Below the pieces are notes generated by a model that saw only the letters and a program-made list of their open reading frames with translations, searched no databases and had not been told where the DNA came from. From positions 1 to 47,932 of the IMG/VR virus record IMGVR_UViG_3300025141_013041: DNA of 47,932 bases; one strand, 5' to 3'. This DNA comes from a virus. This document shows, piece after piece, positions 1 to 47,932 of the stretch; within the stretch, counting starts at the first letter, position 1, and each line of letters starts with the position of its first letter. Made by a program: the position numbers and the translations under genes.

Positions 1-24
1 AGCCCATTCTTCTTTAAGTTTCAC
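1..24 (-). CDS. EEW-repeat protein, N-terminus only (cut by window edge)
   Basis: Reading leftward from a GTG at 24-22, the frame gives V/M-K-L-K-E-E-W-A and runs off the edge. The GTG shares its G with the TAG stop of the preceding gene, a typical translational-coupling overlap. The residues match the beginning of the nine-repeat protein upstream (MKLKQLINEEWA), so this is probably another member of the same family in the same operon. Only eight codons are visible, so the call rests on this match and the overlap. Confidence 0.55.
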
Positions 25-380
25 TATAAAACCATTTCCTTTTCAGTAGAAGTTTCTAGTTCTTTTTTATCGCCATCATCTTCATCATTATCTACTTTCA
101 TTTCGACTCTCATTCTAATAGTAGGAACTCTTCGTCCCGTAGCAAGTCTAACTTTCTTGCCAGTTTTTTGTATATCTATCATGGCATCTCTGCCATTCCA
201 CTTCTTAAATTTATTTAAATTTTTTATCGAAGCATCGATTACAAATATCTTATCATCCTTTCCATAGAAAGCAATTACGTTATTCCCGTCCTTCAGCATT
301 ACCTTTGCAAATCTCCCTGGAACATCTTGCGTTACTTTCTTTGCTTCAAACAAATCTTCTTGTAATTCTTTAAAGTTCAT
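24..380 (-). CDS. hypothetical late protein, 118 aa
   Basis: I do not recognise the family. It lies between two genes of the EEW-repeat family. Its ATG overlaps the 3' end of the large repeat gene by 11 bp, and its stop overlaps the next start. The N-terminus (MNFKELQEDLFEAKK) is a short amphipathic segment with an LFE-A site, resembling the capsid-targeting leaders that the T4 prohead protease cleaves after (L/I)xE. The middle is mixed and basic (GKKVRLATGRRVP). The C-terminus is strongly acidic (DNDEDDGDKKELE). A minor virion or internal head protein is an inference from operon position and leader only. Confidence 0.6.
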   Translation of the reverse strand: MNFKELQEDLFEAKKVTQDVPGRFAKVMLKDGNNVIAFYGKDDKIFVIDASIKNLNKFKKWNGRDAMIDIQKTGKKVRLATGRRVPTIRMRVEMKVDNDEDDGDKKELETSTEKEMVL

Positions 381-3300
381 ATTGTTCTCTTATTCTTTTC
401 TTAGCCTTTAAGATCTTATATTCCCCTTCCATCCTCTCCCTCTTATCTTCTACAAACGATGATGTCTTTATATATTTATCTACAAATTTCCAATTTTTTT
501 TTGCTATTTCAAATCTAACAGACTTGTCTACTAGATCGGTAACTGCAAGATCTTTTAGATTATGCACATCTTTAGTTTTAAATTTTCCACTTTCTAATTT
601 TGCTACACCACCAAGTAAATTAGAATTATTCCAATAGTCTGCCATACTTCTACTAAGTCCAATCTTTTTTGCCATTTCCATATGAGTTACTTCAGGAGTA
701 AAAACAAAGACTCTCTTATCAGCAAAATTTGCTATGTATCTTATCTCTCCTCCTTCAGAAGCTTTAAACATTTCTAAACCAGTTGGATTAACAAAAACAT
801 CAACTCTCATAGGTTCAGAAGTCTTTGCAAATCTTCTATTTATTGTTACTTTAGCTTCCCACCCTTCATTCATTTTTTTGATAGGAGCAAAAATCTTTGG
901 TGGAAGTTTTATATGATACTTCTCTACAAACTTCCAATTATTTTGCTTAAACTTATTTTTCTTTTGATTAGAAGAATGCTCATAGTTATGCATATCTCTA
1001 TCACCAGTTACCCATGTAGATAATTCTCTATGAGCGATTCCACCAAGGAGATAGGTCTGTGCTTTATAATCAGCAGGGCGCATCTTTAAAAACTTATTAG
1101 CTATTTGCCAATGAAGTATTCTATCTGAGAATATATAGACATCTTTAGTTTTTGCATTAGCTAACCATCTTATTTCTTTCAGTTTTGGATTTTGACCTTC
1201 TGATTCTACTTTTCTTGCTTCAGAGCTAGATGGATTTTTATAAACTGCGAAATTATTTATCTCATCTACAAACTCTTCATTAAAATCATCAGGTGACAGT
1301 TTAGATCCTTTTACTATGTTATATTTTCTATCTACTTTAATGTATTTTTCTATATACTTTGGTGGTAACTTAGTATGCTCATCTGAACCATCAAAATTCC
1401 ATTGACCACCCTCTGATTTAGCAGTTCCCCAATAATCACCATCAGTTTTAACATCAGAATATTTAAATTTAAATTTTTCTTCTGCTACATCAACATGTAA
1501 TACATCAGGTCTAAAAACATATACTTTTCCTTTACGAGCTATGAATCTTACATATAAATTATTATGAATCTTTTTTGCTACATCATTAAACTCTTTCCTA
1601 GATGGATTCCTGAATATTTCTATTGCAATATTCTTATTATAAGGACTTTTTATGGTTATGGTATCTTCCCATTCTTCTTTCAAATCTTTTATTTCTTTAT
1701 CTAACTGAGCTTTTGATTCTGGAGTTAGATATCTCTTTAACCAAGTAGTCAAATTTTTCTTTTTTAATTCTGTTAATAGCTCATCTATATATAAAAAATT
1801 TATATTAAGTTTGCCATTCTTAATGGCAGCTACTTCATAGTAATATCCTCTTTCTATATTGTCATATTGTGTGTAAGAATATTTTGTTCCAAGTTCTATT
1901 GCGGCACTTGCGTGAAGAAGATCTGGTTTCCAAACATAAAGATTCTTCTTATTCATATCGATCAGAAAACGAACACGACCTGGAGTTGTACTAACTTTGC
2001 CTGTGCTAACTTCAAAACGTTTGGTGCCGCCTACTTCATTTACTTCTTTAGCGGTTGGGTTCTTAAAGATTTCATATGTATCCTTACCCTTTTTAGTAGA
2101 AGCTGCCCATTCTTCATTTACAGGAATAATAAACCATCTCTTGAACCAGTCAGTTCCATATTTTTTAACAAATATATCAAAAGCCATTTCAGCTACATTA
2201 TTTTCTGTATACTCACTATCTGAAACAATAGTAATCTTTCCATTTTTTACATCACCCAATCCCCACACATATCCTCTTTTTGCATCGTATATAAAACTGT
2301 TATAGTTATCAGACATTCCTAACTCTTTAGCAGCTTCACCGTGCAATAAATTTGGGTCCCAAACATATACTTCTTTTTTATGTCCATCTAACATATATCT
2401 GATTGAACCACTTCTCTTACTGCTTTCTTGTATTTCTTTCTTAGAAGGGTTCTTGAATATATCAAAGATGTTAACTTTTGGACCTGTGTGTCTTGTTTTC
2501 TTTTTAACAGAAGCTTCCCACCCTTCGCTTATTTTTTTCTTCTTGGTCTTAGCTTCAAATCTTTTTTTATTCTTAATAATATTTTCATTAAACCCAGGAA
2601 TGTATTTATTAACAAAACTCCAGTTTTTATTTAACGTACCACCTATTTCTTTTAATTCTTCTGTTCCCCATTCTGACATATCTTCATCGTCATCAATATC
2701 TGTTTTATCTGCATAAAGTATTTTTTTAGTTTTTGGGTTATATGTTCCACCAGCAAAAACAATACCAGTGTAATAATCTGAACCTCTTGGAAAAACATTT
2801 TCTGCAACAAGTTTGTAAACTGCGGTGCTATGTATAATTCTAGAAGTAAATATATATACTTTTTTTGAAGGGTGATGAGCTAAAAATCTTATTACTCCAT
2901 CTCTTAAACCCGCTTTTGAAATTTCCATCATTTCTTTTTGAGAAGGGTTCACGAAAAATTCAATAGTTCTATCCCCTTTACCAGTTGAAGCAGCCCATTC
3001 TTCTCCATAAAGTTTTTGATCCTTTAATCCTTCTATACTAGCAGATGTTCCAGCGAAATATTTATCTACCCAGCTCCAATCTTTCTTTTGTAGAGTTTCT
3101 CTTCCTCTACCAAACTCAGCGTTGAATGAATGAAGGAATGTTCCTCCACCATTTTTAAACTTACCTTCGCCAGCAAGTATTGATTCATTGTCGTGAATAT
3201 TTGTATCTGTTTTTCTGAAAATACCTTTTTCTGCTAAACGCTTAAATGCTATATCGTGAAGAAGACCAGCTCCCCAAATATATACAGTCTTTGTTGAATG

Positions 3301-4233
3301 AACAGCAAAGAAGCGAATATTACCTGACTTAGTACCTTTTGATACTTCTTGTATTTCTTTCTTAGTTGGATTTTTAAATATTTCAAAAGTTTGATTACTT
3401 ACCTTAACAGTTTTTTCCCATTCTTCGTTTAATCCTTTTGAATCAAACCATTTACTTAACCAATCTGCATCGTATTTTTTAAAGAGTCTTTGAGCTGGAT
3501 TTCGAACACTTAGAAAATTTAGTTTACCTTTATTAACGCTACTTACTCCAAATAAATATCCATTGCTCCCGTGTGGTGAATCTTCTGCATACTTACCACC
3601 AATACCTAACTCTTTTGCTGCATACATATGAAATAGTTCTGAGTCAAATACATAAAGATTTTTATTTATTGCATCTATAATAAATCTAAGGTAAATACCA
3701 CCTTGTTCTTCTCTACCAGTTTCTTTTATTTCTTTAACGGTTGGGTTCTTAAATATTTCAAAAGTTTGACCATCTTTTTTAGTAGTAGTTGCCCATTCTT
3801 CTTGAAGAACTTTATTTATTTTAAAATATTTTCTAAACCAGCCAGTTTTGAATCCTGCTTTCTTATATCTCTCCACTCCTGCTGTATCTGTAGCATCAAG
3901 AGTGAATACAGGATTTGCTTTCTTTACACCTTTTGCCATTCCCCATATATACCCTTCTTCCCCTGCATCATCATCTTCGTAAAAACGATAATATCTTTGA
4001 AATCCAAGTGCTTCTGCTGCATCTTGATGAAGTAAATCTGCATCCCATACATAAAAGTTTTTCTTATTTCCATCTATCATAAATCTAATATCGTCATAAC
4101 CGCTAGTGCTAGCTTTAAGAATATCCACTATTTCTTTTCTAGAAGGGTTCTTAAATATTTCGTAGGTGATATCACCACCTTGTATAGAAGCTGCCCACTC
4201 TTCATTAATAAGTTGCTTAAGTTTCATCTCCAT
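370..4233 (-). CDS. giant tandem-repeat late protein with nine EEW/KNP domains
   Basis: About 1,287 residues made of nine diverged copies of a ~140-residue domain. Each copy opens with [LIVFM]xE-[EG]-W, then xIFKNPxxKE, then a beta-rich stretch xxIRFxxDxxxKxVYVWxxxLLHxxAAxxLG, and ends in a W(F/V)xKY helix. EEW boxes fall near positions 4195, 3792, 3418, 2994, 2518, 2107, 1668, 1268 and 858. I chose the ATG at 4233 over one 39 nt upstream because a late-promoter octamer lies at 4236-4243; ATG 4227 (MKLKQLINEEW) is also possible. I do not know the domain's function. KNP/LLH-type single domains occur in other large phages (from memory). Repeat boundaries resemble T4 prohead-protease sites, so a cleaved internal head protein is one hypothesis. 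Confidence 0.75.
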   Translation of the reverse strand: MEMKLKQLINEEWAASIQGGDITYEIFKNPSRKEIVDILKASTSGYDDIRFMIDGNKKNFYVWDADLLHQDAAEALGFQRYYRFYEDDDAGEEGYIWGMAKGVKKANPVFTLDATDTAGVERYKKAGFKTGWFRKYFKINKVLQEEWATTTKKDGQTFEIFKNPTVKEIKETGREEQGGIYLRFIIDAINKNLYVFDSELFHMYAAKELGIGGKYAEDSPHGSNGYLFGVSSVNKGKLNFLSVRNPAQRLFKKYDADWLSKWFDSKGLNEEWEKTVKVSNQTFEIFKNPTKKEIQEVSKGTKSGNIRFFAVHSTKTVYIWGAGLLHDIAFKRLAEKGIFRKTDTNIHDNESILAGEGKFKNGGGTFLHSFNAEFGRGRETLQKKDWSWVDKYFAGTSASIEGLKDQKLYGEEWAASTGKGDRTIEFFVNPSQKEMMEISKAGLRDGVIRFLAHHPSKKVYIFTSRIIHSTAVYKLVAENVFPRGSDYYTGIVFAGGTYNPKTKKILYADKTDIDDDEDMSEWGTEELKEIGGTLNKNWSFVNKYIPGFNENIIKNKKRFEAKTKKKKISEGWEASVKKKTRHTGPKVNIFDIFKNPSKKEIQESSKRSGSIRYMLDGHKKEVYVWDPNLLHGEAAKELGMSDNYNSFIYDAKRGYVWGLGDVKNGKITIVSDSEYTENNVAEMAFDIFVKKYGTDWFKRWFIIPVNEEWAASTKKGKDTYEIFKNPTAKEVNEVGGTKRFEVSTGKVSTTPGRVRFLIDMNKKNLYVWKPDLLHASAAIELGTKYSYTQYDNIERGYYYEVAAIKNGKLNINFLYIDELLTELKKKNLTTWLKRYLTPESKAQLDKEIKDLKEEWEDTITIKSPYNKNIAIEIFRNPSRKEFNDVAKKIHNNLYVRFIARKGKVYVFRPDVLHVDVAEEKFKFKYSDVKTDGDYWGTAKSEGGQWNFDGSDEHTKLPPKYIEKYIKVDRKYNIVKGSKLSPDDFNEEFVDEINNFAVYKNPSSSEARKVESEGQNPKLKEIRWLANAKTKDVYIFSDRILHWQIANKFLKMRPADYKAQTYLLGGIAHRELSTWVTGDRDMHNYEHSSNQKKNKFKQNNWKFVEKYHIKLPPKIFAPIKKMNEGWEAKVTINRRFAKTSEPMRVDVFVNPTGLEMFKASEGGEIRYIANFADKRVFVFTPEVTHMEMAKKIGLSRSMADYWNNSNLLGGVAKLESGKFKTKDVHNLKDLAVTDLVDKSVRFEIAKKNWKFVDKYIKTSSFVEDKRERMEGEYKILKAKKRIREQYEL

Positions 4234-4235
4234 GT

Positions 4236-4243
4236 TACCTTTA
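4236..4243 (-). promoter_or_regulatory. late-promoter octamer TAAAGGTA
   Basis: On the minus strand the octamer reads TAAAGGTA, preceded by AAG, two bases before the ATG at 4233. It is one of nine such motifs in this window, all within about 40 bp of a gene start. Confidence 0.5.
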
Positions 4244-4342
4244 CTTATAAAAGCGACCAAACTTTTCTGCAAAAGATATTTTACAAAAAAATTACCTTCT
4301 ATCCCCAGAAATAATTGGACTTAACACATATATAAAAGTGTT

Positions 4343-4515
4343 TAATGATTAGTGCTTGCACTGATTATTAAAAATCCGAACGGGACACAGGAGCGTTTGG
4401 GTTGCGAAGCGGCGTAGCGTAGATGAAATCCGCGAGAGCAACCCAATAAGCGACGCTGCCGAAGAAAGCCCTACACCTACTGGATCTTGAAAAATACGGG
4501 GGTGTAAGGGGGTTG
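4343..4515. ncRNA. candidate structured RNA or cis-element, GC-rich island
   Basis: The gap 4244-4580 has no convincing gene. Within it, 4343-4370 is a 13-bp hairpin (two GU pairs) with a 2-nt loop. A locally GC-rich block follows, with nested helices: AGCGT 4392-4396 with ACGCT 4453-4457, TTGGGTTGC 4397-4405 with GCAACCCAA 4438-4446 (nine perfect pairs), and GCGG 4409-4412 with CCGC 4430-4433. A separate stem pairs CCCTACACC 4469-4477 with GGTGTAAGGG 4501-4510 (one bulged A). The base composition differs sharply from its surroundings. It is not a tRNA, tmRNA, RNase P or SRP RNA by the conserved cores I know. Strand is undetermined. Confidence 0.45.
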
Positions 4516-4580
4516 AAAAAAGAACGAATAATGAAAAGTAAAGCATATATATATTATAGGTTATTAGGAGGATTGTGTAA

Positions 4581-5462
4581 ATGGCGAAAAATATAAAATC
4601 AGATATTGATCTGAGTAAAATTGCTAATGTTGATGCTATAAGTAAAAGAGAAAAAGATTTTGAAGAAATTGTTGTAACTCCTTCAAAGCAAAAGAGAAGT
4701 GGTAAATTCCAGTTCTCTGAATCAGAAACTATTCCATTACCAAGTGGTGGAAGTTTGTATGAAGGCGTAACAGATGATCCAGAAATTCTTAATGGATTTA
4801 TTAAGATGCTCCCTATGGGAATGAAGGAAGAAGAGATTCTTTCTACTCCTAGGTTTCTGAAATCAGGTTCTGCTACAAGAGCAATTTTAGACAGATGTAT
4901 TGAATCAAATATAAATGCGAAAGACATTCTTATGTTCGATAGTAATTTCTTAATGTATTATTTAAGGAAGATTTCTTACGGAGATGATTATTCTTTTACT
5001 GTTACTTGTTCTAATGGAACTTGTGAAAGGAAGTTTGATCACGAAGTAGTAATTTCAAGTCTTGTATTTGAAGAACTTCCAGATAATATAGAAGAACCTA
5101 TTATTATTCATCTTCCAAAATCTGGTTATACAGTAAAAACAATGCTTCCTAGATTATATCATTCAGAGGAATTAATTCTTAAGGATTCTAATAGAAAGAA
5201 AACCACAGAAAGCACTGAGACAAGATTATTAGATAATCTTTTAGTTACTACTAATGAAGTTCTTAATTTCAATGGAGAGGAAGTACCAAAAAGAGATTGG
5301 GCAGAATTCTTTGAAGCACTCCCAGGAATGGACACCGCTACTTTGAGAGAATCTACAACTTTTTCTACTGGCGTAGATGAATTGAAGGGGGTGTCTTGTC
5401 CTTATTGTGAGACAGAATATTCTGGCTCAATACCAATGGGACCAGAGTTTTTTCGTTTTTAG
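4581..5462 (+). CDS. baseplate hub/assembly protein, T4 gp26-like
   Basis: 293 residues. The middle has a domain with a treble-clef-like Cys cluster (VTCSNGTCERKF). The C-terminus has a second CPYC zinc-ribbon half followed by PMGPEFFRF, the CxxC...GPEFF ending I associate with T4-type baseplate proteins (PF12322, gp26-like). The start is preceded by AGGAGG at 4566-4571. The frame stops at TAG 5460-5462, right where family members normally continue into a helical tail. That tail is encoded in the +1 frame by the next feature, and the junction reads CGT TTT TAG C, a slippery P-site before a stop. I therefore read the 293-aa product as possibly the short form of a frameshifted protein. Confidence 0.6.
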   Translation: MAKNIKSDIDLSKIANVDAISKREKDFEEIVVTPSKQKRSGKFQFSESETIPLPSGGSLYEGVTDDPEILNGFIKMLPMGMKEEEILSTPRFLKSGSATRAILDRCIESNINAKDILMFDSNFLMYYLRKISYGDDYSFTVTCSNGTCERKFDHEVVISSLVFEELPDNIEEPIIIHLPKSGYTVKTMLPRLYHSEELILKDSNRKKTTESTETRLLDNLLVTTNEVLNFNGEEVPKRDWAEFFEALPGMDTATLRESTTFSTGVDELKGVSCPYCETEYSGSIPMGPEFFRF

Positions 5463-5694
5463 CGAAAAAAACGTAGGACATATTAGACAATCAGTTTTTT
5501 ATCTCATTAATTGGGGCTTCGATTATGAAGCCCTTATGCAGATGCCTATAGAAGAATTCCTTGATTATGCTAAAATATTATACAAACACAAAAGAGATAA
5601 GGCAGATGCTGAAGAAGCTGCTATATCAGGAAAAGGGCAAAAAAAATCCGATGGACAATCCATCGGACAAGTAAATCCTGGGCAATTTAGTTAG
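5407..5694 (+). CDS. C-terminal part of baseplate protein, probably made by +1 frameshift
   Basis: The frame is open from a GTG at 5407, but its first ~18 codons overlap the baseplate gene. The part that looks like protein begins at 5463 (SEKNVGHIRQSVFYLINWGFDYEALMQMPIEEFL). No ATG occurs before the conserved-looking stretch, and no well-spaced Shine-Dalgarno precedes the GTG. The residues fit the helical tail I expect after the CPYC...GPEFF ending of gp26-like proteins. A fused product of about 370 residues would result from a +1 slip on TTT-TAG. If translated independently it would be a 95-residue protein of unknown role. It ends convergently, abutting the minus-strand small gene. Confidence 0.55.
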   Translation: MRQNILAQYQWDQSFFVFSEKNVGHIRQSVFYLINWGFDYEALMQMPIEEFLDYAKILYKHKRDKADAEEAAISGKGQKKSDGQSIGQVNPGQFS

Positions 5695-5847
5695 TTATTC
5701 TTTTTCTAATATTCTAAGTTCTTTAATAAGAAGCTTAGAAGTGATTTGAACCATTTCATCTTTGTCGTCCCTGTCTTTAACATAAGTGTCTTTAAGAGCA
5801 GTTAAGACTTTTGCCAAAGCACTAATCTTTTCAATTCTTTCGTTCAT
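5695..5847 (-). CDS. small late protein, 50 aa
   Basis: An open frame of 50 codons starts at ATG 5847, preceded on the minus strand by GGAGG and a short A-rich spacer. The product (MNERIEKISALAKVLTALKD...) is wholly helical-looking, highly charged and probably a short coiled coil. It is the last gene of a minus-strand operon after the M23-like peptidase and abuts the convergent baseplate reading frame at 5694. I do not recognise a family. Confidence 0.6.
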   Translation of the reverse strand: MNERIEKISALAKVLTALKDTYVKDRDDKDEMVQITSKLLIKELRILEKE

Positions 5848-5865
5848 TTTTTTTCCTCCACCTTT

Positions 5866-6615
5866 TTATAATCCATTCCAAAGTAACTCAGACGAGTACC
5901 GTGTTTTTTTGGTTCCGTCAAAGTCTACATATCTATATAAGTACTTATTAGCAAAATAGCAACGTCTTCTATCTTTTTGCTTTTCATAGTCGTTAAAAAC
6001 TATTTCATAAGTAGAATTCTTGAATTGACTCATTTTTCTATAGAAATCAATAATTTCTTCTGATTTGTATTCTTTATATATATCGATACCAAATTTTCTT
6101 TCTAATAGCTTCTCTAATATCGGAGAACTCTCCCCAATAGATTTAACTTCAGTATGAGTATGAGCGCCACTTCCAACGCCATAATTACCCATTGGACCTA
6201 CAATAGTATTCATTGATATTGATTTATTAGCTTTTAGTTTATCTAAAATAAGTATTTTATCTGGAAACATATGAGCTATTCTAAACTCAAATCCAAATTC
6301 ATTATTCACTAATACAACTAAAGTTCCATAACTCTTACCATTATAATCTTCATATCTTGAGGAATCAAAATTAAACGGAGCAATTATTACATTTTCAACT
6401 CCATCAAAAATTTGCCCTCTTCCTCTATCAACACCTGAATGTATTCTTACATATCCCCATTCAAGTGATCCATCATCTTTAAATCTAAATCCTTCTTCAA
6501 GACAGAACCTACTTGTAATTGCAGCTCCCTTCCTAAAATTGACAGAATCAAACCCAAGATTATTTCCAGTATCATATTTCTTTATAAAACTTTCTAACTT
6601 CTTCTCTTCACTCAT
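5866..6615 (-). CDS. M23/LytM-like metallopeptidase, probable virion lysin or tail peptidase
   Basis: About 249 residues. The order of motifs fits the M23 beta-sheet fold: RIHSGVD (HxxxD, first two zinc ligands), then YGTLVVLVNN...FRIAHMF (central strand and His), then GPMGNYGVGSGAHTHTEV (HxH, third ligand and catalytic His). These enzymes cut peptidoglycan cross-bridges. I start at ATG 6615, which follows AAGGGAG; an in-frame ATG at 6651 overlaps the previous stop (TAATG) and would add 12 residues. The gene sits in an operon headed by a late-promoter octamer, favouring a structural, infection-stage lysin over a holin-linked endolysin. No signal peptide is visible. Confidence 0.65.
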   Translation of the reverse strand: MSEEKKLESFIKKYDTGNNLGFDSVNFRKGAAITSRFCLEEGFRFKDDGSLEWGYVRIHSGVDRGRGQIFDGVENVIIAPFNFDSSRYEDYNGKSYGTLVVLVNNEFGFEFRIAHMFPDKILILDKLKANKSISMNTIVGPMGNYGVGSGAHTHTEVKSIGESSPILEKLLERKFGIDIYKEYKSEEIIDFYRKMSQFKNSTYEIVFNDYEKQKDRRRCYFANKYLYRYVDFDGTKKTRYSSELLWNGL

Positions 6616-6650
6616 TCTTAACAACTCCCTTAGATAATTACAAATAAACA

Positions 6651-7088
6651 TTACCGTACATAAACATTGTCTTGAGGTTCATATCTTTCAACAACTGCGA
6701 TAGATGCTACTGATACTACAGGAAGTATAGTTCTTCTATACGCAACGATAGATTGTATTTCTGTATCTCCACCAGCATTTTGTGGAGCTGGTTCTAATGG
6801 TTCATCTAAATTCTTATCTATTAATATATATGTATCTCCAATAGATTCTGGGAAATTAAGTAAACTGTCTCCACTAGTATAACTATCATATATATGATCA
6901 AATGCACCTTTTATCTTTCTTGAATCACCTTGAAACAAATATGTATCACCAGTAGTATCTCCATAAGAATAATAAGATGCATCTAATATAGCAGTGGGAT
7001 CTAAATCTGTATCCCCACTAATTACATCTCTTACGTATTTAAATCTTTGTCCGTTTACTAATTGTATTTCTATCCATCCATTAAGCAT
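6651..7088 (-). CDS. hypothetical late protein rich in GDT/GDS turns, 145 aa
   Basis: ATG 7088 is preceded by AGGAG and, 29 bp further up, by a late-promoter octamer. The protein has several SGDT, TGDT, SGDS and IGDT segments spaced irregularly through residues 24-110, suggesting a beta-rich, turn-rich fold. The C-terminus is hydrophobic beta (RTILPVVSVASIAVVERY). No family is recognised. Being first in an operon with an M23-like peptidase, it is a candidate head, neck or tail accessory protein. That role is inferred from context only. Confidence 0.6.
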   Translation of the reverse strand: MLNGWIEIQLVNGQRFKYVRDVISGDTDLDPTAILDASYYSYGDTTGDTYLFQGDSRKIKGAFDHIYDSYTSGDSLLNFPESIGDTYILIDKNLDEPLEPAPQNAGGDTEIQSIVAYRRTILPVVSVASIAVVERYEPQDNVYVR

Positions 7089-7116
7089 TTTTTTCTCCTA
7101 TTAACTTTCTAAAATA

Positions 7117-7124
7117 TATCTTTA
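7117..7124 (-). promoter_or_regulatory. late-promoter octamer TAAAGATA (minus)
   Basis: It reads AGTAAAGATA on the minus strand, 29 bp upstream of ATG 7088. It faces a second copy on the plus strand at 7137, so the two form an inverted repeat with a 12-bp centre. Confidence 0.55.
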
Positions 7125-7136
7125 CTTCGAAAATAG

Positions 7137-7144
7137 TAAAGATA
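7137..7144 (+). promoter_or_regulatory. late-promoter octamer TAAAGATA (plus)
   Basis: AGTAAAGATA lies three bases upstream of the -35 box of the gp32 promoter. gp32 could thus be transcribed by both the early and the late system, which would fit sustained ssDNA-binding protein demand. Confidence 0.5.
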
Positions 7145-7147
7145 CAG

Positions 7148-7176
7148 TTGACAAAATATTTACGATACATTATTAT
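7148..7176 (+). promoter_or_regulatory. sigma70-type promoter of the gp32 gene
   Basis: TTGACA (7148-7153), a 17-bp spacer, then TATTAT (7171-7176). Transcription should start near 7183 and leave a leader of about 95 nt before ATG 7279. Confidence 0.75.
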
Positions 7177-7182
7177 TAGGCA

Positions 7183-7278
7183 ATCAGTTTCCGTATGGAG
7201 ACTTAATTTAACGCCAAGGCCGTAAAACATTTAGCCCATAGGCAAAAAAAACGGAATTGGCCCAACAGGAGGCGTTAT
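7183..7278 (+). promoter_or_regulatory. structured leader of gp32 mRNA, possible translational operator
   Basis: TAACGCC at 7209-7215 is exactly complementary to GGCGTTA at 7271-7277, which overlaps the end of the AGGAGG ribosome-binding site and reaches to one base before the start codon. The helix would hide the start. An A-rich loop lies between the arms. T4 gp32 represses its own mRNA through a folded leader followed by an unstructured AT-rich site; by analogy this leader may do the same. The pairing is seen directly; autoregulation is inferred. Confidence 0.4.
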
Positions 7279-8169
7279 ATGTCTGACGTAACTAGTGAGT
7301 ATCAGGAGATGCTCGATGCTATCAAAGCCGACAAAGAAAAGGCTGATAGTGGAGGTACCCGAAAATATTGGGCACCCAAAAGCGACAAAGAAGGAACTTT
7401 CGCAGTAAGGTTCCTCCCACCACTTAAAAAGATTGGAGAGAAGAAATTCTACTTTGATCACAAAAACCATTGGATTGACGGAAAGGCTTTTGAGTGCCTT
7501 GACCAAACTCTTGTAGACAAGGAAGGCAAGCTGCATGAAGCAGAGAAATGTCCTGCTTGTACTATGTATAAGAAATTATACAAAGTTGCTGACAATAATA
7601 GAAACTCTGAGGAGTGGAAACTTGCCGGCGAATTGAGAGACAAACAACGATATATTTATAGAGTGATTGTTCGTGGAGCAGAGGATGAGGCAACTCCAAA
7701 GTTCTATGAAACAGGACCAACTATTTTTAAGTCTCTCTACCATATTCTAACAGAGACAGATTATGGAATTATCGTTGATCCAAAAAATGGAAGAGATTAT
7801 AATATCGTAAAGGTTGGAAAAGGTCGACGGGCCAATTATGATCAATCCCTACCAGCAGCAAACACAAGTCCTATTTTCACAGAAGCTGCTAAAGCAAAAG
7901 AGTGTATTACTAAGGCAATGGAGATGACTTATGCATCTCTTATTGAATTCTCAAGCTCTAGTGCAATAACGCAAGCTCTGAGGGGTTATCTTGATCCAGA
8001 AGCTAAAACTGATCAAGAGGAAGATAGCCCAGCGAAACCTGTTCAGTCAGCACCAGCAGCAGCTAAACCGGTTGCTGAACAAGAAGCTGTTACTGAATCA
8101 GTGGAAAGTAATGACGATGCGGTGGAAGATAGCCTAGACGACATTCTTGGTGAATTCGAAGACATGTAA
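7279..8169 (+). CDS. single-stranded DNA-binding protein, gp32-like
   Basis: 296 residues. The N-terminal half has an OB-fold pattern (TFAVRFLPPLK, KKFYFDHKNHW) and the gp32-type zinc site: His64 (in HKNHW), Cys73, Cys91 and Cys94 (CPAC), close to T4 His64/Cys77/Cys87/Cys90. The last ~60 residues are a linker ending in DDAVEDSLDDILGEFEDM, the acidic tail by which gp32 recruits replication and recombination partners. It coats ssDNA at forks and recombination intermediates. Translation starts at ATG 7279 after AGGAGG. It stands first in a run with UvsX, a co-chaperonin and UvsW, has its own strong promoter, and is followed by a UUCG hairpin terminator. Confidence 0.9.
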   Translation: MSDVTSEYQEMLDAIKADKEKADSGGTRKYWAPKSDKEGTFAVRFLPPLKKIGEKKFYFDHKNHWIDGKAFECLDQTLVDKEGKLHEAEKCPACTMYKKLYKVADNNRNSEEWKLAGELRDKQRYIYRVIVRGAEDEATPKFYETGPTIFKSLYHILTETDYGIIVDPKNGRDYNIVKVGKGRRANYDQSLPAANTSPIFTEAAKAKECITKAMEMTYASLIEFSSSSAITQALRGYLDPEAKTDQEEDSPAKPVQSAPAAAKPVAEQEAVTESVESNDDAVEDSLDDILGEFEDM

Positions 8170-8174
8170 ACAAC

Positions 8175-8197
8175 AGGGGGCTTCGGCCCCTTATTTT
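8175..8197 (+). terminator. UUCG-tetraloop terminator after gp32
   Basis: GGGGC-TTCG-GCCCC with flanking A-T and G-T pairs is followed by TTATTTT. C(UUCG)G hairpins of this type also mark T4 gene 32 mRNA. The hairpin may also protect the transcript's 3' end while letting some polymerase through to uvsX. Confidence 0.8.
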
Positions 8198-8208
8198 AAG
8201 GAGTAATA

Positions 8209-9486
8209 ATGGCAAAAGATTTAGACACTTTTGAAGGGATAGATGCGCTCATTCAAAGTGAATTTGATAATATAATTGATTTTTCTAAAGTAGATACAAG
8301 TATAAAGACTTGGCTTGACACAGGCGTGTACGCCTTGAACTATATTTGTTCTAAGAATATTTATGGTGGTATACCAGTAAGTAGAGTGACTGCTATCGAT
8401 GGATTATCAGGAACTGGAAAGAGTTTAGTTCTAGCATCTGTAATGAAAGATCCAAAAGTGGATTATATCATTATAATAGAAACTGAAGGTGGTGGTTCTT
8501 CTAAAGAGTTGTATGACTTTGTTGGAGTTGATATGTCAAAAGTAAGAATGATTAAGGCAAGTACTTTTGAAAACTACAGCATTAAGAAAGCAGATTCTTC
8601 TATTAAAGAAGTATCAGATAATAAGTTTCCAAAAAAGAAAGATACAAAAGATTATTTGTATGTAGAAGGTGTTACTAGAATAATGAAAAAGATAGTAAAC
8701 ACTGTTATGTTTAATGGAATAAAGAAAAATATTGTTGTCTTTCTTGATACGTTAGCGAACTTACAATCAGTTCGTGAGTTAAGTGGAACAGTTGATATGG
8801 GAAAGAAGCCACAAGAGATCGCAAGATTCTTTAGGACATTTGATGTTGGATTCGAGAAAACAAATATATCATTTATATTTGCTAACAAAGTTTATACTAA
8901 CATTGGAAATGAATATCAGCCTTGGGTTGTATCTGGTGGCGTTAATGTATTATATAATCCTTCATTATTTATTAGACTTGCAGACACGGCTGAAACATCA
9001 GATGTTTCAGAAACTGAAATGAAGGCAGAGAGAGAAAGAAGAAAGACTGCTCTTGGTAGTTCTATAAAACCAATAAGAGCTACAGTGGAAAAAAGTAGAT
9101 TTGGAACTGAGAAGAGAAGATGTAATTTTCTTATTGATATGGCAGTTGGTCCAGCAAAGTATTCAGGACTGTTTGGCTTACTTAAAGACTTTGGTGTTAT
9201 TAAGAAGGCTGGTGGTAATTACTATTCTATAGAAGAAATGTGGGATAAGAATTTCTTGAAGAAAGGATTTATTCCAAAGCTTAGAGAAAACGAAGAAGAG
9301 AATATAGCAAAGCTTCAAGAACTCTTAACAATAAGAGAAGCAGAAATTATCAATGAGAAGAAAAATCTTCAATTGACTATTGATGAGAACATAGATAGTA
9401 GTATAGAAGACGATCTCGAAGGTGAGATCGACGAAAGCGATATCGATGATCTGAAAAAAGAAATGATAAAGGATGTGGAGGGTTAG
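8209..9486 (+). CDS. uvsX: UvsX/RecA-like recombinase
   Basis: 425 residues. Walker A is GLSGTGKS at residues 65-72, followed by a RecA-fold core with VFLDTLANLQ as Walker B region and a typical GGVNVLYNPSLFIRL strand. It would assemble on gp32-coated ssDNA and drive strand exchange and recombination-dependent replication. The C-terminus is long and acidic (from about residue 385), longer than in T4 UvsX (391 aa). The start ATG is preceded by AAGGAG. The gene follows gp32 after a short hairpin and ends in TAG directly abutting the co-chaperonin ATG, in the same frame. Confidence 0.85.
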   Translation: MAKDLDTFEGIDALIQSEFDNIIDFSKVDTSIKTWLDTGVYALNYICSKNIYGGIPVSRVTAIDGLSGTGKSLVLASVMKDPKVDYIIIIETEGGGSSKELYDFVGVDMSKVRMIKASTFENYSIKKADSSIKEVSDNKFPKKKDTKDYLYVEGVTRIMKKIVNTVMFNGIKKNIVVFLDTLANLQSVRELSGTVDMGKKPQEIARFFRTFDVGFEKTNISFIFANKVYTNIGNEYQPWVVSGGVNVLYNPSLFIRLADTAETSDVSETEMKAERERRKTALGSSIKPIRATVEKSRFGTEKRRCNFLIDMAVGPAKYSGLFGLLKDFGVIKKAGGNYYSIEEMWDKNFLKKGFIPKLRENEEENIAKLQELLTIREAEIINEKKNLQLTIDENIDSSIEDDLEGEIDESDIDDLKKEMIKDVEG

Positions 9487-9807
9487 ATGAAAACAATACA
9501 ACCAGTTGGAGATTATATTTTAATTGAATCAGTAGAGTATAAGATGCCTAAAGAAAGAAAATCTAAGGGTGGAATTATAATGGTAGAAGCTGCTCCAGGG
9601 CAACCTGGAATTGATACTCGACCTACTCACTATTGGGTAATAAAAGGTGTTGGACCAGATGTTGATGACAGAAGATATGATGTAAGGGTTGGAATGAAAG
9701 TTTTATTTAATGATTATAATGTAAAGAAAATGAAAGATTATGATGAAGATGTTGAATATGGCCTCATTCAACAAAAAGATATAATGGCCTATTATAAAGA
9801 TGAATAA
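9487..9807 (+). CDS. GroES/gp31-like co-chaperonin
   Basis: 106 residues. The order matches GroES: N-terminal strand IQPVGDYILIESVEYK, a polar glycine-containing mobile loop (KERKSKGGIIM), and the C-terminal core VRVGMKVLFNDYNVKK...YGLIQQKDIMAYYK, close to GroES VKVGDIVIFNDGYGVKSEK...ILAIV. It would cap the host GroEL, as T4 gp31 does for capsid folding. The ribosome-binding site (GGAGGG) lies inside the end of uvsX and the ATG follows its stop directly. Residues 37-60 form an insertion relative to GroES, perhaps an enlarged roof loop. Confidence 0.8.
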   Translation: MKTIQPVGDYILIESVEYKMPKERKSKGGIIMVEAAPGQPGIDTRPTHYWVIKGVGPDVDDRRYDVRVGMKVLFNDYNVKKMKDYDEDVEYGLIQQKDIMAYYKDE

Positions 9808-10147
9808 GAAGTTGCAATTATTAGGTATTGTATTTCATCAGTATCTATTGGATACTGATGAAAAATATTTAAATGACACTCATTTAAAAAATTCTCTTCT
9901 TAAAGAGTTTGGCGTATTTAATGCTATTGATCAAATAGTTATATCACAAGATCATGATAATCTAAGTCAGTTTCGTAGTTATAAAGGTGGTACTTACTTA
10001 AGTGGTGATACTGTAAGTAATATTGCTACTATGGACCCGTTAACACTAAAGACTACACCATTTATTTTTCCATCTCTTGTTTGGTCTGATTTTGTTTCAA
10101 AAAACTTGATGAAAAATTGTAAAATTGATACCATTGTTTCATCGTGA
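9800..10147 (+). CDS. hypothetical protein, 115 aa
   Basis: The ATG overlaps the co-chaperonin stop by 8 bp and the gene ends in GTGA overlapping the UvsW start, so it is translationally coupled on both sides. I do not recognise the family. The N-terminus is hydrophobic and helical (QLLGIVFHQYLLD) and the middle has a SYKGGTYLSGDT turn region. No Cys cluster, membrane segment or catalytic motif is visible. Its position between a co-chaperonin and a recombination helicase suggests early expression. Confidence 0.6.
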   Translation: MNKKLQLLGIVFHQYLLDTDEKYLNDTHLKNSLLKEFGVFNAIDQIVISQDHDNLSQFRSYKGGTYLSGDTVSNIATMDPLTLKTTPFIFPSLVWSDFVSKNLMKNCKIDTIVSS

Positions 10148-11502
10148 AAATATATATAAACGATAAAATCATTCTCTTGCTATTTGAATTTGACAAGGAA
10201 GAAGAATCAATTAGGAAACACTTCTCCAAAGAAGATAAATCAGGTGTTTTTATCGGTGGTTCTTATGACTATCGTAAAATAAAGAAGAAGTGTTTTCTTA
10301 AAAAGAAGAAACAATTTTTTTGGCTTAACTCTGGTTTCTTAAAAGAACTACTTACTTTCGTAAGAAGAAGATTTAACATCACAGAATTAAAGGATGAACG
10401 TACTAAATTCAAACATAATTCTGTGCAATTTTCAGAGGAGGACCTCAGAAAAACCCTCCCTGACTTTAATTACGTAGATCATCAAATTGCCTCACTGCAA
10501 AAAATATTTAAGACTAATGTAGGAATTATAGAAGCTCCTACTTCAAGTGGGAAATCAGAAACAATAATAGCATATCTAAAGTTAACTAGACTTCCAGCTC
10601 TAATTCTTGTAGATAAAGTTTCATTAGCGATTCAATTAAAAGAAAGAATTTTAAAGAATGGAATTAAGAATGTTGGTCTTTGTTATGGCAAGGGAGCTGA
10701 AGACGGAGACGTAGTAGTCTCTACAATAGGATCTGTTTATAAATTACCAGATTTAACTAAATTTAAGATTCTTATTATAGATGAAGTTCATAAAGCATCT
10801 GCTAAAAGATTTCAAGACTTTCTATCAAAGACGTCTTATCCATTACGATATGGATTCTCAGCTACTCCAAATTCAGGTGATGATTTCAAATGGAATCTCA
10901 TTAAACAATATATGGGAGATGTTATTTTTAGCATTGATCCAGAACCTTTAATGGAGAATAAGGTATTGGCTAAACCAAAGATAAGTTTTATTCCCATAGA
11001 AAGCCCATTTACTCTTGATTGGCCTTCTGCGAATATAAGCTGTATTGTAGAAAATAGAAAAAGAAATAATAAAATAAAGGAATTAGTTAAATCATTCAAC
11101 GTTCCAACTTTAATATTAATAAGAAATATAGAACACGGAAAGATATTAAATGAGTTAATAGATGATTCTGTGTTTGTTAGTGGCGTTGATGATGTTATGA
11201 AAAGACAAGAGATTATCAATGATTTTGAAGATGGAACTATAGATACAGTAATAAGTTCTAATATTTTTAATGAAGGAATATCTATTAATGCTATAAAATT
11301 ACTTATTATAGCATCTGGCGGTAAATCAAAAATAGAAACTATACAAAAATTAGGTCGTGGTTTAAGGATCACAGACGACAAAGATACTGTTACAGTATTT
11401 GATTTTAAAGATTATGGTAATAGGTTCACTGAAAAGCATTCCAATATGCGAAAAAATATATATAAAAAAGCTGGGTTCGAAGTGTTAGAGCTAATATCTT
11501 GA
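10144..11502 (+). CDS. uvsW: UvsW-like SF2 DNA helicase
   Basis: 452 residues. Superfamily 2 motifs in order: Q-like region VDHQIASLQK, Walker A APTSSGKS (residues 131-138), DEVH box (213-216), SAT in GFSATP, and motif VI QKLGRGLR. The N-terminal ~100 residues match the length of the small T4 UvsW substrate-binding domain. T4 UvsW unwinds R-loops and migrates branched DNA, switching origin-dependent to recombination-dependent replication. The GTG start overlaps the previous stop (GTGA). Confidence 0.85.
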   Translation: MKIYINDKIILLLFEFDKEEESIRKHFSKEDKSGVFIGGSYDYRKIKKKCFLKKKKQFFWLNSGFLKELLTFVRRRFNITELKDERTKFKHNSVQFSEEDLRKTLPDFNYVDHQIASLQKIFKTNVGIIEAPTSSGKSETIIAYLKLTRLPALILVDKVSLAIQLKERILKNGIKNVGLCYGKGAEDGDVVVSTIGSVYKLPDLTKFKILIIDEVHKASAKRFQDFLSKTSYPLRYGFSATPNSGDDFKWNLIKQYMGDVIFSIDPEPLMENKVLAKPKISFIPIESPFTLDWPSANISCIVENRKRNNKIKELVKSFNVPTLILIRNIEHGKILNELIDDSVFVSGVDDVMKRQEIINDFEDGTIDTVISSNIFNEGISINAIKLLIIASGGKSKIETIQKLGRGLRITDDKDTVTVFDFKDYGNRFTEKHSNMRKNIYKKAGFEVLELIS

Positions 11503-11503
11503 G

Positions 11504-11511
11504 TAAAGATA
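11504..11511 (+). promoter_or_regulatory. late-promoter octamer TAAAGATA
   Basis: GAGTAAAGATAATATT begins just after the uvsW stop and 26 bp before ATG 11537. The motif sits inside an inverted repeat (GCTAATAT 11490-11497, ATATTAGC 11512-11519). Confidence 0.6.
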
Positions 11512-11536
11512 ATATTAGCCAAAACAGAGGACTAAA

Positions 11537-13411
11537 ATGCCTAGAAAAAAAATCCCTACCGGAAACAAAATAGATTTAATATTAGACGTTTTTGAAGAGA
11601 AGTCAGCAAAATTAGACGAAGGAATTGTTCCTATGACTCCTTTTATTGCCTTTGCTGCGTTTAAAAGACAAGCTTTTAATGCATTAAGAAGAAATAAAGC
11701 AATTAAGGTAGCTAAAGCCATAAAGCAAGCTCCAGTAAAAGCTAGAGCAAAAGCTGCCATTGGTGCAGAAAAGGTAAGAGCTGCTGTTGGTGCCACATCT
11801 GGTAAGACTGTTTATAAGCTTACTAAAGAGCAAATGGATACAATGGGAGAAATCTATAGTAAATATGGAAAAGAATTAGCAAAAGAAATTATTTCTTTCA
11901 GAAGAAATATCCTTGCTCCTTATCAATTAATTAAAAGAAAAATAAGTAAATCATCAAGAGTCTCATCAAAAGATATTACAGGTCTATCGAAAGATGAATT
12001 TCTTTCATCTCTTGAGAGTGGTAAAAAAAAGATTCAAAGTAGAGGATCTGAGTTCTTTAAGAAGTCTCAAGATATACAAGATGAGTTAGGTAATTTAGCT
12101 AAACAAGCTAAGAATCTCGAAGCTATGAAAAAAGATTTTAGAGATGGTGATAATAAAATAGATTATAATATTGCAAATAAAGTCTTTAGGGAGTTTGGAG
12201 TAGGAGACGACGACTTACAGGGATACTCTAGAGAAGAATTAAAGCAAACTTATAATGAAATAATGAAGAATTATAAAGCCTTAGTTAAGACAGCGACTAT
12301 GGCAAAAATGGGTGCTATGGAGTTTGAGAAAACTAAAAAACTCGTAAAGAAAAGTAGAGAGCTTTGGAAAGGAAAAGCTGTTGACTTAACTAAAACAAAT
12401 AAAGAAAGGTTTTTTAAAAGTGGTAGTTTTGATATTGCTTTAGGTAAATATTTCTTTTCAAAAGAAATTATTAAACAACTTACTCAACCTGGAACTTTTA
12501 ATATATTTAAAGAAACTTATCTTTCTATCTTAGGGGAGATGGTTGATAAAATTAATAAAAAAAGAGAAAGATCTCTTCAAAAATTAATCTCTATGAGAAA
12601 AGGTACTCAGTTAACAGATAAAGAAAAAAAGATTTGGTCAAAACTTCCTACTATTAAAAGTTTCTCTGGTAATCTTGAAGATTATTTCCAAAAGATTAAA
12701 GAGACAGATTTTCTTGATAAACCAATTACAATTAAAAGAAGTCCTGAATTAATTGAAGCAGAAAGAAAAATTGAAAATGAAATTAGAAAATTTGAAAGAA
12801 GACTTAAGAACATTATAGATGAAGATGATTATGGTAAGCTTAAGAAAATGAGACTCATTGGTAATTTTATCACCATTAGTGAATTAAGAGATCCAAAGAA
12901 TTTATTCAAATCATCTAATGAACTTTCTTCAAATACTTCTAAAGATTCTGAAGAAAAGTACTTATCTCCTGAACAATTCAAGCGTAGAATAAAGGAGATA
13001 GCTACAAAGGAATATGACAAGATTTCTGAGCTTGAAGCTGCAAAGAAAGAAGCTAAAGAATTAGCAAATAGAATGAAGGAGCAGGGAGATGAGAAGGAAG
13101 TTGAAAACAAGGCGGATATTTTAAGAAAGATTTCTATGAGAAGGACAACCGAAGCTAAAAAATTAAGTGGTCGTAATTTAGATCCAACTGTTAAAATAGA
13201 AATTAATGATATTGAAAATCTAGCTAAGGAAATGCTACAAAAAGATTATAACACATTGGATAGATTAAAACTTGATAATCAAAGACTTCAAAAAATGATA
13301 GACAAATATTCAGATTCTGAATCAGATTCAGAAGAAGAGCTTTCAGATATTTCATTCTTGTTTAGTAGAATAGATAGAAAGATAGCTACAATGAAGGACA
13401 AACTTGAATAA
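11537..13411 (+). CDS. large lysine-rich, helical late protein, 624 aa
   Basis: Driven by a late-promoter octamer and preceded by AGAGGA. Residues 35-90 are Ala/Lys/Arg-rich (AIKVAKAIKQAPVKARAKA), resembling DNA-binding or core-protein segments. Most of the rest is predicted helix and coiled coil. The C-terminus has an acidic run (SDSESDSEEELSD). No enzyme motif is seen. It heads a coupled block of three or four genes. I take it as a virion or head-interior protein; the exact role is unknown. Confidence 0.7.
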   Translation: MPRKKIPTGNKIDLILDVFEEKSAKLDEGIVPMTPFIAFAAFKRQAFNALRRNKAIKVAKAIKQAPVKARAKAAIGAEKVRAAVGATSGKTVYKLTKEQMDTMGEIYSKYGKELAKEIISFRRNILAPYQLIKRKISKSSRVSSKDITGLSKDEFLSSLESGKKKIQSRGSEFFKKSQDIQDELGNLAKQAKNLEAMKKDFRDGDNKIDYNIANKVFREFGVGDDDLQGYSREELKQTYNEIMKNYKALVKTATMAKMGAMEFEKTKKLVKKSRELWKGKAVDLTKTNKERFFKSGSFDIALGKYFFSKEIIKQLTQPGTFNIFKETYLSILGEMVDKINKKRERSLQKLISMRKGTQLTDKEKKIWSKLPTIKSFSGNLEDYFQKIKETDFLDKPITIKRSPELIEAERKIENEIRKFERRLKNIIDEDDYGKLKKMRLIGNFITISELRDPKNLFKSSNELSSNTSKDSEEKYLSPEQFKRRIKEIATKEYDKISELEAAKKEAKELANRMKEQGDEKEVENKADILRKISMRRTTEAKKLSGRNLDPTVKIEINDIENLAKEMLQKDYNTLDRLKLDNQRLQKMIDKYSDSESDSEEELSDISFLFSRIDRKIATMKDKLE

Positions 13412-14211
13412 TGCCTGACTTCATATCTCCTCAACTTAGAATTAGAAATATATCAATTGTAACTCCTGCTAAAAAAGTTAGATTAACTAAGAACGAAGTT
13501 ACATTACAATTTTTAATGTCTAAGGATGCTGGGAAGACTTATCAAACTACATTTCTTTTAAATATTATTCCTTATAATAAGGAAAGAGATCCCTCTATTC
13601 CATTGTCACCAGCTAATGTTGACATGCCATCATTGAAAAGTGCTATAGAGGCAAACATAAGAGCTTTTGATAGGAATTATATATCACTAATTAATTATGA
13701 TACAAGAAGAGCTATCTTTGAATTTGATCATGAAAAATGGTTTAGAGATTCTGTTAGTGATACTTTAACGACTACTAAGGTTACAAGATTTGCAAGAGAA
13801 TTTAGAATGAAAAGACCTGTCCCAACTATGATAATGTTTGATCCAATGAGAACATACTTCTCTCCTTTTATATTAAGAAAGTTTAAAGAATATATGGAAA
13901 AAGGAAATAAGGGAGCTAAGTGGTTTAAGCATTTATTGCCAGACACAGCTCGTTCAAGAATGCGTGGTAGAATTAGGAATATGTTTGATTGGGAGTATAA
14001 TTTTCAATGGAACTATATATCAGCTACGCTGAAGCCTATTTATATAATGGCAATTATTTATGCTACTGGAGCATTGGTAAAAACATTAAGGAAAGAACAA
14101 CTAAAGAATGTGAATACACAAAAGTTATTTGCAACTAAAGTATATGGTAATTTAAAGCAATTTGATTATGGAAAGTTTGATAAATATTCTAAAAAAAAGG
14201 GGTTTATATAA
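13411..14211 (+). CDS. hypothetical late protein, 266 aa
   Basis: The ATG overlaps the preceding stop (TAATG). The N-terminal third looks beta-rich (IRNISIVTPAKKVRLTKNEVTLQFLM). The C-terminal half is basic, with many aromatic residues and one moderately hydrophobic segment (PIYIMAIIYATGALVKTL) near residue 210. I do not recognise it. Tight coupling to the genes on both sides suggests one late virion-assembly unit. Confidence 0.65.
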   Translation: MPDFISPQLRIRNISIVTPAKKVRLTKNEVTLQFLMSKDAGKTYQTTFLLNIIPYNKERDPSIPLSPANVDMPSLKSAIEANIRAFDRNYISLINYDTRRAIFEFDHEKWFRDSVSDTLTTTKVTRFAREFRMKRPVPTMIMFDPMRTYFSPFILRKFKEYMEKGNKGAKWFKHLLPDTARSRMRGRIRNMFDWEYNFQWNYISATLKPIYIMAIIYATGALVKTLRKEQLKNVNTQKLFATKVYGNLKQFDYGKFDKYSKKKGFI

Positions 14212-14882
14212 TGAAATTAAAAGAAGCAATTGAAATAATTGAAGAAGGAAGCGTCTTAGATTGGGCAAAAAGTAAAGCTGGTAAGCTTAGGAAAATAGTA
14301 AATGCTAAAGCACTTTATGCAAAGTTTCTTAAGAAGCATCCAGAGGTTGCAAAGCAAGTACAAGCTATTGTTGCTGGTAAACAATCATTAGGAGAATCAT
14401 TAGACGAAGCTGCTAGTGGTTTAAAAAAGTTAGTTTTAATAGGAGTGCTTTTAGCTACAGCAGCTGGTGCTTTTGGAAGTACGGTAATGCCAGTAAAAAG
14501 ATCAAGCACTATTACAGGACAAGGAAATACATTTATAAGTCAATCTATTATTAATATGCATGTATCACAAATAACCGAGTTTAAACAATTTCTTGCTGGT
14601 AAAGCAGCAGCTTTTATTAATAGACATAAAGATGCTAATGCTGATGATTTTGGAACTGTAATTGATTTTCTCTTACAAAGAGGAGAATTAAAAGATTTGG
14701 GCGTTAAGTTTGTTGACGCAGAAGGTAATTTTAAAAACGTAAATACATTAGAAGACGTAAAAGGTTTAACTCCTGGTGGGTTTATTGTAATGGACAAAGC
14801 TACTCCTGGAACAGGAAATTTAAGTCCAGAAGCTCAAGAAACATTTAAGCAGTTGATACCACAAATGAATTTTGGAGGGTAG
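14211..14882 (+). CDS. late protein with capsid-targeting-like leader and hydrophobic segment, 223 aa
   Basis: The start overlaps the previous stop. The leader MKLKEAIEIIEEGSV has an IEE-G site, resembling the (L/I)xE cleavage signal of T4 internal head proteins. Residues 70-92 (LKKLVLIGVLLATAAGAFGS) form a probable membrane or buried helix. The remainder is mixed, with a possible beta domain (LGVKFVDAEGNFKNV). Function unknown. An ejected or internal virion protein with a membrane-active helix is one possibility. Confidence 0.65.
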   Translation: MKLKEAIEIIEEGSVLDWAKSKAGKLRKIVNAKALYAKFLKKHPEVAKQVQAIVAGKQSLGESLDEAASGLKKLVLIGVLLATAAGAFGSTVMPVKRSSTITGQGNTFISQSIINMHVSQITEFKQFLAGKAAAFINRHKDANADDFGTVIDFLLQRGELKDLGVKFVDAEGNFKNVNTLEDVKGLTPGGFIVMDKATPGTGNLSPEAQETFKQLIPQMNFGG

Positions 14883-14883
14883 G

Positions 14884-15105
14884 TTGGAGAAGAGATCCGT
14901 AGAAGAAATAACAACATTGTATCCTGGTTTATTTGAAAAGGGCAATGGCATAGATAAACTTTCTTATTGGACGTTAGATAACACAGGACCACCAATGACA
15001 GACGAAGAAGCTAATGAAAATCTTTTAAGGAACGCAGAAGCTGGTAAAGAAGATTTTCAGAAAGGTGTTATGGAGTTTTTTGAACGACTTGACAAAAATG
15101 AATAA
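14884..15105 (+). CDS. small acidic late protein, ~73 aa, TTG start
   Basis: GGAGGG at 14874-14879 lies inside the end of the preceding gene and points to the TTG at 14884; a second in-frame TTG at 14872 overlaps that site and is less likely. The product (LEKRSVEEITTLYPGLFEKGNG...) is acidic and soluble and ends EFFERLDKNE. No family is recognised. It is the last gene before a strong terminator. Confidence 0.6.
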   Translation: MEKRSVEEITTLYPGLFEKGNGIDKLSYWTLDNTGPPMTDEEANENLLRNAEAGKEDFQKGVMEFFERLDKNE

Positions 15106-15153
15106 TAATATTATAATTAATAAATAGAAAAAAACAAGAATCCCCCTTCTTGG

Positions 15154-15177
15154 AGCCGCCGAAAGGCGGCTTTTTTT
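15154..15177 (+). terminator. rho-independent terminator
   Basis: AGCCGCC-GAAA-GGCGGCT followed by TTTTTTT. It closes the late block and isolates the moron downstream. Confidence 0.9.
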
Positions 15178-15188
15178 ATGCTTTGCTA

Positions 15189-15217
15189 TTGACAACTGAA
15201 CTTATATTTATTATAAT
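15189..15217 (+). promoter_or_regulatory. consensus sigma70 promoter of the moron
   Basis: TTGACA (15189-15194), 17-bp spacer, TATAAT (15212-15217): a perfect consensus on both boxes, and the strongest-looking promoter in the window. AGGAGG follows at 15232-15237. Confidence 0.85.
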
Positions 15218-15242
15218 AAACAAAATTAATTAGGAGGTTTCA

Positions 15243-16388
15243 ATGAAGAAACTTTTCGCGGCCCTCATTGGGCTGGCAATGTCGGCATCTCTTTTGTTCG
15301 CTGGTGGTTCCAACGAAGTAGCAAATGAAGATGTTGATACGATCAAGGCAGGATTTGTATATGTAGGACCAGTTGGAGATTACGGATGGACTTACGCCCA
15401 CGATCAAGGAAGATTGTTTGCAGAACAAGAACTACCTTGGCTTGAGACAGTGTATGTGGAATCGGTTGCAGAAGGTGATGCTGGAAGAATCATAGACAGA
15501 TTGATTATGCAAGAAGGGGCAACTGTTATTTTCACTACGAGCTTTGGTTATATGGATGATACCTTAGCAGCAGCTGCTAAATATCCAGATGTAATCTTTA
15601 TGCACTGTTCTGGTTTCAAGCAAACAGAAAATCTAGGAACTTATTTTGGTGATTTGTATCAAGCTTATTATTTAAATGGAATGATGGCTGGTACTTTGAC
15701 TAATACTAATAAGTTGGGTTACGTAGCAGCATTTCCAATCCCTGAATTGATAAGACACATTAATGCGTTTGCACTTGGAGCTAAAGCAGTTAATCCAGAT
15801 GTCGAGGTTCATGTAAGATGGACTTATGCTTGGTATGGTCCTGATAAGGCAAAGGAAGCAGCTAATTCTCTTATCTCTATTGGCGTAGATTCTCTTGCTT
15901 TTACAGAAGACACACCTGCCGTTATTGAAGTGGGACAAGAACATACAGAGAACGGAAAGCAGATCTATACGTTTAGTCACTATAGTCCTATGCAACAATA
16001 CGGTCCAGATTCTGTTGTATCAGGACAACTATCTGATTGGGGCATTATGTATGTAGAGATTCTTAATAGTATTAAAAATGGAACTTGGGCTAATGAAGAT
16101 ATGTGGTGGTTGATGAAAGAGAGGGCTACCTATCTTGGTGGAAATTATCTTAGTCCAGTTAATCCTTTGTTTGAATCTGCTTTGAATAAAACTGGTGTTC
16201 TACAAGACATTCTAAGTCTTTATGCAATAATGATAACAAAAGGACCAGAAGGTTTTGATCCATACGAAGGTCCAATATATGATAATGAAGGCAATCTTCA
16301 AGTAGCAGAAGGAACTAGAGCTAATAAGGGAGAACTACTTTCTATTATGTATTATGTTGATGGAGTGATTGGAAGTATTCCAGAATAA
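15243..16388 (+). CDS. PnrA/Med-type (BMP family) periplasmic substrate-binding protein, moron gene
   Basis: 381 residues. A signal peptide (MKK, hydrophobic core, SLLFA) is cleaved before GGSNE. No lipobox Cys is present, unlike most PnrA/BMP lipoproteins. The mature part begins IKAGFVYVGPVGDYGWTYAHDQG, the conserved opening of the family, with a type I periplasmic binding fold to the end. Family members bind nucleosides or autoinducer-like ligands for ABC import. It has its own consensus promoter, AGGAGG site and flanking terminators, so it can be expressed independently of the phage programme. Likely taken from the host, where it could supply nucleosides or alter the cell surface during infection. 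The FAGGSNE junction is what I know from spirochaete binding proteins. Confidence 0.85.
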   Translation: MKKLFAALIGLAMSASLLFAGGSNEVANEDVDTIKAGFVYVGPVGDYGWTYAHDQGRLFAEQELPWLETVYVESVAEGDAGRIIDRLIMQEGATVIFTTSFGYMDDTLAAAAKYPDVIFMHCSGFKQTENLGTYFGDLYQAYYLNGMMAGTLTNTNKLGYVAAFPIPELIRHINAFALGAKAVNPDVEVHVRWTYAWYGPDKAKEAANSLISIGVDSLAFTEDTPAVIEVGQEHTENGKQIYTFSHYSPMQQYGPDSVVSGQLSDWGIMYVEILNSIKNGTWANEDMWWLMKERATYLGGNYLSPVNPLFESALNKTGVLQDILSLYAIMITKGPEGFDPYEGPIYDNEGNLQVAEGTRANKGELLSIMYYVDGVIGSIPE

Positions 16389-16408
16389 AAAAACGTTATA
16401 GTTAATTT

Positions 16409-16436
16409 AAGCCGCCCACTTTGGGCGGCTTTTTTA
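16409..16436 (+). terminator. rho-independent terminator of the moron
   Basis: AAGCCGCCCA-CTT-TGGGCGGCTT followed by a T-run. The perfect 10-bp stem is close in sequence to the terminators at 15154 and 18048. Confidence 0.9.
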
Positions 16437-16445
16437 TTTTTATTA

Positions 16446-16474
16446 TTGACAAAATTTCTTTTTTATATTATTGT
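16446..16474 (+). promoter_or_regulatory. sigma70-type promoter of the ParB-like gene
   Basis: TTGACA (16446-16451), 17-bp spacer, TATTGT (16469-16474), immediately after the moron terminator. Confidence 0.75.
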
Positions 16475-16520
16475 GCAAACACCTTCTACAAGAAGGAATA
16501 AAGTAAAGGAGGTTCATACA

Positions 16521-17375
16521 ATGAACCAAAGCACAAACATTGTTCTTAATGGAAGAACAATCCAGGCAGAAAGTAATCTCAATATCTTTAAGCACTATAA
16601 GTACAATAGGGGCTATAAACAATCTTTACTGAGAGATCTGAAAACAGAAATACCAAAAACTGGTTTCATTATACCAATGGTAGTCGCAGAAGAGGCAGAT
16701 GGTAAGTACATCATAGATGGGCAGCATAGATTAGAGGCTTTAAAAAGATTAAAAGAGGATGGAGTTTTAGGAATCCCATCTGAAATAGAGTTTTATCTTT
16801 TAGATAAAGCAGAACTTCCTTCTACAGAACAAGGAATGCAAGATTTTATAGCCAGATTAAATAGTGCTACGTCACCTTGGACAGCAAAGCAAAAAACTGA
16901 ATTAAGATCTAATTCTGGAGATACCAACTTTTCTAAGGTATTTGAATTCGGAGGTTCTTATGCTTTTATTCCAGAAAATATGGCAATTTCAATATTCAAA
17001 AAAGAATATATAGAGACTAGAGATTTACATAATACAGATTATACTGGTGTTTTTACTGATAAGAATGAATCAAGATTTGACATAGTAGCAAAACAAATAA
17101 GAAAAATTCTTTCTAGTTTAAGGCTGAATAAATCTACTCATTTAGTAAAAGGTTATATAAAATTTTTGTTGAATAAAAAAATAGACTATCTTACTGATAA
17201 AGAAGTAGAAGGTATATGTACATTTTTAGAGAAAACAAAAATGGCGCTAGTTTTATCTAAAGAAGATCAAGTGCTAAAAGAATTGCCTAGTAAAACTAGT
17301 TATGCTTCCTGGAGAGATGAGTTTGCTGATATTTATAGTGGTGATATATATAAAGAATGGGAGATAATGAGATAG
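16521..17375 (+). CDS. ParB/DGQHR-domain protein
   Basis: 284 residues from ATG 16521, which follows AAAGGAGG. An in-frame start at 16446 lies inside the promoter and is rejected. The N-terminal half carries PMVVAEEADGKYIIDGQHRLEAL, the DGQHR-type ParB-nuclease/sulfiredoxin-fold motif in which ParB-like proteins bind nucleotides (CTP, ATP). The C-terminal half is helical and basic, probably DNA binding. In phages such genes act in transcription control, DNA modification or partition-like roles; which applies here cannot be told. It has its own early promoter. Confidence 0.7.
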   Translation: MNQSTNIVLNGRTIQAESNLNIFKHYKYNRGYKQSLLRDLKTEIPKTGFIIPMVVAEEADGKYIIDGQHRLEALKRLKEDGVLGIPSEIEFYLLDKAELPSTEQGMQDFIARLNSATSPWTAKQKTELRSNSGDTNFSKVFEFGGSYAFIPENMAISIFKKEYIETRDLHNTDYTGVFTDKNESRFDIVAKQIRKILSSLRLNKSTHLVKGYIKFLLNKKIDYLTDKEVEGICTFLEKTKMALVLSKEDQVLKELPSKTSYASWRDEFADIYSGDIYKEWEIMR

Positions 17376-17381
17376 TTACTT

Positions 17382-17627
17382 ATGAAAATAAATTATGGAA
17401 CGGACTTCGACCCAAGGCTTTCTTATCAAAATGGTTTTCCTGAAACGCTTAGATGTTATAGGTGTAATAGCGAAATGCTACCAATGGTTCAAGTAGATGA
17501 TAATGAAGGAATGGTAGTAAAGAAAACTTAGGGAAAAGCAGAGAAGTGGGTACATGATTACTGTGTAGTTGTAGTGTATTTATGCCCTCATTGTTTTGAA
17601 TTAAAAGCAGAGTTTGATCAGGCTTAA
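17382..17627 (+). pseudogene. zinc-ribbon protein interrupted by in-frame TAG
   Basis: From ATG 17382 the frame encodes 49 residues with CYRC at residues 25-28, then TAG at 17529-17531. The same frame continues uninterrupted for 31 more codons, with a second pair CPHC, to TAA at 17625-17627. The two CxxC pairs together make a four-cysteine zinc ribbon; neither half alone would bind zinc. Either a nonsense mutation (one base from CAG or AAG) or amber readthrough explains this. TAG ends other genes here (uvsX, 14882, 17375), so the code is not reassigned. The short 49-residue form could also simply be a broken product. Confidence 0.6.
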
Positions 17628-17635
17628 GGAGAATT

Positions 17636-17920
17636 ATGGCAGATTTTACAAAGATTGGAAATAGCATTATTAGGATGCTGAACGAAAAGAACAAGAGATA
17701 TGGAGATTCAGCTCTTCAACCTTTGGGAATATTCTCGTCGTTTGTATCAGAAGATAATTCAGAAGCCTTTAATGGTATAATGATTCGTCTTGATGATAAA
17801 CTAAAGAGGGTAGCAAACGCAGACCGATTAAGAAAAAATGATATAGCTGATTTAATTGGTTATCTTTTCCTTCTTTGTAAAGAGATGGACTGGGAAGATT
17901 TCGAAGACTTGATAGATTAA
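17636..17920 (+). CDS. small protein resembling DUF1599-type phage proteins, 94 aa
   Basis: ATG 17636 follows AAGGAG. The pattern NEKNKRYGDSALQP...IMIRLDDKLKRVAN...DIADLIGYLFLL matches, from memory, the DUF1599 or nucleotide-modification-associated family in phages (YGdS, iRldDKl, DliGY). Those proteins have a MazG-like helical look and are linked to nucleotide metabolism or modification. The role here is unproven. It ends ahead of a terminator. Confidence 0.55.
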   Translation: MADFTKIGNSIIRMLNEKNKRYGDSALQPLGIFSSFVSEDNSEAFNGIMIRLDDKLKRVANADRLRKNDIADLIGYLFLLCKEMDWEDFEDLID

Positions 17921-18010
17921 TCCTTATGTATTTTAGTACATGTTGTAAAGTATAAATTAGCTGCTATTTATACTAGACGTACTATAAATAACAGATTATA
18001 TATATCGCTG

Positions 18011-18041
18011 GGCTACTTCTGAAATGAAGTAGCCTTTTTTT
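18011..18041 (+). terminator. rho-independent terminator (plus)
   Basis: GGCTACTTC-TGAAAT-GAAGTAGCC followed by TTTTTTT. It ends the 16446-17920 transcript. The stretch 17921-18010 before it is AT-rich with short inverted repeats and holds no visible gene. Confidence 0.9.
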
Positions 18042-18047
18042 ATGCAT

Positions 18048-18074
18048 AAAAAAAGCCGCCCAATAGAGGCGGCT
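18048..18074 (-). terminator. rho-independent terminator of the tail tube gene (minus)
   Basis: On the minus strand AGCCGCC-7 nt-GGCGGCT is followed by a T-run. It lies 20 bp past the tail tube stop and back-to-back with the plus-strand terminator. Confidence 0.85.
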
Positions 18075-18093
18075 AATTTTAATATTATCCTAT

Positions 18094-18648
18094 CTAGTCA
18101 CTTGCTGCGTCAGTTGCTGTGTCAGTATCATCTCCCTTTACTGCATAGTCATATCTAAAAGTTGCAGATACTTCTGCTACGCCATCATCTTCTGATGATA
18201 ATTCGCCCCACCCCACTGTATAAGGCCAAATATAGAACATGTTCCACGTTTGAACAATTCCACCAGCTGGATCTAACATTGCAAGAGTTCCAGAAGTCGT
18301 ATACGTTTTTTTAAATCCCATTGCACCAGTTACTGGATCGTAAATTGCCTCACTCCAACCTGAAAGAATTGAAGATACAGAAGTTGCTCCTCCAATAAAA
18401 TCAAAAAATGTCATTGGTAATTCATTCCAAGTTGGTTTACCAGCAATATAGAATCTTTCATTCAATCTTTGGTGTTCAATTACATTGTAAGTAATTTGTG
18501 GTCTAGCTGCTGTATGAGCAGCAAACGCTAATGTTTCTTCTTGATCAGCGATAGTAGTTCCTGGAATATTTGTAAATTGCATTACCCAGCGATTCTTACG
18601 CATTGGTTCATTGGTAGAAGAAGTTGTACTTGATAAAGCTAAAGCCAT
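18094..18648 (-). CDS. tail tube protein, gp19-like
   Basis: 184 residues (T4 gp19 is 163). Family landmarks in order: MRKNRWVMQFTNIP near the N-terminus, FYIAGKPTWNELPMTFFDFIG, ILSGWSEAIYDPVTGAMGFKKTY, TLAMLDPAGGIVQTW and the closing strand VSATFRYDYAV. It would polymerise into the inner tube of a contractile tail. It is monocistronic: a late-promoter octamer upstream at 18678, a GGAGG site before ATG 18648 and its own terminator, as expected for a protein needed in high copy. The acidic, Thr/Asp-rich C-terminal tail (GDDTDTATDAASD) is extra. Confidence 0.85.
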   Translation of the reverse strand: MALALSSTTSSTNEPMRKNRWVMQFTNIPGTTIADQEETLAFAAHTAARPQITYNVIEHQRLNERFYIAGKPTWNELPMTFFDFIGGATSVSSILSGWSEAIYDPVTGAMGFKKTYTTSGTLAMLDPAGGIVQTWNMFYIWPYTVGWGELSSEDDGVAEVSATFRYDYAVKGDDTDTATDAASD

Positions 18649-18677
18649 ATTTTTTTCCTCCGTTAAATTTCTATAAG

Positions 18678-18685
18678 TATCTTTA
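18678..18685 (-). promoter_or_regulatory. late-promoter octamer TAAAGATA (tail tube)
   Basis: On the minus strand it reads AAATAAAGATACTT, 29 bp upstream of the tail tube ATG. Confidence 0.6.
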
Positions 18686-18758
18686 TTTAATTAGCTAATA
18701 TTCTTTATGGTAAATAATGAGTTGACTATGTTTTGTCTGAGAAACTCTTAACAACTTA

Positions 18759-18766
18759 TAAAGATA
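18759..18766 (+). promoter_or_regulatory. late-promoter octamer TAAAGATA (endonuclease)
   Basis: TTATAAAGATACTATT is followed at once by ATG 18772, five bases after the octamer, with no ribosome-binding site between. Confidence 0.5.
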
Positions 18767-18771
18767 CTATT

Positions 18772-19641
18772 ATGAAATATTATGTTTATAAATTAATAGA
18801 CCCAAGAGATGAAAAAATTTTTTATATTGGTAAGGGAACAAATAATAGAATGACTTATCATGTTAGGCAAGTGAAGAGAGGAAAGAAACTTAATAATAAA
18901 CATTTGTATAATAAAATAAAACAAATATTAAATGACGACTTTAATGTAATACATGAAAAAATATTTCTTACTGATGTTGAAAGCGTCGCTTATGAACAAG
19001 AAAGAAAATTTATAGATAAATTAGGTCTTGATAATTTAGTCAACTTAACTATAGGTGGAAGAGGAGGCTTAGGTAGGCCGAAGGGGGATTTTGGTAAATC
19101 AAGAATAAAAGATGGAAAATTACTCTGTTCGAGTTGTAAATTGCACAAAGAATTTTCTGAATTTCATAAGGATAAATACTCTAAGAATAAACATAAATCT
19201 ATATGTAAAGAATGTAGGAAAGGATTTGTGTCACACCCGCACAACAAATTGCACAAAGAAAGAAAAATTTTTGATCGTAATGTAAATAATTCAATTTATA
19301 GATCGATAAAATTAAATAAATCTGGTAGAATTTGGGAAAGAGTTTTAGGTTATACTCTTAATGATCTAAAAAAACATTTAGAGTTACAGTTTTTAATAGA
19401 AATGAATTGGAACAATTTTGGTTCTTATTGGTGGATAGATAAAATAATTCCAGGTTCTGCCTTTGATTATAAGAATATAACTTCAAATGAATTGAGTAAA
19501 TGTTGGTCTCTTAAAAATATAAGACCGTTGTATAAAATAGAATGTATTAAGAAAAGGAATAAAGTAATTTGGCACTTGATTGATGAATATAAATTATATG
19601 ATATATTACCAATTGGTTTAATCAAAATTGACAAAGAATAA
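18772..19641 (+). CDS. GIY-YIG homing endonuclease with degenerate HNH-like C-terminus
   Basis: 289 residues from ATG 18772. Residues 1-95 are a GIY-YIG nuclease domain (YYVYKLIDP...FYIGKGTNNRM...H). Then comes a zinc ribbon (C119, C122, C145, C148). The C-terminal ~120 residues follow the pattern of the HNH domain typical of phage homing enzymes (LGYTLNDLKKHLELQF...MNWNNFG...WWIDKIIPGSAF...CWSLKNIRPL), but the usual WHIDHIIP is WWIDKIIP, so the catalytic histidines are missing. The HNH part is probably only a DNA-binding module and the GIY-YIG part cuts. It sits between the tail tube gene and thyX, with no intron signs, so it is a free-standing mobile gene. Confidence 0.75.
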   Translation: MKYYVYKLIDPRDEKIFYIGKGTNNRMTYHVRQVKRGKKLNNKHLYNKIKQILNDDFNVIHEKIFLTDVESVAYEQERKFIDKLGLDNLVNLTIGGRGGLGRPKGDFGKSRIKDGKLLCSSCKLHKEFSEFHKDKYSKNKHKSICKECRKGFVSHPHNKLHKERKIFDRNVNNSIYRSIKLNKSGRIWERVLGYTLNDLKKHLELQFLIEMNWNNFGSYWWIDKIIPGSAFDYKNITSNELSKCWSLKNIRPLYKIECIKKRNKVIWHLIDEYKLYDILPIGLIKIDKE

Positions 19642-19656
19642 TATTTCTTGTATTAT
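19628..19656 (+). promoter_or_regulatory. sigma70-type promoter of the thyX transcript
   Basis: TTGACA (19628-19633), 17-bp spacer, TATTAT (19651-19656). The -35 box lies inside the last codons of the endonuclease gene. Confidence 0.7.
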
Positions 19657-19674
19657 TAATCAAAAGGAGAATAA

Positions 19675-19755
19675 ATGACAACTAGTGAGTGTTTAAACGG
19701 AAGAAGAAAAACCGCTGGTGGTTTTTATTGGGATTATTATAAGGAGATTATTTAA
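19675..19755 (+). CDS. 26-aa peptide resembling a NUMOD-type DNA-binding motif (homing-gene remnant)
   Basis: ATG 19675 is preceded by AAAAGGAG. The product MTTSECLNGRRKTAGG + FYWDYYKEII matches the kCLnGkRKTAGGfxW signature that I know from NUMOD1/IENR1 repeats in homing endonuclease C-termini. It is either the leftover tail of an eroded homing gene or a real small leader gene, since it keeps a start, a good ribosome-binding site and its own promoter. AAGGAG near its end serves thyX. Confidence 0.55.
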   Translation: MTTSECLNGRRKTAGGFYWDYYKEII

Positions 19756-19758
19756 GAT

Positions 19759-20511
19759 ATGATGAAGGTGAATGTTCTTGATAAAGGCTGGGTTTGTTTG
19801 GTGGATAGAATGGGAAACGATTTAAGAGTTTGTCAAGCTGCAAGAGTTTCGACTGGTGGTGGAGCCTCCAAAGGAGATAAGAAAGATAAAGGATTGATTT
19901 CTTATTTATGGAAGAATAAACATCAAACTCCATTTGAGAAAGTAGTATTTGAGTTTCATGTTAAGTGTCCTATCTTTGTTGCAAGACAATGGTTTAGACA
20001 TCGTATTGGTTCCTTCAATGAAGCGTCAGCAAGATATAAAGAATTTGAATGGGAATGTTATGAGCCTAATGAATGGAGAATGCAAGATGATAAAAATACT
20101 CAAGGAAGCTTGGGTGCATTTGAAATTTTAGATCAAACAAATAGATACAATAGAGTGATGAATGATGCCTATAAGCAAGCAAAACATTTTTATGACCTTG
20201 CTTTAGATGAAGGAGTGGCAAGAGAACAAGCTCGTACAGTAATGCCAGTAGGACAATATACGGAGTTCTTTTGGACTGTAAATTTTAGAAGTTTAGCCAA
20301 TTTTATTACCCTTCGTTCTCACGAACACGCGCAAAAAGAAATACAAGAATATGCAGATGCTCTTTTAATGATTCTTGAAGAGCAAGAAGATTTAAAATGG
20401 ACAGTTGAAATATTTGAAAAAATGCTGTATATTGAACATCAAATGTCATATCATATAGAAAATAATGGAGTTGATTCTTTTATGGCATTTTTAGATACAT
20501 ATGATTATTAA
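19759..20511 (+). CDS. thyX: flavin-dependent thymidylate synthase
   Basis: 250 residues. It contains the ThyX signature RHRxxS as RHRIGS at residues 80-85, with surroundings VARQWFRHRIGSFNEASARY, and the second conserved region RSLANFITLRSHEHAQKEIQEYA. The enzyme makes dTMP from dUMP with FAD, NADPH and methylenetetrahydrofolate, supporting phage DNA synthesis in an AT-rich genome. Tandem ATG codons at 19759 and 19762 are both possible. It is expressed from the promoter at 19628. Confidence 0.9.
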   Translation: MMKVNVLDKGWVCLVDRMGNDLRVCQAARVSTGGGASKGDKKDKGLISYLWKNKHQTPFEKVVFEFHVKCPIFVARQWFRHRIGSFNEASARYKEFEWECYEPNEWRMQDDKNTQGSLGAFEILDQTNRYNRVMNDAYKQAKHFYDLALDEGVAREQARTVMPVGQYTEFFWTVNFRSLANFITLRSHEHAQKEIQEYADALLMILEEQEDLKWTVEIFEKMLYIEHQMSYHIENNGVDSFMAFLDTYDY

Positions 20512-20716
20512 CGAGGATACCTTTTTTTTACCAATGGAAAAGCTTTCAAAAACAAGATCTTTCATTTTTGAAACTGGAGATGGTATAGTTTTTTCTTTTG
20601 ATGAAAATCAACAAGATGGTATTGATAAACTTCATCAATTAGGAAATTTGTTTTTAAAACAAGTGACTAAGGGTTATTGGACTGGAACACACGAACAAGT
20701 AGGAAAATCGATATGA
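20501..20716 (+). CDS. hypothetical protein, 71 aa (paralog of 20913 gene)
   Basis: The first ATG overlaps the thyX end; ATG 20534 is an alternative start. The C-terminal half (FSFDENQQDGIDKLHQLGNLFLKQV) is duplicated, almost base for base, in the small gene at 20913. No family is recognised. The stop overlaps the next ATG (ATGA). Confidence 0.6.
   Translation: MIINEDTFFLPMEKLSKTRSFIFETGDGIVFSFDENQQDGIDKLHQLGNLFLKQVTKGYWTGTHEQVGKSI
20621..20664 (+). repeat. 44-bp direct repeat, second copy at 21006-21049
   Basis: The two copies differ at one base: T at 20655 against A at 21040, which converts TTA to TAA. They mark a recent tandem duplication around the small gene at 20713. Confidence 0.75.
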
Positions 20717-20916
20717 AATATAATTTACAGGTTACAGAAAGACAGATTAAAGTAATTACTGATGCATTAGGTCAGTATGATATTAATTTAATAGATCTTG
20801 CTAGAGAAGATGGATCTATATTAGTTACAGAAATTGCTAATAAAGCAAGAGATGAAATATCTGCTTTACTTAAAGAAATAAGAGAAGTGTCTGTTCATGG
20901 TTATGATTTAAGATGA
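20713..20916 (+). CDS. hypothetical protein, 67 aa
   Basis: ATG 20713 overlaps the preceding stop and its own stop overlaps the next ATG at 20913, so it is part of a coupled string from thyX to gp47. The sequence (MKYNLQVTERQIKVITDALGQYDINLIDLAREDG...) is helical, without Cys or catalytic motifs. I do not recognise it. Confidence 0.6.
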   Translation: MKYNLQVTERQIKVITDALGQYDINLIDLAREDGSILVTEIANKARDEISALLKEIREVSVHGYDLR

Positions 20917-21041
20917 AGTATTCAGATAATAAAAAAAAGAAAACCTTGGTTTATTTAGATGAAAATAATAAATATTATTATTTTGATATAAATTTATCGA
21001 ACGGAATTGATAAACTTCATCAATTAGGAAATTTGTTTTAA
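20913..21041 (+). CDS. truncated paralog of the 20501 gene, 42 aa
   Basis: MKYSDNKKKKTLVYLDENN... ends NGIDKLHQLGNLF then TAA at 21039-21041. In the paralog the same position is TTA (Leu). The reading frame continues beyond the TAA for 17 codons (KQVYRLEPSYYWSIKDY) and ends in a TAATG overlap with the gp47 start at 21095, which suggests the ancestral gene ran that far and was cut by a one-base change. Confidence 0.55.
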   Translation: MKYSDNKKKKTLVYLDENNKYYYFDINLSNGIDKLHQLGNLF

Positions 21042-21094
21042 AAACAAGTATATAGATTAGAACCATCGTATTACTGGTCAATAAAGGATTATTA

Positions 21095-22066
21095 ATGAAA
21101 TATTTATTAACAGGTGACTTTCATGTTAAGAAAGGAATCACCACAAATATCATATTAGATTACTTAGATTATCTAAGGGGTTATTGTAAGGAAAATGATA
21201 TAAGTAACATCATTATCATGGGAGATATATTTGATAAATCTTCTAATATAAAGAACGAAGCATTTGTTCCTCTTTTTATGAAGTTCTTTCAAATGAAAGA
21301 AGAGGGAATTACATTTACTTTTCTTCTTGGAAATCATGATATTTATAATGTAAATAATGATAGTATAGTAGAAACATTTAAACCTCTTGGTCATGTAGTA
21401 AAGGAATCTGAATATGATGAAGGCAGGGGGAAATTTAACTTTCTTTCTTATACAAAAAAAGAAGAAGATGTTCAAAATCACGAAGGAATATTATTTACTC
21501 ATATCCCGATAGCTGATTTTAATTTTGACAACGCATATCACTCAACTGAAAAGCTTGCATTTAAAAAAAATACTTTTAGTGAGTACTCTTTAGTTTTTAC
21601 TGGTCATTTTCACAGGTTTCAAACACAACGTAATATAGTTTATGTTGGTTCTCCAATTCAATTAAATTATGGAGAGATGGGAATAAACAAGGGATTTGTT
21701 GTATTGGAATCAGATGATGAGAGCTGGAATTTTGTGCAATATGACGGTGCTCCTACTTATACGAAAATAGATATTCAAGAGTTTAAAAGTTTTGATCCGT
21801 CTAATAAATTTGTTGGAGTATATATAGATGAGAAGATTGAGAACTTCATTAAGCTTAAGAAAATTCTTATTGACAGAGGTGCGATAGAAGTTGTTCCAAT
21901 TTTTGAAAAGAAAGAAGAAATTAGTCTTAGCGAGAGAAAAAAAATAAATAATGTATCATCTACCAAAGAAATAATTAAAGAATATATTGGCAAGGTTAGC
22001 GAGAAAGGAATAGACAACAATGAGCTGCTTAAAATTTTTGACAAAGTTTTGGAAGAAGTTGTATAA
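21095..22066 (+). CDS. gp47/SbcD-like recombination nuclease subunit
   Basis: 323 residues with the Mre11-type metallophosphoesterase motifs in order: GDFHV (DxH, residues 7-11), GDIFD, LLGNHD, FTHIP and TGHFH, then VGSPIQLNYGE. With the gp46-like ATPase encoded 380 bp downstream it should form the T4 gp46/47 (SbcCD, Mre11-Rad50) complex that resects DNA ends for recombination-dependent replication. A small gene is inserted between the two subunits. Length agrees with T4 gp47 (339). Confidence 0.9.
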   Translation: MKYLLTGDFHVKKGITTNIILDYLDYLRGYCKENDISNIIIMGDIFDKSSNIKNEAFVPLFMKFFQMKEEGITFTFLLGNHDIYNVNNDSIVETFKPLGHVVKESEYDEGRGKFNFLSYTKKEEDVQNHEGILFTHIPIADFNFDNAYHSTEKLAFKKNTFSEYSLVFTGHFHRFQTQRNIVYVGSPIQLNYGEMGINKGFVVLESDDESWNFVQYDGAPTYTKIDIQEFKSFDPSNKFVGVYIDEKIENFIKLKKILIDRGAIEVVPIFEKKEEISLSERKKINNVSSTKEIIKEYIGKVSEKGIDNNELLKIFDKVLEEVV

Positions 22067-22436
22067 TGAAATTGAGAAAACTTCACCTGAAGAATATCCA
22101 CCTTTTCATGGTGCTATAATGGGAGCTGGAATAGCAGTTCCAATGAAAAAGAAGTTTGGACTTGGGGGATTGAAGAAAGTAATAGATAAAGGAAATAGAA
22201 AATTAATTCTTTTAGGTTGTATGTTTTGTAAAGAATTTGTTAGAGATTCTTTTGAGTTTAATAAGGATGAAAATTTGTTAGAAATATGGTTTTATGATGA
22301 AAGTTCATTTCCACCTATAATTATAAGTTCATTTCCATCTATTGAACCATTGCCAAGTAAAATGACGACTGGAAGATATTCAGTTAATTCTATTGGTGGA
22401 TCTAATTGGCACTCAACAAATTATTTTAAGGTATAA
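22020..22436 (+). CDS. hypothetical protein, 138 aa
   Basis: The ATG lies 47 bp inside the gp47 gene in another frame. The body after the overlap (HGAIMGAGIAVPMKKKFGLGGLKKVIDKGN...ILLGCMFCKEFVRD) shows conserved-looking glycine turns but no family I recognise. The small genes lodged between subunits 47 and 46 in T4-like phages vary, so this may be a lineage-specific insertion. Confidence 0.55.
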   Translation: MSCLKFLTKFWKKLYNEIEKTSPEEYPPFHGAIMGAGIAVPMKKKFGLGGLKKVIDKGNRKLILLGCMFCKEFVRDSFEFNKDENLLEIWFYDESSFPPIIISSFPSIEPLPSKMTTGRYSVNSIGGSNWHSTNYFKV

Positions 22437-22442
22437 TTAAAA

Positions 22443-24614
22443 ATGATATTTAATTGGATAGAAATAAAAAATTTTAAGTCATATGGTGACTATGAAACTC
22501 GAATAGATTTAAATGTAAATGAATCCAGGCTTTTGCTTGGAGAAAATGGTGCTGGAAAAACTACGTTTGTTGATGCTATCATATGGTCATTGTATGGGAA
22601 AAGTCTTTCTAACGCAGACGATATAATAAATAGACAAACAAAAACAAATTGTAAAGTAGAAGTTAATTTTGATACTGGTAATGATAATTATAGCATCATT
22701 AGATATCGTAATCATGAAGTTCATAAAAACAGCGTACTTATATTTAGAGGTAAGGAAAATATATCTCCTCGAACAGCAAACGAAGCTCAAACATTAATTC
22801 TTGATATAATTGAGATTAATTATAATGCTATGGTTTCAAGTATTATATTCTCTAGTGAACTTTATATTTCATTCTTAAGATCAAAACCATCTGACAGGCT
22901 TAAGATTTTTGAAAATATATTATCCTTAAAAGAAATTCAACTTTATCACAATACGATAAAGGAAATGAGAAAGCCTATTAAGAGTAAATTAGAAGAAAAT
23001 ATTTTAGAGAAAAGTAAGTGTAATCATGAAATAGAATTTACCAATGAAACAATTTCAGAATATAAAGAGAAATCAAAAAATAAATTACTTGAATTAAAAG
23101 AAAGCAAAGATGCTCTATCAGTAGAGTCAACTAGAATTGGCAATGATTTAATTACTTTTAAACATATAAGTGTAGATGAAGAACTTTTAAAAAATGAATT
23201 GTCAGATACAGCTAAAAAAACAAACAAAGAGATTCAAGAAAAAATAGATTCAGAAAATATTAATCTAAAAAATATTGATGGCCTATCTAATGAATTGGCT
23301 GATATGAATGAAGTATTAGATGAATTATTAAAGATTGATGTAGAAGTAGAGAAAAAGAAAAATTCTGAACAAGAAAGAATAACACATAAGAATCAAGAAA
23401 TACGTTTAAGAATGAAGTATATTAGAGAATCTACAATAGATGAAAAAATAATACAGAAAGACATTGAAAAGCTTAAAGATCAAAAAGAAAAAATAGAAAA
23501 TGAGATAAAAGAATTAAGGGAGCATTCTGAAGAATGTCCAATGTGTGGTCAAGATGTAGAAATAGAATTTACTCAAAAAATTTTAACAGAGAAAGAATTA
23601 AAGCATGTTGATATTCTTAGCGAAATAGATAAACTAAATCTTAAGAAAACAGAAGCAACAGAAAAAAATCAAAATTCTTGGAATGAATTACAAGAAGAAA
23701 ATTCTAAATTAGAAGACGACGTTTCAGCGTCTAAATATAATGAAGATTATTTAAATGATTTAGTTAAGAAAATTTCAGATGAGCGAGTCGATATTAAATT
23801 AAAGGAACAAGAAATAATACACGCAGAAGAAATTAACGAAAATATCATTGATAATGTTAATGAGATGTCTTATGGGTTTATTGATGATAGTGAATATGAA
23901 AGCTCTGCTTATAATACAGAATATCTTAATGCCGTAAAAGAAAATATTGATAATCTTTATCAAAGATTAGAAGAGATAAAAGATGAAGTTAAAATCATAA
24001 ATGCTCAAGCTACATCTACATATGATAAAAGTTATGTAGAGAAAATGAATAATAAAATTTTAAAGATAAATAACTTATTAGAGAAAATTAATAAAAAAAT
24101 TGCACAAAATACTCTTGAGGATAATCACTATAATGTACTCCAACAGTTATTTTCAAACAAAAGTGTTGGTGTTAAAAAATATATTATAGATAACATGCTT
24201 CATGTATTCAATGAGAAGGTAAATTTCTATCTTCCATTTTTCTTCAGCGAGGATACAGTAATTAACTTCAGTAAGGATTTAGAAGAAGAGATCTCTGTTA
24301 ATGGATCAGTAGTTCCTTTTACTACTTTTTCATCTGGAGAAAAGACTAGACTTGAATTGGCTATTGCGTTCTCACTTTTTATGGTAGTAAAAATATTCTT
24401 TTCGTCATCAGTTAATTTACTCGTATTTGATGAAATACTTGATATGAATCTTGATTCTGATGGAGTGGAATCGGTTCTCAATATTATAAATAATTTATCA
24501 GAAGATAACTCCATTATAGTAATTTCTCATAGGGAGGAATATAAAGAAAACTTTGCTAATCAAATATACCTTAGAAAAAATTCTAAGGGGTTTAGTAAGA
24601 TTTCGATAAGATAA
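22443..24614 (+). CDS. gp46/SbcC-like recombination ATPase
   Basis: 723 residues. Walker A GENGAGKT at 33-40; long coiled-coil arms; zinc hook CPMC (C365, C368) at the apex; ABC signature region TFSSGEKTRLELA; Walker B LLVFDEILDM near the C-terminus, followed by the D-loop and ISHREEY switch His. This is the Rad50-type partner of gp47. T4 gp46 has 560 residues, so the coiled coils here are longer. Confidence 0.9.
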   Translation: MIFNWIEIKNFKSYGDYETRIDLNVNESRLLLGENGAGKTTFVDAIIWSLYGKSLSNADDIINRQTKTNCKVEVNFDTGNDNYSIIRYRNHEVHKNSVLIFRGKENISPRTANEAQTLILDIIEINYNAMVSSIIFSSELYISFLRSKPSDRLKIFENILSLKEIQLYHNTIKEMRKPIKSKLEENILEKSKCNHEIEFTNETISEYKEKSKNKLLELKESKDALSVESTRIGNDLITFKHISVDEELLKNELSDTAKKTNKEIQEKIDSENINLKNIDGLSNELADMNEVLDELLKIDVEVEKKKNSEQERITHKNQEIRLRMKYIRESTIDEKIIQKDIEKLKDQKEKIENEIKELREHSEECPMCGQDVEIEFTQKILTEKELKHVDILSEIDKLNLKKTEATEKNQNSWNELQEENSKLEDDVSASKYNEDYLNDLVKKISDERVDIKLKEQEIIHAEEINENIIDNVNEMSYGFIDDSEYESSAYNTEYLNAVKENIDNLYQRLEEIKDEVKIINAQATSTYDKSYVEKMNNKILKINNLLEKINKKIAQNTLEDNHYNVLQQLFSNKSVGVKKYIIDNMLHVFNEKVNFYLPFFFSEDTVINFSKDLEEEISVNGSVVPFTTFSSGEKTRLELAIAFSLFMVVKIFFSSSVNLLVFDEILDMNLDSDGVESVLNIINNLSEDNSIIVISHREEYKENFANQIYLRKNSKGFSKISIR

Positions 24615-24618
24615 CTTT

Positions 24619-25032
24619 ATGGAAAAAAAAGAAAGCGACATAATGGATTATGTTAAAGAGCTTGTTTCAAAAGAACAAAGACGTTCTTATAATAACAGTA
24701 AAGGAACTATTATTTTAAAAAATGGATTTGTTTTTCAAATAAGCTATATGTTTAATTTTTTTAGAGATAATTGGTTTGCTTTCACAAAAGCATTATTAGA
24801 ACCAGAAGGTGAACAAAAAGATTTACTTATTAAAATGTCTAATAATGGAATTACCACAAATGGAATCATTTCTATAGATTTAGAAGATGTTTCTGCAATG
24901 GTTGGTGAGAATCAAGAAAGTATGTTACATTTCCCATCTATTGATGAAGATCATGTTATACAAGATGATGTTAATTTTAATAATGAAGATGAAGATGATG
25001 AAGACATTGTTGAAAACTTAAACTTTAACTAA
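24619..25032 (+). CDS. hypothetical protein with acidic tail, 137 aa
   Basis: It starts 5 bp after the gp46 stop. The N-terminal half is basic and beta/helix mixed (GTIILKNGFVFQISYMFNFFRDNWFAFTKALLEPEGE); the last 30 residues are very acidic (NNEDEDDEDIVENL). An acidic tail behind a small domain recalls ssDNA-mimicking or gp32-like partners, but no family is recognised. Its end overlaps the convergent minus-strand gene by 8 bp. Confidence 0.6.
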   Translation: MEKKESDIMDYVKELVSKEQRRSYNNSKGTIILKNGFVFQISYMFNFFRDNWFAFTKALLEPEGEQKDLLIKMSNNGITTNGIISIDLEDVSAMVGENQESMLHFPSIDEDHVIQDDVNFNNEDEDDEDIVENLNFN

Positions 25033-26425
25033 CAATTCTTTCTACACCTGGAACTTGTCTAATGCCGGCTGCCCTCTTTCTTTTCTTAGCTAATTTTCTT
25101 TCCTTAGCTTCTTGAGCTAATTTTCTAATTATTTCATCTTTATCTTTTTGTTCTTTTGGAGAAAGTAGTGTTTCAGCTGTTTTTAATATTCCTTCTTTTG
25201 GTGGTGTTTTAACCGTACTTTTCTTTCCAAATTTATCAGCTACATTTCCTACAGCTTTTCCTACAGCTTCTTTAGTCTTAGCTATGCCGGCTGCTGTTTT
25301 TGTCTTTATTTTTTCAGCAGCAGTTTTAAGTGGTTGAGTCTCAGCAAATTTACCAATTTTCTCTCCAGCTTTCCCCATTCTCTCTCCAGCTTTCCCCATT
25401 CTCTTATCAGTAGCTTGCACTACTTTTTCTTTTACCTTGCCATAAGCCCGTCTTGCCTTTTCTGCTTGTTCACTATCAAGAGCTTTGCCAACTTTATCAG
25501 TAATACCCCGTCCTGCTTTCTTAATGGCCTGTCCTGTTTCTCGTCCCTTTAATACTGTTCTTCCAATAGCACCTTTAAGGCCAGCTTTAACAGCTTGAGC
25601 TTCTGCAATTCTTGATACTGAACTTGCACTATTAAAAGCAGCACCAGCATTTTTAGGACCAGCCTTAGCTTTTTCAATAAGCTTATCCATTTGTTTTTGG
25701 TAAGTCTTTAGGATATTCTTAGTCTTATTAAATTTAGTTTTCCCGCCAAGAGAATTATCTGCTGCGAGATCATCTAAATTTTTCTGTATTTTATCAACTG
25801 TTCTATCTTTTAAGGATATAAGCTCTGCTATAGATGCAGGAGCTTTAGCCCTAGATTGTTCTGGGGCAGGTTGAGCAGCTTGAGTAGGAGCAGCTTGAGT
25901 AGGAGCAGCTTGAGTAGGAGCAGCTTGAGTAGGAGCAGCTTGAGTAGCTCCAGCATTTGCTTTAGGGTCTACAGTTGGATCTTGTGTAGTTTTTCCAGCA
26001 GGTGTACCTTCCTCTCCTTCTGTACTTTTTGTATCATTACTAAAATTATCTCTTTCGTGTTTATCGTCAAATCCCTGTTGAGTTAATTTATAAAATTTAT
26101 CTTGGGCTACTTCTTTTTTTGAATCAGGAAAGGAAATTTCTAATCTACCCAATGTTTCATTAGCTAGATTAACTTTTCCTTCACCATAATTAGAACCCAA
26201 CTTACGACTAACTTTAGCCATAATGTTTATGGCAGATAGAATGTTTTCTCCTCTTCCTGATGCTCTAAAGTTTTTATTAATTTTAATCTTATTTATTTCA
26301 CTCTTATCAACAAGTCTAAGAAATTTATTAGCTGCATCAAAGTTGTTGCTTACAGATTTTATTTTAGTTCCTTTGAAATCAAATATCGAATAGGCTGCTT
26401 CTATTAAGATATCATTTATTGTCAT
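25025..26425 (-). CDS. late, Ala/Lys-rich repeat protein, 466 aa
   Basis: I start at ATG 26425 (after GGAG) rather than 26437. The leader MTINDILIEAAYSIF contains LIE-A, a T4 prohead-protease-like site. Residues 1-110 are mixed; 110-185 are a Pro/Gln/Ala linker with a PTQAA unit repeated; the rest is a long series of basic amphipathic helices (KAGERMGKAGEKIGK is itself a duplication). Highly basic, Ala-rich helices after a cleavable leader fit an internal or core head protein packaged with DNA. A late-promoter octamer lies upstream. No enzymatic motif is seen. Confidence 0.65.
   Translation of the reverse strand: MTINDILIEAAYSIFDFKGTKIKSVSNNFDAANKFLRLVDKSEINKIKINKNFRASGRGENILSAINIMAKVSRKLGSNYGEGKVNLANETLGRLEISFPDSKKEVAQDKFYKLTQQGFDDKHERDNFSNDTKSTEGEEGTPAGKTTQDPTVDPKANAGATQAAPTQAAPTQAAPTQAAPTQAAQPAPEQSRAKAPASIAELISLKDRTVDKIQKNLDDLAADNSLGGKTKFNKTKNILKTYQKQMDKLIEKAKAGPKNAGAAFNSASSVSRIAEAQAVKAGLKGAIGRTVLKGRETGQAIKKAGRGITDKVGKALDSEQAEKARRAYGKVKEKVVQATDKRMGKAGERMGKAGEKIGKFAETQPLKTAAEKIKTKTAAGIAKTKEAVGKAVGNVADKFGKKSTVKTPPKEGILKTAETLLSPKEQKDKDEIIRKLAQEAKERKLAKKRKRAAGIRQVPGVERIVS
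25875..25947 (-). repeat. 15-bp tandem repeat coding for the APTQA linker
   Basis: Four perfect 15-bp units plus one partial unit encode a Pro-Thr-Gln-Ala-Ala linker. The unit is a multiple of three, so slippage would change linker length without a frameshift. Confidence 0.85.
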
Positions 26426-26451
26426 ATTAATCTCCATGTAGTAATCAATTT

Positions 26452-26459
26452 TATCTTTA
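26452..26459 (-). promoter_or_regulatory. late-promoter octamer TAAAGATA
   Basis: On the minus strand it reads TAGTAAAGATAAAA, 26 bp upstream of ATG 26425. It lies back-to-back with the polymerase promoter. Confidence 0.55.
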
Positions 26460-26484
26460 CTATAACTAACGCACTATTGTTTAA

Positions 26485-26513
26485 TTGACAAAAATTGCAT
26501 AAAACAATACAAT
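26485..26513 (+). promoter_or_regulatory. sigma70-type promoter of polymerase fragment 1
   Basis: TTGACA (26485-26490), 17-bp spacer, TACAAT (26508-26513). AGGAGG and a GTG start follow. Confidence 0.75.
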
Positions 26514-26543
26514 AGATTATGTTAATAAACAGGAGGACGCTTA

Positions 26544-27788
26544 GTGTCATTCGTACAACTTCATTGTCATAATCATATAGGATCTAGATTAGATGCTATA
26601 GCAGGACCAGAAGATTATGCACAACGAGCAATGGAATTAAATCACCCAGCTTTAGCAACTACAGATCATGGAAGAATAAGTAGTTTCTGGGAACATCAAA
26701 CTCAATGTAAGAAGTATGATGTAAAGCCGATACTTGGAGTTGAAATGTATTTAACAAATCAACTTGAAGTAATAGACGATAAAGGAAAAAGAAAGAGAAC
26801 TAAAACTCAGCATATCATACTTCTTGTTAAAAATCCAGTTGGTTATAATAATTTATTAAAACTTAATTACTTGAGTATGAATGACTCAAAACATTTTTAT
26901 TATTCTCCAAGAATAACATTAAAAGAATTGTTTGAACATAAGGAAGGATTGGTTGTTGGAACTGGTTGTATAGCAAATCCAGTTTCAAAATTAGTTCTTG
27001 GAGAGAAGGAAGACGTTGCAGAAAAATTATATGTAATGATGGTTGGAGAATTTGGTGATGATTTTTATACCGAAGTTCAATTAAATGAACTTGAGGAACA
27101 GAAGGTCGTTAATGATTTTATGATTAGGATGGCGAACAAACACGGCATTCCAATTGTAATGACTGGTGATGTTCATTACTTAGATGAAGGACAAGATAAG
27201 CTTCAAACTTTAGCTATAGCTATTAGAGATAAAGCAACCATAGATAATCTTAAATTTGAGCTAGAAAGTAAATTTTTACATTATCATGATATAGATGATT
27301 ATCTTGATTTTAATAAAAAATTTGGATTCAATTATCCAGAGAGTGATATATTATCTTATTGTAGTAATTCACTAGCAGTTTCAGACAAATGTAATTTTAC
27401 TATACCTGAGAGAAGTAAGATTTTCTTACCAACAGTTTCAGATAACGATGATGCCCTTCTCATTAAAAAAGGAAAAGAAGGGTTAATGAATAGATTTGAA
27501 GTTGATGATTATAAAGAAGTTCCTAAAGAATACCAGAAACAATTAGCTAAAGAATTAGAAGTAATAATAAGAAAAGGATTTGCTAGTTACTTTCTTATAG
27601 TAGAAGATATAACACAATTTTCTATAAATGAAGGAATCTACGGAAGATTTGGCAGAGGCTCAGTAGGTGGAAGTTTATTGGCTTATGCTCTTGGCATCCA
27701 TAGTTTAGATCCAATAAAGAGAGGATTGCTATTTGAAAGGTTTATGTCAGAGTCTCGCTCTCCTGATTTAGTAATTAACTATGTTTAA
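26544..27788 (+). CDS. dnaE: DNA polymerase III alpha subunit, fragment 1 (PHP and start of palm)
   Basis: 414 residues from a GTG after AGGAGG. The N-terminus is a PHP domain (FVQLHCHNHIGSRLDA, TTDHGRISSFWEH). It continues to the palm entry GRFGRGSVGGSLLAYALGIHSLDPIKRGLLFERFM, which matches DnaE GRGSAAGSLVAYAL...LLFERFLNPER. In intact DnaE the next residues are the catalytic PDxDxDF; here the protein instead reads SESRSPDLVINYV and stops. The catalytic aspartates are therefore on fragment 2. This piece cannot polymerise alone and must assemble with the others, unless it is decaying. Confidence 0.85.
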   Translation: MSFVQLHCHNHIGSRLDAIAGPEDYAQRAMELNHPALATTDHGRISSFWEHQTQCKKYDVKPILGVEMYLTNQLEVIDDKGKRKRTKTQHIILLVKNPVGYNNLLKLNYLSMNDSKHFYYSPRITLKELFEHKEGLVVGTGCIANPVSKLVLGEKEDVAEKLYVMMVGEFGDDFYTEVQLNELEEQKVVNDFMIRMANKHGIPIVMTGDVHYLDEGQDKLQTLAIAIRDKATIDNLKFELESKFLHYHDIDDYLDFNKKFGFNYPESDILSYCSNSLAVSDKCNFTIPERSKIFLPTVSDNDDALLIKKGKEGLMNRFEVDDYKEVPKEYQKQLAKELEVIIRKGFASYFLIVEDITQFSINEGIYGRFGRGSVGGSLLAYALGIHSLDPIKRGLLFERFMSESRSPDLVINYV

Positions 27789-27789
27789 T

Positions 27790-27818
27790 TTGCAAAAAAA
27801 GAATAGGAATGTTATAAT
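27790..27818 (+). promoter_or_regulatory. sigma70-type promoter of polymerase fragment 2
   Basis: TTGCAA (27790-27795), 17-bp spacer, TATAAT (27813-27818). The ATG at 27825 is six bases past the -10 box, at the expected transcription start, so the mRNA would be leaderless. Confidence 0.6.
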
Positions 27819-27824
27819 AAATTA

Positions 27825-28694
27825 ATGGAAACATTTAGAAAGTTCAAGAGTTATCTTGATGAAAAAGCTAATGGCCTGGCAGAAGAATTGCAGAAAAAAT
27901 ATAAGAAAGAACTTATATATGCAAAGAGATATTATGATAATGGAATTAATTTATTTGAGTACTTAAAAGAAAACTCTAGTAAAGTTAAGGCTCGATATAT
28001 AATTCCATATCTAATGGGAATTACAGATGAAGTAGAAGATGAAGAATGGGAATATAAATATGTAAAAACTGGTAGTTCTGGTGGAGTTGACATAGACTTA
28101 GATTTTGATCCAATTGGAAAACAAAAAATTCAAGATTATCTATTTGATAAATATGGCGAAGACAGAGTTTTGCATGTAGGAACATTTAATAGATTAGGTA
28201 TTAAGGCAGCAGTAAAAGATTTACTTAGAGTTTACAAAGTAGACTATGTAGAATCTAATAAATTTTCTAAGGCTTTAGAGCCTGATTTAACTTGGGAAGT
28301 TAATCTAGTTAACTTAAAAGAAAATAGTCCAGACATTTATCAATTTTATTTAAATCATAAATCAATACTTGATATGACTCCATACTTTGTTAATAAAATA
28401 AGACAGGGAGGTAAGCATGCGGGTGGAGTCGTCATCCTTGATGAGAGCGTTTATAACAGAATTCCAGTTGATAGGGTTACGGGGGAAGTTGTTACGGCGT
28501 TTCCTGAAAGTAGTCAAGAGCAGGTTCTTGACGAAGTGGGTGTTGTAAAGTTTGACATACTTGCAATATCTATTTTGGATGTAATTAGAAATACTATTAA
28601 TATGATAAATGAGAAAATGTTTCTTATAGATGAAGATGGTGTAGAGAAAATAGTTCCTCAGAGCTATTTAGATAAGGAGATTGAGAAATTATAA
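27825..28694 (+). CDS. dnaE: DNA polymerase III alpha subunit, fragment 2 (catalytic palm)
   Basis: 289 residues. Residues 1-85 are a helical, charged extension with no counterpart in DnaE (METFRKFKSYLDEKANGLAEE...). From residue 86 it reads GVDIDLDFDPIGKQKIQDYLFDKYGEDRVLHVGTFNRLGIKAAVKD, the catalytic PDxDxDF motif and following palm. GGKHAGGVVI and VVKFDILAIS (third catalytic Asp) follow. It ends at SYLDKEIEKL just before the fingers. The new N-terminal extension may be an assembly tail to fragment 1, like tails seen on split phage enzymes. Confidence 0.85.
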   Translation: METFRKFKSYLDEKANGLAEELQKKYKKELIYAKRYYDNGINLFEYLKENSSKVKARYIIPYLMGITDEVEDEEWEYKYVKTGSSGGVDIDLDFDPIGKQKIQDYLFDKYGEDRVLHVGTFNRLGIKAAVKDLLRVYKVDYVESNKFSKALEPDLTWEVNLVNLKENSPDIYQFYLNHKSILDMTPYFVNKIRQGGKHAGGVVILDESVYNRIPVDRVTGEVVTAFPESSQEQVLDEVGVVKFDILAISILDVIRNTINMINEKMFLIDEDGVEKIVPQSYLDKEIEKL

Positions 28695-29048
28695 ATGGGA
28701 ACGTATTACCAAAGAACAAATTCTTGGGGAAGAACTTATACTTGTTACAGAAGATCAAGAAATACTAATGATATTAAGAAAAAAACTGACTATGTTAAAT
28801 CAAATGACAAACTTAAAATGCTTGGCATTCTATTTTCCGCTGCTTATAGAGCATCAGAAAATAAAGGATTGACTTATAAAACCATGAGAGTTTTTCTTAA
28901 TGTTGATGCTGAAGCACATGATGGAAGCAGAATGTACAATTATTTAAATATTGATATAAGTAAGAATAATTTTAATTATGATGGACGTATATATACAAAT
29001 CATGAAAGAATTTGGGGGAAGAGAAAATCGCAAATTGTAAAGGTTTAG
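28695..29048 (+). CDS. hypothetical protein in polymerase gap, 117 aa
   Basis: The ATG follows the fragment 2 stop directly, in the same frame. The protein has a basic, aromatic N-terminus (YYQRTNSWGRTYTCYRR) and a body KMLGILFSAAYRAS...YLNIDIS...DGRIYTNHER. The second half resembles the product of the next gene (ALGFMFLSRLES...YLSILCRNDGICIVNHER), which suggests a tandem duplication. No family is recognised. Confidence 0.55.
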   Translation: MGTYYQRTNSWGRTYTCYRRSRNTNDIKKKTDYVKSNDKLKMLGILFSAAYRASENKGLTYKTMRVFLNVDAEAHDGSRMYNYLNIDISKNNFNYDGRIYTNHERIWGKRKSQIVKV

Positions 29049-29284
29049 CAACACCTATATTAAAATATAGAGGAAATTTAAAATTTAAAGCTTTGGGGTT
29101 TATGTTTCTATCAAGATTAGAATCAGTATATGTTAAAATTTTAATAGAAAATAATCTTAATGATAAAAAATATTTATCAATTTTATGTAGAAATGATGGT
29201 ATTTGTATAGTTAATCACGAAAGAGGATGTTCTGATAGGAAATATGAAAGGTTTAAAGATTACACAGGGAGGATTAAATTATGA
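29012..29284 (+). CDS. hypothetical protein in polymerase gap, up to 90 aa, start unclear
   Basis: The frame opens at a TTG (29012) inside the previous gene, and the first ATG is not until 29102. A GGGGG run at the overlap could join it to the upstream frame by a -1 slip (GRIYTNHERIWG then EEKIANCKG), giving one ~195-residue two-repeat protein; two separate genes are equally possible. The stop overlaps the next ATG. Confidence 0.45.
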   Translation: MGEEKIANCKGLATPILKYRGNLKFKALGFMFLSRLESVYVKILIENNLNDKKYLSILCRNDGICIVNHERGCSDRKYERFKDYTGRIKL

Positions 29285-29472
29285 TAAATAACGCTAAAGT
29301 AGGAAGAATGGTGGTTGAACAATTTTCTTATATGCAAGGTTCATTGAATGCTTTAGAGGAACATTTAGAAGATGTAGAATTAAATGTTTCTAAAATAGGA
29401 TTTGAAGCTGGAAAATTGCATAAAGAATTTGAATTATTGATTACACTTCTTGACATAAAATTACCTACTTAG
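29281..29472 (+). CDS. small helical protein, 63 aa
   Basis: ATG 29281 overlaps the preceding stop (ATGA) and is preceded by GGGAGG. The product is one long amphipathic helix pattern (SLNALEEHLEDVELNVSKIGFEAGKLHKEFELLITLL), probably a short coiled coil. Function unknown. Confidence 0.6.
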   Translation: MINNAKVGRMVVEQFSYMQGSLNALEEHLEDVELNVSKIGFEAGKLHKEFELLITLLDIKLPT

Positions 29473-29496
29473 TAAAATAAGTTATTCGGAGGTGTG

Positions 29497-29871
29497 ATGC
29501 TTGATATAGATAAAGAAGAATTAAAAAGTAGATTTGTTAGAGAAGATTGGGAGTACGTATTCGATAAGGTTTATAAAATTGCTGAATTCATTTTAATTAA
29601 AAATTATAATGTATATAATCCAGAGTTACTTGCTGATATGAAACAGGAGTGTGCGGAAAACTTTTACAAAAAAATAGATCAAGGAAAAGTTGATGGTACG
29701 AAAAATATATTCAGTTTCATTTGGAAGAACTCAACATTTAGAATACTTGAGATTTTAAGGAAAGAAGGAAATAGAAAAAAAATTGCGTATTTTATGCCAT
29801 TTGATATGGTAGACTTTGAAGTCTATAGAAATGAAAATGTTTCTAATAGATATGCAGAAGCGCATGAATAA
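29497..29871 (+). CDS. possible gp55-like late sigma factor, 124 aa
   Basis: ATG 29497 follows GGAGG. The core ELLADMKQECAENFYKKIDQG, then KNIFSFIWKNSTFRILEILRKEGNRKKIAYF, lines up with T4 gp55 region 2 (QEMIADGIEASIKGLHNFD...[25 protein letters not shown]...YSYF): acidic helix, K-N-x-F-x-(Y/F)-I, then a basic helix. gp55 is a minimal sigma that recognises late promoters. The window's late octamer and this gene fit one system. The similarity is read by eye and is weak at identity level, so this could be another helical protein. Confidence 0.45.
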   Translation: MLDIDKEELKSRFVREDWEYVFDKVYKIAEFILIKNYNVYNPELLADMKQECAENFYKKIDQGKVDGTKNIFSFIWKNSTFRILEILRKEGNRKKIAYFMPFDMVDFEVYRNENVSNRYAEAHE

Positions 29872-29941
29872 TATGACTTGAGATATTGTAAATAAGATAC
29901 ATTCAAAACTTAAAAAAGCAGAACCAATTTTAGGACCTGGA

Positions 29942-30247
29942 TTGACATATTCTAAAGAAAGAGTTAAGCTTATTTCTCCAAGAATAAATTTTTTAACTTT
30001 ACATTGTTTATTTAGTAAGGGAAAAAATAATGATTGGATGAACAAAGATGAAACGGCATTTACTGAAAAATCTATTAAAACAACTCAAAATTTGATAGAT
30101 AGACATTATATAGAAAAAACTATAGGACTTAAAAAAAATTATTTTAAAGTAATTTATTGGGAGAAAGGGTTAAGTGATAACGATCTTGAAAGAATGTACC
30201 AAGACAGACTTAGAGAAATGGATTTACAAGCTGGACGAAAAAGATAG
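29942..30247 (+). CDS. hypothetical protein in polymerase gap, ~101 aa
   Basis: AGGA at 29932 points to a TTG start at 29942; no ATG is available until residue 31. It contains a basic middle (KTTQNLIDRHYIEKTIGLKKNYFKVIYWEKG) and overlaps the start of polymerase fragment 3 by 74 bp. A decayed gene is possible. No family is recognised. Confidence 0.4.
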   Translation: MTYSKERVKLISPRINFLTLHCLFSKGKNNDWMNKDETAFTEKSIKTTQNLIDRHYIEKTIGLKKNYFKVIYWEKGLSDNDLERMYQDRLREMDLQAGRKR

Positions 30248-31697
30248 CAACTTATATTTGGAGGCAAACAATACAGATAAGATTGGTATATTTCAGTTAA
30301 ATGGTAATACAGCGGAAAGACTTTGTAATGAAGTAAGGCCAGAAAATTTTCAAGAGATTATAGCTATTAATGCTATGGCCCGTCCAGGCCCACTTGAAAC
30401 TTGTGCTCCATATTATGTAGAAAGAAAAGAAAGTGGAATCTCTCCATATCCAAAAGAAGTAGAAGAAATTCTTAAAGAAAGTCATTACACATTTCTTTAT
30501 CAAGAGCAAATAATTGAAACGTTCCACAAGATAGGTGGATTTACTCTTGATGAAGCTGATGGTGTTCGTGGTCTTATGAAAAAACTTAGTAAAGCAGAGA
30601 AGGCAGAAGATGATGTAAAGGCTTGGAATAAAACAGTAAAAAAGTTTATTCGTGGAGCAAGCAAACTTGGAATTGATGAATCTATGGCTACTAAAATATC
30701 TCAAGACTTGCAAGCTTTTTCTGGTTATTCATTTAATAAATCACACGCTACAAGCTATTCATATATAGCTCTCATTACATTATATTTATCATATTACTTT
30801 AGAGAATATTTTTATTCATCAGTGCTTACTTATGAAATGGATAGAGATAAATATCTAACAGACAGAATTAATTCTGTACGTAAGCAAGGAATTGAAATCC
30901 TCCCGCCAGATATTAATAAATCAGATTCTCACTTTAAACCAGAGGATAATGGAAATATTAGATTTGGTTTAAATGATATTAAATTTGTTGGTGAAAAAGC
31001 GACAACTACTATTCTTGAAGAAAGAAAGAACGGTGAGTTTAAATCTATAGTAGATTTCTATGTTAGAACTAGAGGAAGAACTATGACAATTAAAGTTATA
31101 GAAGCCTTAATATCCACTGGATGTTTTGATTGGCAAGATGAGAATAGAAAGAAAGTATTACAAACAATTAAAATATTTTGGGAAAGAAAGAAGTCTAATA
31201 AGTTAGAAGAAAAGCTTATGGCTATCTATGAAGAGTCTAAAAAAATTATAGATTCACTTCCAGCTATAGAAACTACAATGGAAGATTTAGTAAATTACGA
31301 GAAAACATTCTTTGGCGTAAAGGTCTTTTCTTCCTTGTTCACTGACAATGTTCTTAAGGCTGTTAAGAAATTAATGGATATGAAAGTAGTTTATCCTACA
31401 TTAGAAGATGTTGGTGATCGTTCTATGAAGATTCCTGTGATAATAAATTCCATTAGAAGTTTCAATGATAAGAATGGAAACGAAATGGCCTTCATTAACA
31501 TAGAAGATCAAACAGGGAAAGAAATATCAGTTCCAGTATTTCAATCTTATTGGAAGCACGTTAAAGAAAATGTTGTTAGAGATAAGTTATTCTTAATAAA
31601 TGTTTATATGAATAATGATAGTGTTGTCTTTGGGCAACCAGATTGGACTGAAAGTGATTTCAAGATTAAAAGGATGGTTAGGCAAATAGGTAAATGA
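30174..31697 (+). CDS. dnaE: DNA polymerase III alpha subunit, fragment 3 (fingers, HhH, OB)
   Basis: 507 residues from a GTG after AAAGGG. DnaE landmarks: KIGIFQLNGNTAERL, INAMARPGPLE, FLYQEQIIETFHKIGGFTLDEADGVRGLMKK (fingers), AFSGYSFNKSHATSYSY, ILPPDINKSDSHF (HhH region) and an OB-fold near the end (ISVPVFQSYWKHVKENV). It begins where fragment 2 ends in the family alignment (YKLDEKDSNLYLEANNTDKIGIFQL), so the three pieces together cover a whole alpha subunit (1,210 residues in total). Confidence 0.85.
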   Translation: MITILKECTKTDLEKWIYKLDEKDSNLYLEANNTDKIGIFQLNGNTAERLCNEVRPENFQEIIAINAMARPGPLETCAPYYVERKESGISPYPKEVEEILKESHYTFLYQEQIIETFHKIGGFTLDEADGVRGLMKKLSKAEKAEDDVKAWNKTVKKFIRGASKLGIDESMATKISQDLQAFSGYSFNKSHATSYSYIALITLYLSYYFREYFYSSVLTYEMDRDKYLTDRINSVRKQGIEILPPDINKSDSHFKPEDNGNIRFGLNDIKFVGEKATTTILEERKNGEFKSIVDFYVRTRGRTMTIKVIEALISTGCFDWQDENRKKVLQTIKIFWERKKSNKLEEKLMAIYEESKKIIDSLPAIETTMEDLVNYEKTFFGVKVFSSLFTDNVLKAVKKLMDMKVVYPTLEDVGDRSMKIPVIINSIRSFNDKNGNEMAFINIEDQTGKEISVPVFQSYWKHVKENVVRDKLFLINVYMNNDSVVFGQPDWTESDFKIKRMVRQIGK

Positions 31698-32680
31698 ATT
31701 ATATAGGAAGTAAAGTTTCTCTGTTGTCATTTTTAGAGGAGTCAATAAAAGAAGCGGTTGGAGATATCTCTGATAAGGTTTTCTTTGATTTGTTTGCGGG
31801 TACGGGCGCGGTAGGAAGTTATTTTAATAATAAAGTAAAATCTGTTTATGCTAATGATTTTGAATATTATAGTCTTATGTTAAACTACAATCTATTGTTA
31901 CAACAAGAACAGTATGATGGGCTACATGATTTAAATTTTGATAGATTAAATAACTTAGAACCAACGGAAGGTTTTATATGGAGACATTATTCACCAGCTG
32001 GTGGAAGAATGTATTTTACTGAAGAGAACGCCAAAAAAATAGATGCTATGAGAGAAGATATGTTTAACTCATTTTTAAGAGTTGGCGAAAGAGTACATCT
32101 ATTAGCCTCTCTAATAGAATCAGCAGATAGGGTGGCAAATACAACTTCTGTTTATGGAGCATACTTAAAAAAATTTAAAAGTACGGCCATTAAAGAACTT
32201 GTCTTAAAACCTTCTCCTTTTACAGTTTCTCCTTATGATAAAAATAAAGTCTTTCAAGAACCCGCAGAAGCGATAGTTGGTTCATATGATTGTGATATTT
32301 TATATTTAGATCCACCATATAATTCAAGACAATATGGGGCTAATTATCACTTATTAAATACTATTTCAAGAAAAGAAAAGTTTGAGCCACAGGGAGTAAC
32401 CGGATTACCAGAAATTTACAACAAATCTGCTTTTTGTAGTAAAAGAACTGTAATGAAATCTTTTAACAATTTGATAAGTAATGCTAAAGCGGAGCATATT
32501 TTTCTTTCCTACAATAATGAAGGATTAATGTCTATTCCTGTCATAAAAAGTATTATGGAAAGATTTGGAGAGTATTCTTTATTTACAAAAGAAGATTATA
32601 AAAGATATAAGGCTGATAGCAATAGAGAATATAAAGCTGATTCTACTACAGAGTATCTTCATCATCTAAGAAAAAAATAG
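31694..32680 (+). CDS. DNA adenine-N6 methyltransferase, D12/Dam class
   Basis: 328 residues. N-terminal NYIGSKVSLLSFL, SAM-binding FAGTGAVG (residues 34-41) and catalytic DPPY (206-209) in the alpha order of Dam-type enzymes, followed by NSRQYGANYHLLNTI. It would methylate adenines in a specific short site, probably protecting phage DNA from host restriction. No partner nuclease is visible. The start overlaps the polymerase stop (ATGA). The size exceeds E. coli Dam (278) by an insertion around residues 90-190. Confidence 0.85.
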   Translation: MNYIGSKVSLLSFLEESIKEAVGDISDKVFFDLFAGTGAVGSYFNNKVKSVYANDFEYYSLMLNYNLLLQQEQYDGLHDLNFDRLNNLEPTEGFIWRHYSPAGGRMYFTEENAKKIDAMREDMFNSFLRVGERVHLLASLIESADRVANTTSVYGAYLKKFKSTAIKELVLKPSPFTVSPYDKNKVFQEPAEAIVGSYDCDILYLDPPYNSRQYGANYHLLNTISRKEKFEPQGVTGLPEIYNKSAFCSKRTVMKSFNNLISNAKAEHIFLSYNNEGLMSIPVIKSIMERFGEYSLFTKEDYKRYKADSNREYKADSTTEYLHHLRKK

Positions 32681-32688
32681 TAAAGATA
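32681..32688 (+). promoter_or_regulatory. late-promoter octamer TAAAGATA
   Basis: TAGTAAAGATAATAAT lies directly after the methyltransferase stop. The ATG at 32694 is five bases further on with no ribosome-binding site, the same arrangement as at 18759. Confidence 0.55.
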
Positions 32689-32693
32689 ATAAT

Positions 32694-33953
32694 ATGTACA
32701 TCTCAGAACTTGTGCGTACTATAGAAGCGCAGAAACCAAAAGCATTACTACAAATACAAAAAATAGACTCTATGATTACATTACTACAAATACAAAAAAT
32801 AGACTCTATGATTAATGGCGTTAATGGTTCAGCAAAAACTGTTCCAAAGGCTGTTATTAAAAGTACAATGGAAGAATTTTCTTCTAATCTTCAAGAAGTT
32901 TTAACTGGATTAATTAATAATAAAAATTTATTTGAAGGAAGAAATGATTTTAAAATATATGCAAATGCTGTAATTTTAGAACCACCTGAAGCTTATGTAG
33001 CAGCTAAAATTACAGATAATAATAGAAAAAAAATTAAAGCTTTTATTGTATCAAAAAGAGAAAGTATTAAGATTAATGAAATTGGTAAATTTTTAGATTT
33101 TAAAAAAGCAGTAAACAAATCTATAGAAAAAGTAATAGATTCTAATGTTTTATTGGATAAATTTATAAATGAATCATATAATATAAGACAATTATATTTG
33201 AAAATAGCTGCGGAAATTACTGATGATTTAAGTAAAACATTTAGAGTGTTAACAAATCCAGAAAAAAAGAGCCTTTCTGTTAATATAAAAAAAATAGTTG
33301 GCGAAGTTTTATCTATTAAGTTAGTTGCACCAAATACAAGTACTAAACCAGAAGTAGCTGGTGGTACTTATTATGAACATGAACCAAATGGCGTAGGAAC
33401 CTTCCCAGATTATGTTTTTCACTTTGGAACAGTTGAAAATGATGATGCTAAGAATATAAGAAGTATGTTTGATGTTCCAAAAAAAATAAGCAAAGTGAAA
33501 TTTGAAGCTAAAACAGATGCAAGAATAGTTGGAAAGCAAAGAAGTCCTAAAACTTTTTTAGAAAATCTAAAAGATAAAGAAATTTTCAAGAAACTTCAAG
33601 GCCTTAAAATTAAGGGAACTATAGAATTAAGTTTTGAAGAATTAATGGATATTTTACAAGCAGATGGATTAGTTATAGATAAATATACATATTATTTAAA
33701 TGCAGCTGGAGCTTCATCAAAAACCCAAGTTAGAAAGATTAAATGGTTACCAGGTTTTGCCCCGTTTAAAGTAAAAAGAACGTCTCCAGGACAAATGGCT
33801 ATAACTGGCAAGGGCAGTAATGCAACTTTATTTAAAATAGAAATAGGTAGTGTCGCTCATTCACAAGGAGCGTTTAAAGTTCCCGAAGAAGAAGAAGCTG
33901 AAGGTGTAGAAAATAAATTAAGTAACTTACTTATGGAAGTAAAAAATGCTTAG
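32694..33953 (+). CDS. late structural-type protein, 419 aa
   Basis: The leader MYISELVRTIEAQ resembles those of other late genes here. A 12-residue unit (LLQIQKIDSMIT/N) is duplicated at residues 17-40. The body is helical to about residue 200, then beta-rich (GGTYYEHEPNGVGTFPDYVFHFGTVEN; GTIELSFEELMDILQADGLVIDKYTYYLN; SPGQMAITGKGSNATLFKIEIGS). No enzyme motif is visible. It is followed by two small genes in a coupled late unit. I take it as a virion protein of unknown type. Confidence 0.65.
   Translation: MYISELVRTIEAQKPKALLQIQKIDSMITLLQIQKIDSMINGVNGSAKTVPKAVIKSTMEEFSSNLQEVLTGLINNKNLFEGRNDFKIYANAVILEPPEAYVAAKITDNNRKKIKAFIVSKRESIKINEIGKFLDFKKAVNKSIEKVIDSNVLLDKFINESYNIRQLYLKIAAEITDDLSKTFRVLTNPEKKSLSVNIKKIVGEVLSIKLVAPNTSTKPEVAGGTYYEHEPNGVGTFPDYVFHFGTVENDDAKNIRSMFDVPKKISKVKFEAKTDARIVGKQRSPKTFLENLKDKEIFKKLQGLKIKGTIELSFEELMDILQADGLVIDKYTYYLNAAGASSKTQVRKIKWLPGFAPFKVKRTSPGQMAITGKGSNATLFKIEIGSVAHSQGAFKVPEEEEAEGVENKLSNLLMEVKNA
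32744..32815 (+). repeat. 36-bp tandem duplication inside the 32694 gene
   Basis: Two adjacent 36-bp copies are identical except at the last bases and encode LLQIQKIDSMI twice. The near identity marks a recent duplication by slippage. Confidence 0.85.
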
Positions 33954-34452
33954 ACTCAATCAAGTAAATAAAACAATCACTGGTGAACTCTTGACTCCTT
34001 ATTTAGTTGAAGGGAAGAATGTTCTGTGCTGGAACAGGTCAGGAAAAAGCGTAACTAAGGGAATGAATGACTTTAGTTTAAAGGGACCATCCGCTAAAGA
34101 ATCAATGAATAACGGCACAGCAGTTTCCTTACTTCCAATTACTCCAGTATATACAAGGAAAGTAGTTCCTACTCAAGTAGTTCAAGAAGTTGAAATTTCA
34201 CAACCTACTTTAGAAAAAGAACCAGTTGCTGTAGAGGAAATCACTACAACTATCGATGGTCCTAAAGCTGTAACTGCTTCTCCCGATGAAACAGAACCTG
34301 ACAAGGTAATCTATGTACATGTTGAACCAGCAATAGATGATTACTTAGGTGATGGAGAAATGCAAGCTGGCGGTGTAGAAGTTGTACCAGTGGAAGAAGT
34401 TGAAGGCAGAACGGAATTTATACCTATGATAGAAGATGAGGATTATATATAA
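33946..34452 (+). CDS. acidic hypothetical late protein, 168 aa
   Basis: The ATG overlaps the previous stop by 8 bp. A short N-terminal segment (LRLNQVNKTITGELLTPYLVEGKNVLCWN) looks folded; from about residue 65 it is a Val/Glu/Pro/Thr-rich, strongly acidic, low-complexity tail with many VE and EE pairs. Function unknown; such tails are usually flexible spacers or interaction regions. Confidence 0.6.
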   Translation: MLRLNQVNKTITGELLTPYLVEGKNVLCWNRSGKSVTKGMNDFSLKGPSAKESMNNGTAVSLLPITPVYTRKVVPTQVVQEVEISQPTLEKEPVAVEEITTTIDGPKAVTASPDETEPDKVIYVHVEPAIDDYLGDGEMQAGGVEVVPVEEVEGRTEFIPMIEDEDYI

Positions 34453-34712
34453 TGAATTTTGAAGACATAGTAAGCGAAGAATTATCACTTGACTTAGATG
34501 CAATGAAATCTGAAGTAAAAAAGATTCTAGGTCAAATAGCAGATAAAGATGAAGAAATAGCAGATAGAGATAAAACTATTAAAGACTTACAAGCTAGGTT
34601 AGCTGGGGCTAATGTTCCAAAAAAACCAGCATTTAAAAGTGGTGTTGGGACTACTAGAACTATAGGTGGTGCAAATAATAGTGCTAATACACCACAAGAA
34701 AAAGGAATTTAA
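34452..34712 (+). CDS. small coiled-coil late protein, 86 aa
   Basis: The ATG overlaps the previous stop. MNFEDIVSEELSLDLDAM is the short acidic leader shared with other late genes. Residues 15-55 form a heptad-like coiled coil (VKKILGQIADKDEEIADRD). A Gly/Asn-rich tail follows. Unknown function. It overlaps the convergent gene by 4 bp. Confidence 0.6.
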   Translation: MNFEDIVSEELSLDLDAMKSEVKKILGQIADKDEEIADRDKTIKDLQARLAGANVPKKPAFKSGVGTTRTIGGANNSANTPQEKGI

Positions 34713-35473
34713 TATTCTGTATTCGAAATATCAGCAGTTATTTCAAATTCTTCATTGTCTATTTTCTTAATAGAGTTAACGAATGTTCTAGCCTTTGGTA
34801 ACTTATCTAGTAATTCATTTGAGTTAGTTATTGTTTCTTTATTTTCTATAACATAATCTTGTACAAAATCAATAAAGGTCTTAAATATTTCATAAAAACC
34901 ATATTCTTTAAATTTAAACAATTTACCAGGAGTTTTTATTTTACCAATTAAAGAGTTCTTTAGCTTCATTCTTCTACCTTTTTGTTTGTCTTGTTTAGTT
35001 AATGATAATGGATTGAATTTAGTTAAAGAAATTTTAAATGATGGACTAATTCCTTTTATTTTAACTGGAATTTGTCCAGTTATTTTTTTAACAGAATATC
35101 CTTCTACTATACCCATACCCTTTAATTTAGTTAGAATCTTTTCAAGTTCTTTTATTACATATTTTGTTTTGATTGGATGTAATGTGCCAATTCTAATACT
35201 TTCTTCTATTGAATCTTCTTTAACTTTATAAGGGAGTTGATTATCAGTACGTCTATTTTTTATTGTATCATTACCAGCAGCATTATCAAAGCATGCTCTA
35301 TGAAACAATGTACCGCTAACATCGGAAACAATTTCGCTCTTTTCCTCTTCTTTGAACTTTTTACTACATATAGAACACTTAGTTGGATCTATTTTATTGT
35401 GAGCCGGCATATCAGTAATTTCTTCTCCAGGCTTAAAATTCTTAAGCTTATCGATAAATTCTACAAGTTTCAT
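34709..35473 (-). CDS. late protein with N-terminal zinc finger, 254 aa
   Basis: Start ATG 35473 follows CGGAGG and a late-promoter octamer. Residues 33-62 form a treble-clef-like site (CSICSKKF...LFHRACF; C33, C36, H58, C61 by count). The rest is basic and helical (TKYVIKELEKILTKLKGMG; KQDKQKGRRMKLKNSLIGK). A CSIC...HRAC finger beside basic helices suggests nucleic-acid or protein binding during assembly. No named family is recognised. It is monocistronic in the visible region and convergent with the 32694-34712 unit. Confidence 0.65.
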   Translation of the reverse strand: MKLVEFIDKLKNFKPGEEITDMPAHNKIDPTKCSICSKKFKEEEKSEIVSDVSGTLFHRACFDNAAGNDTIKNRRTDNQLPYKVKEDSIEESIRIGTLHPIKTKYVIKELEKILTKLKGMGIVEGYSVKKITGQIPVKIKGISPSFKISLTKFNPLSLTKQDKQKGRRMKLKNSLIGKIKTPGKLFKFKEYGFYEIFKTFIDFVQDYVIENKETITNSNELLDKLPKARTFVNSIKKIDNEEFEITADISNTEY

Positions 35474-35495
35474 TATTTCCTCCGTTATACATTTT

Positions 35496-35503
35496 TACCT
35501 TTA
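35496..35503 (-). promoter_or_regulatory. late-promoter octamer TAAAGGTA
   Basis: On the minus strand it reads TTGTAAAGGTAAAA, 22 bp upstream of ATG 35473, with a separate GGAGG site in between. Confidence 0.55.
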
Positions 35504-35512
35504 CAAATAAAC

Positions 35513-35541
35513 TTGACGAAATAAAAACAATATTATATATT
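35513..35541 (+). promoter_or_regulatory. sigma70-type promoter of the 35549 operon
   Basis: TTGACG (35513-35518), 17-bp spacer, TATATT (35536-35541). The ATG at 35549 is seven bases past the -10 box, again implying a leaderless message. Confidence 0.6.
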
Positions 35542-35548
35542 AATTTAA

Positions 35549-35758
35549 ATGAATAGGAATTGTGAAACGTGTTCTGCTAACACTATCCCTGAAGATATAA
35601 GAGATGAAATTTTTAAGCTTTATTTTGGAAAAACTATTGAATGTCCTTTAGATGATAAGCAAATAATATGTTTCTTTTCGAAAGCTGAAATAGATTGGGA
35701 GAAAGCATTTCTTTTATTAAGGAAAAGGCATGAGAAAGATAGAAAAAGAGGCTCTTAA
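35549..35758 (+). CDS. small Cys-containing protein, 69 aa
   Basis: First gene of an early-type operon running to the FtsZ-like gene. It starts MNRNCETCSANTIP (CxxC) and has two later Cys (IECPL, IICFF), so a small zinc-bound fold is possible. No ribosome-binding site precedes the ATG. Not recognised. Confidence 0.55.
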   Translation: MNRNCETCSANTIPEDIRDEIFKLYFGKTIECPLDDKQIICFFSKAEIDWEKAFLLLRKRHEKDRKRGS

Positions 35759-36323
35759 ATTGTCTGAAGCATTTAACTCTTTTTATAGAAGATTTGGATA
35801 TCCTCTCTATAAGTATCATAGTGTTAAGGAGTCTAAATGGTGGAAGTTTTTTTTCAAAGCTGCTGATATGTATTCTAATCTTGAAGATTGGAATGCTTAT
35901 ACTTGGGTAGCTTGTCAATTTGAAAAACATGGAAAAAGGTTTCCAACTCAATTAATTGGGCAAGAAGCCTTTGATACATTTCAAGAGTATAAACATAGAT
36001 TTAATAATGAGAATACAGATGATTCATTGGCAATGAGTCTTGTTTCTACTTATAAAATAGTGAAAAAATGGAGTGAAGAGAATGGTAATAGAGAACCAAA
36101 CTTTAAGGATTTCATTAATGACAAATCCATATTATTTAAGCTTAAAAGACGAAATATTAATCCTATCCTTTTTGTTATTACGAAGTCTTTTTATTCTATT
36201 GAAGAGAGCGATAGGGAAGAGATAATGAGTAAAGAAGAGATACAGACAAAGAGAGCGGCTATATTTAGAAATCATAAAATAAAAAATAAAATGAAAAAAG
36301 TTTTAGACAAAGAATTTATTTAA
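35730..36323 (+). CDS. hypothetical protein, 197 aa
   Basis: ATG 35730 lies 29 bp inside the previous gene after an AAGG-type site. The protein is rich in Trp, Phe, Tyr and Lys and mainly helical (FNSFYRRFGYPLYKYHS; EDWNAYTWVACQFEKHG), with a basic C-terminus. No motif is recognised. A replication accessory role is possible from the early promoter, but this is only context. Confidence 0.6.
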   Translation: MRKIEKEALKLSEAFNSFYRRFGYPLYKYHSVKESKWWKFFFKAADMYSNLEDWNAYTWVACQFEKHGKRFPTQLIGQEAFDTFQEYKHRFNNENTDDSLAMSLVSTYKIVKKWSEENGNREPNFKDFINDKSILFKLKRRNINPILFVITKSFYSIEESDREEIMSKEEIQTKRAAIFRNHKIKNKMKKVLDKEFI

Positions 36324-36334
36324 GGAGATATTTA

Positions 36335-36592
36335 ATGGAAGATGGAAAAACAAAAATAACAATGGGTGGAATGATTAGCGTAAAGATGCAAGGAAGGCAA
36401 TATGAGTCTATTGACGTTAGTTCTGTATTCACTATTGAAAAAGAATTTGAGCAATTTACTCAGGAACATTTGGATTCTTTAGAAAAAAAGGCAAATGATA
36501 TATTGAGAAAACAATTGGAAACTAGAACAAAATTAGCATTCAATGAATACAATTCAAAACTGCAACAAATAAAAAAGTCAGCGGGGTATTAA
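36335..36592 (+). CDS. small hypothetical protein, 85 aa
   Basis: ATG 36335 follows AGGAG. A beta-like start (KITMGGMISVKMQGRQYESIDVSSVFTIEKEF) leads into a C-terminal amphipathic helix. The stop overlaps the next ATG. Not recognised. Confidence 0.6.
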   Translation: MEDGKTKITMGGMISVKMQGRQYESIDVSSVFTIEKEFEQFTQEHLDSLEKKANDILRKQLETRTKLAFNEYNSKLQQIKKSAGY

Positions 36593-36780
36593 TGCATACT
36601 AAACAAGAAATAGAGAAAGGTTTAATTTCTTTAGAGACTATGATTACTACAATGGAAATAACATTAAAAACAATAGGAAATCTTACTTCTTTTGAAAGAG
36701 GAATGAAAAGTCAAAGAACTATAGGTTATCTTAAACCTTTAGTAGAGTTTATAGAAGAGAAAAAAGAGGAGCTGATATGA
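36592..36780 (+). CDS. small helical protein, 62 aa
   Basis: It is coupled on both sides (TAATG upstream, ATGA downstream into the FtsZ-like gene). It looks all helical (IEKGLISLETMITTMEITLKTIG...LVEFIEEKKEEL). Its tight coupling makes it a candidate partner or adaptor of the FtsZ-like protein, an inference from order only. Confidence 0.55.
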   Translation: MHTKQEIEKGLISLETMITTMEITLKTIGNLTSFERGMKSQRTIGYLKPLVEFIEEKKEELI

Positions 36781-37796
36781 TAACAATGGGAATTGGAAAT
36801 ACGGGAATGCTTCTAGCATCAAAATTTAGTCCAGAATCATCAATACTTATTTCCACAGCTCATCAAGATACAGTAAATTTTGAAGACAAAGAAGTTTATT
36901 CTTTCTCAAAGGAAGGTGCCTCTAAACGTTTTAAAACAGGGGCAAGAATTTGGTCAAAATCATTTGATGAGCTTGAAGAGATTTGTGAGCCAATAGAAGG
37001 AGAGAACGTAATTATATTTTCTTCTCTTGGCGGCGGTAGTGGGAGTTCTTGCTTAAATCCCATTTCAAGAATATTATTAAGAAACAATAATAAAGTTTTA
37101 TTAGTTACAGTACTTCCTTATAAGAAAGAAATAAATCCACCGTTAGCTAATTCTGTTCAGGCACTTAATAGTTTAATGCCAATCATTCAAAATGTTTCTG
37201 TTATCATATTTGATAATGAAAAATTAAGAAAAACCATTGGTAATGACTGGAATGAAATAAATGAGTATATTCTAAAGAGAGTAGATTATATAATTAATAT
37301 GATTAAAAATTATTCTTCTGATGAGTATTCTCCATTAACACTTGATCAATCAGAATTAAATAGTGTTGTATTTGGTGGAGGATTTATTGACATCAGTAAT
37401 ACATTTTTAGAAGAAGGAATGCCTAAATTTGAATATGGGAAGCTTGACAAGGAAACTAAGAATTGTTTAATAGCAATGTTCGTTGATCGAAAAATAAAAG
37501 ATGTAGATAAATATCATAACATTTTAACTGAAGTGGTTGACAAAATTTCTACTAGGGTTTCTAATGCTCGTATGATTCCTGGAATATTAAGAGGAAGGGT
37601 AGTAAATACCTATTCAGATGAAGAAGTAAATGATAGGGCATATATAACAATAGCCAGTGGTCTTAATGTAGATAAGTACATTTTAAAAATAGAAAAGATT
37701 AGAGACTTGGCTATAAAAAAAGCTTCTGTTTTTGCCGAGAAGCGTAAAGGTGAAAAATTTATAGACAGAGCTGACAATAAGGTATTAGATATTTAA
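36777..37796 (+). CDS. FtsZ/tubulin-like GTPase
   Basis: 339 residues, preceded by GAGGAG. The opening MITMGIGNTGMLLASKF corresponds to the FtsZ T1 loop (GxGGxGxN-type). VIIFSSLGGGSGSSCLNPISRIL (residues 78-100) matches the tubulin signature loop GGGTGSG, here GGGSGSS at 85-91, in the right distance and context. A later strand-helix LTLDQSELNSVVFGGGFIDIS fits the T7-loop region (NxDxxxL). The length suits a phage tubulin without an FtsZ linker tail. Such proteins in large phages form filaments that centre or transport replicating DNA or capsids. TubZ- or FtsZ-type affinity cannot be decided by eye. Confidence 0.7.
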   Translation: MITMGIGNTGMLLASKFSPESSILISTAHQDTVNFEDKEVYSFSKEGASKRFKTGARIWSKSFDELEEICEPIEGENVIIFSSLGGGSGSSCLNPISRILLRNNNKVLLVTVLPYKKEINPPLANSVQALNSLMPIIQNVSVIIFDNEKLRKTIGNDWNEINEYILKRVDYIINMIKNYSSDEYSPLTLDQSELNSVVFGGGFIDISNTFLEEGMPKFEYGKLDKETKNCLIAMFVDRKIKDVDKYHNILTEVVDKISTRVSNARMIPGILRGRVVNTYSDEEVNDRAYITIASGLNVDKYILKIEKIRDLAIKKASVFAEKRKGEKFIDRADNKVLDI

Positions 37797-38858
37797 ATGG
37801 CAGAAGAAAAAGTAGATCGACCACAACCACAACCACAACCACAACCACAACCACAACCACAATTACAACAAAAATCAATGTCACATCAAGAGTTTATGAA
37901 AGATCCATATTTTGCAAAGTGGTATCCTAAGTGGATTAATAATTCTATGGAAGTTTATCCAACCATAAAAAAAGAATTTGAGACTAGAGATCATTGTATT
38001 TCTTGTTTACCAAGACCAATGAACAGACCTTGTATGATACTTGGGTCTGGTCCAAGTTTAGATAAAATGGCTCCTTATTTAAAGGATTGGAAGCATCCAA
38101 TTTTTTCATCAACGTCAACAGCTTTTGTTCCTAGAAAATGGGGAAGAACGCCTGAGTATATGTGTGCGTTTGATTCTTTATGGAGTACATATAATGAGCA
38201 CTTAATGTTAGATAAAAAAATATCTTGGGAAGGAACTACTCTTTTAACTCATCCAAATGCAGAACCAAAAATGATAGAATCTTGGAAATGGGATAAATAT
38301 TATTATAGGCGTGTATTTCCAGGTCATGAATTTTTTGAACTAACCTTTCCTTTAATGTTTCCTTGGATAAAGATTGGAGTTAGATTTTCTGGTTGTGTTG
38401 CGAATAATTCTCTTACACTAGCTGCTTTTCTTGGATTCAATCCAATAGTAATTGCTGGAGTTGATTTTGGTTGGCAGGATGACACAAAAACTAAAGGAAC
38501 TAATTGGAGACCAGTTAAAGGCGATTGGATAAAAGATCCAGATGTGCCAGTAGATACAATTAAATATACACTTGTAATTGATGACAATAATGGAACCCAT
38601 ACCCACCCACATTATTATGGTTTTAAGAGTGGACTTTTAAGTATTTATGCATCTAATCCAAATATTAATATAGTAGATTGTTCAAATGGAATAATAAATG
38701 AATTCCCAAAAGTAGAAATTGGAAAAATGATAGAGACACAAGGTTGGGGAGATTATGGAGTTAATAGAATAGAAAGCATTGAGAAAATAAATACTTTCTT
38801 TCAAAATTTAAATAATGGGAGATTCGAATGGCAGCAGGAAGAAAAAAAACAATTGTAG
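37797..38858 (+). CDS. DUF115/MptE-like (6-hydroxymethylpterin pyrophosphokinase-like) protein
   Basis: 353 residues starting right after the FtsZ-like stop. A (Pro-Gln)7 stretch at residues 9-22 is followed by a folded body. CMILGSGPSLDKMAPYL (residues 79-95) is the nucleotide-binding GSGPSLD signature of the DUF115/MAF_flag10 group. AFDSLWSTYN and GVDFGWQDDTKTKG also fit. Bacterial relatives act in flagellin or surface glycosylation (nonulosonate transfer), and it stands at the head of the sugar cluster, so a glycosyl-transfer role is likely. Many phages carry such genes next to sugar-nucleotide enzymes. Confidence 0.7.
   Translation: MAEEKVDRPQPQPQPQPQPQPQLQQKSMSHQEFMKDPYFAKWYPKWINNSMEVYPTIKKEFETRDHCISCLPRPMNRPCMILGSGPSLDKMAPYLKDWKHPIFSSTSTAFVPRKWGRTPEYMCAFDSLWSTYNEHLMLDKKISWEGTTLLTHPNAEPKMIESWKWDKYYYRRVFPGHEFFELTFPLMFPWIKIGVRFSGCVANNSLTLAAFLGFNPIVIAGVDFGWQDDTKTKGTNWRPVKGDWIKDPDVPVDTIKYTLVIDDNNGTHTHPHYYGFKSGLLSIYASNPNINIVDCSNGIINEFPKVEIGKMIETQGWGDYGVNRIESIEKINTFFQNLNNGRFEWQQEEKKQL
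37821..37862 (+). repeat. hexanucleotide repeat (CCACAA)7 coding (Pro-Gln)7
   Basis: Seven perfect CCACAA units. Slippage would lengthen or shorten the PQ linker in frame. Confidence 0.9.
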
Positions 38859-39904
38859 TTAATGAAATTGGATATAGAAATCGAGTAATTGTGGCAGGTG
38901 TAGCAAGCACAGGCATTAAGAAAAGAATGAGAGAACTTGGTCACAAAGTAATTGAATATAAGGGAAGCGAAAGAGAAAATTTTTTATTAAGAAATAGACA
39001 CTTTCAAGTGTATGAGGATTATCTTAATTTTTGTGAAGAAGTAGATGCTGACATAGCCTTTATAGAAAGTATTATTTGTCCTGAACATTTACTTGCTGAC
39101 CTTGAAGTAAAGAAAGATTTTAAGCCAAGAATTTCTTTTCTTTCTACTTTTAGAGAGCCAGCTCGTTCTTTATCAAGAGCTAATGTTTTTAAAAGATTAA
39201 TAGAGAATAAATATGTTAAAAAAGCTGGAATGATTTCTATGTTAGGTAATAAAATAGATCCTCCTTCTTATTGGAAAGAATTAAAAATAGATCCAAAAAA
39301 ATATATTTTTATGAGCGAACCACTTATTACTGAAATACACGATACTGAAGATATTCCACTAATAGAAGATATAGAAATTCCAAAAAATAAAAAAGTAGGT
39401 TTATTTTTTGGTAGAGACGAATTATCAAAAGGATTAGAAGATTTATGCAAAGCGATGGATTTAATTAATGATGATGTACACATATTAATTGTAGCTCACG
39501 GAGGTGGCTATACAGAAGAAAGGGCTTTTGAAATGGAAAAAGAAAATTCTTCTGTTGTATATAGAATCATTGGAGATGATGAAATTAAAAGCGTCTATAG
39601 TAAATGTGATTTTGTTATAATGCCTTATAGAAAATCTTATGAATATGGTGGGAGTGGAATTCTAAAAATTGCAGTAGATTTTAATTTACCTGTAATTGTT
39701 CCTAATCTATATCCTTTTAATGAGATAATAGATTTGTTTAAAATAGGATATACTTTTGAATCAGAAGACGAAAGATCTTTAGCTAATACAGTTGATCGAA
39801 TGAGTTCTTCTTTAGATGAAGTTAAGAAAAATGCTGATTTTAGTGGCTATGAAGCAATATTAAATACTTATGATGATTTAGCAGATATGGTATTGGAGGA
39901 TTGA
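38828..39904 (+). CDS. GT-B family glycosyltransferase (GT4-like)
   Basis: 358 residues. ATG 38828 lies 31 bp inside the previous gene after GGGAG. The C-terminal half has the GT4 donor-site pattern: KKVGLFFGRDELSKGLEDLCKAMDLI, then DFVIMPYRKSYEYGGSGILKIAVDFNLPVIVPN, where the usual E-x7-E motif is approximated by EYGGSGILKIA. The N-terminus has the matching Rossmann fold. It should transfer a sugar from a nucleotide donor made by neighbouring enzymes. The acceptor is unknown (host surface glycan, virion protein or DNA base). Confidence 0.7.
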   Translation: MAAGRKKTIVVNEIGYRNRVIVAGVASTGIKKRMRELGHKVIEYKGSERENFLLRNRHFQVYEDYLNFCEEVDADIAFIESIICPEHLLADLEVKKDFKPRISFLSTFREPARSLSRANVFKRLIENKYVKKAGMISMLGNKIDPPSYWKELKIDPKKYIFMSEPLITEIHDTEDIPLIEDIEIPKNKKVGLFFGRDELSKGLEDLCKAMDLINDDVHILIVAHGGGYTEERAFEMEKENSSVVYRIIGDDEIKSVYSKCDFVIMPYRKSYEYGGSGILKIAVDFNLPVIVPNLYPFNEIIDLFKIGYTFESEDERSLANTVDRMSSSLDEVKKNADFSGYEAILNTYDDLADMVLED

Positions 39905-40851
39905 TGAGAGTTTTAGTAACTGGAGCGAATGGCTTTATAGGACATTTTTTAGCTAGAGAATTAAAGAAAAGAAATTTTTGGGTTAGATCAACTAGCCTTT
40001 CTGCTGAAAAATATGTTTCAGAAAATGATGATTTCGTAAAAGGAAATCTACTTGACGTAGAACTTTGTAATAGGATAACTAAAGATATTGATTATGTGTT
40101 TCATATGGCTGCTAACATAGGTGGAATAAAATTTATTTCTGAAAATGAATCTATGATAATGCATAATAATGCTATTATAGATATGAACATGATAGAAGCA
40201 TCTGTAATTAATGGAGTAAAAAGATTCTTTTATCCATCTTCTGCTTGTATATATCCTTTTCATGTAACTGATTCTTTTGATCCAAAACCAATAAAGGAAG
40301 AGATGGCTTACCCAGCAATGCCAGAAGTTGGTTATGGGTGGGAAAAGATTTATATGGAGCAAGCACTTTTTAAATATTTAAAAGAAGATAAAATGGATAT
40401 TAAGATTGCAAGATTCTTTAGTACTTTTGGACCTGAAATGGAATTTGAGGGTGATAATGTTAAGTCTTTAGTTGCTCTTTGTAGAAAGGTAGCAGAGGCT
40501 CCAAACAATAGTGAAATTGAAATTTGGGGTCCTGGTAATCAAGTTAGGGCTTTTTGTTATGTAGAAGATGTTGTTGATGGAATCATCAAGATGATGAAGT
40601 CAGAACTTCACGGCCCATTTAATATTGGAAATAAAAAACCTATTTCCATAAATAATTTGGCTAAAATGATTATAAGAATTTCTGGTAAAAATATTTTAAT
40701 AAAAAATATTAATGGTACAGTTGGAGTGAAAGGAAGAAACTGTGATACAACTAGAGCAGAAACATTACTTGGGTGGAAGATGAAAACTTCTTTAGAAGAA
40801 GGAGTTGAAAAAACTTATAGGTGGGTGGAAGAACAGATAAATGGCAAATAA
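39904..40851 (+). CDS. GDP-mannose 3,5-epimerase-like SDR enzyme
   Basis: 315 residues. TGANGFIG is the NAD-binding loop; Y144-x3-K148 (YGWEK) the catalytic pair; Cys115 in PSSACIYP matches the epimerisation cysteine of plant-type GME. Further agreement: NIGGIKFISEN (GME MGGMGFIQSN), RRxF-type ending GVKGRNCDTTRAETLLGWK (GME GVRGRNSDNTLIKEKLGW). It would invert C3/C5 of a GDP-hexose or GDP-heptose keto intermediate. I start at ATG 39904, overlapping the previous stop, after GGAGG. Confidence 0.7.
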   Translation: MRVLVTGANGFIGHFLARELKKRNFWVRSTSLSAEKYVSENDDFVKGNLLDVELCNRITKDIDYVFHMAANIGGIKFISENESMIMHNNAIIDMNMIEASVINGVKRFFYPSSACIYPFHVTDSFDPKPIKEEMAYPAMPEVGYGWEKIYMEQALFKYLKEDKMDIKIARFFSTFGPEMEFEGDNVKSLVALCRKVAEAPNNSEIEIWGPGNQVRAFCYVEDVVDGIIKMMKSELHGPFNIGNKKPISINNLAKMIIRISGKNILIKNINGTVGVKGRNCDTTRAETLLGWKMKTSLEEGVEKTYRWVEEQINGK

Positions 40852-41950
40852 GAAAATAGCAATTCTTGGTAGTGAAGGTTTTATAGGAAAAAATTTAGTT
40901 AATTATTATACTAATAATAAGTTAGTTTCAATTGGAGAGAAATTCACTGACAAAAAAGAATATTTCATTTCCTGTTATGATAAAAAAATAGAGGAAAACT
41001 CTTCAATAATTTCATATGAAGAAATAAATAAAGAAAGAGATTTTAGTGTTACGTCTCCATCTTCGTTTCCAGAAAAAATGGGAGTAAAATCTTCTTGTGA
41101 TTTAACTGTTACAGAAGATATTGAAAAAGTAATTAAAGAGTATCCTACCATTATTATTAACGCAGCAGCTTCTACATCTGGTGCAAATGATATAGTTAAT
41201 CGTCCGTATATTCACGTAACAGATAATGCTGTAATGAATGTTAAAATTCTTCAAGAATTATATGAATTCAATACTCAAGTTAAGCGAATGATAGCTCCGG
41301 ATCAAGCTCCAATTAAACATTATATATTCTTTAGTTGTACTGTAATGTATCCACAAACTTTAGATAGAGCTATAACCGAAGACGATTTTACTGGTGAGAT
41401 AGCAGATCAATATTTTGGTGTTGGATGGACAAAAGTTTACATAGAAAAAATGATGGAATTTTATTCAAGACTTATGCCACAAACTAAGTTTACTGTAATA
41501 AGGCATTCAAATATTTATGGACCTAATGATAAATTTGACCTTGAGCGTTCTCATGTTATGGGTGCTACAATTAATAAAGTTCTTACTACTCCAAATGGTG
41601 GAGAAGTAGAAGTTTGGGGAGATGGAAAAACTAAAAGAGATTTGTTATATGTAGATGATTTAATTGATTTAGTTAATAGAGTAATAGAGAATCAAAAATC
41701 TAATTTTGAAGTATATAATGTTGGAAGTGGAAATTATGTAACGACGGCTGAATTAGCACAAACAGTAATTGATGCTTCAAGAAGAAGTTTAAAAATAAAA
41801 TTTAATGAAGATAAGCCAAGCTTTAAAGGTGGCTTATGGCTTGATTATTCTAAAGCAACAAAAGAATTAGGTTGGAAACCACGAACTCCTTTGAAAGAAG
41901 GCGTTGAACAAACTATTGACTGGTTGCTTAATAGAATGGTAGAATGGTAG
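40841..41950 (+). CDS. GDP-L-fucose synthase-like SDR enzyme, catalytic Tyr replaced
   Basis: 369 residues. LGSEGFIGKNL is the Rossmann loop; FFSCTVMYPQ...ITEDDF, FDLERSHVMGATINKVL and VEVWGDGKTKRDLLYVDDLIDLV match the GDP-fucose synthase branch (epimerase/reductase acting on GDP-4-keto-6-deoxy sugars). At the YxxxK position it reads VGWTK (the neighbouring gene has YGWEK), so the catalytic Tyr appears to be Val. Either another residue substitutes or the activity is altered. Residues 45-80 are an insertion. The C-terminus ends inside an 8-bp repeat array. Confidence 0.65.
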   Translation: MANKKIAILGSEGFIGKNLVNYYTNNKLVSIGEKFTDKKEYFISCYDKKIEENSSIISYEEINKERDFSVTSPSSFPEKMGVKSSCDLTVTEDIEKVIKEYPTIIINAAASTSGANDIVNRPYIHVTDNAVMNVKILQELYEFNTQVKRMIAPDQAPIKHYIFFSCTVMYPQTLDRAITEDDFTGEIADQYFGVGWTKVYIEKMMEFYSRLMPQTKFTVIRHSNIYGPNDKFDLERSHVMGATINKVLTTPNGGEVEVWGDGKTKRDLLYVDDLIDLVNRVIENQKSNFEVYNVGSGNYVTTAELAQTVIDASRRSLKIKFNEDKPSFKGGLWLDYSKATKELGWKPRTPLKEGVEQTIDWLLNRMVEW

Positions 41951-41993
41951 AATGGTAGAATGGTAGAATGGTAGAATGGTAGAATGGTAGAAT
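41932..41993 (+). repeat. octanucleotide array (TAGAATGG)7 across a gene end
   Basis: Seven perfect TAGAATGG units (41932-41987) and a partial eighth. The stop codon of the preceding gene (41948-41950) is within the array. Because 8 is not a multiple of 3, each copy gained or lost shifts frame, yet every frame meets TAG within eight codons. Confidence 0.95.
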
Positions 41994-42011
41994 AAGAGGA
42001 GGAACAATATT

Positions 42012-43007
42012 TTGATAATTTCAAGAACACCGTTTAGACTTTCTTTTTTTGGCGGAGGTACAGATTTACCAAGCTGGTATAAAGAAAACGAAGGAGTTGT
42101 AGTTTCTACAACTATAGATAAATATTGTTATATAAATGCTAGAGTTTTACCATCTTTTTTTGATCATAAGCATAGAATTATTTACTCTCAACAAGAAAGA
42201 GTAAATAATTCTAATGAAATACAACATCCTGCCGTAAAACAATTATTTAAATTTTTTGAAATAGATTCACTTAAACATGGAATTGAAATACAACATGCGG
42301 GAGATTTACCAGCACGTTCTGGACTTGGCTCAAGCTCTTCTTTTATAGTTGGACTCTTACACGCCATTTATGGACTTAAGGGAAAGATGGTTTCCAGGGA
42401 ACAACTTTATAAAGATGCTATTTATATAGAACAAGAAATGTTAAAAGAAAGTGCTGGTTCTCAAGATCAAGTTGCTGCTGCTGTTGGTGGTATTAATGTA
42501 ATTAGATTTTTTGGAGATAAGATTGATGTTACTCCAATGTTTTTGACAGAAAAAATAAGGAATGATTTTTCAGATAGATTTATGCTTTTTTTTACTGGAT
42601 TCACTAGGTTTGCTCAAGAAGTAGAAGAAGATAAAATAAAATCTATGGAGAAGAAACAAAAAGATTATACTGAGTTAAAAAATTTAGCTGAAGAAGGAAT
42701 TCTTTCTATTGTAAAAGAAGATTTCAATCAAATAGGAATGCTTTTACATGAATCTTGGAAAATTAAGAAAAGCTTGTCAGAAAAAGTTTCAAATGATAAA
42801 ATAAATGAAATCTATAAAAAAGCTAGAGGAGCTGGTGCGTTAGGTGGAAAGCTAACGGGAGCTGGTGGTGGTGGATTTATGTTACTTTTTGTTAATCCTT
42901 GGGAAAGGAAATACGTAAAGGCTGCAATGAACGGATTCCTTGAAGTTCCCTTTAAATTTGAGAATGATGGAAGTAAAATAATTTACTACAATGGAGATAT
43001 AATATGA
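42012..43007 (+). CDS. GHMP kinase, D-glycero-D-manno-heptose 7-phosphate kinase-like (HddA)
   Basis: 331 residues. It begins ISRTPFRLSFFGGGTDLPSWY, the HddA/FKP-type opening. The ATP loop is DLPARSGLGSSSSF (residues 98-111), and the GHMP motif 3 is KLTGAGGGGFMLLFV near the C-terminus. HddA phosphorylates heptose 7-phosphate at C1, the step before HddC activation with GTP. The start is TTG with AGGAGG nine bases upstream. It is separated from the previous gene by the octamer array. The HddC-like gene two positions downstream supports the heptose assignment over a fucokinase. Confidence 0.75.
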   Translation: MIISRTPFRLSFFGGGTDLPSWYKENEGVVVSTTIDKYCYINARVLPSFFDHKHRIIYSQQERVNNSNEIQHPAVKQLFKFFEIDSLKHGIEIQHAGDLPARSGLGSSSSFIVGLLHAIYGLKGKMVSREQLYKDAIYIEQEMLKESAGSQDQVAAAVGGINVIRFFGDKIDVTPMFLTEKIRNDFSDRFMLFFTGFTRFAQEVEEDKIKSMEKKQKDYTELKNLAEEGILSIVKEDFNQIGMLLHESWKIKKSLSEKVSNDKINEIYKKARGAGALGGKLTGAGGGGFMLLFVNPWERKYVKAAMNGFLEVPFKFENDGSKIIYYNGDII

Positions 43008-44224
43008 CAGAAATGAAAGTACCGTTCGGAGCTTTAACCATTACGGATATGGCTAAAGCTTATGTAGAAAAGGCAATACACGATGATCGATTATCACAAG
43101 GAAAATTTGTAAGGGCGTTAGAGAAAAAATTCGCAGAATTTATTGGAACTAAATATGCCGTAGCAGTTAATAGTGGAACAGTAGCTATATCAATAGCTCT
43201 ATCTACTTTATATGAGATAACTAAAGCAAAAAGAAATTCTAAGATTATAGTTCCTGCTTTAACTTTTATAGCTTCCTCAAATGCGATTCTTCAAGCTGGC
43301 TTTATTCCTAAGTTTGTAGATATAGATTTGGAAACTCTTAATATAAATGTAAGTAAAGTTGAAGAGTCTATAGACAAAGAGACATCAGGAATATTACCAG
43401 TTCATTTAATGGGAAAGCCAGTTGATATTAATGAATTACTTGATTTACATCCTAGTATTCCAGATCTTAAGATCGCTGTTATAGAAGATGCTGCTGAAGC
43501 TCACGGAGCAAAAATTAATGGATCTAAAGTAGGAACACTTGGATTAGCTGGTTGTTTTAGTCTTTATATAGCGCATATTGTTTCTTCTATAGAAGGTGGT
43601 ATGATTACTACAAATGATAAAACAGTAGCTGACTTGGCTAAATCTCTTAGGAATCACGGAAGACTTTGTGATTGCAAAGTATGTACTATTCAACACGCTC
43701 CAGATTCTTGTCCCTTAAGAACTGATAGTGATCCAAAAGTAGATCCACGATTTATATTCCCAAGAATAGGATATTCTGCTAAGATGAATGAACTCGAAGC
43801 AGCTATAGGACTTGGAACTATGGAGAAGGCTGATGAAATTCTAGAACAAAGAAGGGAAAATTATTACTATTATTCTATGGAGTTTAGTAGATTTAGTGAT
43901 GATTTTATCACTTACGAAGAAGGCGAAAATGAGCAGATTGGCCCTCACGCTTTTCCAATTATATTAAGACCTGAGACTAAGTTTGAAAGAAATGATTTTG
44001 CTTATTATCTTCAAAAGAATGGAATAGACAGTAGAACTCTTTTCTGTTCAATTCCAACTCAAAGTGCTGGTTATGAATGGATGGGACATAAGAAAGGAAG
44101 TTTTCCTGTAGCGGAATATGTTGGAGATAACGGACTGCACATAGGAATCCATCAAGGAATATTTGAAGCAGAAAGAAAATATGTAATTGAGGTAGTCGAA
44201 AGATTTTTTAAAGAAGAAGTATGA
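43004..44224 (+). CDS. DegT/DnrJ/EryC1 fold enzyme with His in place of the PLP lysine
   Basis: 406 residues. EDAAEAHGA (161-169) binds the PLP ring. In the segment CFSLYIAHIVSSIEGGM (184-200) the residue that is normally Lys is His191. Known His-type members, ColD and RfbH/E1, are PMP-dependent 3-dehydratases rather than transaminases. The Cys-rich insertion GRLCDCKVCTIQHAPDSCPLR after position 217 is also unusual and recalls the GRDCxC...C region of RfbH, which holds an iron-sulfur cluster in that enzyme. A nucleotide-sugar C3 dehydratase is thus a serious alternative to an aminotransferase. The start overlaps the previous stop. Confidence 0.75.
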   Translation: MTEMKVPFGALTITDMAKAYVEKAIHDDRLSQGKFVRALEKKFAEFIGTKYAVAVNSGTVAISIALSTLYEITKAKRNSKIIVPALTFIASSNAILQAGFIPKFVDIDLETLNINVSKVEESIDKETSGILPVHLMGKPVDINELLDLHPSIPDLKIAVIEDAAEAHGAKINGSKVGTLGLAGCFSLYIAHIVSSIEGGMITTNDKTVADLAKSLRNHGRLCDCKVCTIQHAPDSCPLRTDSDPKVDPRFIFPRIGYSAKMNELEAAIGLGTMEKADEILEQRRENYYYYSMEFSRFSDDFITYEEGENEQIGPHAFPIILRPETKFERNDFAYYLQKNGIDSRTLFCSIPTQSAGYEWMGHKKGSFPVAEYVGDNGLHIGIHQGIFEAERKYVIEVVERFFKEEV

Positions 44225-44898
44225 ACGTCATAATTTTAGCTGGTGGGTTAGGTAAAAGACTTCATCCAATAACAAAAGATGAATACCCAAAATGTATGGT
44301 TATTGTTAATGGAAAGCCATTCATAGAACATCTTATAGATCATATATCACAATTTAAAATTTCTAATATAATTTTATCAATTGGCCATAAAGCAGAAATT
44401 ATAATAGAACATTTTAAAGATAATAAGAAAATTCTTTATAGCGAAGAATCAGAACCACTTGGAACTAGTGGTGCTATAAGATTTGCTTTAAAATGGTTTT
44501 CTTCTTTAGGTGAAACTTTTGTTGTAATAAATGGTGATACAATAGTAGATATCAATTTAGATAAAATGATGGATGCTCATGAACAGTATAAATGTCCTAT
44601 TACAATGGCTGTTAAGTTTGTAGGAGATGTTTCAAGGTTTGGTTCTGTAATATTTGACAGAAATACTTTAATAAGAGAATATATAGAGAAATCAGAAGCT
44701 ATGCCAGGATATATAAACGCTGGCTTATATATTTTACAGAAAAAAATATGGGAAATATTACCAAAGAAAGGTTCGTTTGAAAAAGATTTTTTACAAAAAT
44801 CTATTGTAGAAGTTAGTGCTTATGATAAGTGTTATGATTTTATAGATATTGGAATACCAGAAGACTATAAAAAATTTGTTGAAAGGATGGGTGGATGA
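44221..44898 (+). CDS. sugar-1-phosphate nucleotidyltransferase, HddC-like
   Basis: 225 residues. NVIILAGGLGKRLHPITKDEYPKCMVIVNGKPFIEHLI is the nucleotidyltransferase signature; VINGDTIVD carries the metal-binding Asp; the short length without a C-terminal domain is typical of HddC/RmlA-like single-domain forms. It would form GDP-heptose (or another NDP-sugar) from the product of the HddA-like kinase. The start overlaps the previous stop. Confidence 0.75.
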   Translation: MNVIILAGGLGKRLHPITKDEYPKCMVIVNGKPFIEHLIDHISQFKISNIILSIGHKAEIIIEHFKDNKKILYSEESEPLGTSGAIRFALKWFSSLGETFVVINGDTIVDINLDKMMDAHEQYKCPITMAVKFVGDVSRFGSVIFDRNTLIREYIEKSEAMPGYINAGLYILQKKIWEILPKKGSFEKDFLQKSIVEVSAYDKCYDFIDIGIPEDYKKFVERMGG

Positions 44899-45243
44899 AA
44901 GATTTTTTAATAATTAAACCAAGCGAAGACGCTTTTGCAGATAAAGAAAAAAACAGTAATGGAGAGTATAAATTTAGGAGTTGAATTAGATATGCATTCA
45001 ACAACTTTTCCAATAGCAACTCCACTTCCAGGAACAGAATTAAGGGAAATGGCTTTACGTGGAGAATATGGAATGAGAATTTTATCTGATGATTGGTCTA
45101 GATATAGTAAGCAAGAATCCACTACTCTTGAAAGTGATGATCTATCATTAGCAGATAGGCAAAGACTTCAAGCATTAGCTTATGAAATGATTCTAAAAAA
45201 GAATTTACAAGAATATAGAGAAACTAGATTTAAGAAGGTTTAA
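44895..45243 (+). pseudogene. collapsed B12-binding radical SAM enzyme (N- and C-terminal remnants)
   Basis: ATG 44895 (coupled to the HddC-like stop) gives MKDFLIIKPSEDAFADK..., a typical start of cobalamin-binding radical SAM proteins, but the frame ends at 44984. In another frame from about 44950 to 45243 comes the typical end of such enzymes: ESINLGVELDMHSTTFPIATPLPGTELREMA...DDWSRYSKQE. The whole CxxxCxxC core is missing. An internal deletion that fused the ends out of frame explains this best. An independent ~95-residue product from a TTG at 44935 is possible but would be non-catalytic. Confidence 0.6.
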
Positions 45244-46208
45244 TGTTAAGCGGAAGATTGACAAGAAAATTGTACGCAGAGATGTACAAAATAAGATGGT
45301 TTGAAGAATTAGTCGCTGAACTATATCCTTCAGATGTAATACAAAGTCCAATACATTTATCAATAGGACAAGAAGCTGTTGCAGTTGCTGTTTGTCATAA
45401 TCTCGAAAAAAAAGATGCAGTGTTTTCTTCATGTAGAGGACACGCAGCTTATATTGCAAAAGGTGGAAGTCTTAATGAATTAATAGCAGAACTTTACGGT
45501 AAGGAAACTGGTTGTTGTGGCGGTCGTGGTGGCTCGATGCATTTAATAGAACTGTCTGTTAATTTTATGGGATCTTCCGCTATAGTAGCATCTACAGTAC
45601 CAGTTGCAGTTGGTTTTGCCCAGGCTAATAAATTGCTCAAAAAAAATACTGTAACAGTAGTCTTTTTAGGTGATGGTGCAATGGATGAAGGCTCTGTTTG
45701 GGAGAGTATTAATTTTGCAGCACTTCGTAAGCTACCTATAATATTTGTTTTAGAGAATAATTTTTATGCAATACATTCTCATGTTAATAAGAGAAATCCA
45801 ACTGGTCCGCATTTTGCAGAAAGAGTAAAACCCTTTGGAATTAATTACGAATTTTTTGATGTAGATATTTTAGATAATCATTCTAGGGTTAATGTTTATG
45901 TAAAAAAATGTAGAGAATTAAATATGCCATTCTTTTTAGAATTTGTAACATATAGATATAAGGAACACGTAGGTCCAAATGACGATATCCATCTTGGATA
46001 TAGAACTCAAAGTGAAATGGATTGGTGGAAGAAAATGGATCAAATAGAAGTTTTGAAAAAGAAATTAACGGTAGAAGAATTGATAGAAATAGAAGAAGAT
46101 GCTAAGGTAGAAAAAGCCCGGGTGATGAAATTTGCAGAAAACACAGGTTTTCCAGCTAAGGAAGAATTATATAAATATCTTTATAATAGGTGTTTTCCCG
46201 ATGAGTAA
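45243..46208 (+). CDS. thiamine-dependent dehydrogenase E1 alpha-like subunit
   Basis: 321 residues. It has the TPP/Mg motif GDGAMDEGSVWESINFAALRKLPIIFVLENN (about residues 142-172), preceded by HLSIGQEAVAVAV and GRGGSMHL. These are hallmarks of pyruvate/branched-chain/acetoin dehydrogenase alpha subunits. With the next gene it should form an alpha2beta2 ThDP enzyme. No E2/E3 gene is present, and the location within a sugar cluster argues for a polysaccharide-related C-C bond reaction, not central metabolism. The ATG overlaps the radical SAM remnant's stop. Confidence 0.8.
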   Translation: MLSGRLTRKLYAEMYKIRWFEELVAELYPSDVIQSPIHLSIGQEAVAVAVCHNLEKKDAVFSSCRGHAAYIAKGGSLNELIAELYGKETGCCGGRGGSMHLIELSVNFMGSSAIVASTVPVAVGFAQANKLLKKNTVTVVFLGDGAMDEGSVWESINFAALRKLPIIFVLENNFYAIHSHVNKRNPTGPHFAERVKPFGINYEFFDVDILDNHSRVNVYVKKCRELNMPFFLEFVTYRYKEHVGPNDDIHLGYRTQSEMDWWKKMDQIEVLKKKLTVEELIEIEEDAKVEKARVMKFAENTGFPAKEELYKYLYNRCFPDE

Positions 46209-47253
46209 AAGAATACTAAGTTATCCAGAAGCAATTAATGAAGCTCTTATACAAGTAATGGAGAAACATCCTAACTCTGTTGTCATGGGTCAGGGTGTTG
46301 ATGATCCAAAAAGAATTCTTGGAACTACTAAAGGCTTAGAAAAATTTGGGAAAGAAAGATTCTTTGATACCCCAATAGCAGAAGAAGGAATGACTGGTGT
46401 TGCTATTGGAATGGCAATGGCTGAAACCTATGTTGTACATAATCACATAAGACAAGATTTCTTGCTGCTTGCTATGAATCAGTTGATTAATATGGCAGCT
46501 AAGATTAGTTATATGTATAATGGGAAAGTTTCTGTCCCACTTACTATAAGGGCGTGTATAGGAAAAAGCTGGGGGCAAGGACCACAGCATTCGCAAAGTC
46601 TTTATCCACTTCTTATGAATATACCTGGGATTAAAATTGTTGCTCCTTCAAATCCTTACGATGCTAAAGGACTTTTAATAAGATCTTTCTTAGATAAAAA
46701 TCCAGTTTTGTTCGTAGAACATAGACACTTATATTATCAGAAGGGAGAAGTGCCAGAAGAATTTTATGACATTCCATTTAAGAAACAAAGATGGTTAAGA
46801 AACTATAAAAATATTATGCCAAGTGTTACTTTAGTGGGTATTTCTCAAATGGCAGTTGAATGTTTGAGAGCTTCTAATATATTGAAAGAACAAATGAATA
46901 TTCAATCACACGTTATAGATTTTAGAATGTTGAATCCAATGTGTTTAGATGAGATAATAGAATCTGTGGAAATAACAAGACATCTTATTTTTGTAGATTG
47001 TGCTTGGATGAACAATGGAGCTGGTAGTGAAGTAATTACAAGACTTCATGAGAAAGGGATTCGGCTCTTTAAAATGAAGAGGATGGGGTTCGCTCAAACA
47101 GTTTGTCCCACATCTAAAGTTCTAGAAGATGAATTTTATCCTGACGCTTATAAAATAGCAAAAGAAGCTTATGGTTTAATGACAAGTGATTATACATGGG
47201 AACCAGAAAGAAATTTAGAGATCGAAGAAGTTGAATTTAAGGGACCATTCTAA
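46201..47253 (+). CDS. thiamine-dependent dehydrogenase E1 beta-like subunit
   Basis: 350 residues from ATG 46201, overlapping the alpha stop by 8 bp; an open frame further upstream lies inside the alpha gene and is rejected. MSKRILSYPEAINEALIQVMEKHPNSVVMGQGV is the classic E1 beta opening; DTPIAEEGMTGVAIGMAMAE has the cofactor-contacting Glu; GPQHSQSLYPLLMNIPGIKIVAPSNPYDAKGLL and the transketolase C-terminal domain (LRASNILKEQMNIQSHVIDFRMLNP) follow. It is complete and intact, so it is probably functional together with the alpha subunit. Confidence 0.8.
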   Translation: MSKRILSYPEAINEALIQVMEKHPNSVVMGQGVDDPKRILGTTKGLEKFGKERFFDTPIAEEGMTGVAIGMAMAETYVVHNHIRQDFLLLAMNQLINMAAKISYMYNGKVSVPLTIRACIGKSWGQGPQHSQSLYPLLMNIPGIKIVAPSNPYDAKGLLIRSFLDKNPVLFVEHRHLYYQKGEVPEEFYDIPFKKQRWLRNYKNIMPSVTLVGISQMAVECLRASNILKEQMNIQSHVIDFRMLNPMCLDEIIESVEITRHLIFVDCAWMNNGAGSEVITRLHEKGIRLFKMKRMGFAQTVCPTSKVLEDEFYPDAYKIAKEAYGLMTSDYTWEPERNLEIEEVEFKGPF

Positions 47254-47263
47254 GGAGAAAAAA

Positions 47264-47932
47264 ATGAATAGAGTTTTAATAACTGGTATAACTGGTTTTA
47301 TAGGAAGTCATTTAGCCGAACGATTGCTGAAGAAGGAATTAATGTCCGAAAAGAATGAAGTTCACGGTATGTGTAGGTGGAGAAGCCCAAGAGATAATCT
47401 TATTAACATATATGATAAAATAGAATTACATGAGGCAGACTTATTAGATCAAGGATCTTTAATAGCATTATTGAATGAAGTAAAGCCAGATCAGATTTAT
47501 CATTTAGCAGCACAATCATATGTGAAAACAAGTTACGAAGAACCAATATCAACATTGACAACTAATGTTATTGGTACGGCTAACTTATTAGAAGCTATAA
47601 GAATTACTGGGCAAAAGCCAAGAATACTTGCTATTACTTCATCTGAAGTTTATGGACAAGTATCAACTACAGATATTCCTATTACAGAAGAATGTCCACT
47701 AAAGCCACACTCTCCTTATGGAGTTAGTAAGGCAGGGCAAGACTTACTGATTAATCAGTATACAATGTCATATGACATGAATACTATAAGAATTAGAAAC
47801 TTTACCACTACTGGTCCTAGACGAGGTGAAGTATTTTTTATGTCTGCTTTTGCAAAACAAATAGCATCTATAAGACTTTGGAAACAAGAACCAGTAATTA
47901 GAGTTGGAAATTTAGAATCTATAAGGACAGTT
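47264..47932 (+). CDS. GDP-mannose 4,6-dehydratase-like enzyme (3' end beyond window)
   Basis: ATG 47264 follows AAGGAG and the frame is open to the edge (223 codons). TGITGFIGSHLAERLL is the NAD loop; HLAAQSYVKTSYEEP and SSEVYGQVSTTDIPITEECPLKPHSPYGVSKAGQD (Ser-x-Glu and YxxxK) match GDP-mannose or GDP-heptose 4,6-dehydratases (GMD/DmhA). It would supply the 4-keto-6-deoxy intermediate for the epimerase and reductase upstream. Confidence 0.8.
   Translation, partial: MNRVLITGITGFIGSHLAERLLKKELMSEKNEVHGMCRWRSPRDNLINIYDKIELHEADLLDQGSLIALLNEVKPDQIYHLAAQSYVKTSYEEPISTLTTNVIGTANLLEAIRITGQKPRILAITSSEVYGQVSTTDIPITEECPLKPHSPYGVSKAGQDLLINQYTMSYDMNTIRIRNFTTTGPRRGEVFFMSAFAKQIASIRLWKQEPVIRVGNLESIRTV

Follow-up and report, generated by a model that had tools for sequence, protein, structure and literature searches.

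Bacteriophage T4 has three capsid-targeted internal proteins, IPI, IPII and IPIII, which are injected into the host and inhibit GmrSD type IV restriction. It also packages and injects an ADP-ribosyltransferase (ART), Alt. Among the phage proteins that host defenses encounter first are the injected internal proteins, only a few of which are understood. Those designated IP1-3 in T4 are subtype-specific type IV restriction inhibitors that block different enzymes and have only their leader in common (PMC12373910). For packaging, the first ten residues suffice; residues 4 and 7 of this capsid targeting sequence (CTS) serve targeting, and residues 8 and 10 serve processing, i.e., cleavage (PMC9026906).

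Here we analyze a 47.9-kb IMG/VR fragment ("the window," meaning the whole stretch of DNA), whose T4-type genes include those for a baseplate hub protein, a gp32-like protein, a UvsX-like recombinase, and a helicase. One of its genes encodes nine diverged copies of a single domain, which we call EEW. We favor, with fair confidence, the reading that EEW proteins form a new family of T4-type internal head proteins whose modules are probably also separated by protease.

EEW proteins resemble T4 IPI-III in having a 10-residue N-terminal leader with the same spacing of hydrophobic residues, I/L, and E, in their units of 15-18 kDa, and in being diverged, clustered accessory genes of T4-like viruses, some of which have a gp21-type protease in their records. 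They differ in showing no sequence likeness past the leader, in forming one family of about 90 modules and not a set of unrelated folds, in having up to nine copies per chain, and in the residue after the leader, which is usually E or K, not A. EEW is not a homolog of IPI-III. With Alt it shares a short N-terminal extension, a putative propeptide in EEW, and, in the window, a gene position beside a baseplate hub gene. No profile searched identifies EEW as an ART, though some relatives fuse an ART domain to it. Polyvalent proteins (Iyer et al., 2017, PMC5512222) are likewise multi-domain and likely injected, and EEW relatives carry fused ART-PolyVal and inorganic pyrophosphatase (InPase) domains. 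The window protein, in contrast, repeats one domain nine times, has no recognized polyvalent domain, and bears a T4-type leader. Several different effector domains in one chain are not found in it (L015, L020, and L021, three of the related loci, carry InPase or, below cut-off, ART-PolyVal), and it is not a polyvalent protein in the strict sense. The ejection proteins of SPN3US/phiKZ, which are packaged, form paralogous sets with common N-termini, and have N-terminal propeptides cut after E by a gp21-related protease, are similar in these respects, but their motif is A/S-x-E, their propeptides are mostly long, and no tandem release of repeated domains is described for them (PMC5694885). Among open-licence papers, a literature search turned up none describing a chain of repeated cargo domains that is processed in the prohead.

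The nine-module gene runs on the minus strand from an ATG at 4233 to 373, with its stop codon at 370-372, and encodes 1287 aa (149 kDa, pI 9.3); a TTG start further out would give 1300 aa. Its parts and neighbors are listed in Table 1. An earlier note on this DNA, made from the letters and open reading frames, had described nine copies of a ~140-residue module. A profile built from the modules does recover all nine (E 1e-34 to 1e-47, a partly circular result), but their length is not fixed, ranging from about 125 to 171 aa. Pairwise identity of modules 2-9 to module 1, the reference, is 20-44%, and six columns (E, N, P, E, R, H) are invariant in all nine; eight of the nine are basic. Direct repeats are also seen in the DNA. 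Module starts are marked by [hydrophobic]xE-[E/G]-[W/F], and the bodies share F/Y-x-NP-xxx-E, an R opening a strand, and an H opening a helix. Counting back from the E of the module start as position 0, the residue at -2 is [LIVFM], as the note had it, in eight modules, with Y in module 4 (LYGEEW).

Table 1. Features of the nine-module EEW locus and adjoining genes (positions in the window).
Feature	Position	Strand	Basis
Start of next gene (VKLKEEWA)	1..24	-	Completed in twin contig, L037:14210-16621
118-aa gene with start MNFKELQEDLFE-AKK and syntenic counterparts in L005 and L025; its possible leader has LFE at the end, ahead of A	24..380	-	ORF, synteny
Nine-module EEW protein	373..4233	-	ORF and translation; nine modules by profile
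EEW module 9, preceded by KKMNE; nearest to module 4 in the L005 protein of the syntenic locus	373..864	-	Profile
EEW module 8, preceded by DDFNE	865..1275	-	Profile
EEW module 7, preceded by KDLKE	1276..1674	-	Profile
EEW module 6, preceded by IPVNE	1675..2112	-	Profile
EEW module 5, preceded by KKISE	2113..2523	-	Profile
EEW module 4, preceded by KLYGE	2524..3000	-	Profile
EEW module 3, preceded by KGLNE	3001..3423	-	Profile
EEW module 2, preceded by KVLQE	3424..3798	-	Profile
EEW module 1	3799..4200	-	Profile; AlphaFold2 model, pLDDT 83.9, pTM 0.81
Leader MKLKQLINE, T4 capsid targeting sequence-like	4201..4227	-	L at -6, L at -3, I at -2, E at 0
T4 baseplate hub-type gene adjoining the EEW gene, syntenic in L005 and L025	4581..5462	+	PF12322 E 1.4e-10; phrog_150 E 5e-14

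A search of viral contigs with the nine-module profile yielded 35 loci, all from uncultivated viruses, with about 90 distinct modules. No significant EEW relative was found by tblastn in 50,697 phage records, nor in GTDB genomes scanned with one degenerate pattern, which distant relatives could escape. In a set of 69 modules, P and H never vary, and conservation exceeds 90% at E9, N27, E32, and R48. In most relatives the modules are separate genes in tandem arrays, with 8 single-module genes in L018, 13 genes in L012, and 4 in L028; fusions of two, three, four, and nine modules per protein also occur. Other EEW modules are fused to an InPase (L020, E 4e-42), to GNAT acetyltransferases (L026), or to ART-PolyVal (L015, E 1e-6, just under cut-off; weak in L021). 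A protein with a HEIAH motif and no Pfam hit is fused to EEW at L015:373-1617.

The number of modules varies even at one syntenic locus, consisting of the baseplate hub gene, the EEW gene, and a small gene: one in L025, four in L005, and nine in the window. In a tree of the modules, many of whose forks are poorly supported, window modules 1, 2, 5, and 6 separate from 3, 4, 8, and 9 as two groups, and module 9 pairs with module 4 of L005. By analogy with T4 IP1-3, modules that are so divergent and variable in number suggest what may be a repertoire of inhibitors against variable host targets.

Pfam and PDB sequence searches gave no EEW match, and PHROGs and PADLOC gave no consistent one (among 69 members, one hit phrog_20597 at 3e-4 and one hit PADLOC Orf5 at 9e-5). 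AlphaFold2 models of module 1 and of a single-domain protein from L018 (pLDDT 86.9, pTM 0.83 for the latter) both have a beta-beta-alpha-beta-beta-alpha core plus additional strands and helices. Foldseek returned nothing with E below 0.001 for the two models against PDB or for one of them against BFVD. By the same means (Pfam, PDB, Foldseek at E <0.001), the mature domain has no likeness in sequence or fold to T4 IPI, IPII, or IPIII. Weak hits to NFACT-R proteins (CCDC25, RqcH/Rqc2) recur in Foldseek, at a TM of about 0.3, and were not accepted as a relation. The note's remark that the domain has no nameable function thus stands after both profile and structure searches. Since the fold matches nothing known, the case for an effector role is drawn from context; the conserved N, E, R, and H may instead be the mark of an enzyme.

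Single-module EEW genes start with M[KR]xx-h-xx-[YF][LI]xE, for example MRLKQYINE, MKFLKYLQE, and, in L012, MKSYKQYINE; T4 ipII and ipIII start with MKTYQEFIAE (AF158101). Counted from the E, CTS residues 4, 7 and 8, 10 fall at -6, -3 and -2, 0, and all four positions are present in the leader of the window protein. Internal modules have lost the targeting half of this signal (-6, -3) and kept the processing half (-2, 0). Position -6 is hydrophobic in 35/55 N-terminal vs. 6/34 internal modules (p 2.5e-5) and position -3 in 45/56 vs. 13/34 (p 9e-5), with no significant difference at -2 (47/56 vs. 32/34); these counts were made without forcing the -2 residue. The entire leader persists in a few internal copies (FKSYIRE in L012, LQYINE in L007), as would be expected if leader-bearing genes had been joined recently. 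Residues 1-10 have a mean pLDDT of 65 in the module 1 model and 51 in the L018 model, and the first strand of both begins at or just past the conserved E, so that the conserved start lies outside the fold.

Rather than belonging to the EEW domain, the leader is portable, being common to otherwise unrelated proteins in EEW loci. It occurs on 51 of 649 non-EEW genes in these loci vs. 10 expected, and in its strict form, [YF][LI]xE, on 33 of 649 vs. 2.1 expected, the expectation being taken from segments further along these proteins. Within five of the records, genes near EEW genes carry it more often than genes elsewhere (12/148 vs. 7/293, p 0.011; strict form, 7/148 vs. 2/293, p 0.008); these p-values are indicative, as genes within a locus are partly dependent and the genes, start codons included, come from our own simple gene caller. 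The non-EEW carriers include zeta-toxin-like kinase, HAD-motif, NT5C-like, amidoligase, nucleotidyltransferase-like, and ART-like proteins, some of these names being based on visible motifs or sub-cut-off hits. In L028, three unrelated genes, for a zeta-toxin-like kinase, a HAD-motif protein, and another protein (at 7266-8207, 1711-2391, and 2405-2848), have the common leader MKFxxYLxE. Two further genes of the window have CTS-like starts, MTINDILIE-AAYS (25028-26425, minus strand) and MNFEDIVSE-ELSL (34452-34709, plus strand), and are candidates for additional head cargo of this virus. The leader could provide a simple way to pick out the cargo of T4-like viruses that are uncultivated.

These observations bear on whether EEW proteins might instead be ordinary intracellular proteins made after infection, such as early host-takeover proteins or defense decoys, for which MKxxxYLxE would be just the start of the domain. 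Tandem arrays of diverged paralogs are indeed frequent among phage accessory genes, and a fold without a Foldseek match would suit such proteins. However, unrelated proteins bear the same leader, it is poorly ordered in both models and reduced in internal copies, and EEW genes lie within head-assembly operons; we consider this explanation improbable.

The genomic position of EEW genes also points to the head. They stand directly between terminase and portal genes in L003, L010, and L014 and adjoin the portal gene in L022, L004, and L023. In L011 a protease-domain gene and gp23 come after an EEW gene, and in L015 just one gene separates the ART-EEW gene from gp21, which has scaffold and gp23 genes after it. 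Terminase genes lie within about 4 kb of EEW genes in L018, L019, and L034. In all, 11 loci have EEW beside terminase, portal, gp21, or gp23. The window gene itself adjoins the baseplate hub gene, and phage structural proteins commonly contain tandem repeats, as would be expected if EEW modules were structural repeats of the tail, the baseplate, or a capsid decoration. We judge this very improbable, given the terminase, portal, and protease neighbors elsewhere, the strong divergence and 1/4/9 copy numbers of the modules at the syntenic locus, and the enzymes among the fusion partners; moreover, the T4 gene alt, for an injected effector, also adjoins baseplate genes (PMC5512222).

The note had proposed to look for a gp21-like protease elsewhere in the genome. 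Neither gp21 nor gp23 is found in the window or its nearly identical twin contig L037, both of which are fragments, but gp21-family proteases score above cut-off in 6 of 23 records, and also in L004, L014, and L022. Candidate cleavage sites picked by eye in gp23 of related viruses are YIVE-A, RVDE-S, LFE-G, LLE-A, LTE-A, and IAE-A, with A, S, or G at P1', in contrast to EEW starts, where E or K predominates at P1' and modules 5 and 9 have G. T4 IPs likewise have a small residue after the cut, though it is not clearly needed. In the leaders of non-EEW genes this position shows no constraint (E 6, A 5, S 5, Q 5, L 5), so E or K at EEW starts counts only mildly against cutting. The note's likeness between module openings and T4 prohead-protease sites is borne out at -2 and 0 but weakened by this P1' residue and by the frequency of hydrophobic-x-E, which occurs 34 times in the nine-module protein, only 9 of them at module starts. 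For this reason [LIVMFY]xE was rejected as stand-alone evidence of cutting, and only sites outside the fold could be real. A conserved C-terminal IxE-QYEL was also set aside as evidence, as it overlaps the start codon of the next gene.

The nine-module chain might alternatively be packaged and injected as head cargo while staying uncut inside, like beads on a string, with only its leader removed. The conserved E and hydrophobic -2 at module starts could be structural, the internal P1' residues are mostly E or K (G in two window modules) as against A/S/G at the candidate gp23 sites, and large ejection proteins such as the N4 virion RNA polymerase can enter the head without being processed (PMC5512222). 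We nevertheless regard an uncut chain as unlikely. Internal copies retain the -2 hydrophobic and E while losing -6 and -3, P1' varies freely among the leaders of unrelated genes, where E is its most frequent residue, and leader-like joints occur in other EEW proteins: MKLNE-SGIR ahead of a DHH-like region in L037, YVSE-SAS in L006, and a repeated MKKLKLKE linker before S, D, or E in L025. At L025:1-2694, blocks of an FDYxKGLDALIK... repeat are joined by the linker KKLPMKKLKLKE, repeated before S, S, D, and lastly an EEW module, and this repeat chain is a candidate second processed chain.

Under the reading that we prefer, of EEW as T4-type internal head proteins, the leader of about ten residues (hydrophobic at -6/-3, I/L at -2, E at 0) would carry an EEW protein into the prohead core, where a gp21-type protease would clip it after the E. 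The module would then stay next to the DNA inside the head and pass into the host on infection, where it would most likely blunt host defense or another host function, as T4 IP1-3 and Alt do. The window virus has nine modules in one frame behind one leader, and the protease would probably also free them from one another; an internal sequence such as DWFKRWFIIPVNE would on this model be cut but not targeted. The products, of 15-18 kDa and mostly basic, would stay with the DNA.

Confidence differs among these steps. Packaging into the head is very probable, and both cleavage of the leader and injection into the host are likely. An anti-host or anti-defense role is an evenly balanced proposition, and cleavage between the modules falls slightly short of that. 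Cutting at internal module starts agrees with the data, since the processing half of the signal survives there and the targeting half does not. More tentative again is the full proposal of a single capsid-targeted precursor of many diverged injected effector copies, freed singly by the prohead protease. The note's idea of an injected head polyprotein thus gains support for head targeting and likely injection, from the leader, synteny, gp21 in related viruses, and the fusions; its cuts at the modules are compatible with the same data. EEW should be filed as T4-internal-protein-like, leader-bearing candidate head cargo. If the model is true, a single gene with a single leader would supply an entire repertoire of inhibitors, and a previously undescribed family of about 90 diverged modules would form a large new candidate anti-defense set. 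The split of the signal, with targeting lost and processing kept, makes prohead polyprotein cleavage directly testable.

The note had also placed a second family gene at the edge of the sequence, starting at position 24. This gene is real and is complete in L037, where it encodes 803 aa, made up of a single EEW module and, after it, a DHH-phosphoesterase-like region (a weak match, E 0.03, under the curated cut-off, with HRDLDG and DHH motifs visible). Between it and the nine-module gene lies the 118-aa gene, which begins with MNFKELQEDLFEAKK and is absent from the note. The EEW-DHH gene starts with GTG in the window and ATG in L037, and module 4 differs between the two contigs at two residues (RT vs. 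GI), which points to variation between strains or to differences in assembly. In L037 a weak ART-like gene (E 0.09) follows at a short distance.

Several other genes of the window are of separate interest. A bacterial-type DNA polymerase (phrog_405) extends over three ORFs at 26544-31697, which match profile positions 42-440, 444-617, and 607-1062; about 1.5 kb of other ORFs separate the second and third parts, possibly representing an intron, a homing element, or a truly split polymerase. Along with its T4-type genes, the window encodes a Tubulin/FtsZ-family GTPase (36777-37796; PF00091 E 1e-11) that matches PhuZ (phrog_4733 E 1.7e-7). An ABC substrate-binding protein of the Bmp/PnrA-like type (15243-16388; PF02608 E 5e-43), whose N-terminus is hydrophobic and signal-like, is unusual for a phage and a possible host clue. 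At 18733-19641, a GIY-YIG endonuclease is fused with an endonuclease VII-like region, and 37797-47932 holds a sugar-nucleotide cluster of an MptE-like gene, a glycosyltransferase, three epimerase-like genes, an aminotransferase, and others.
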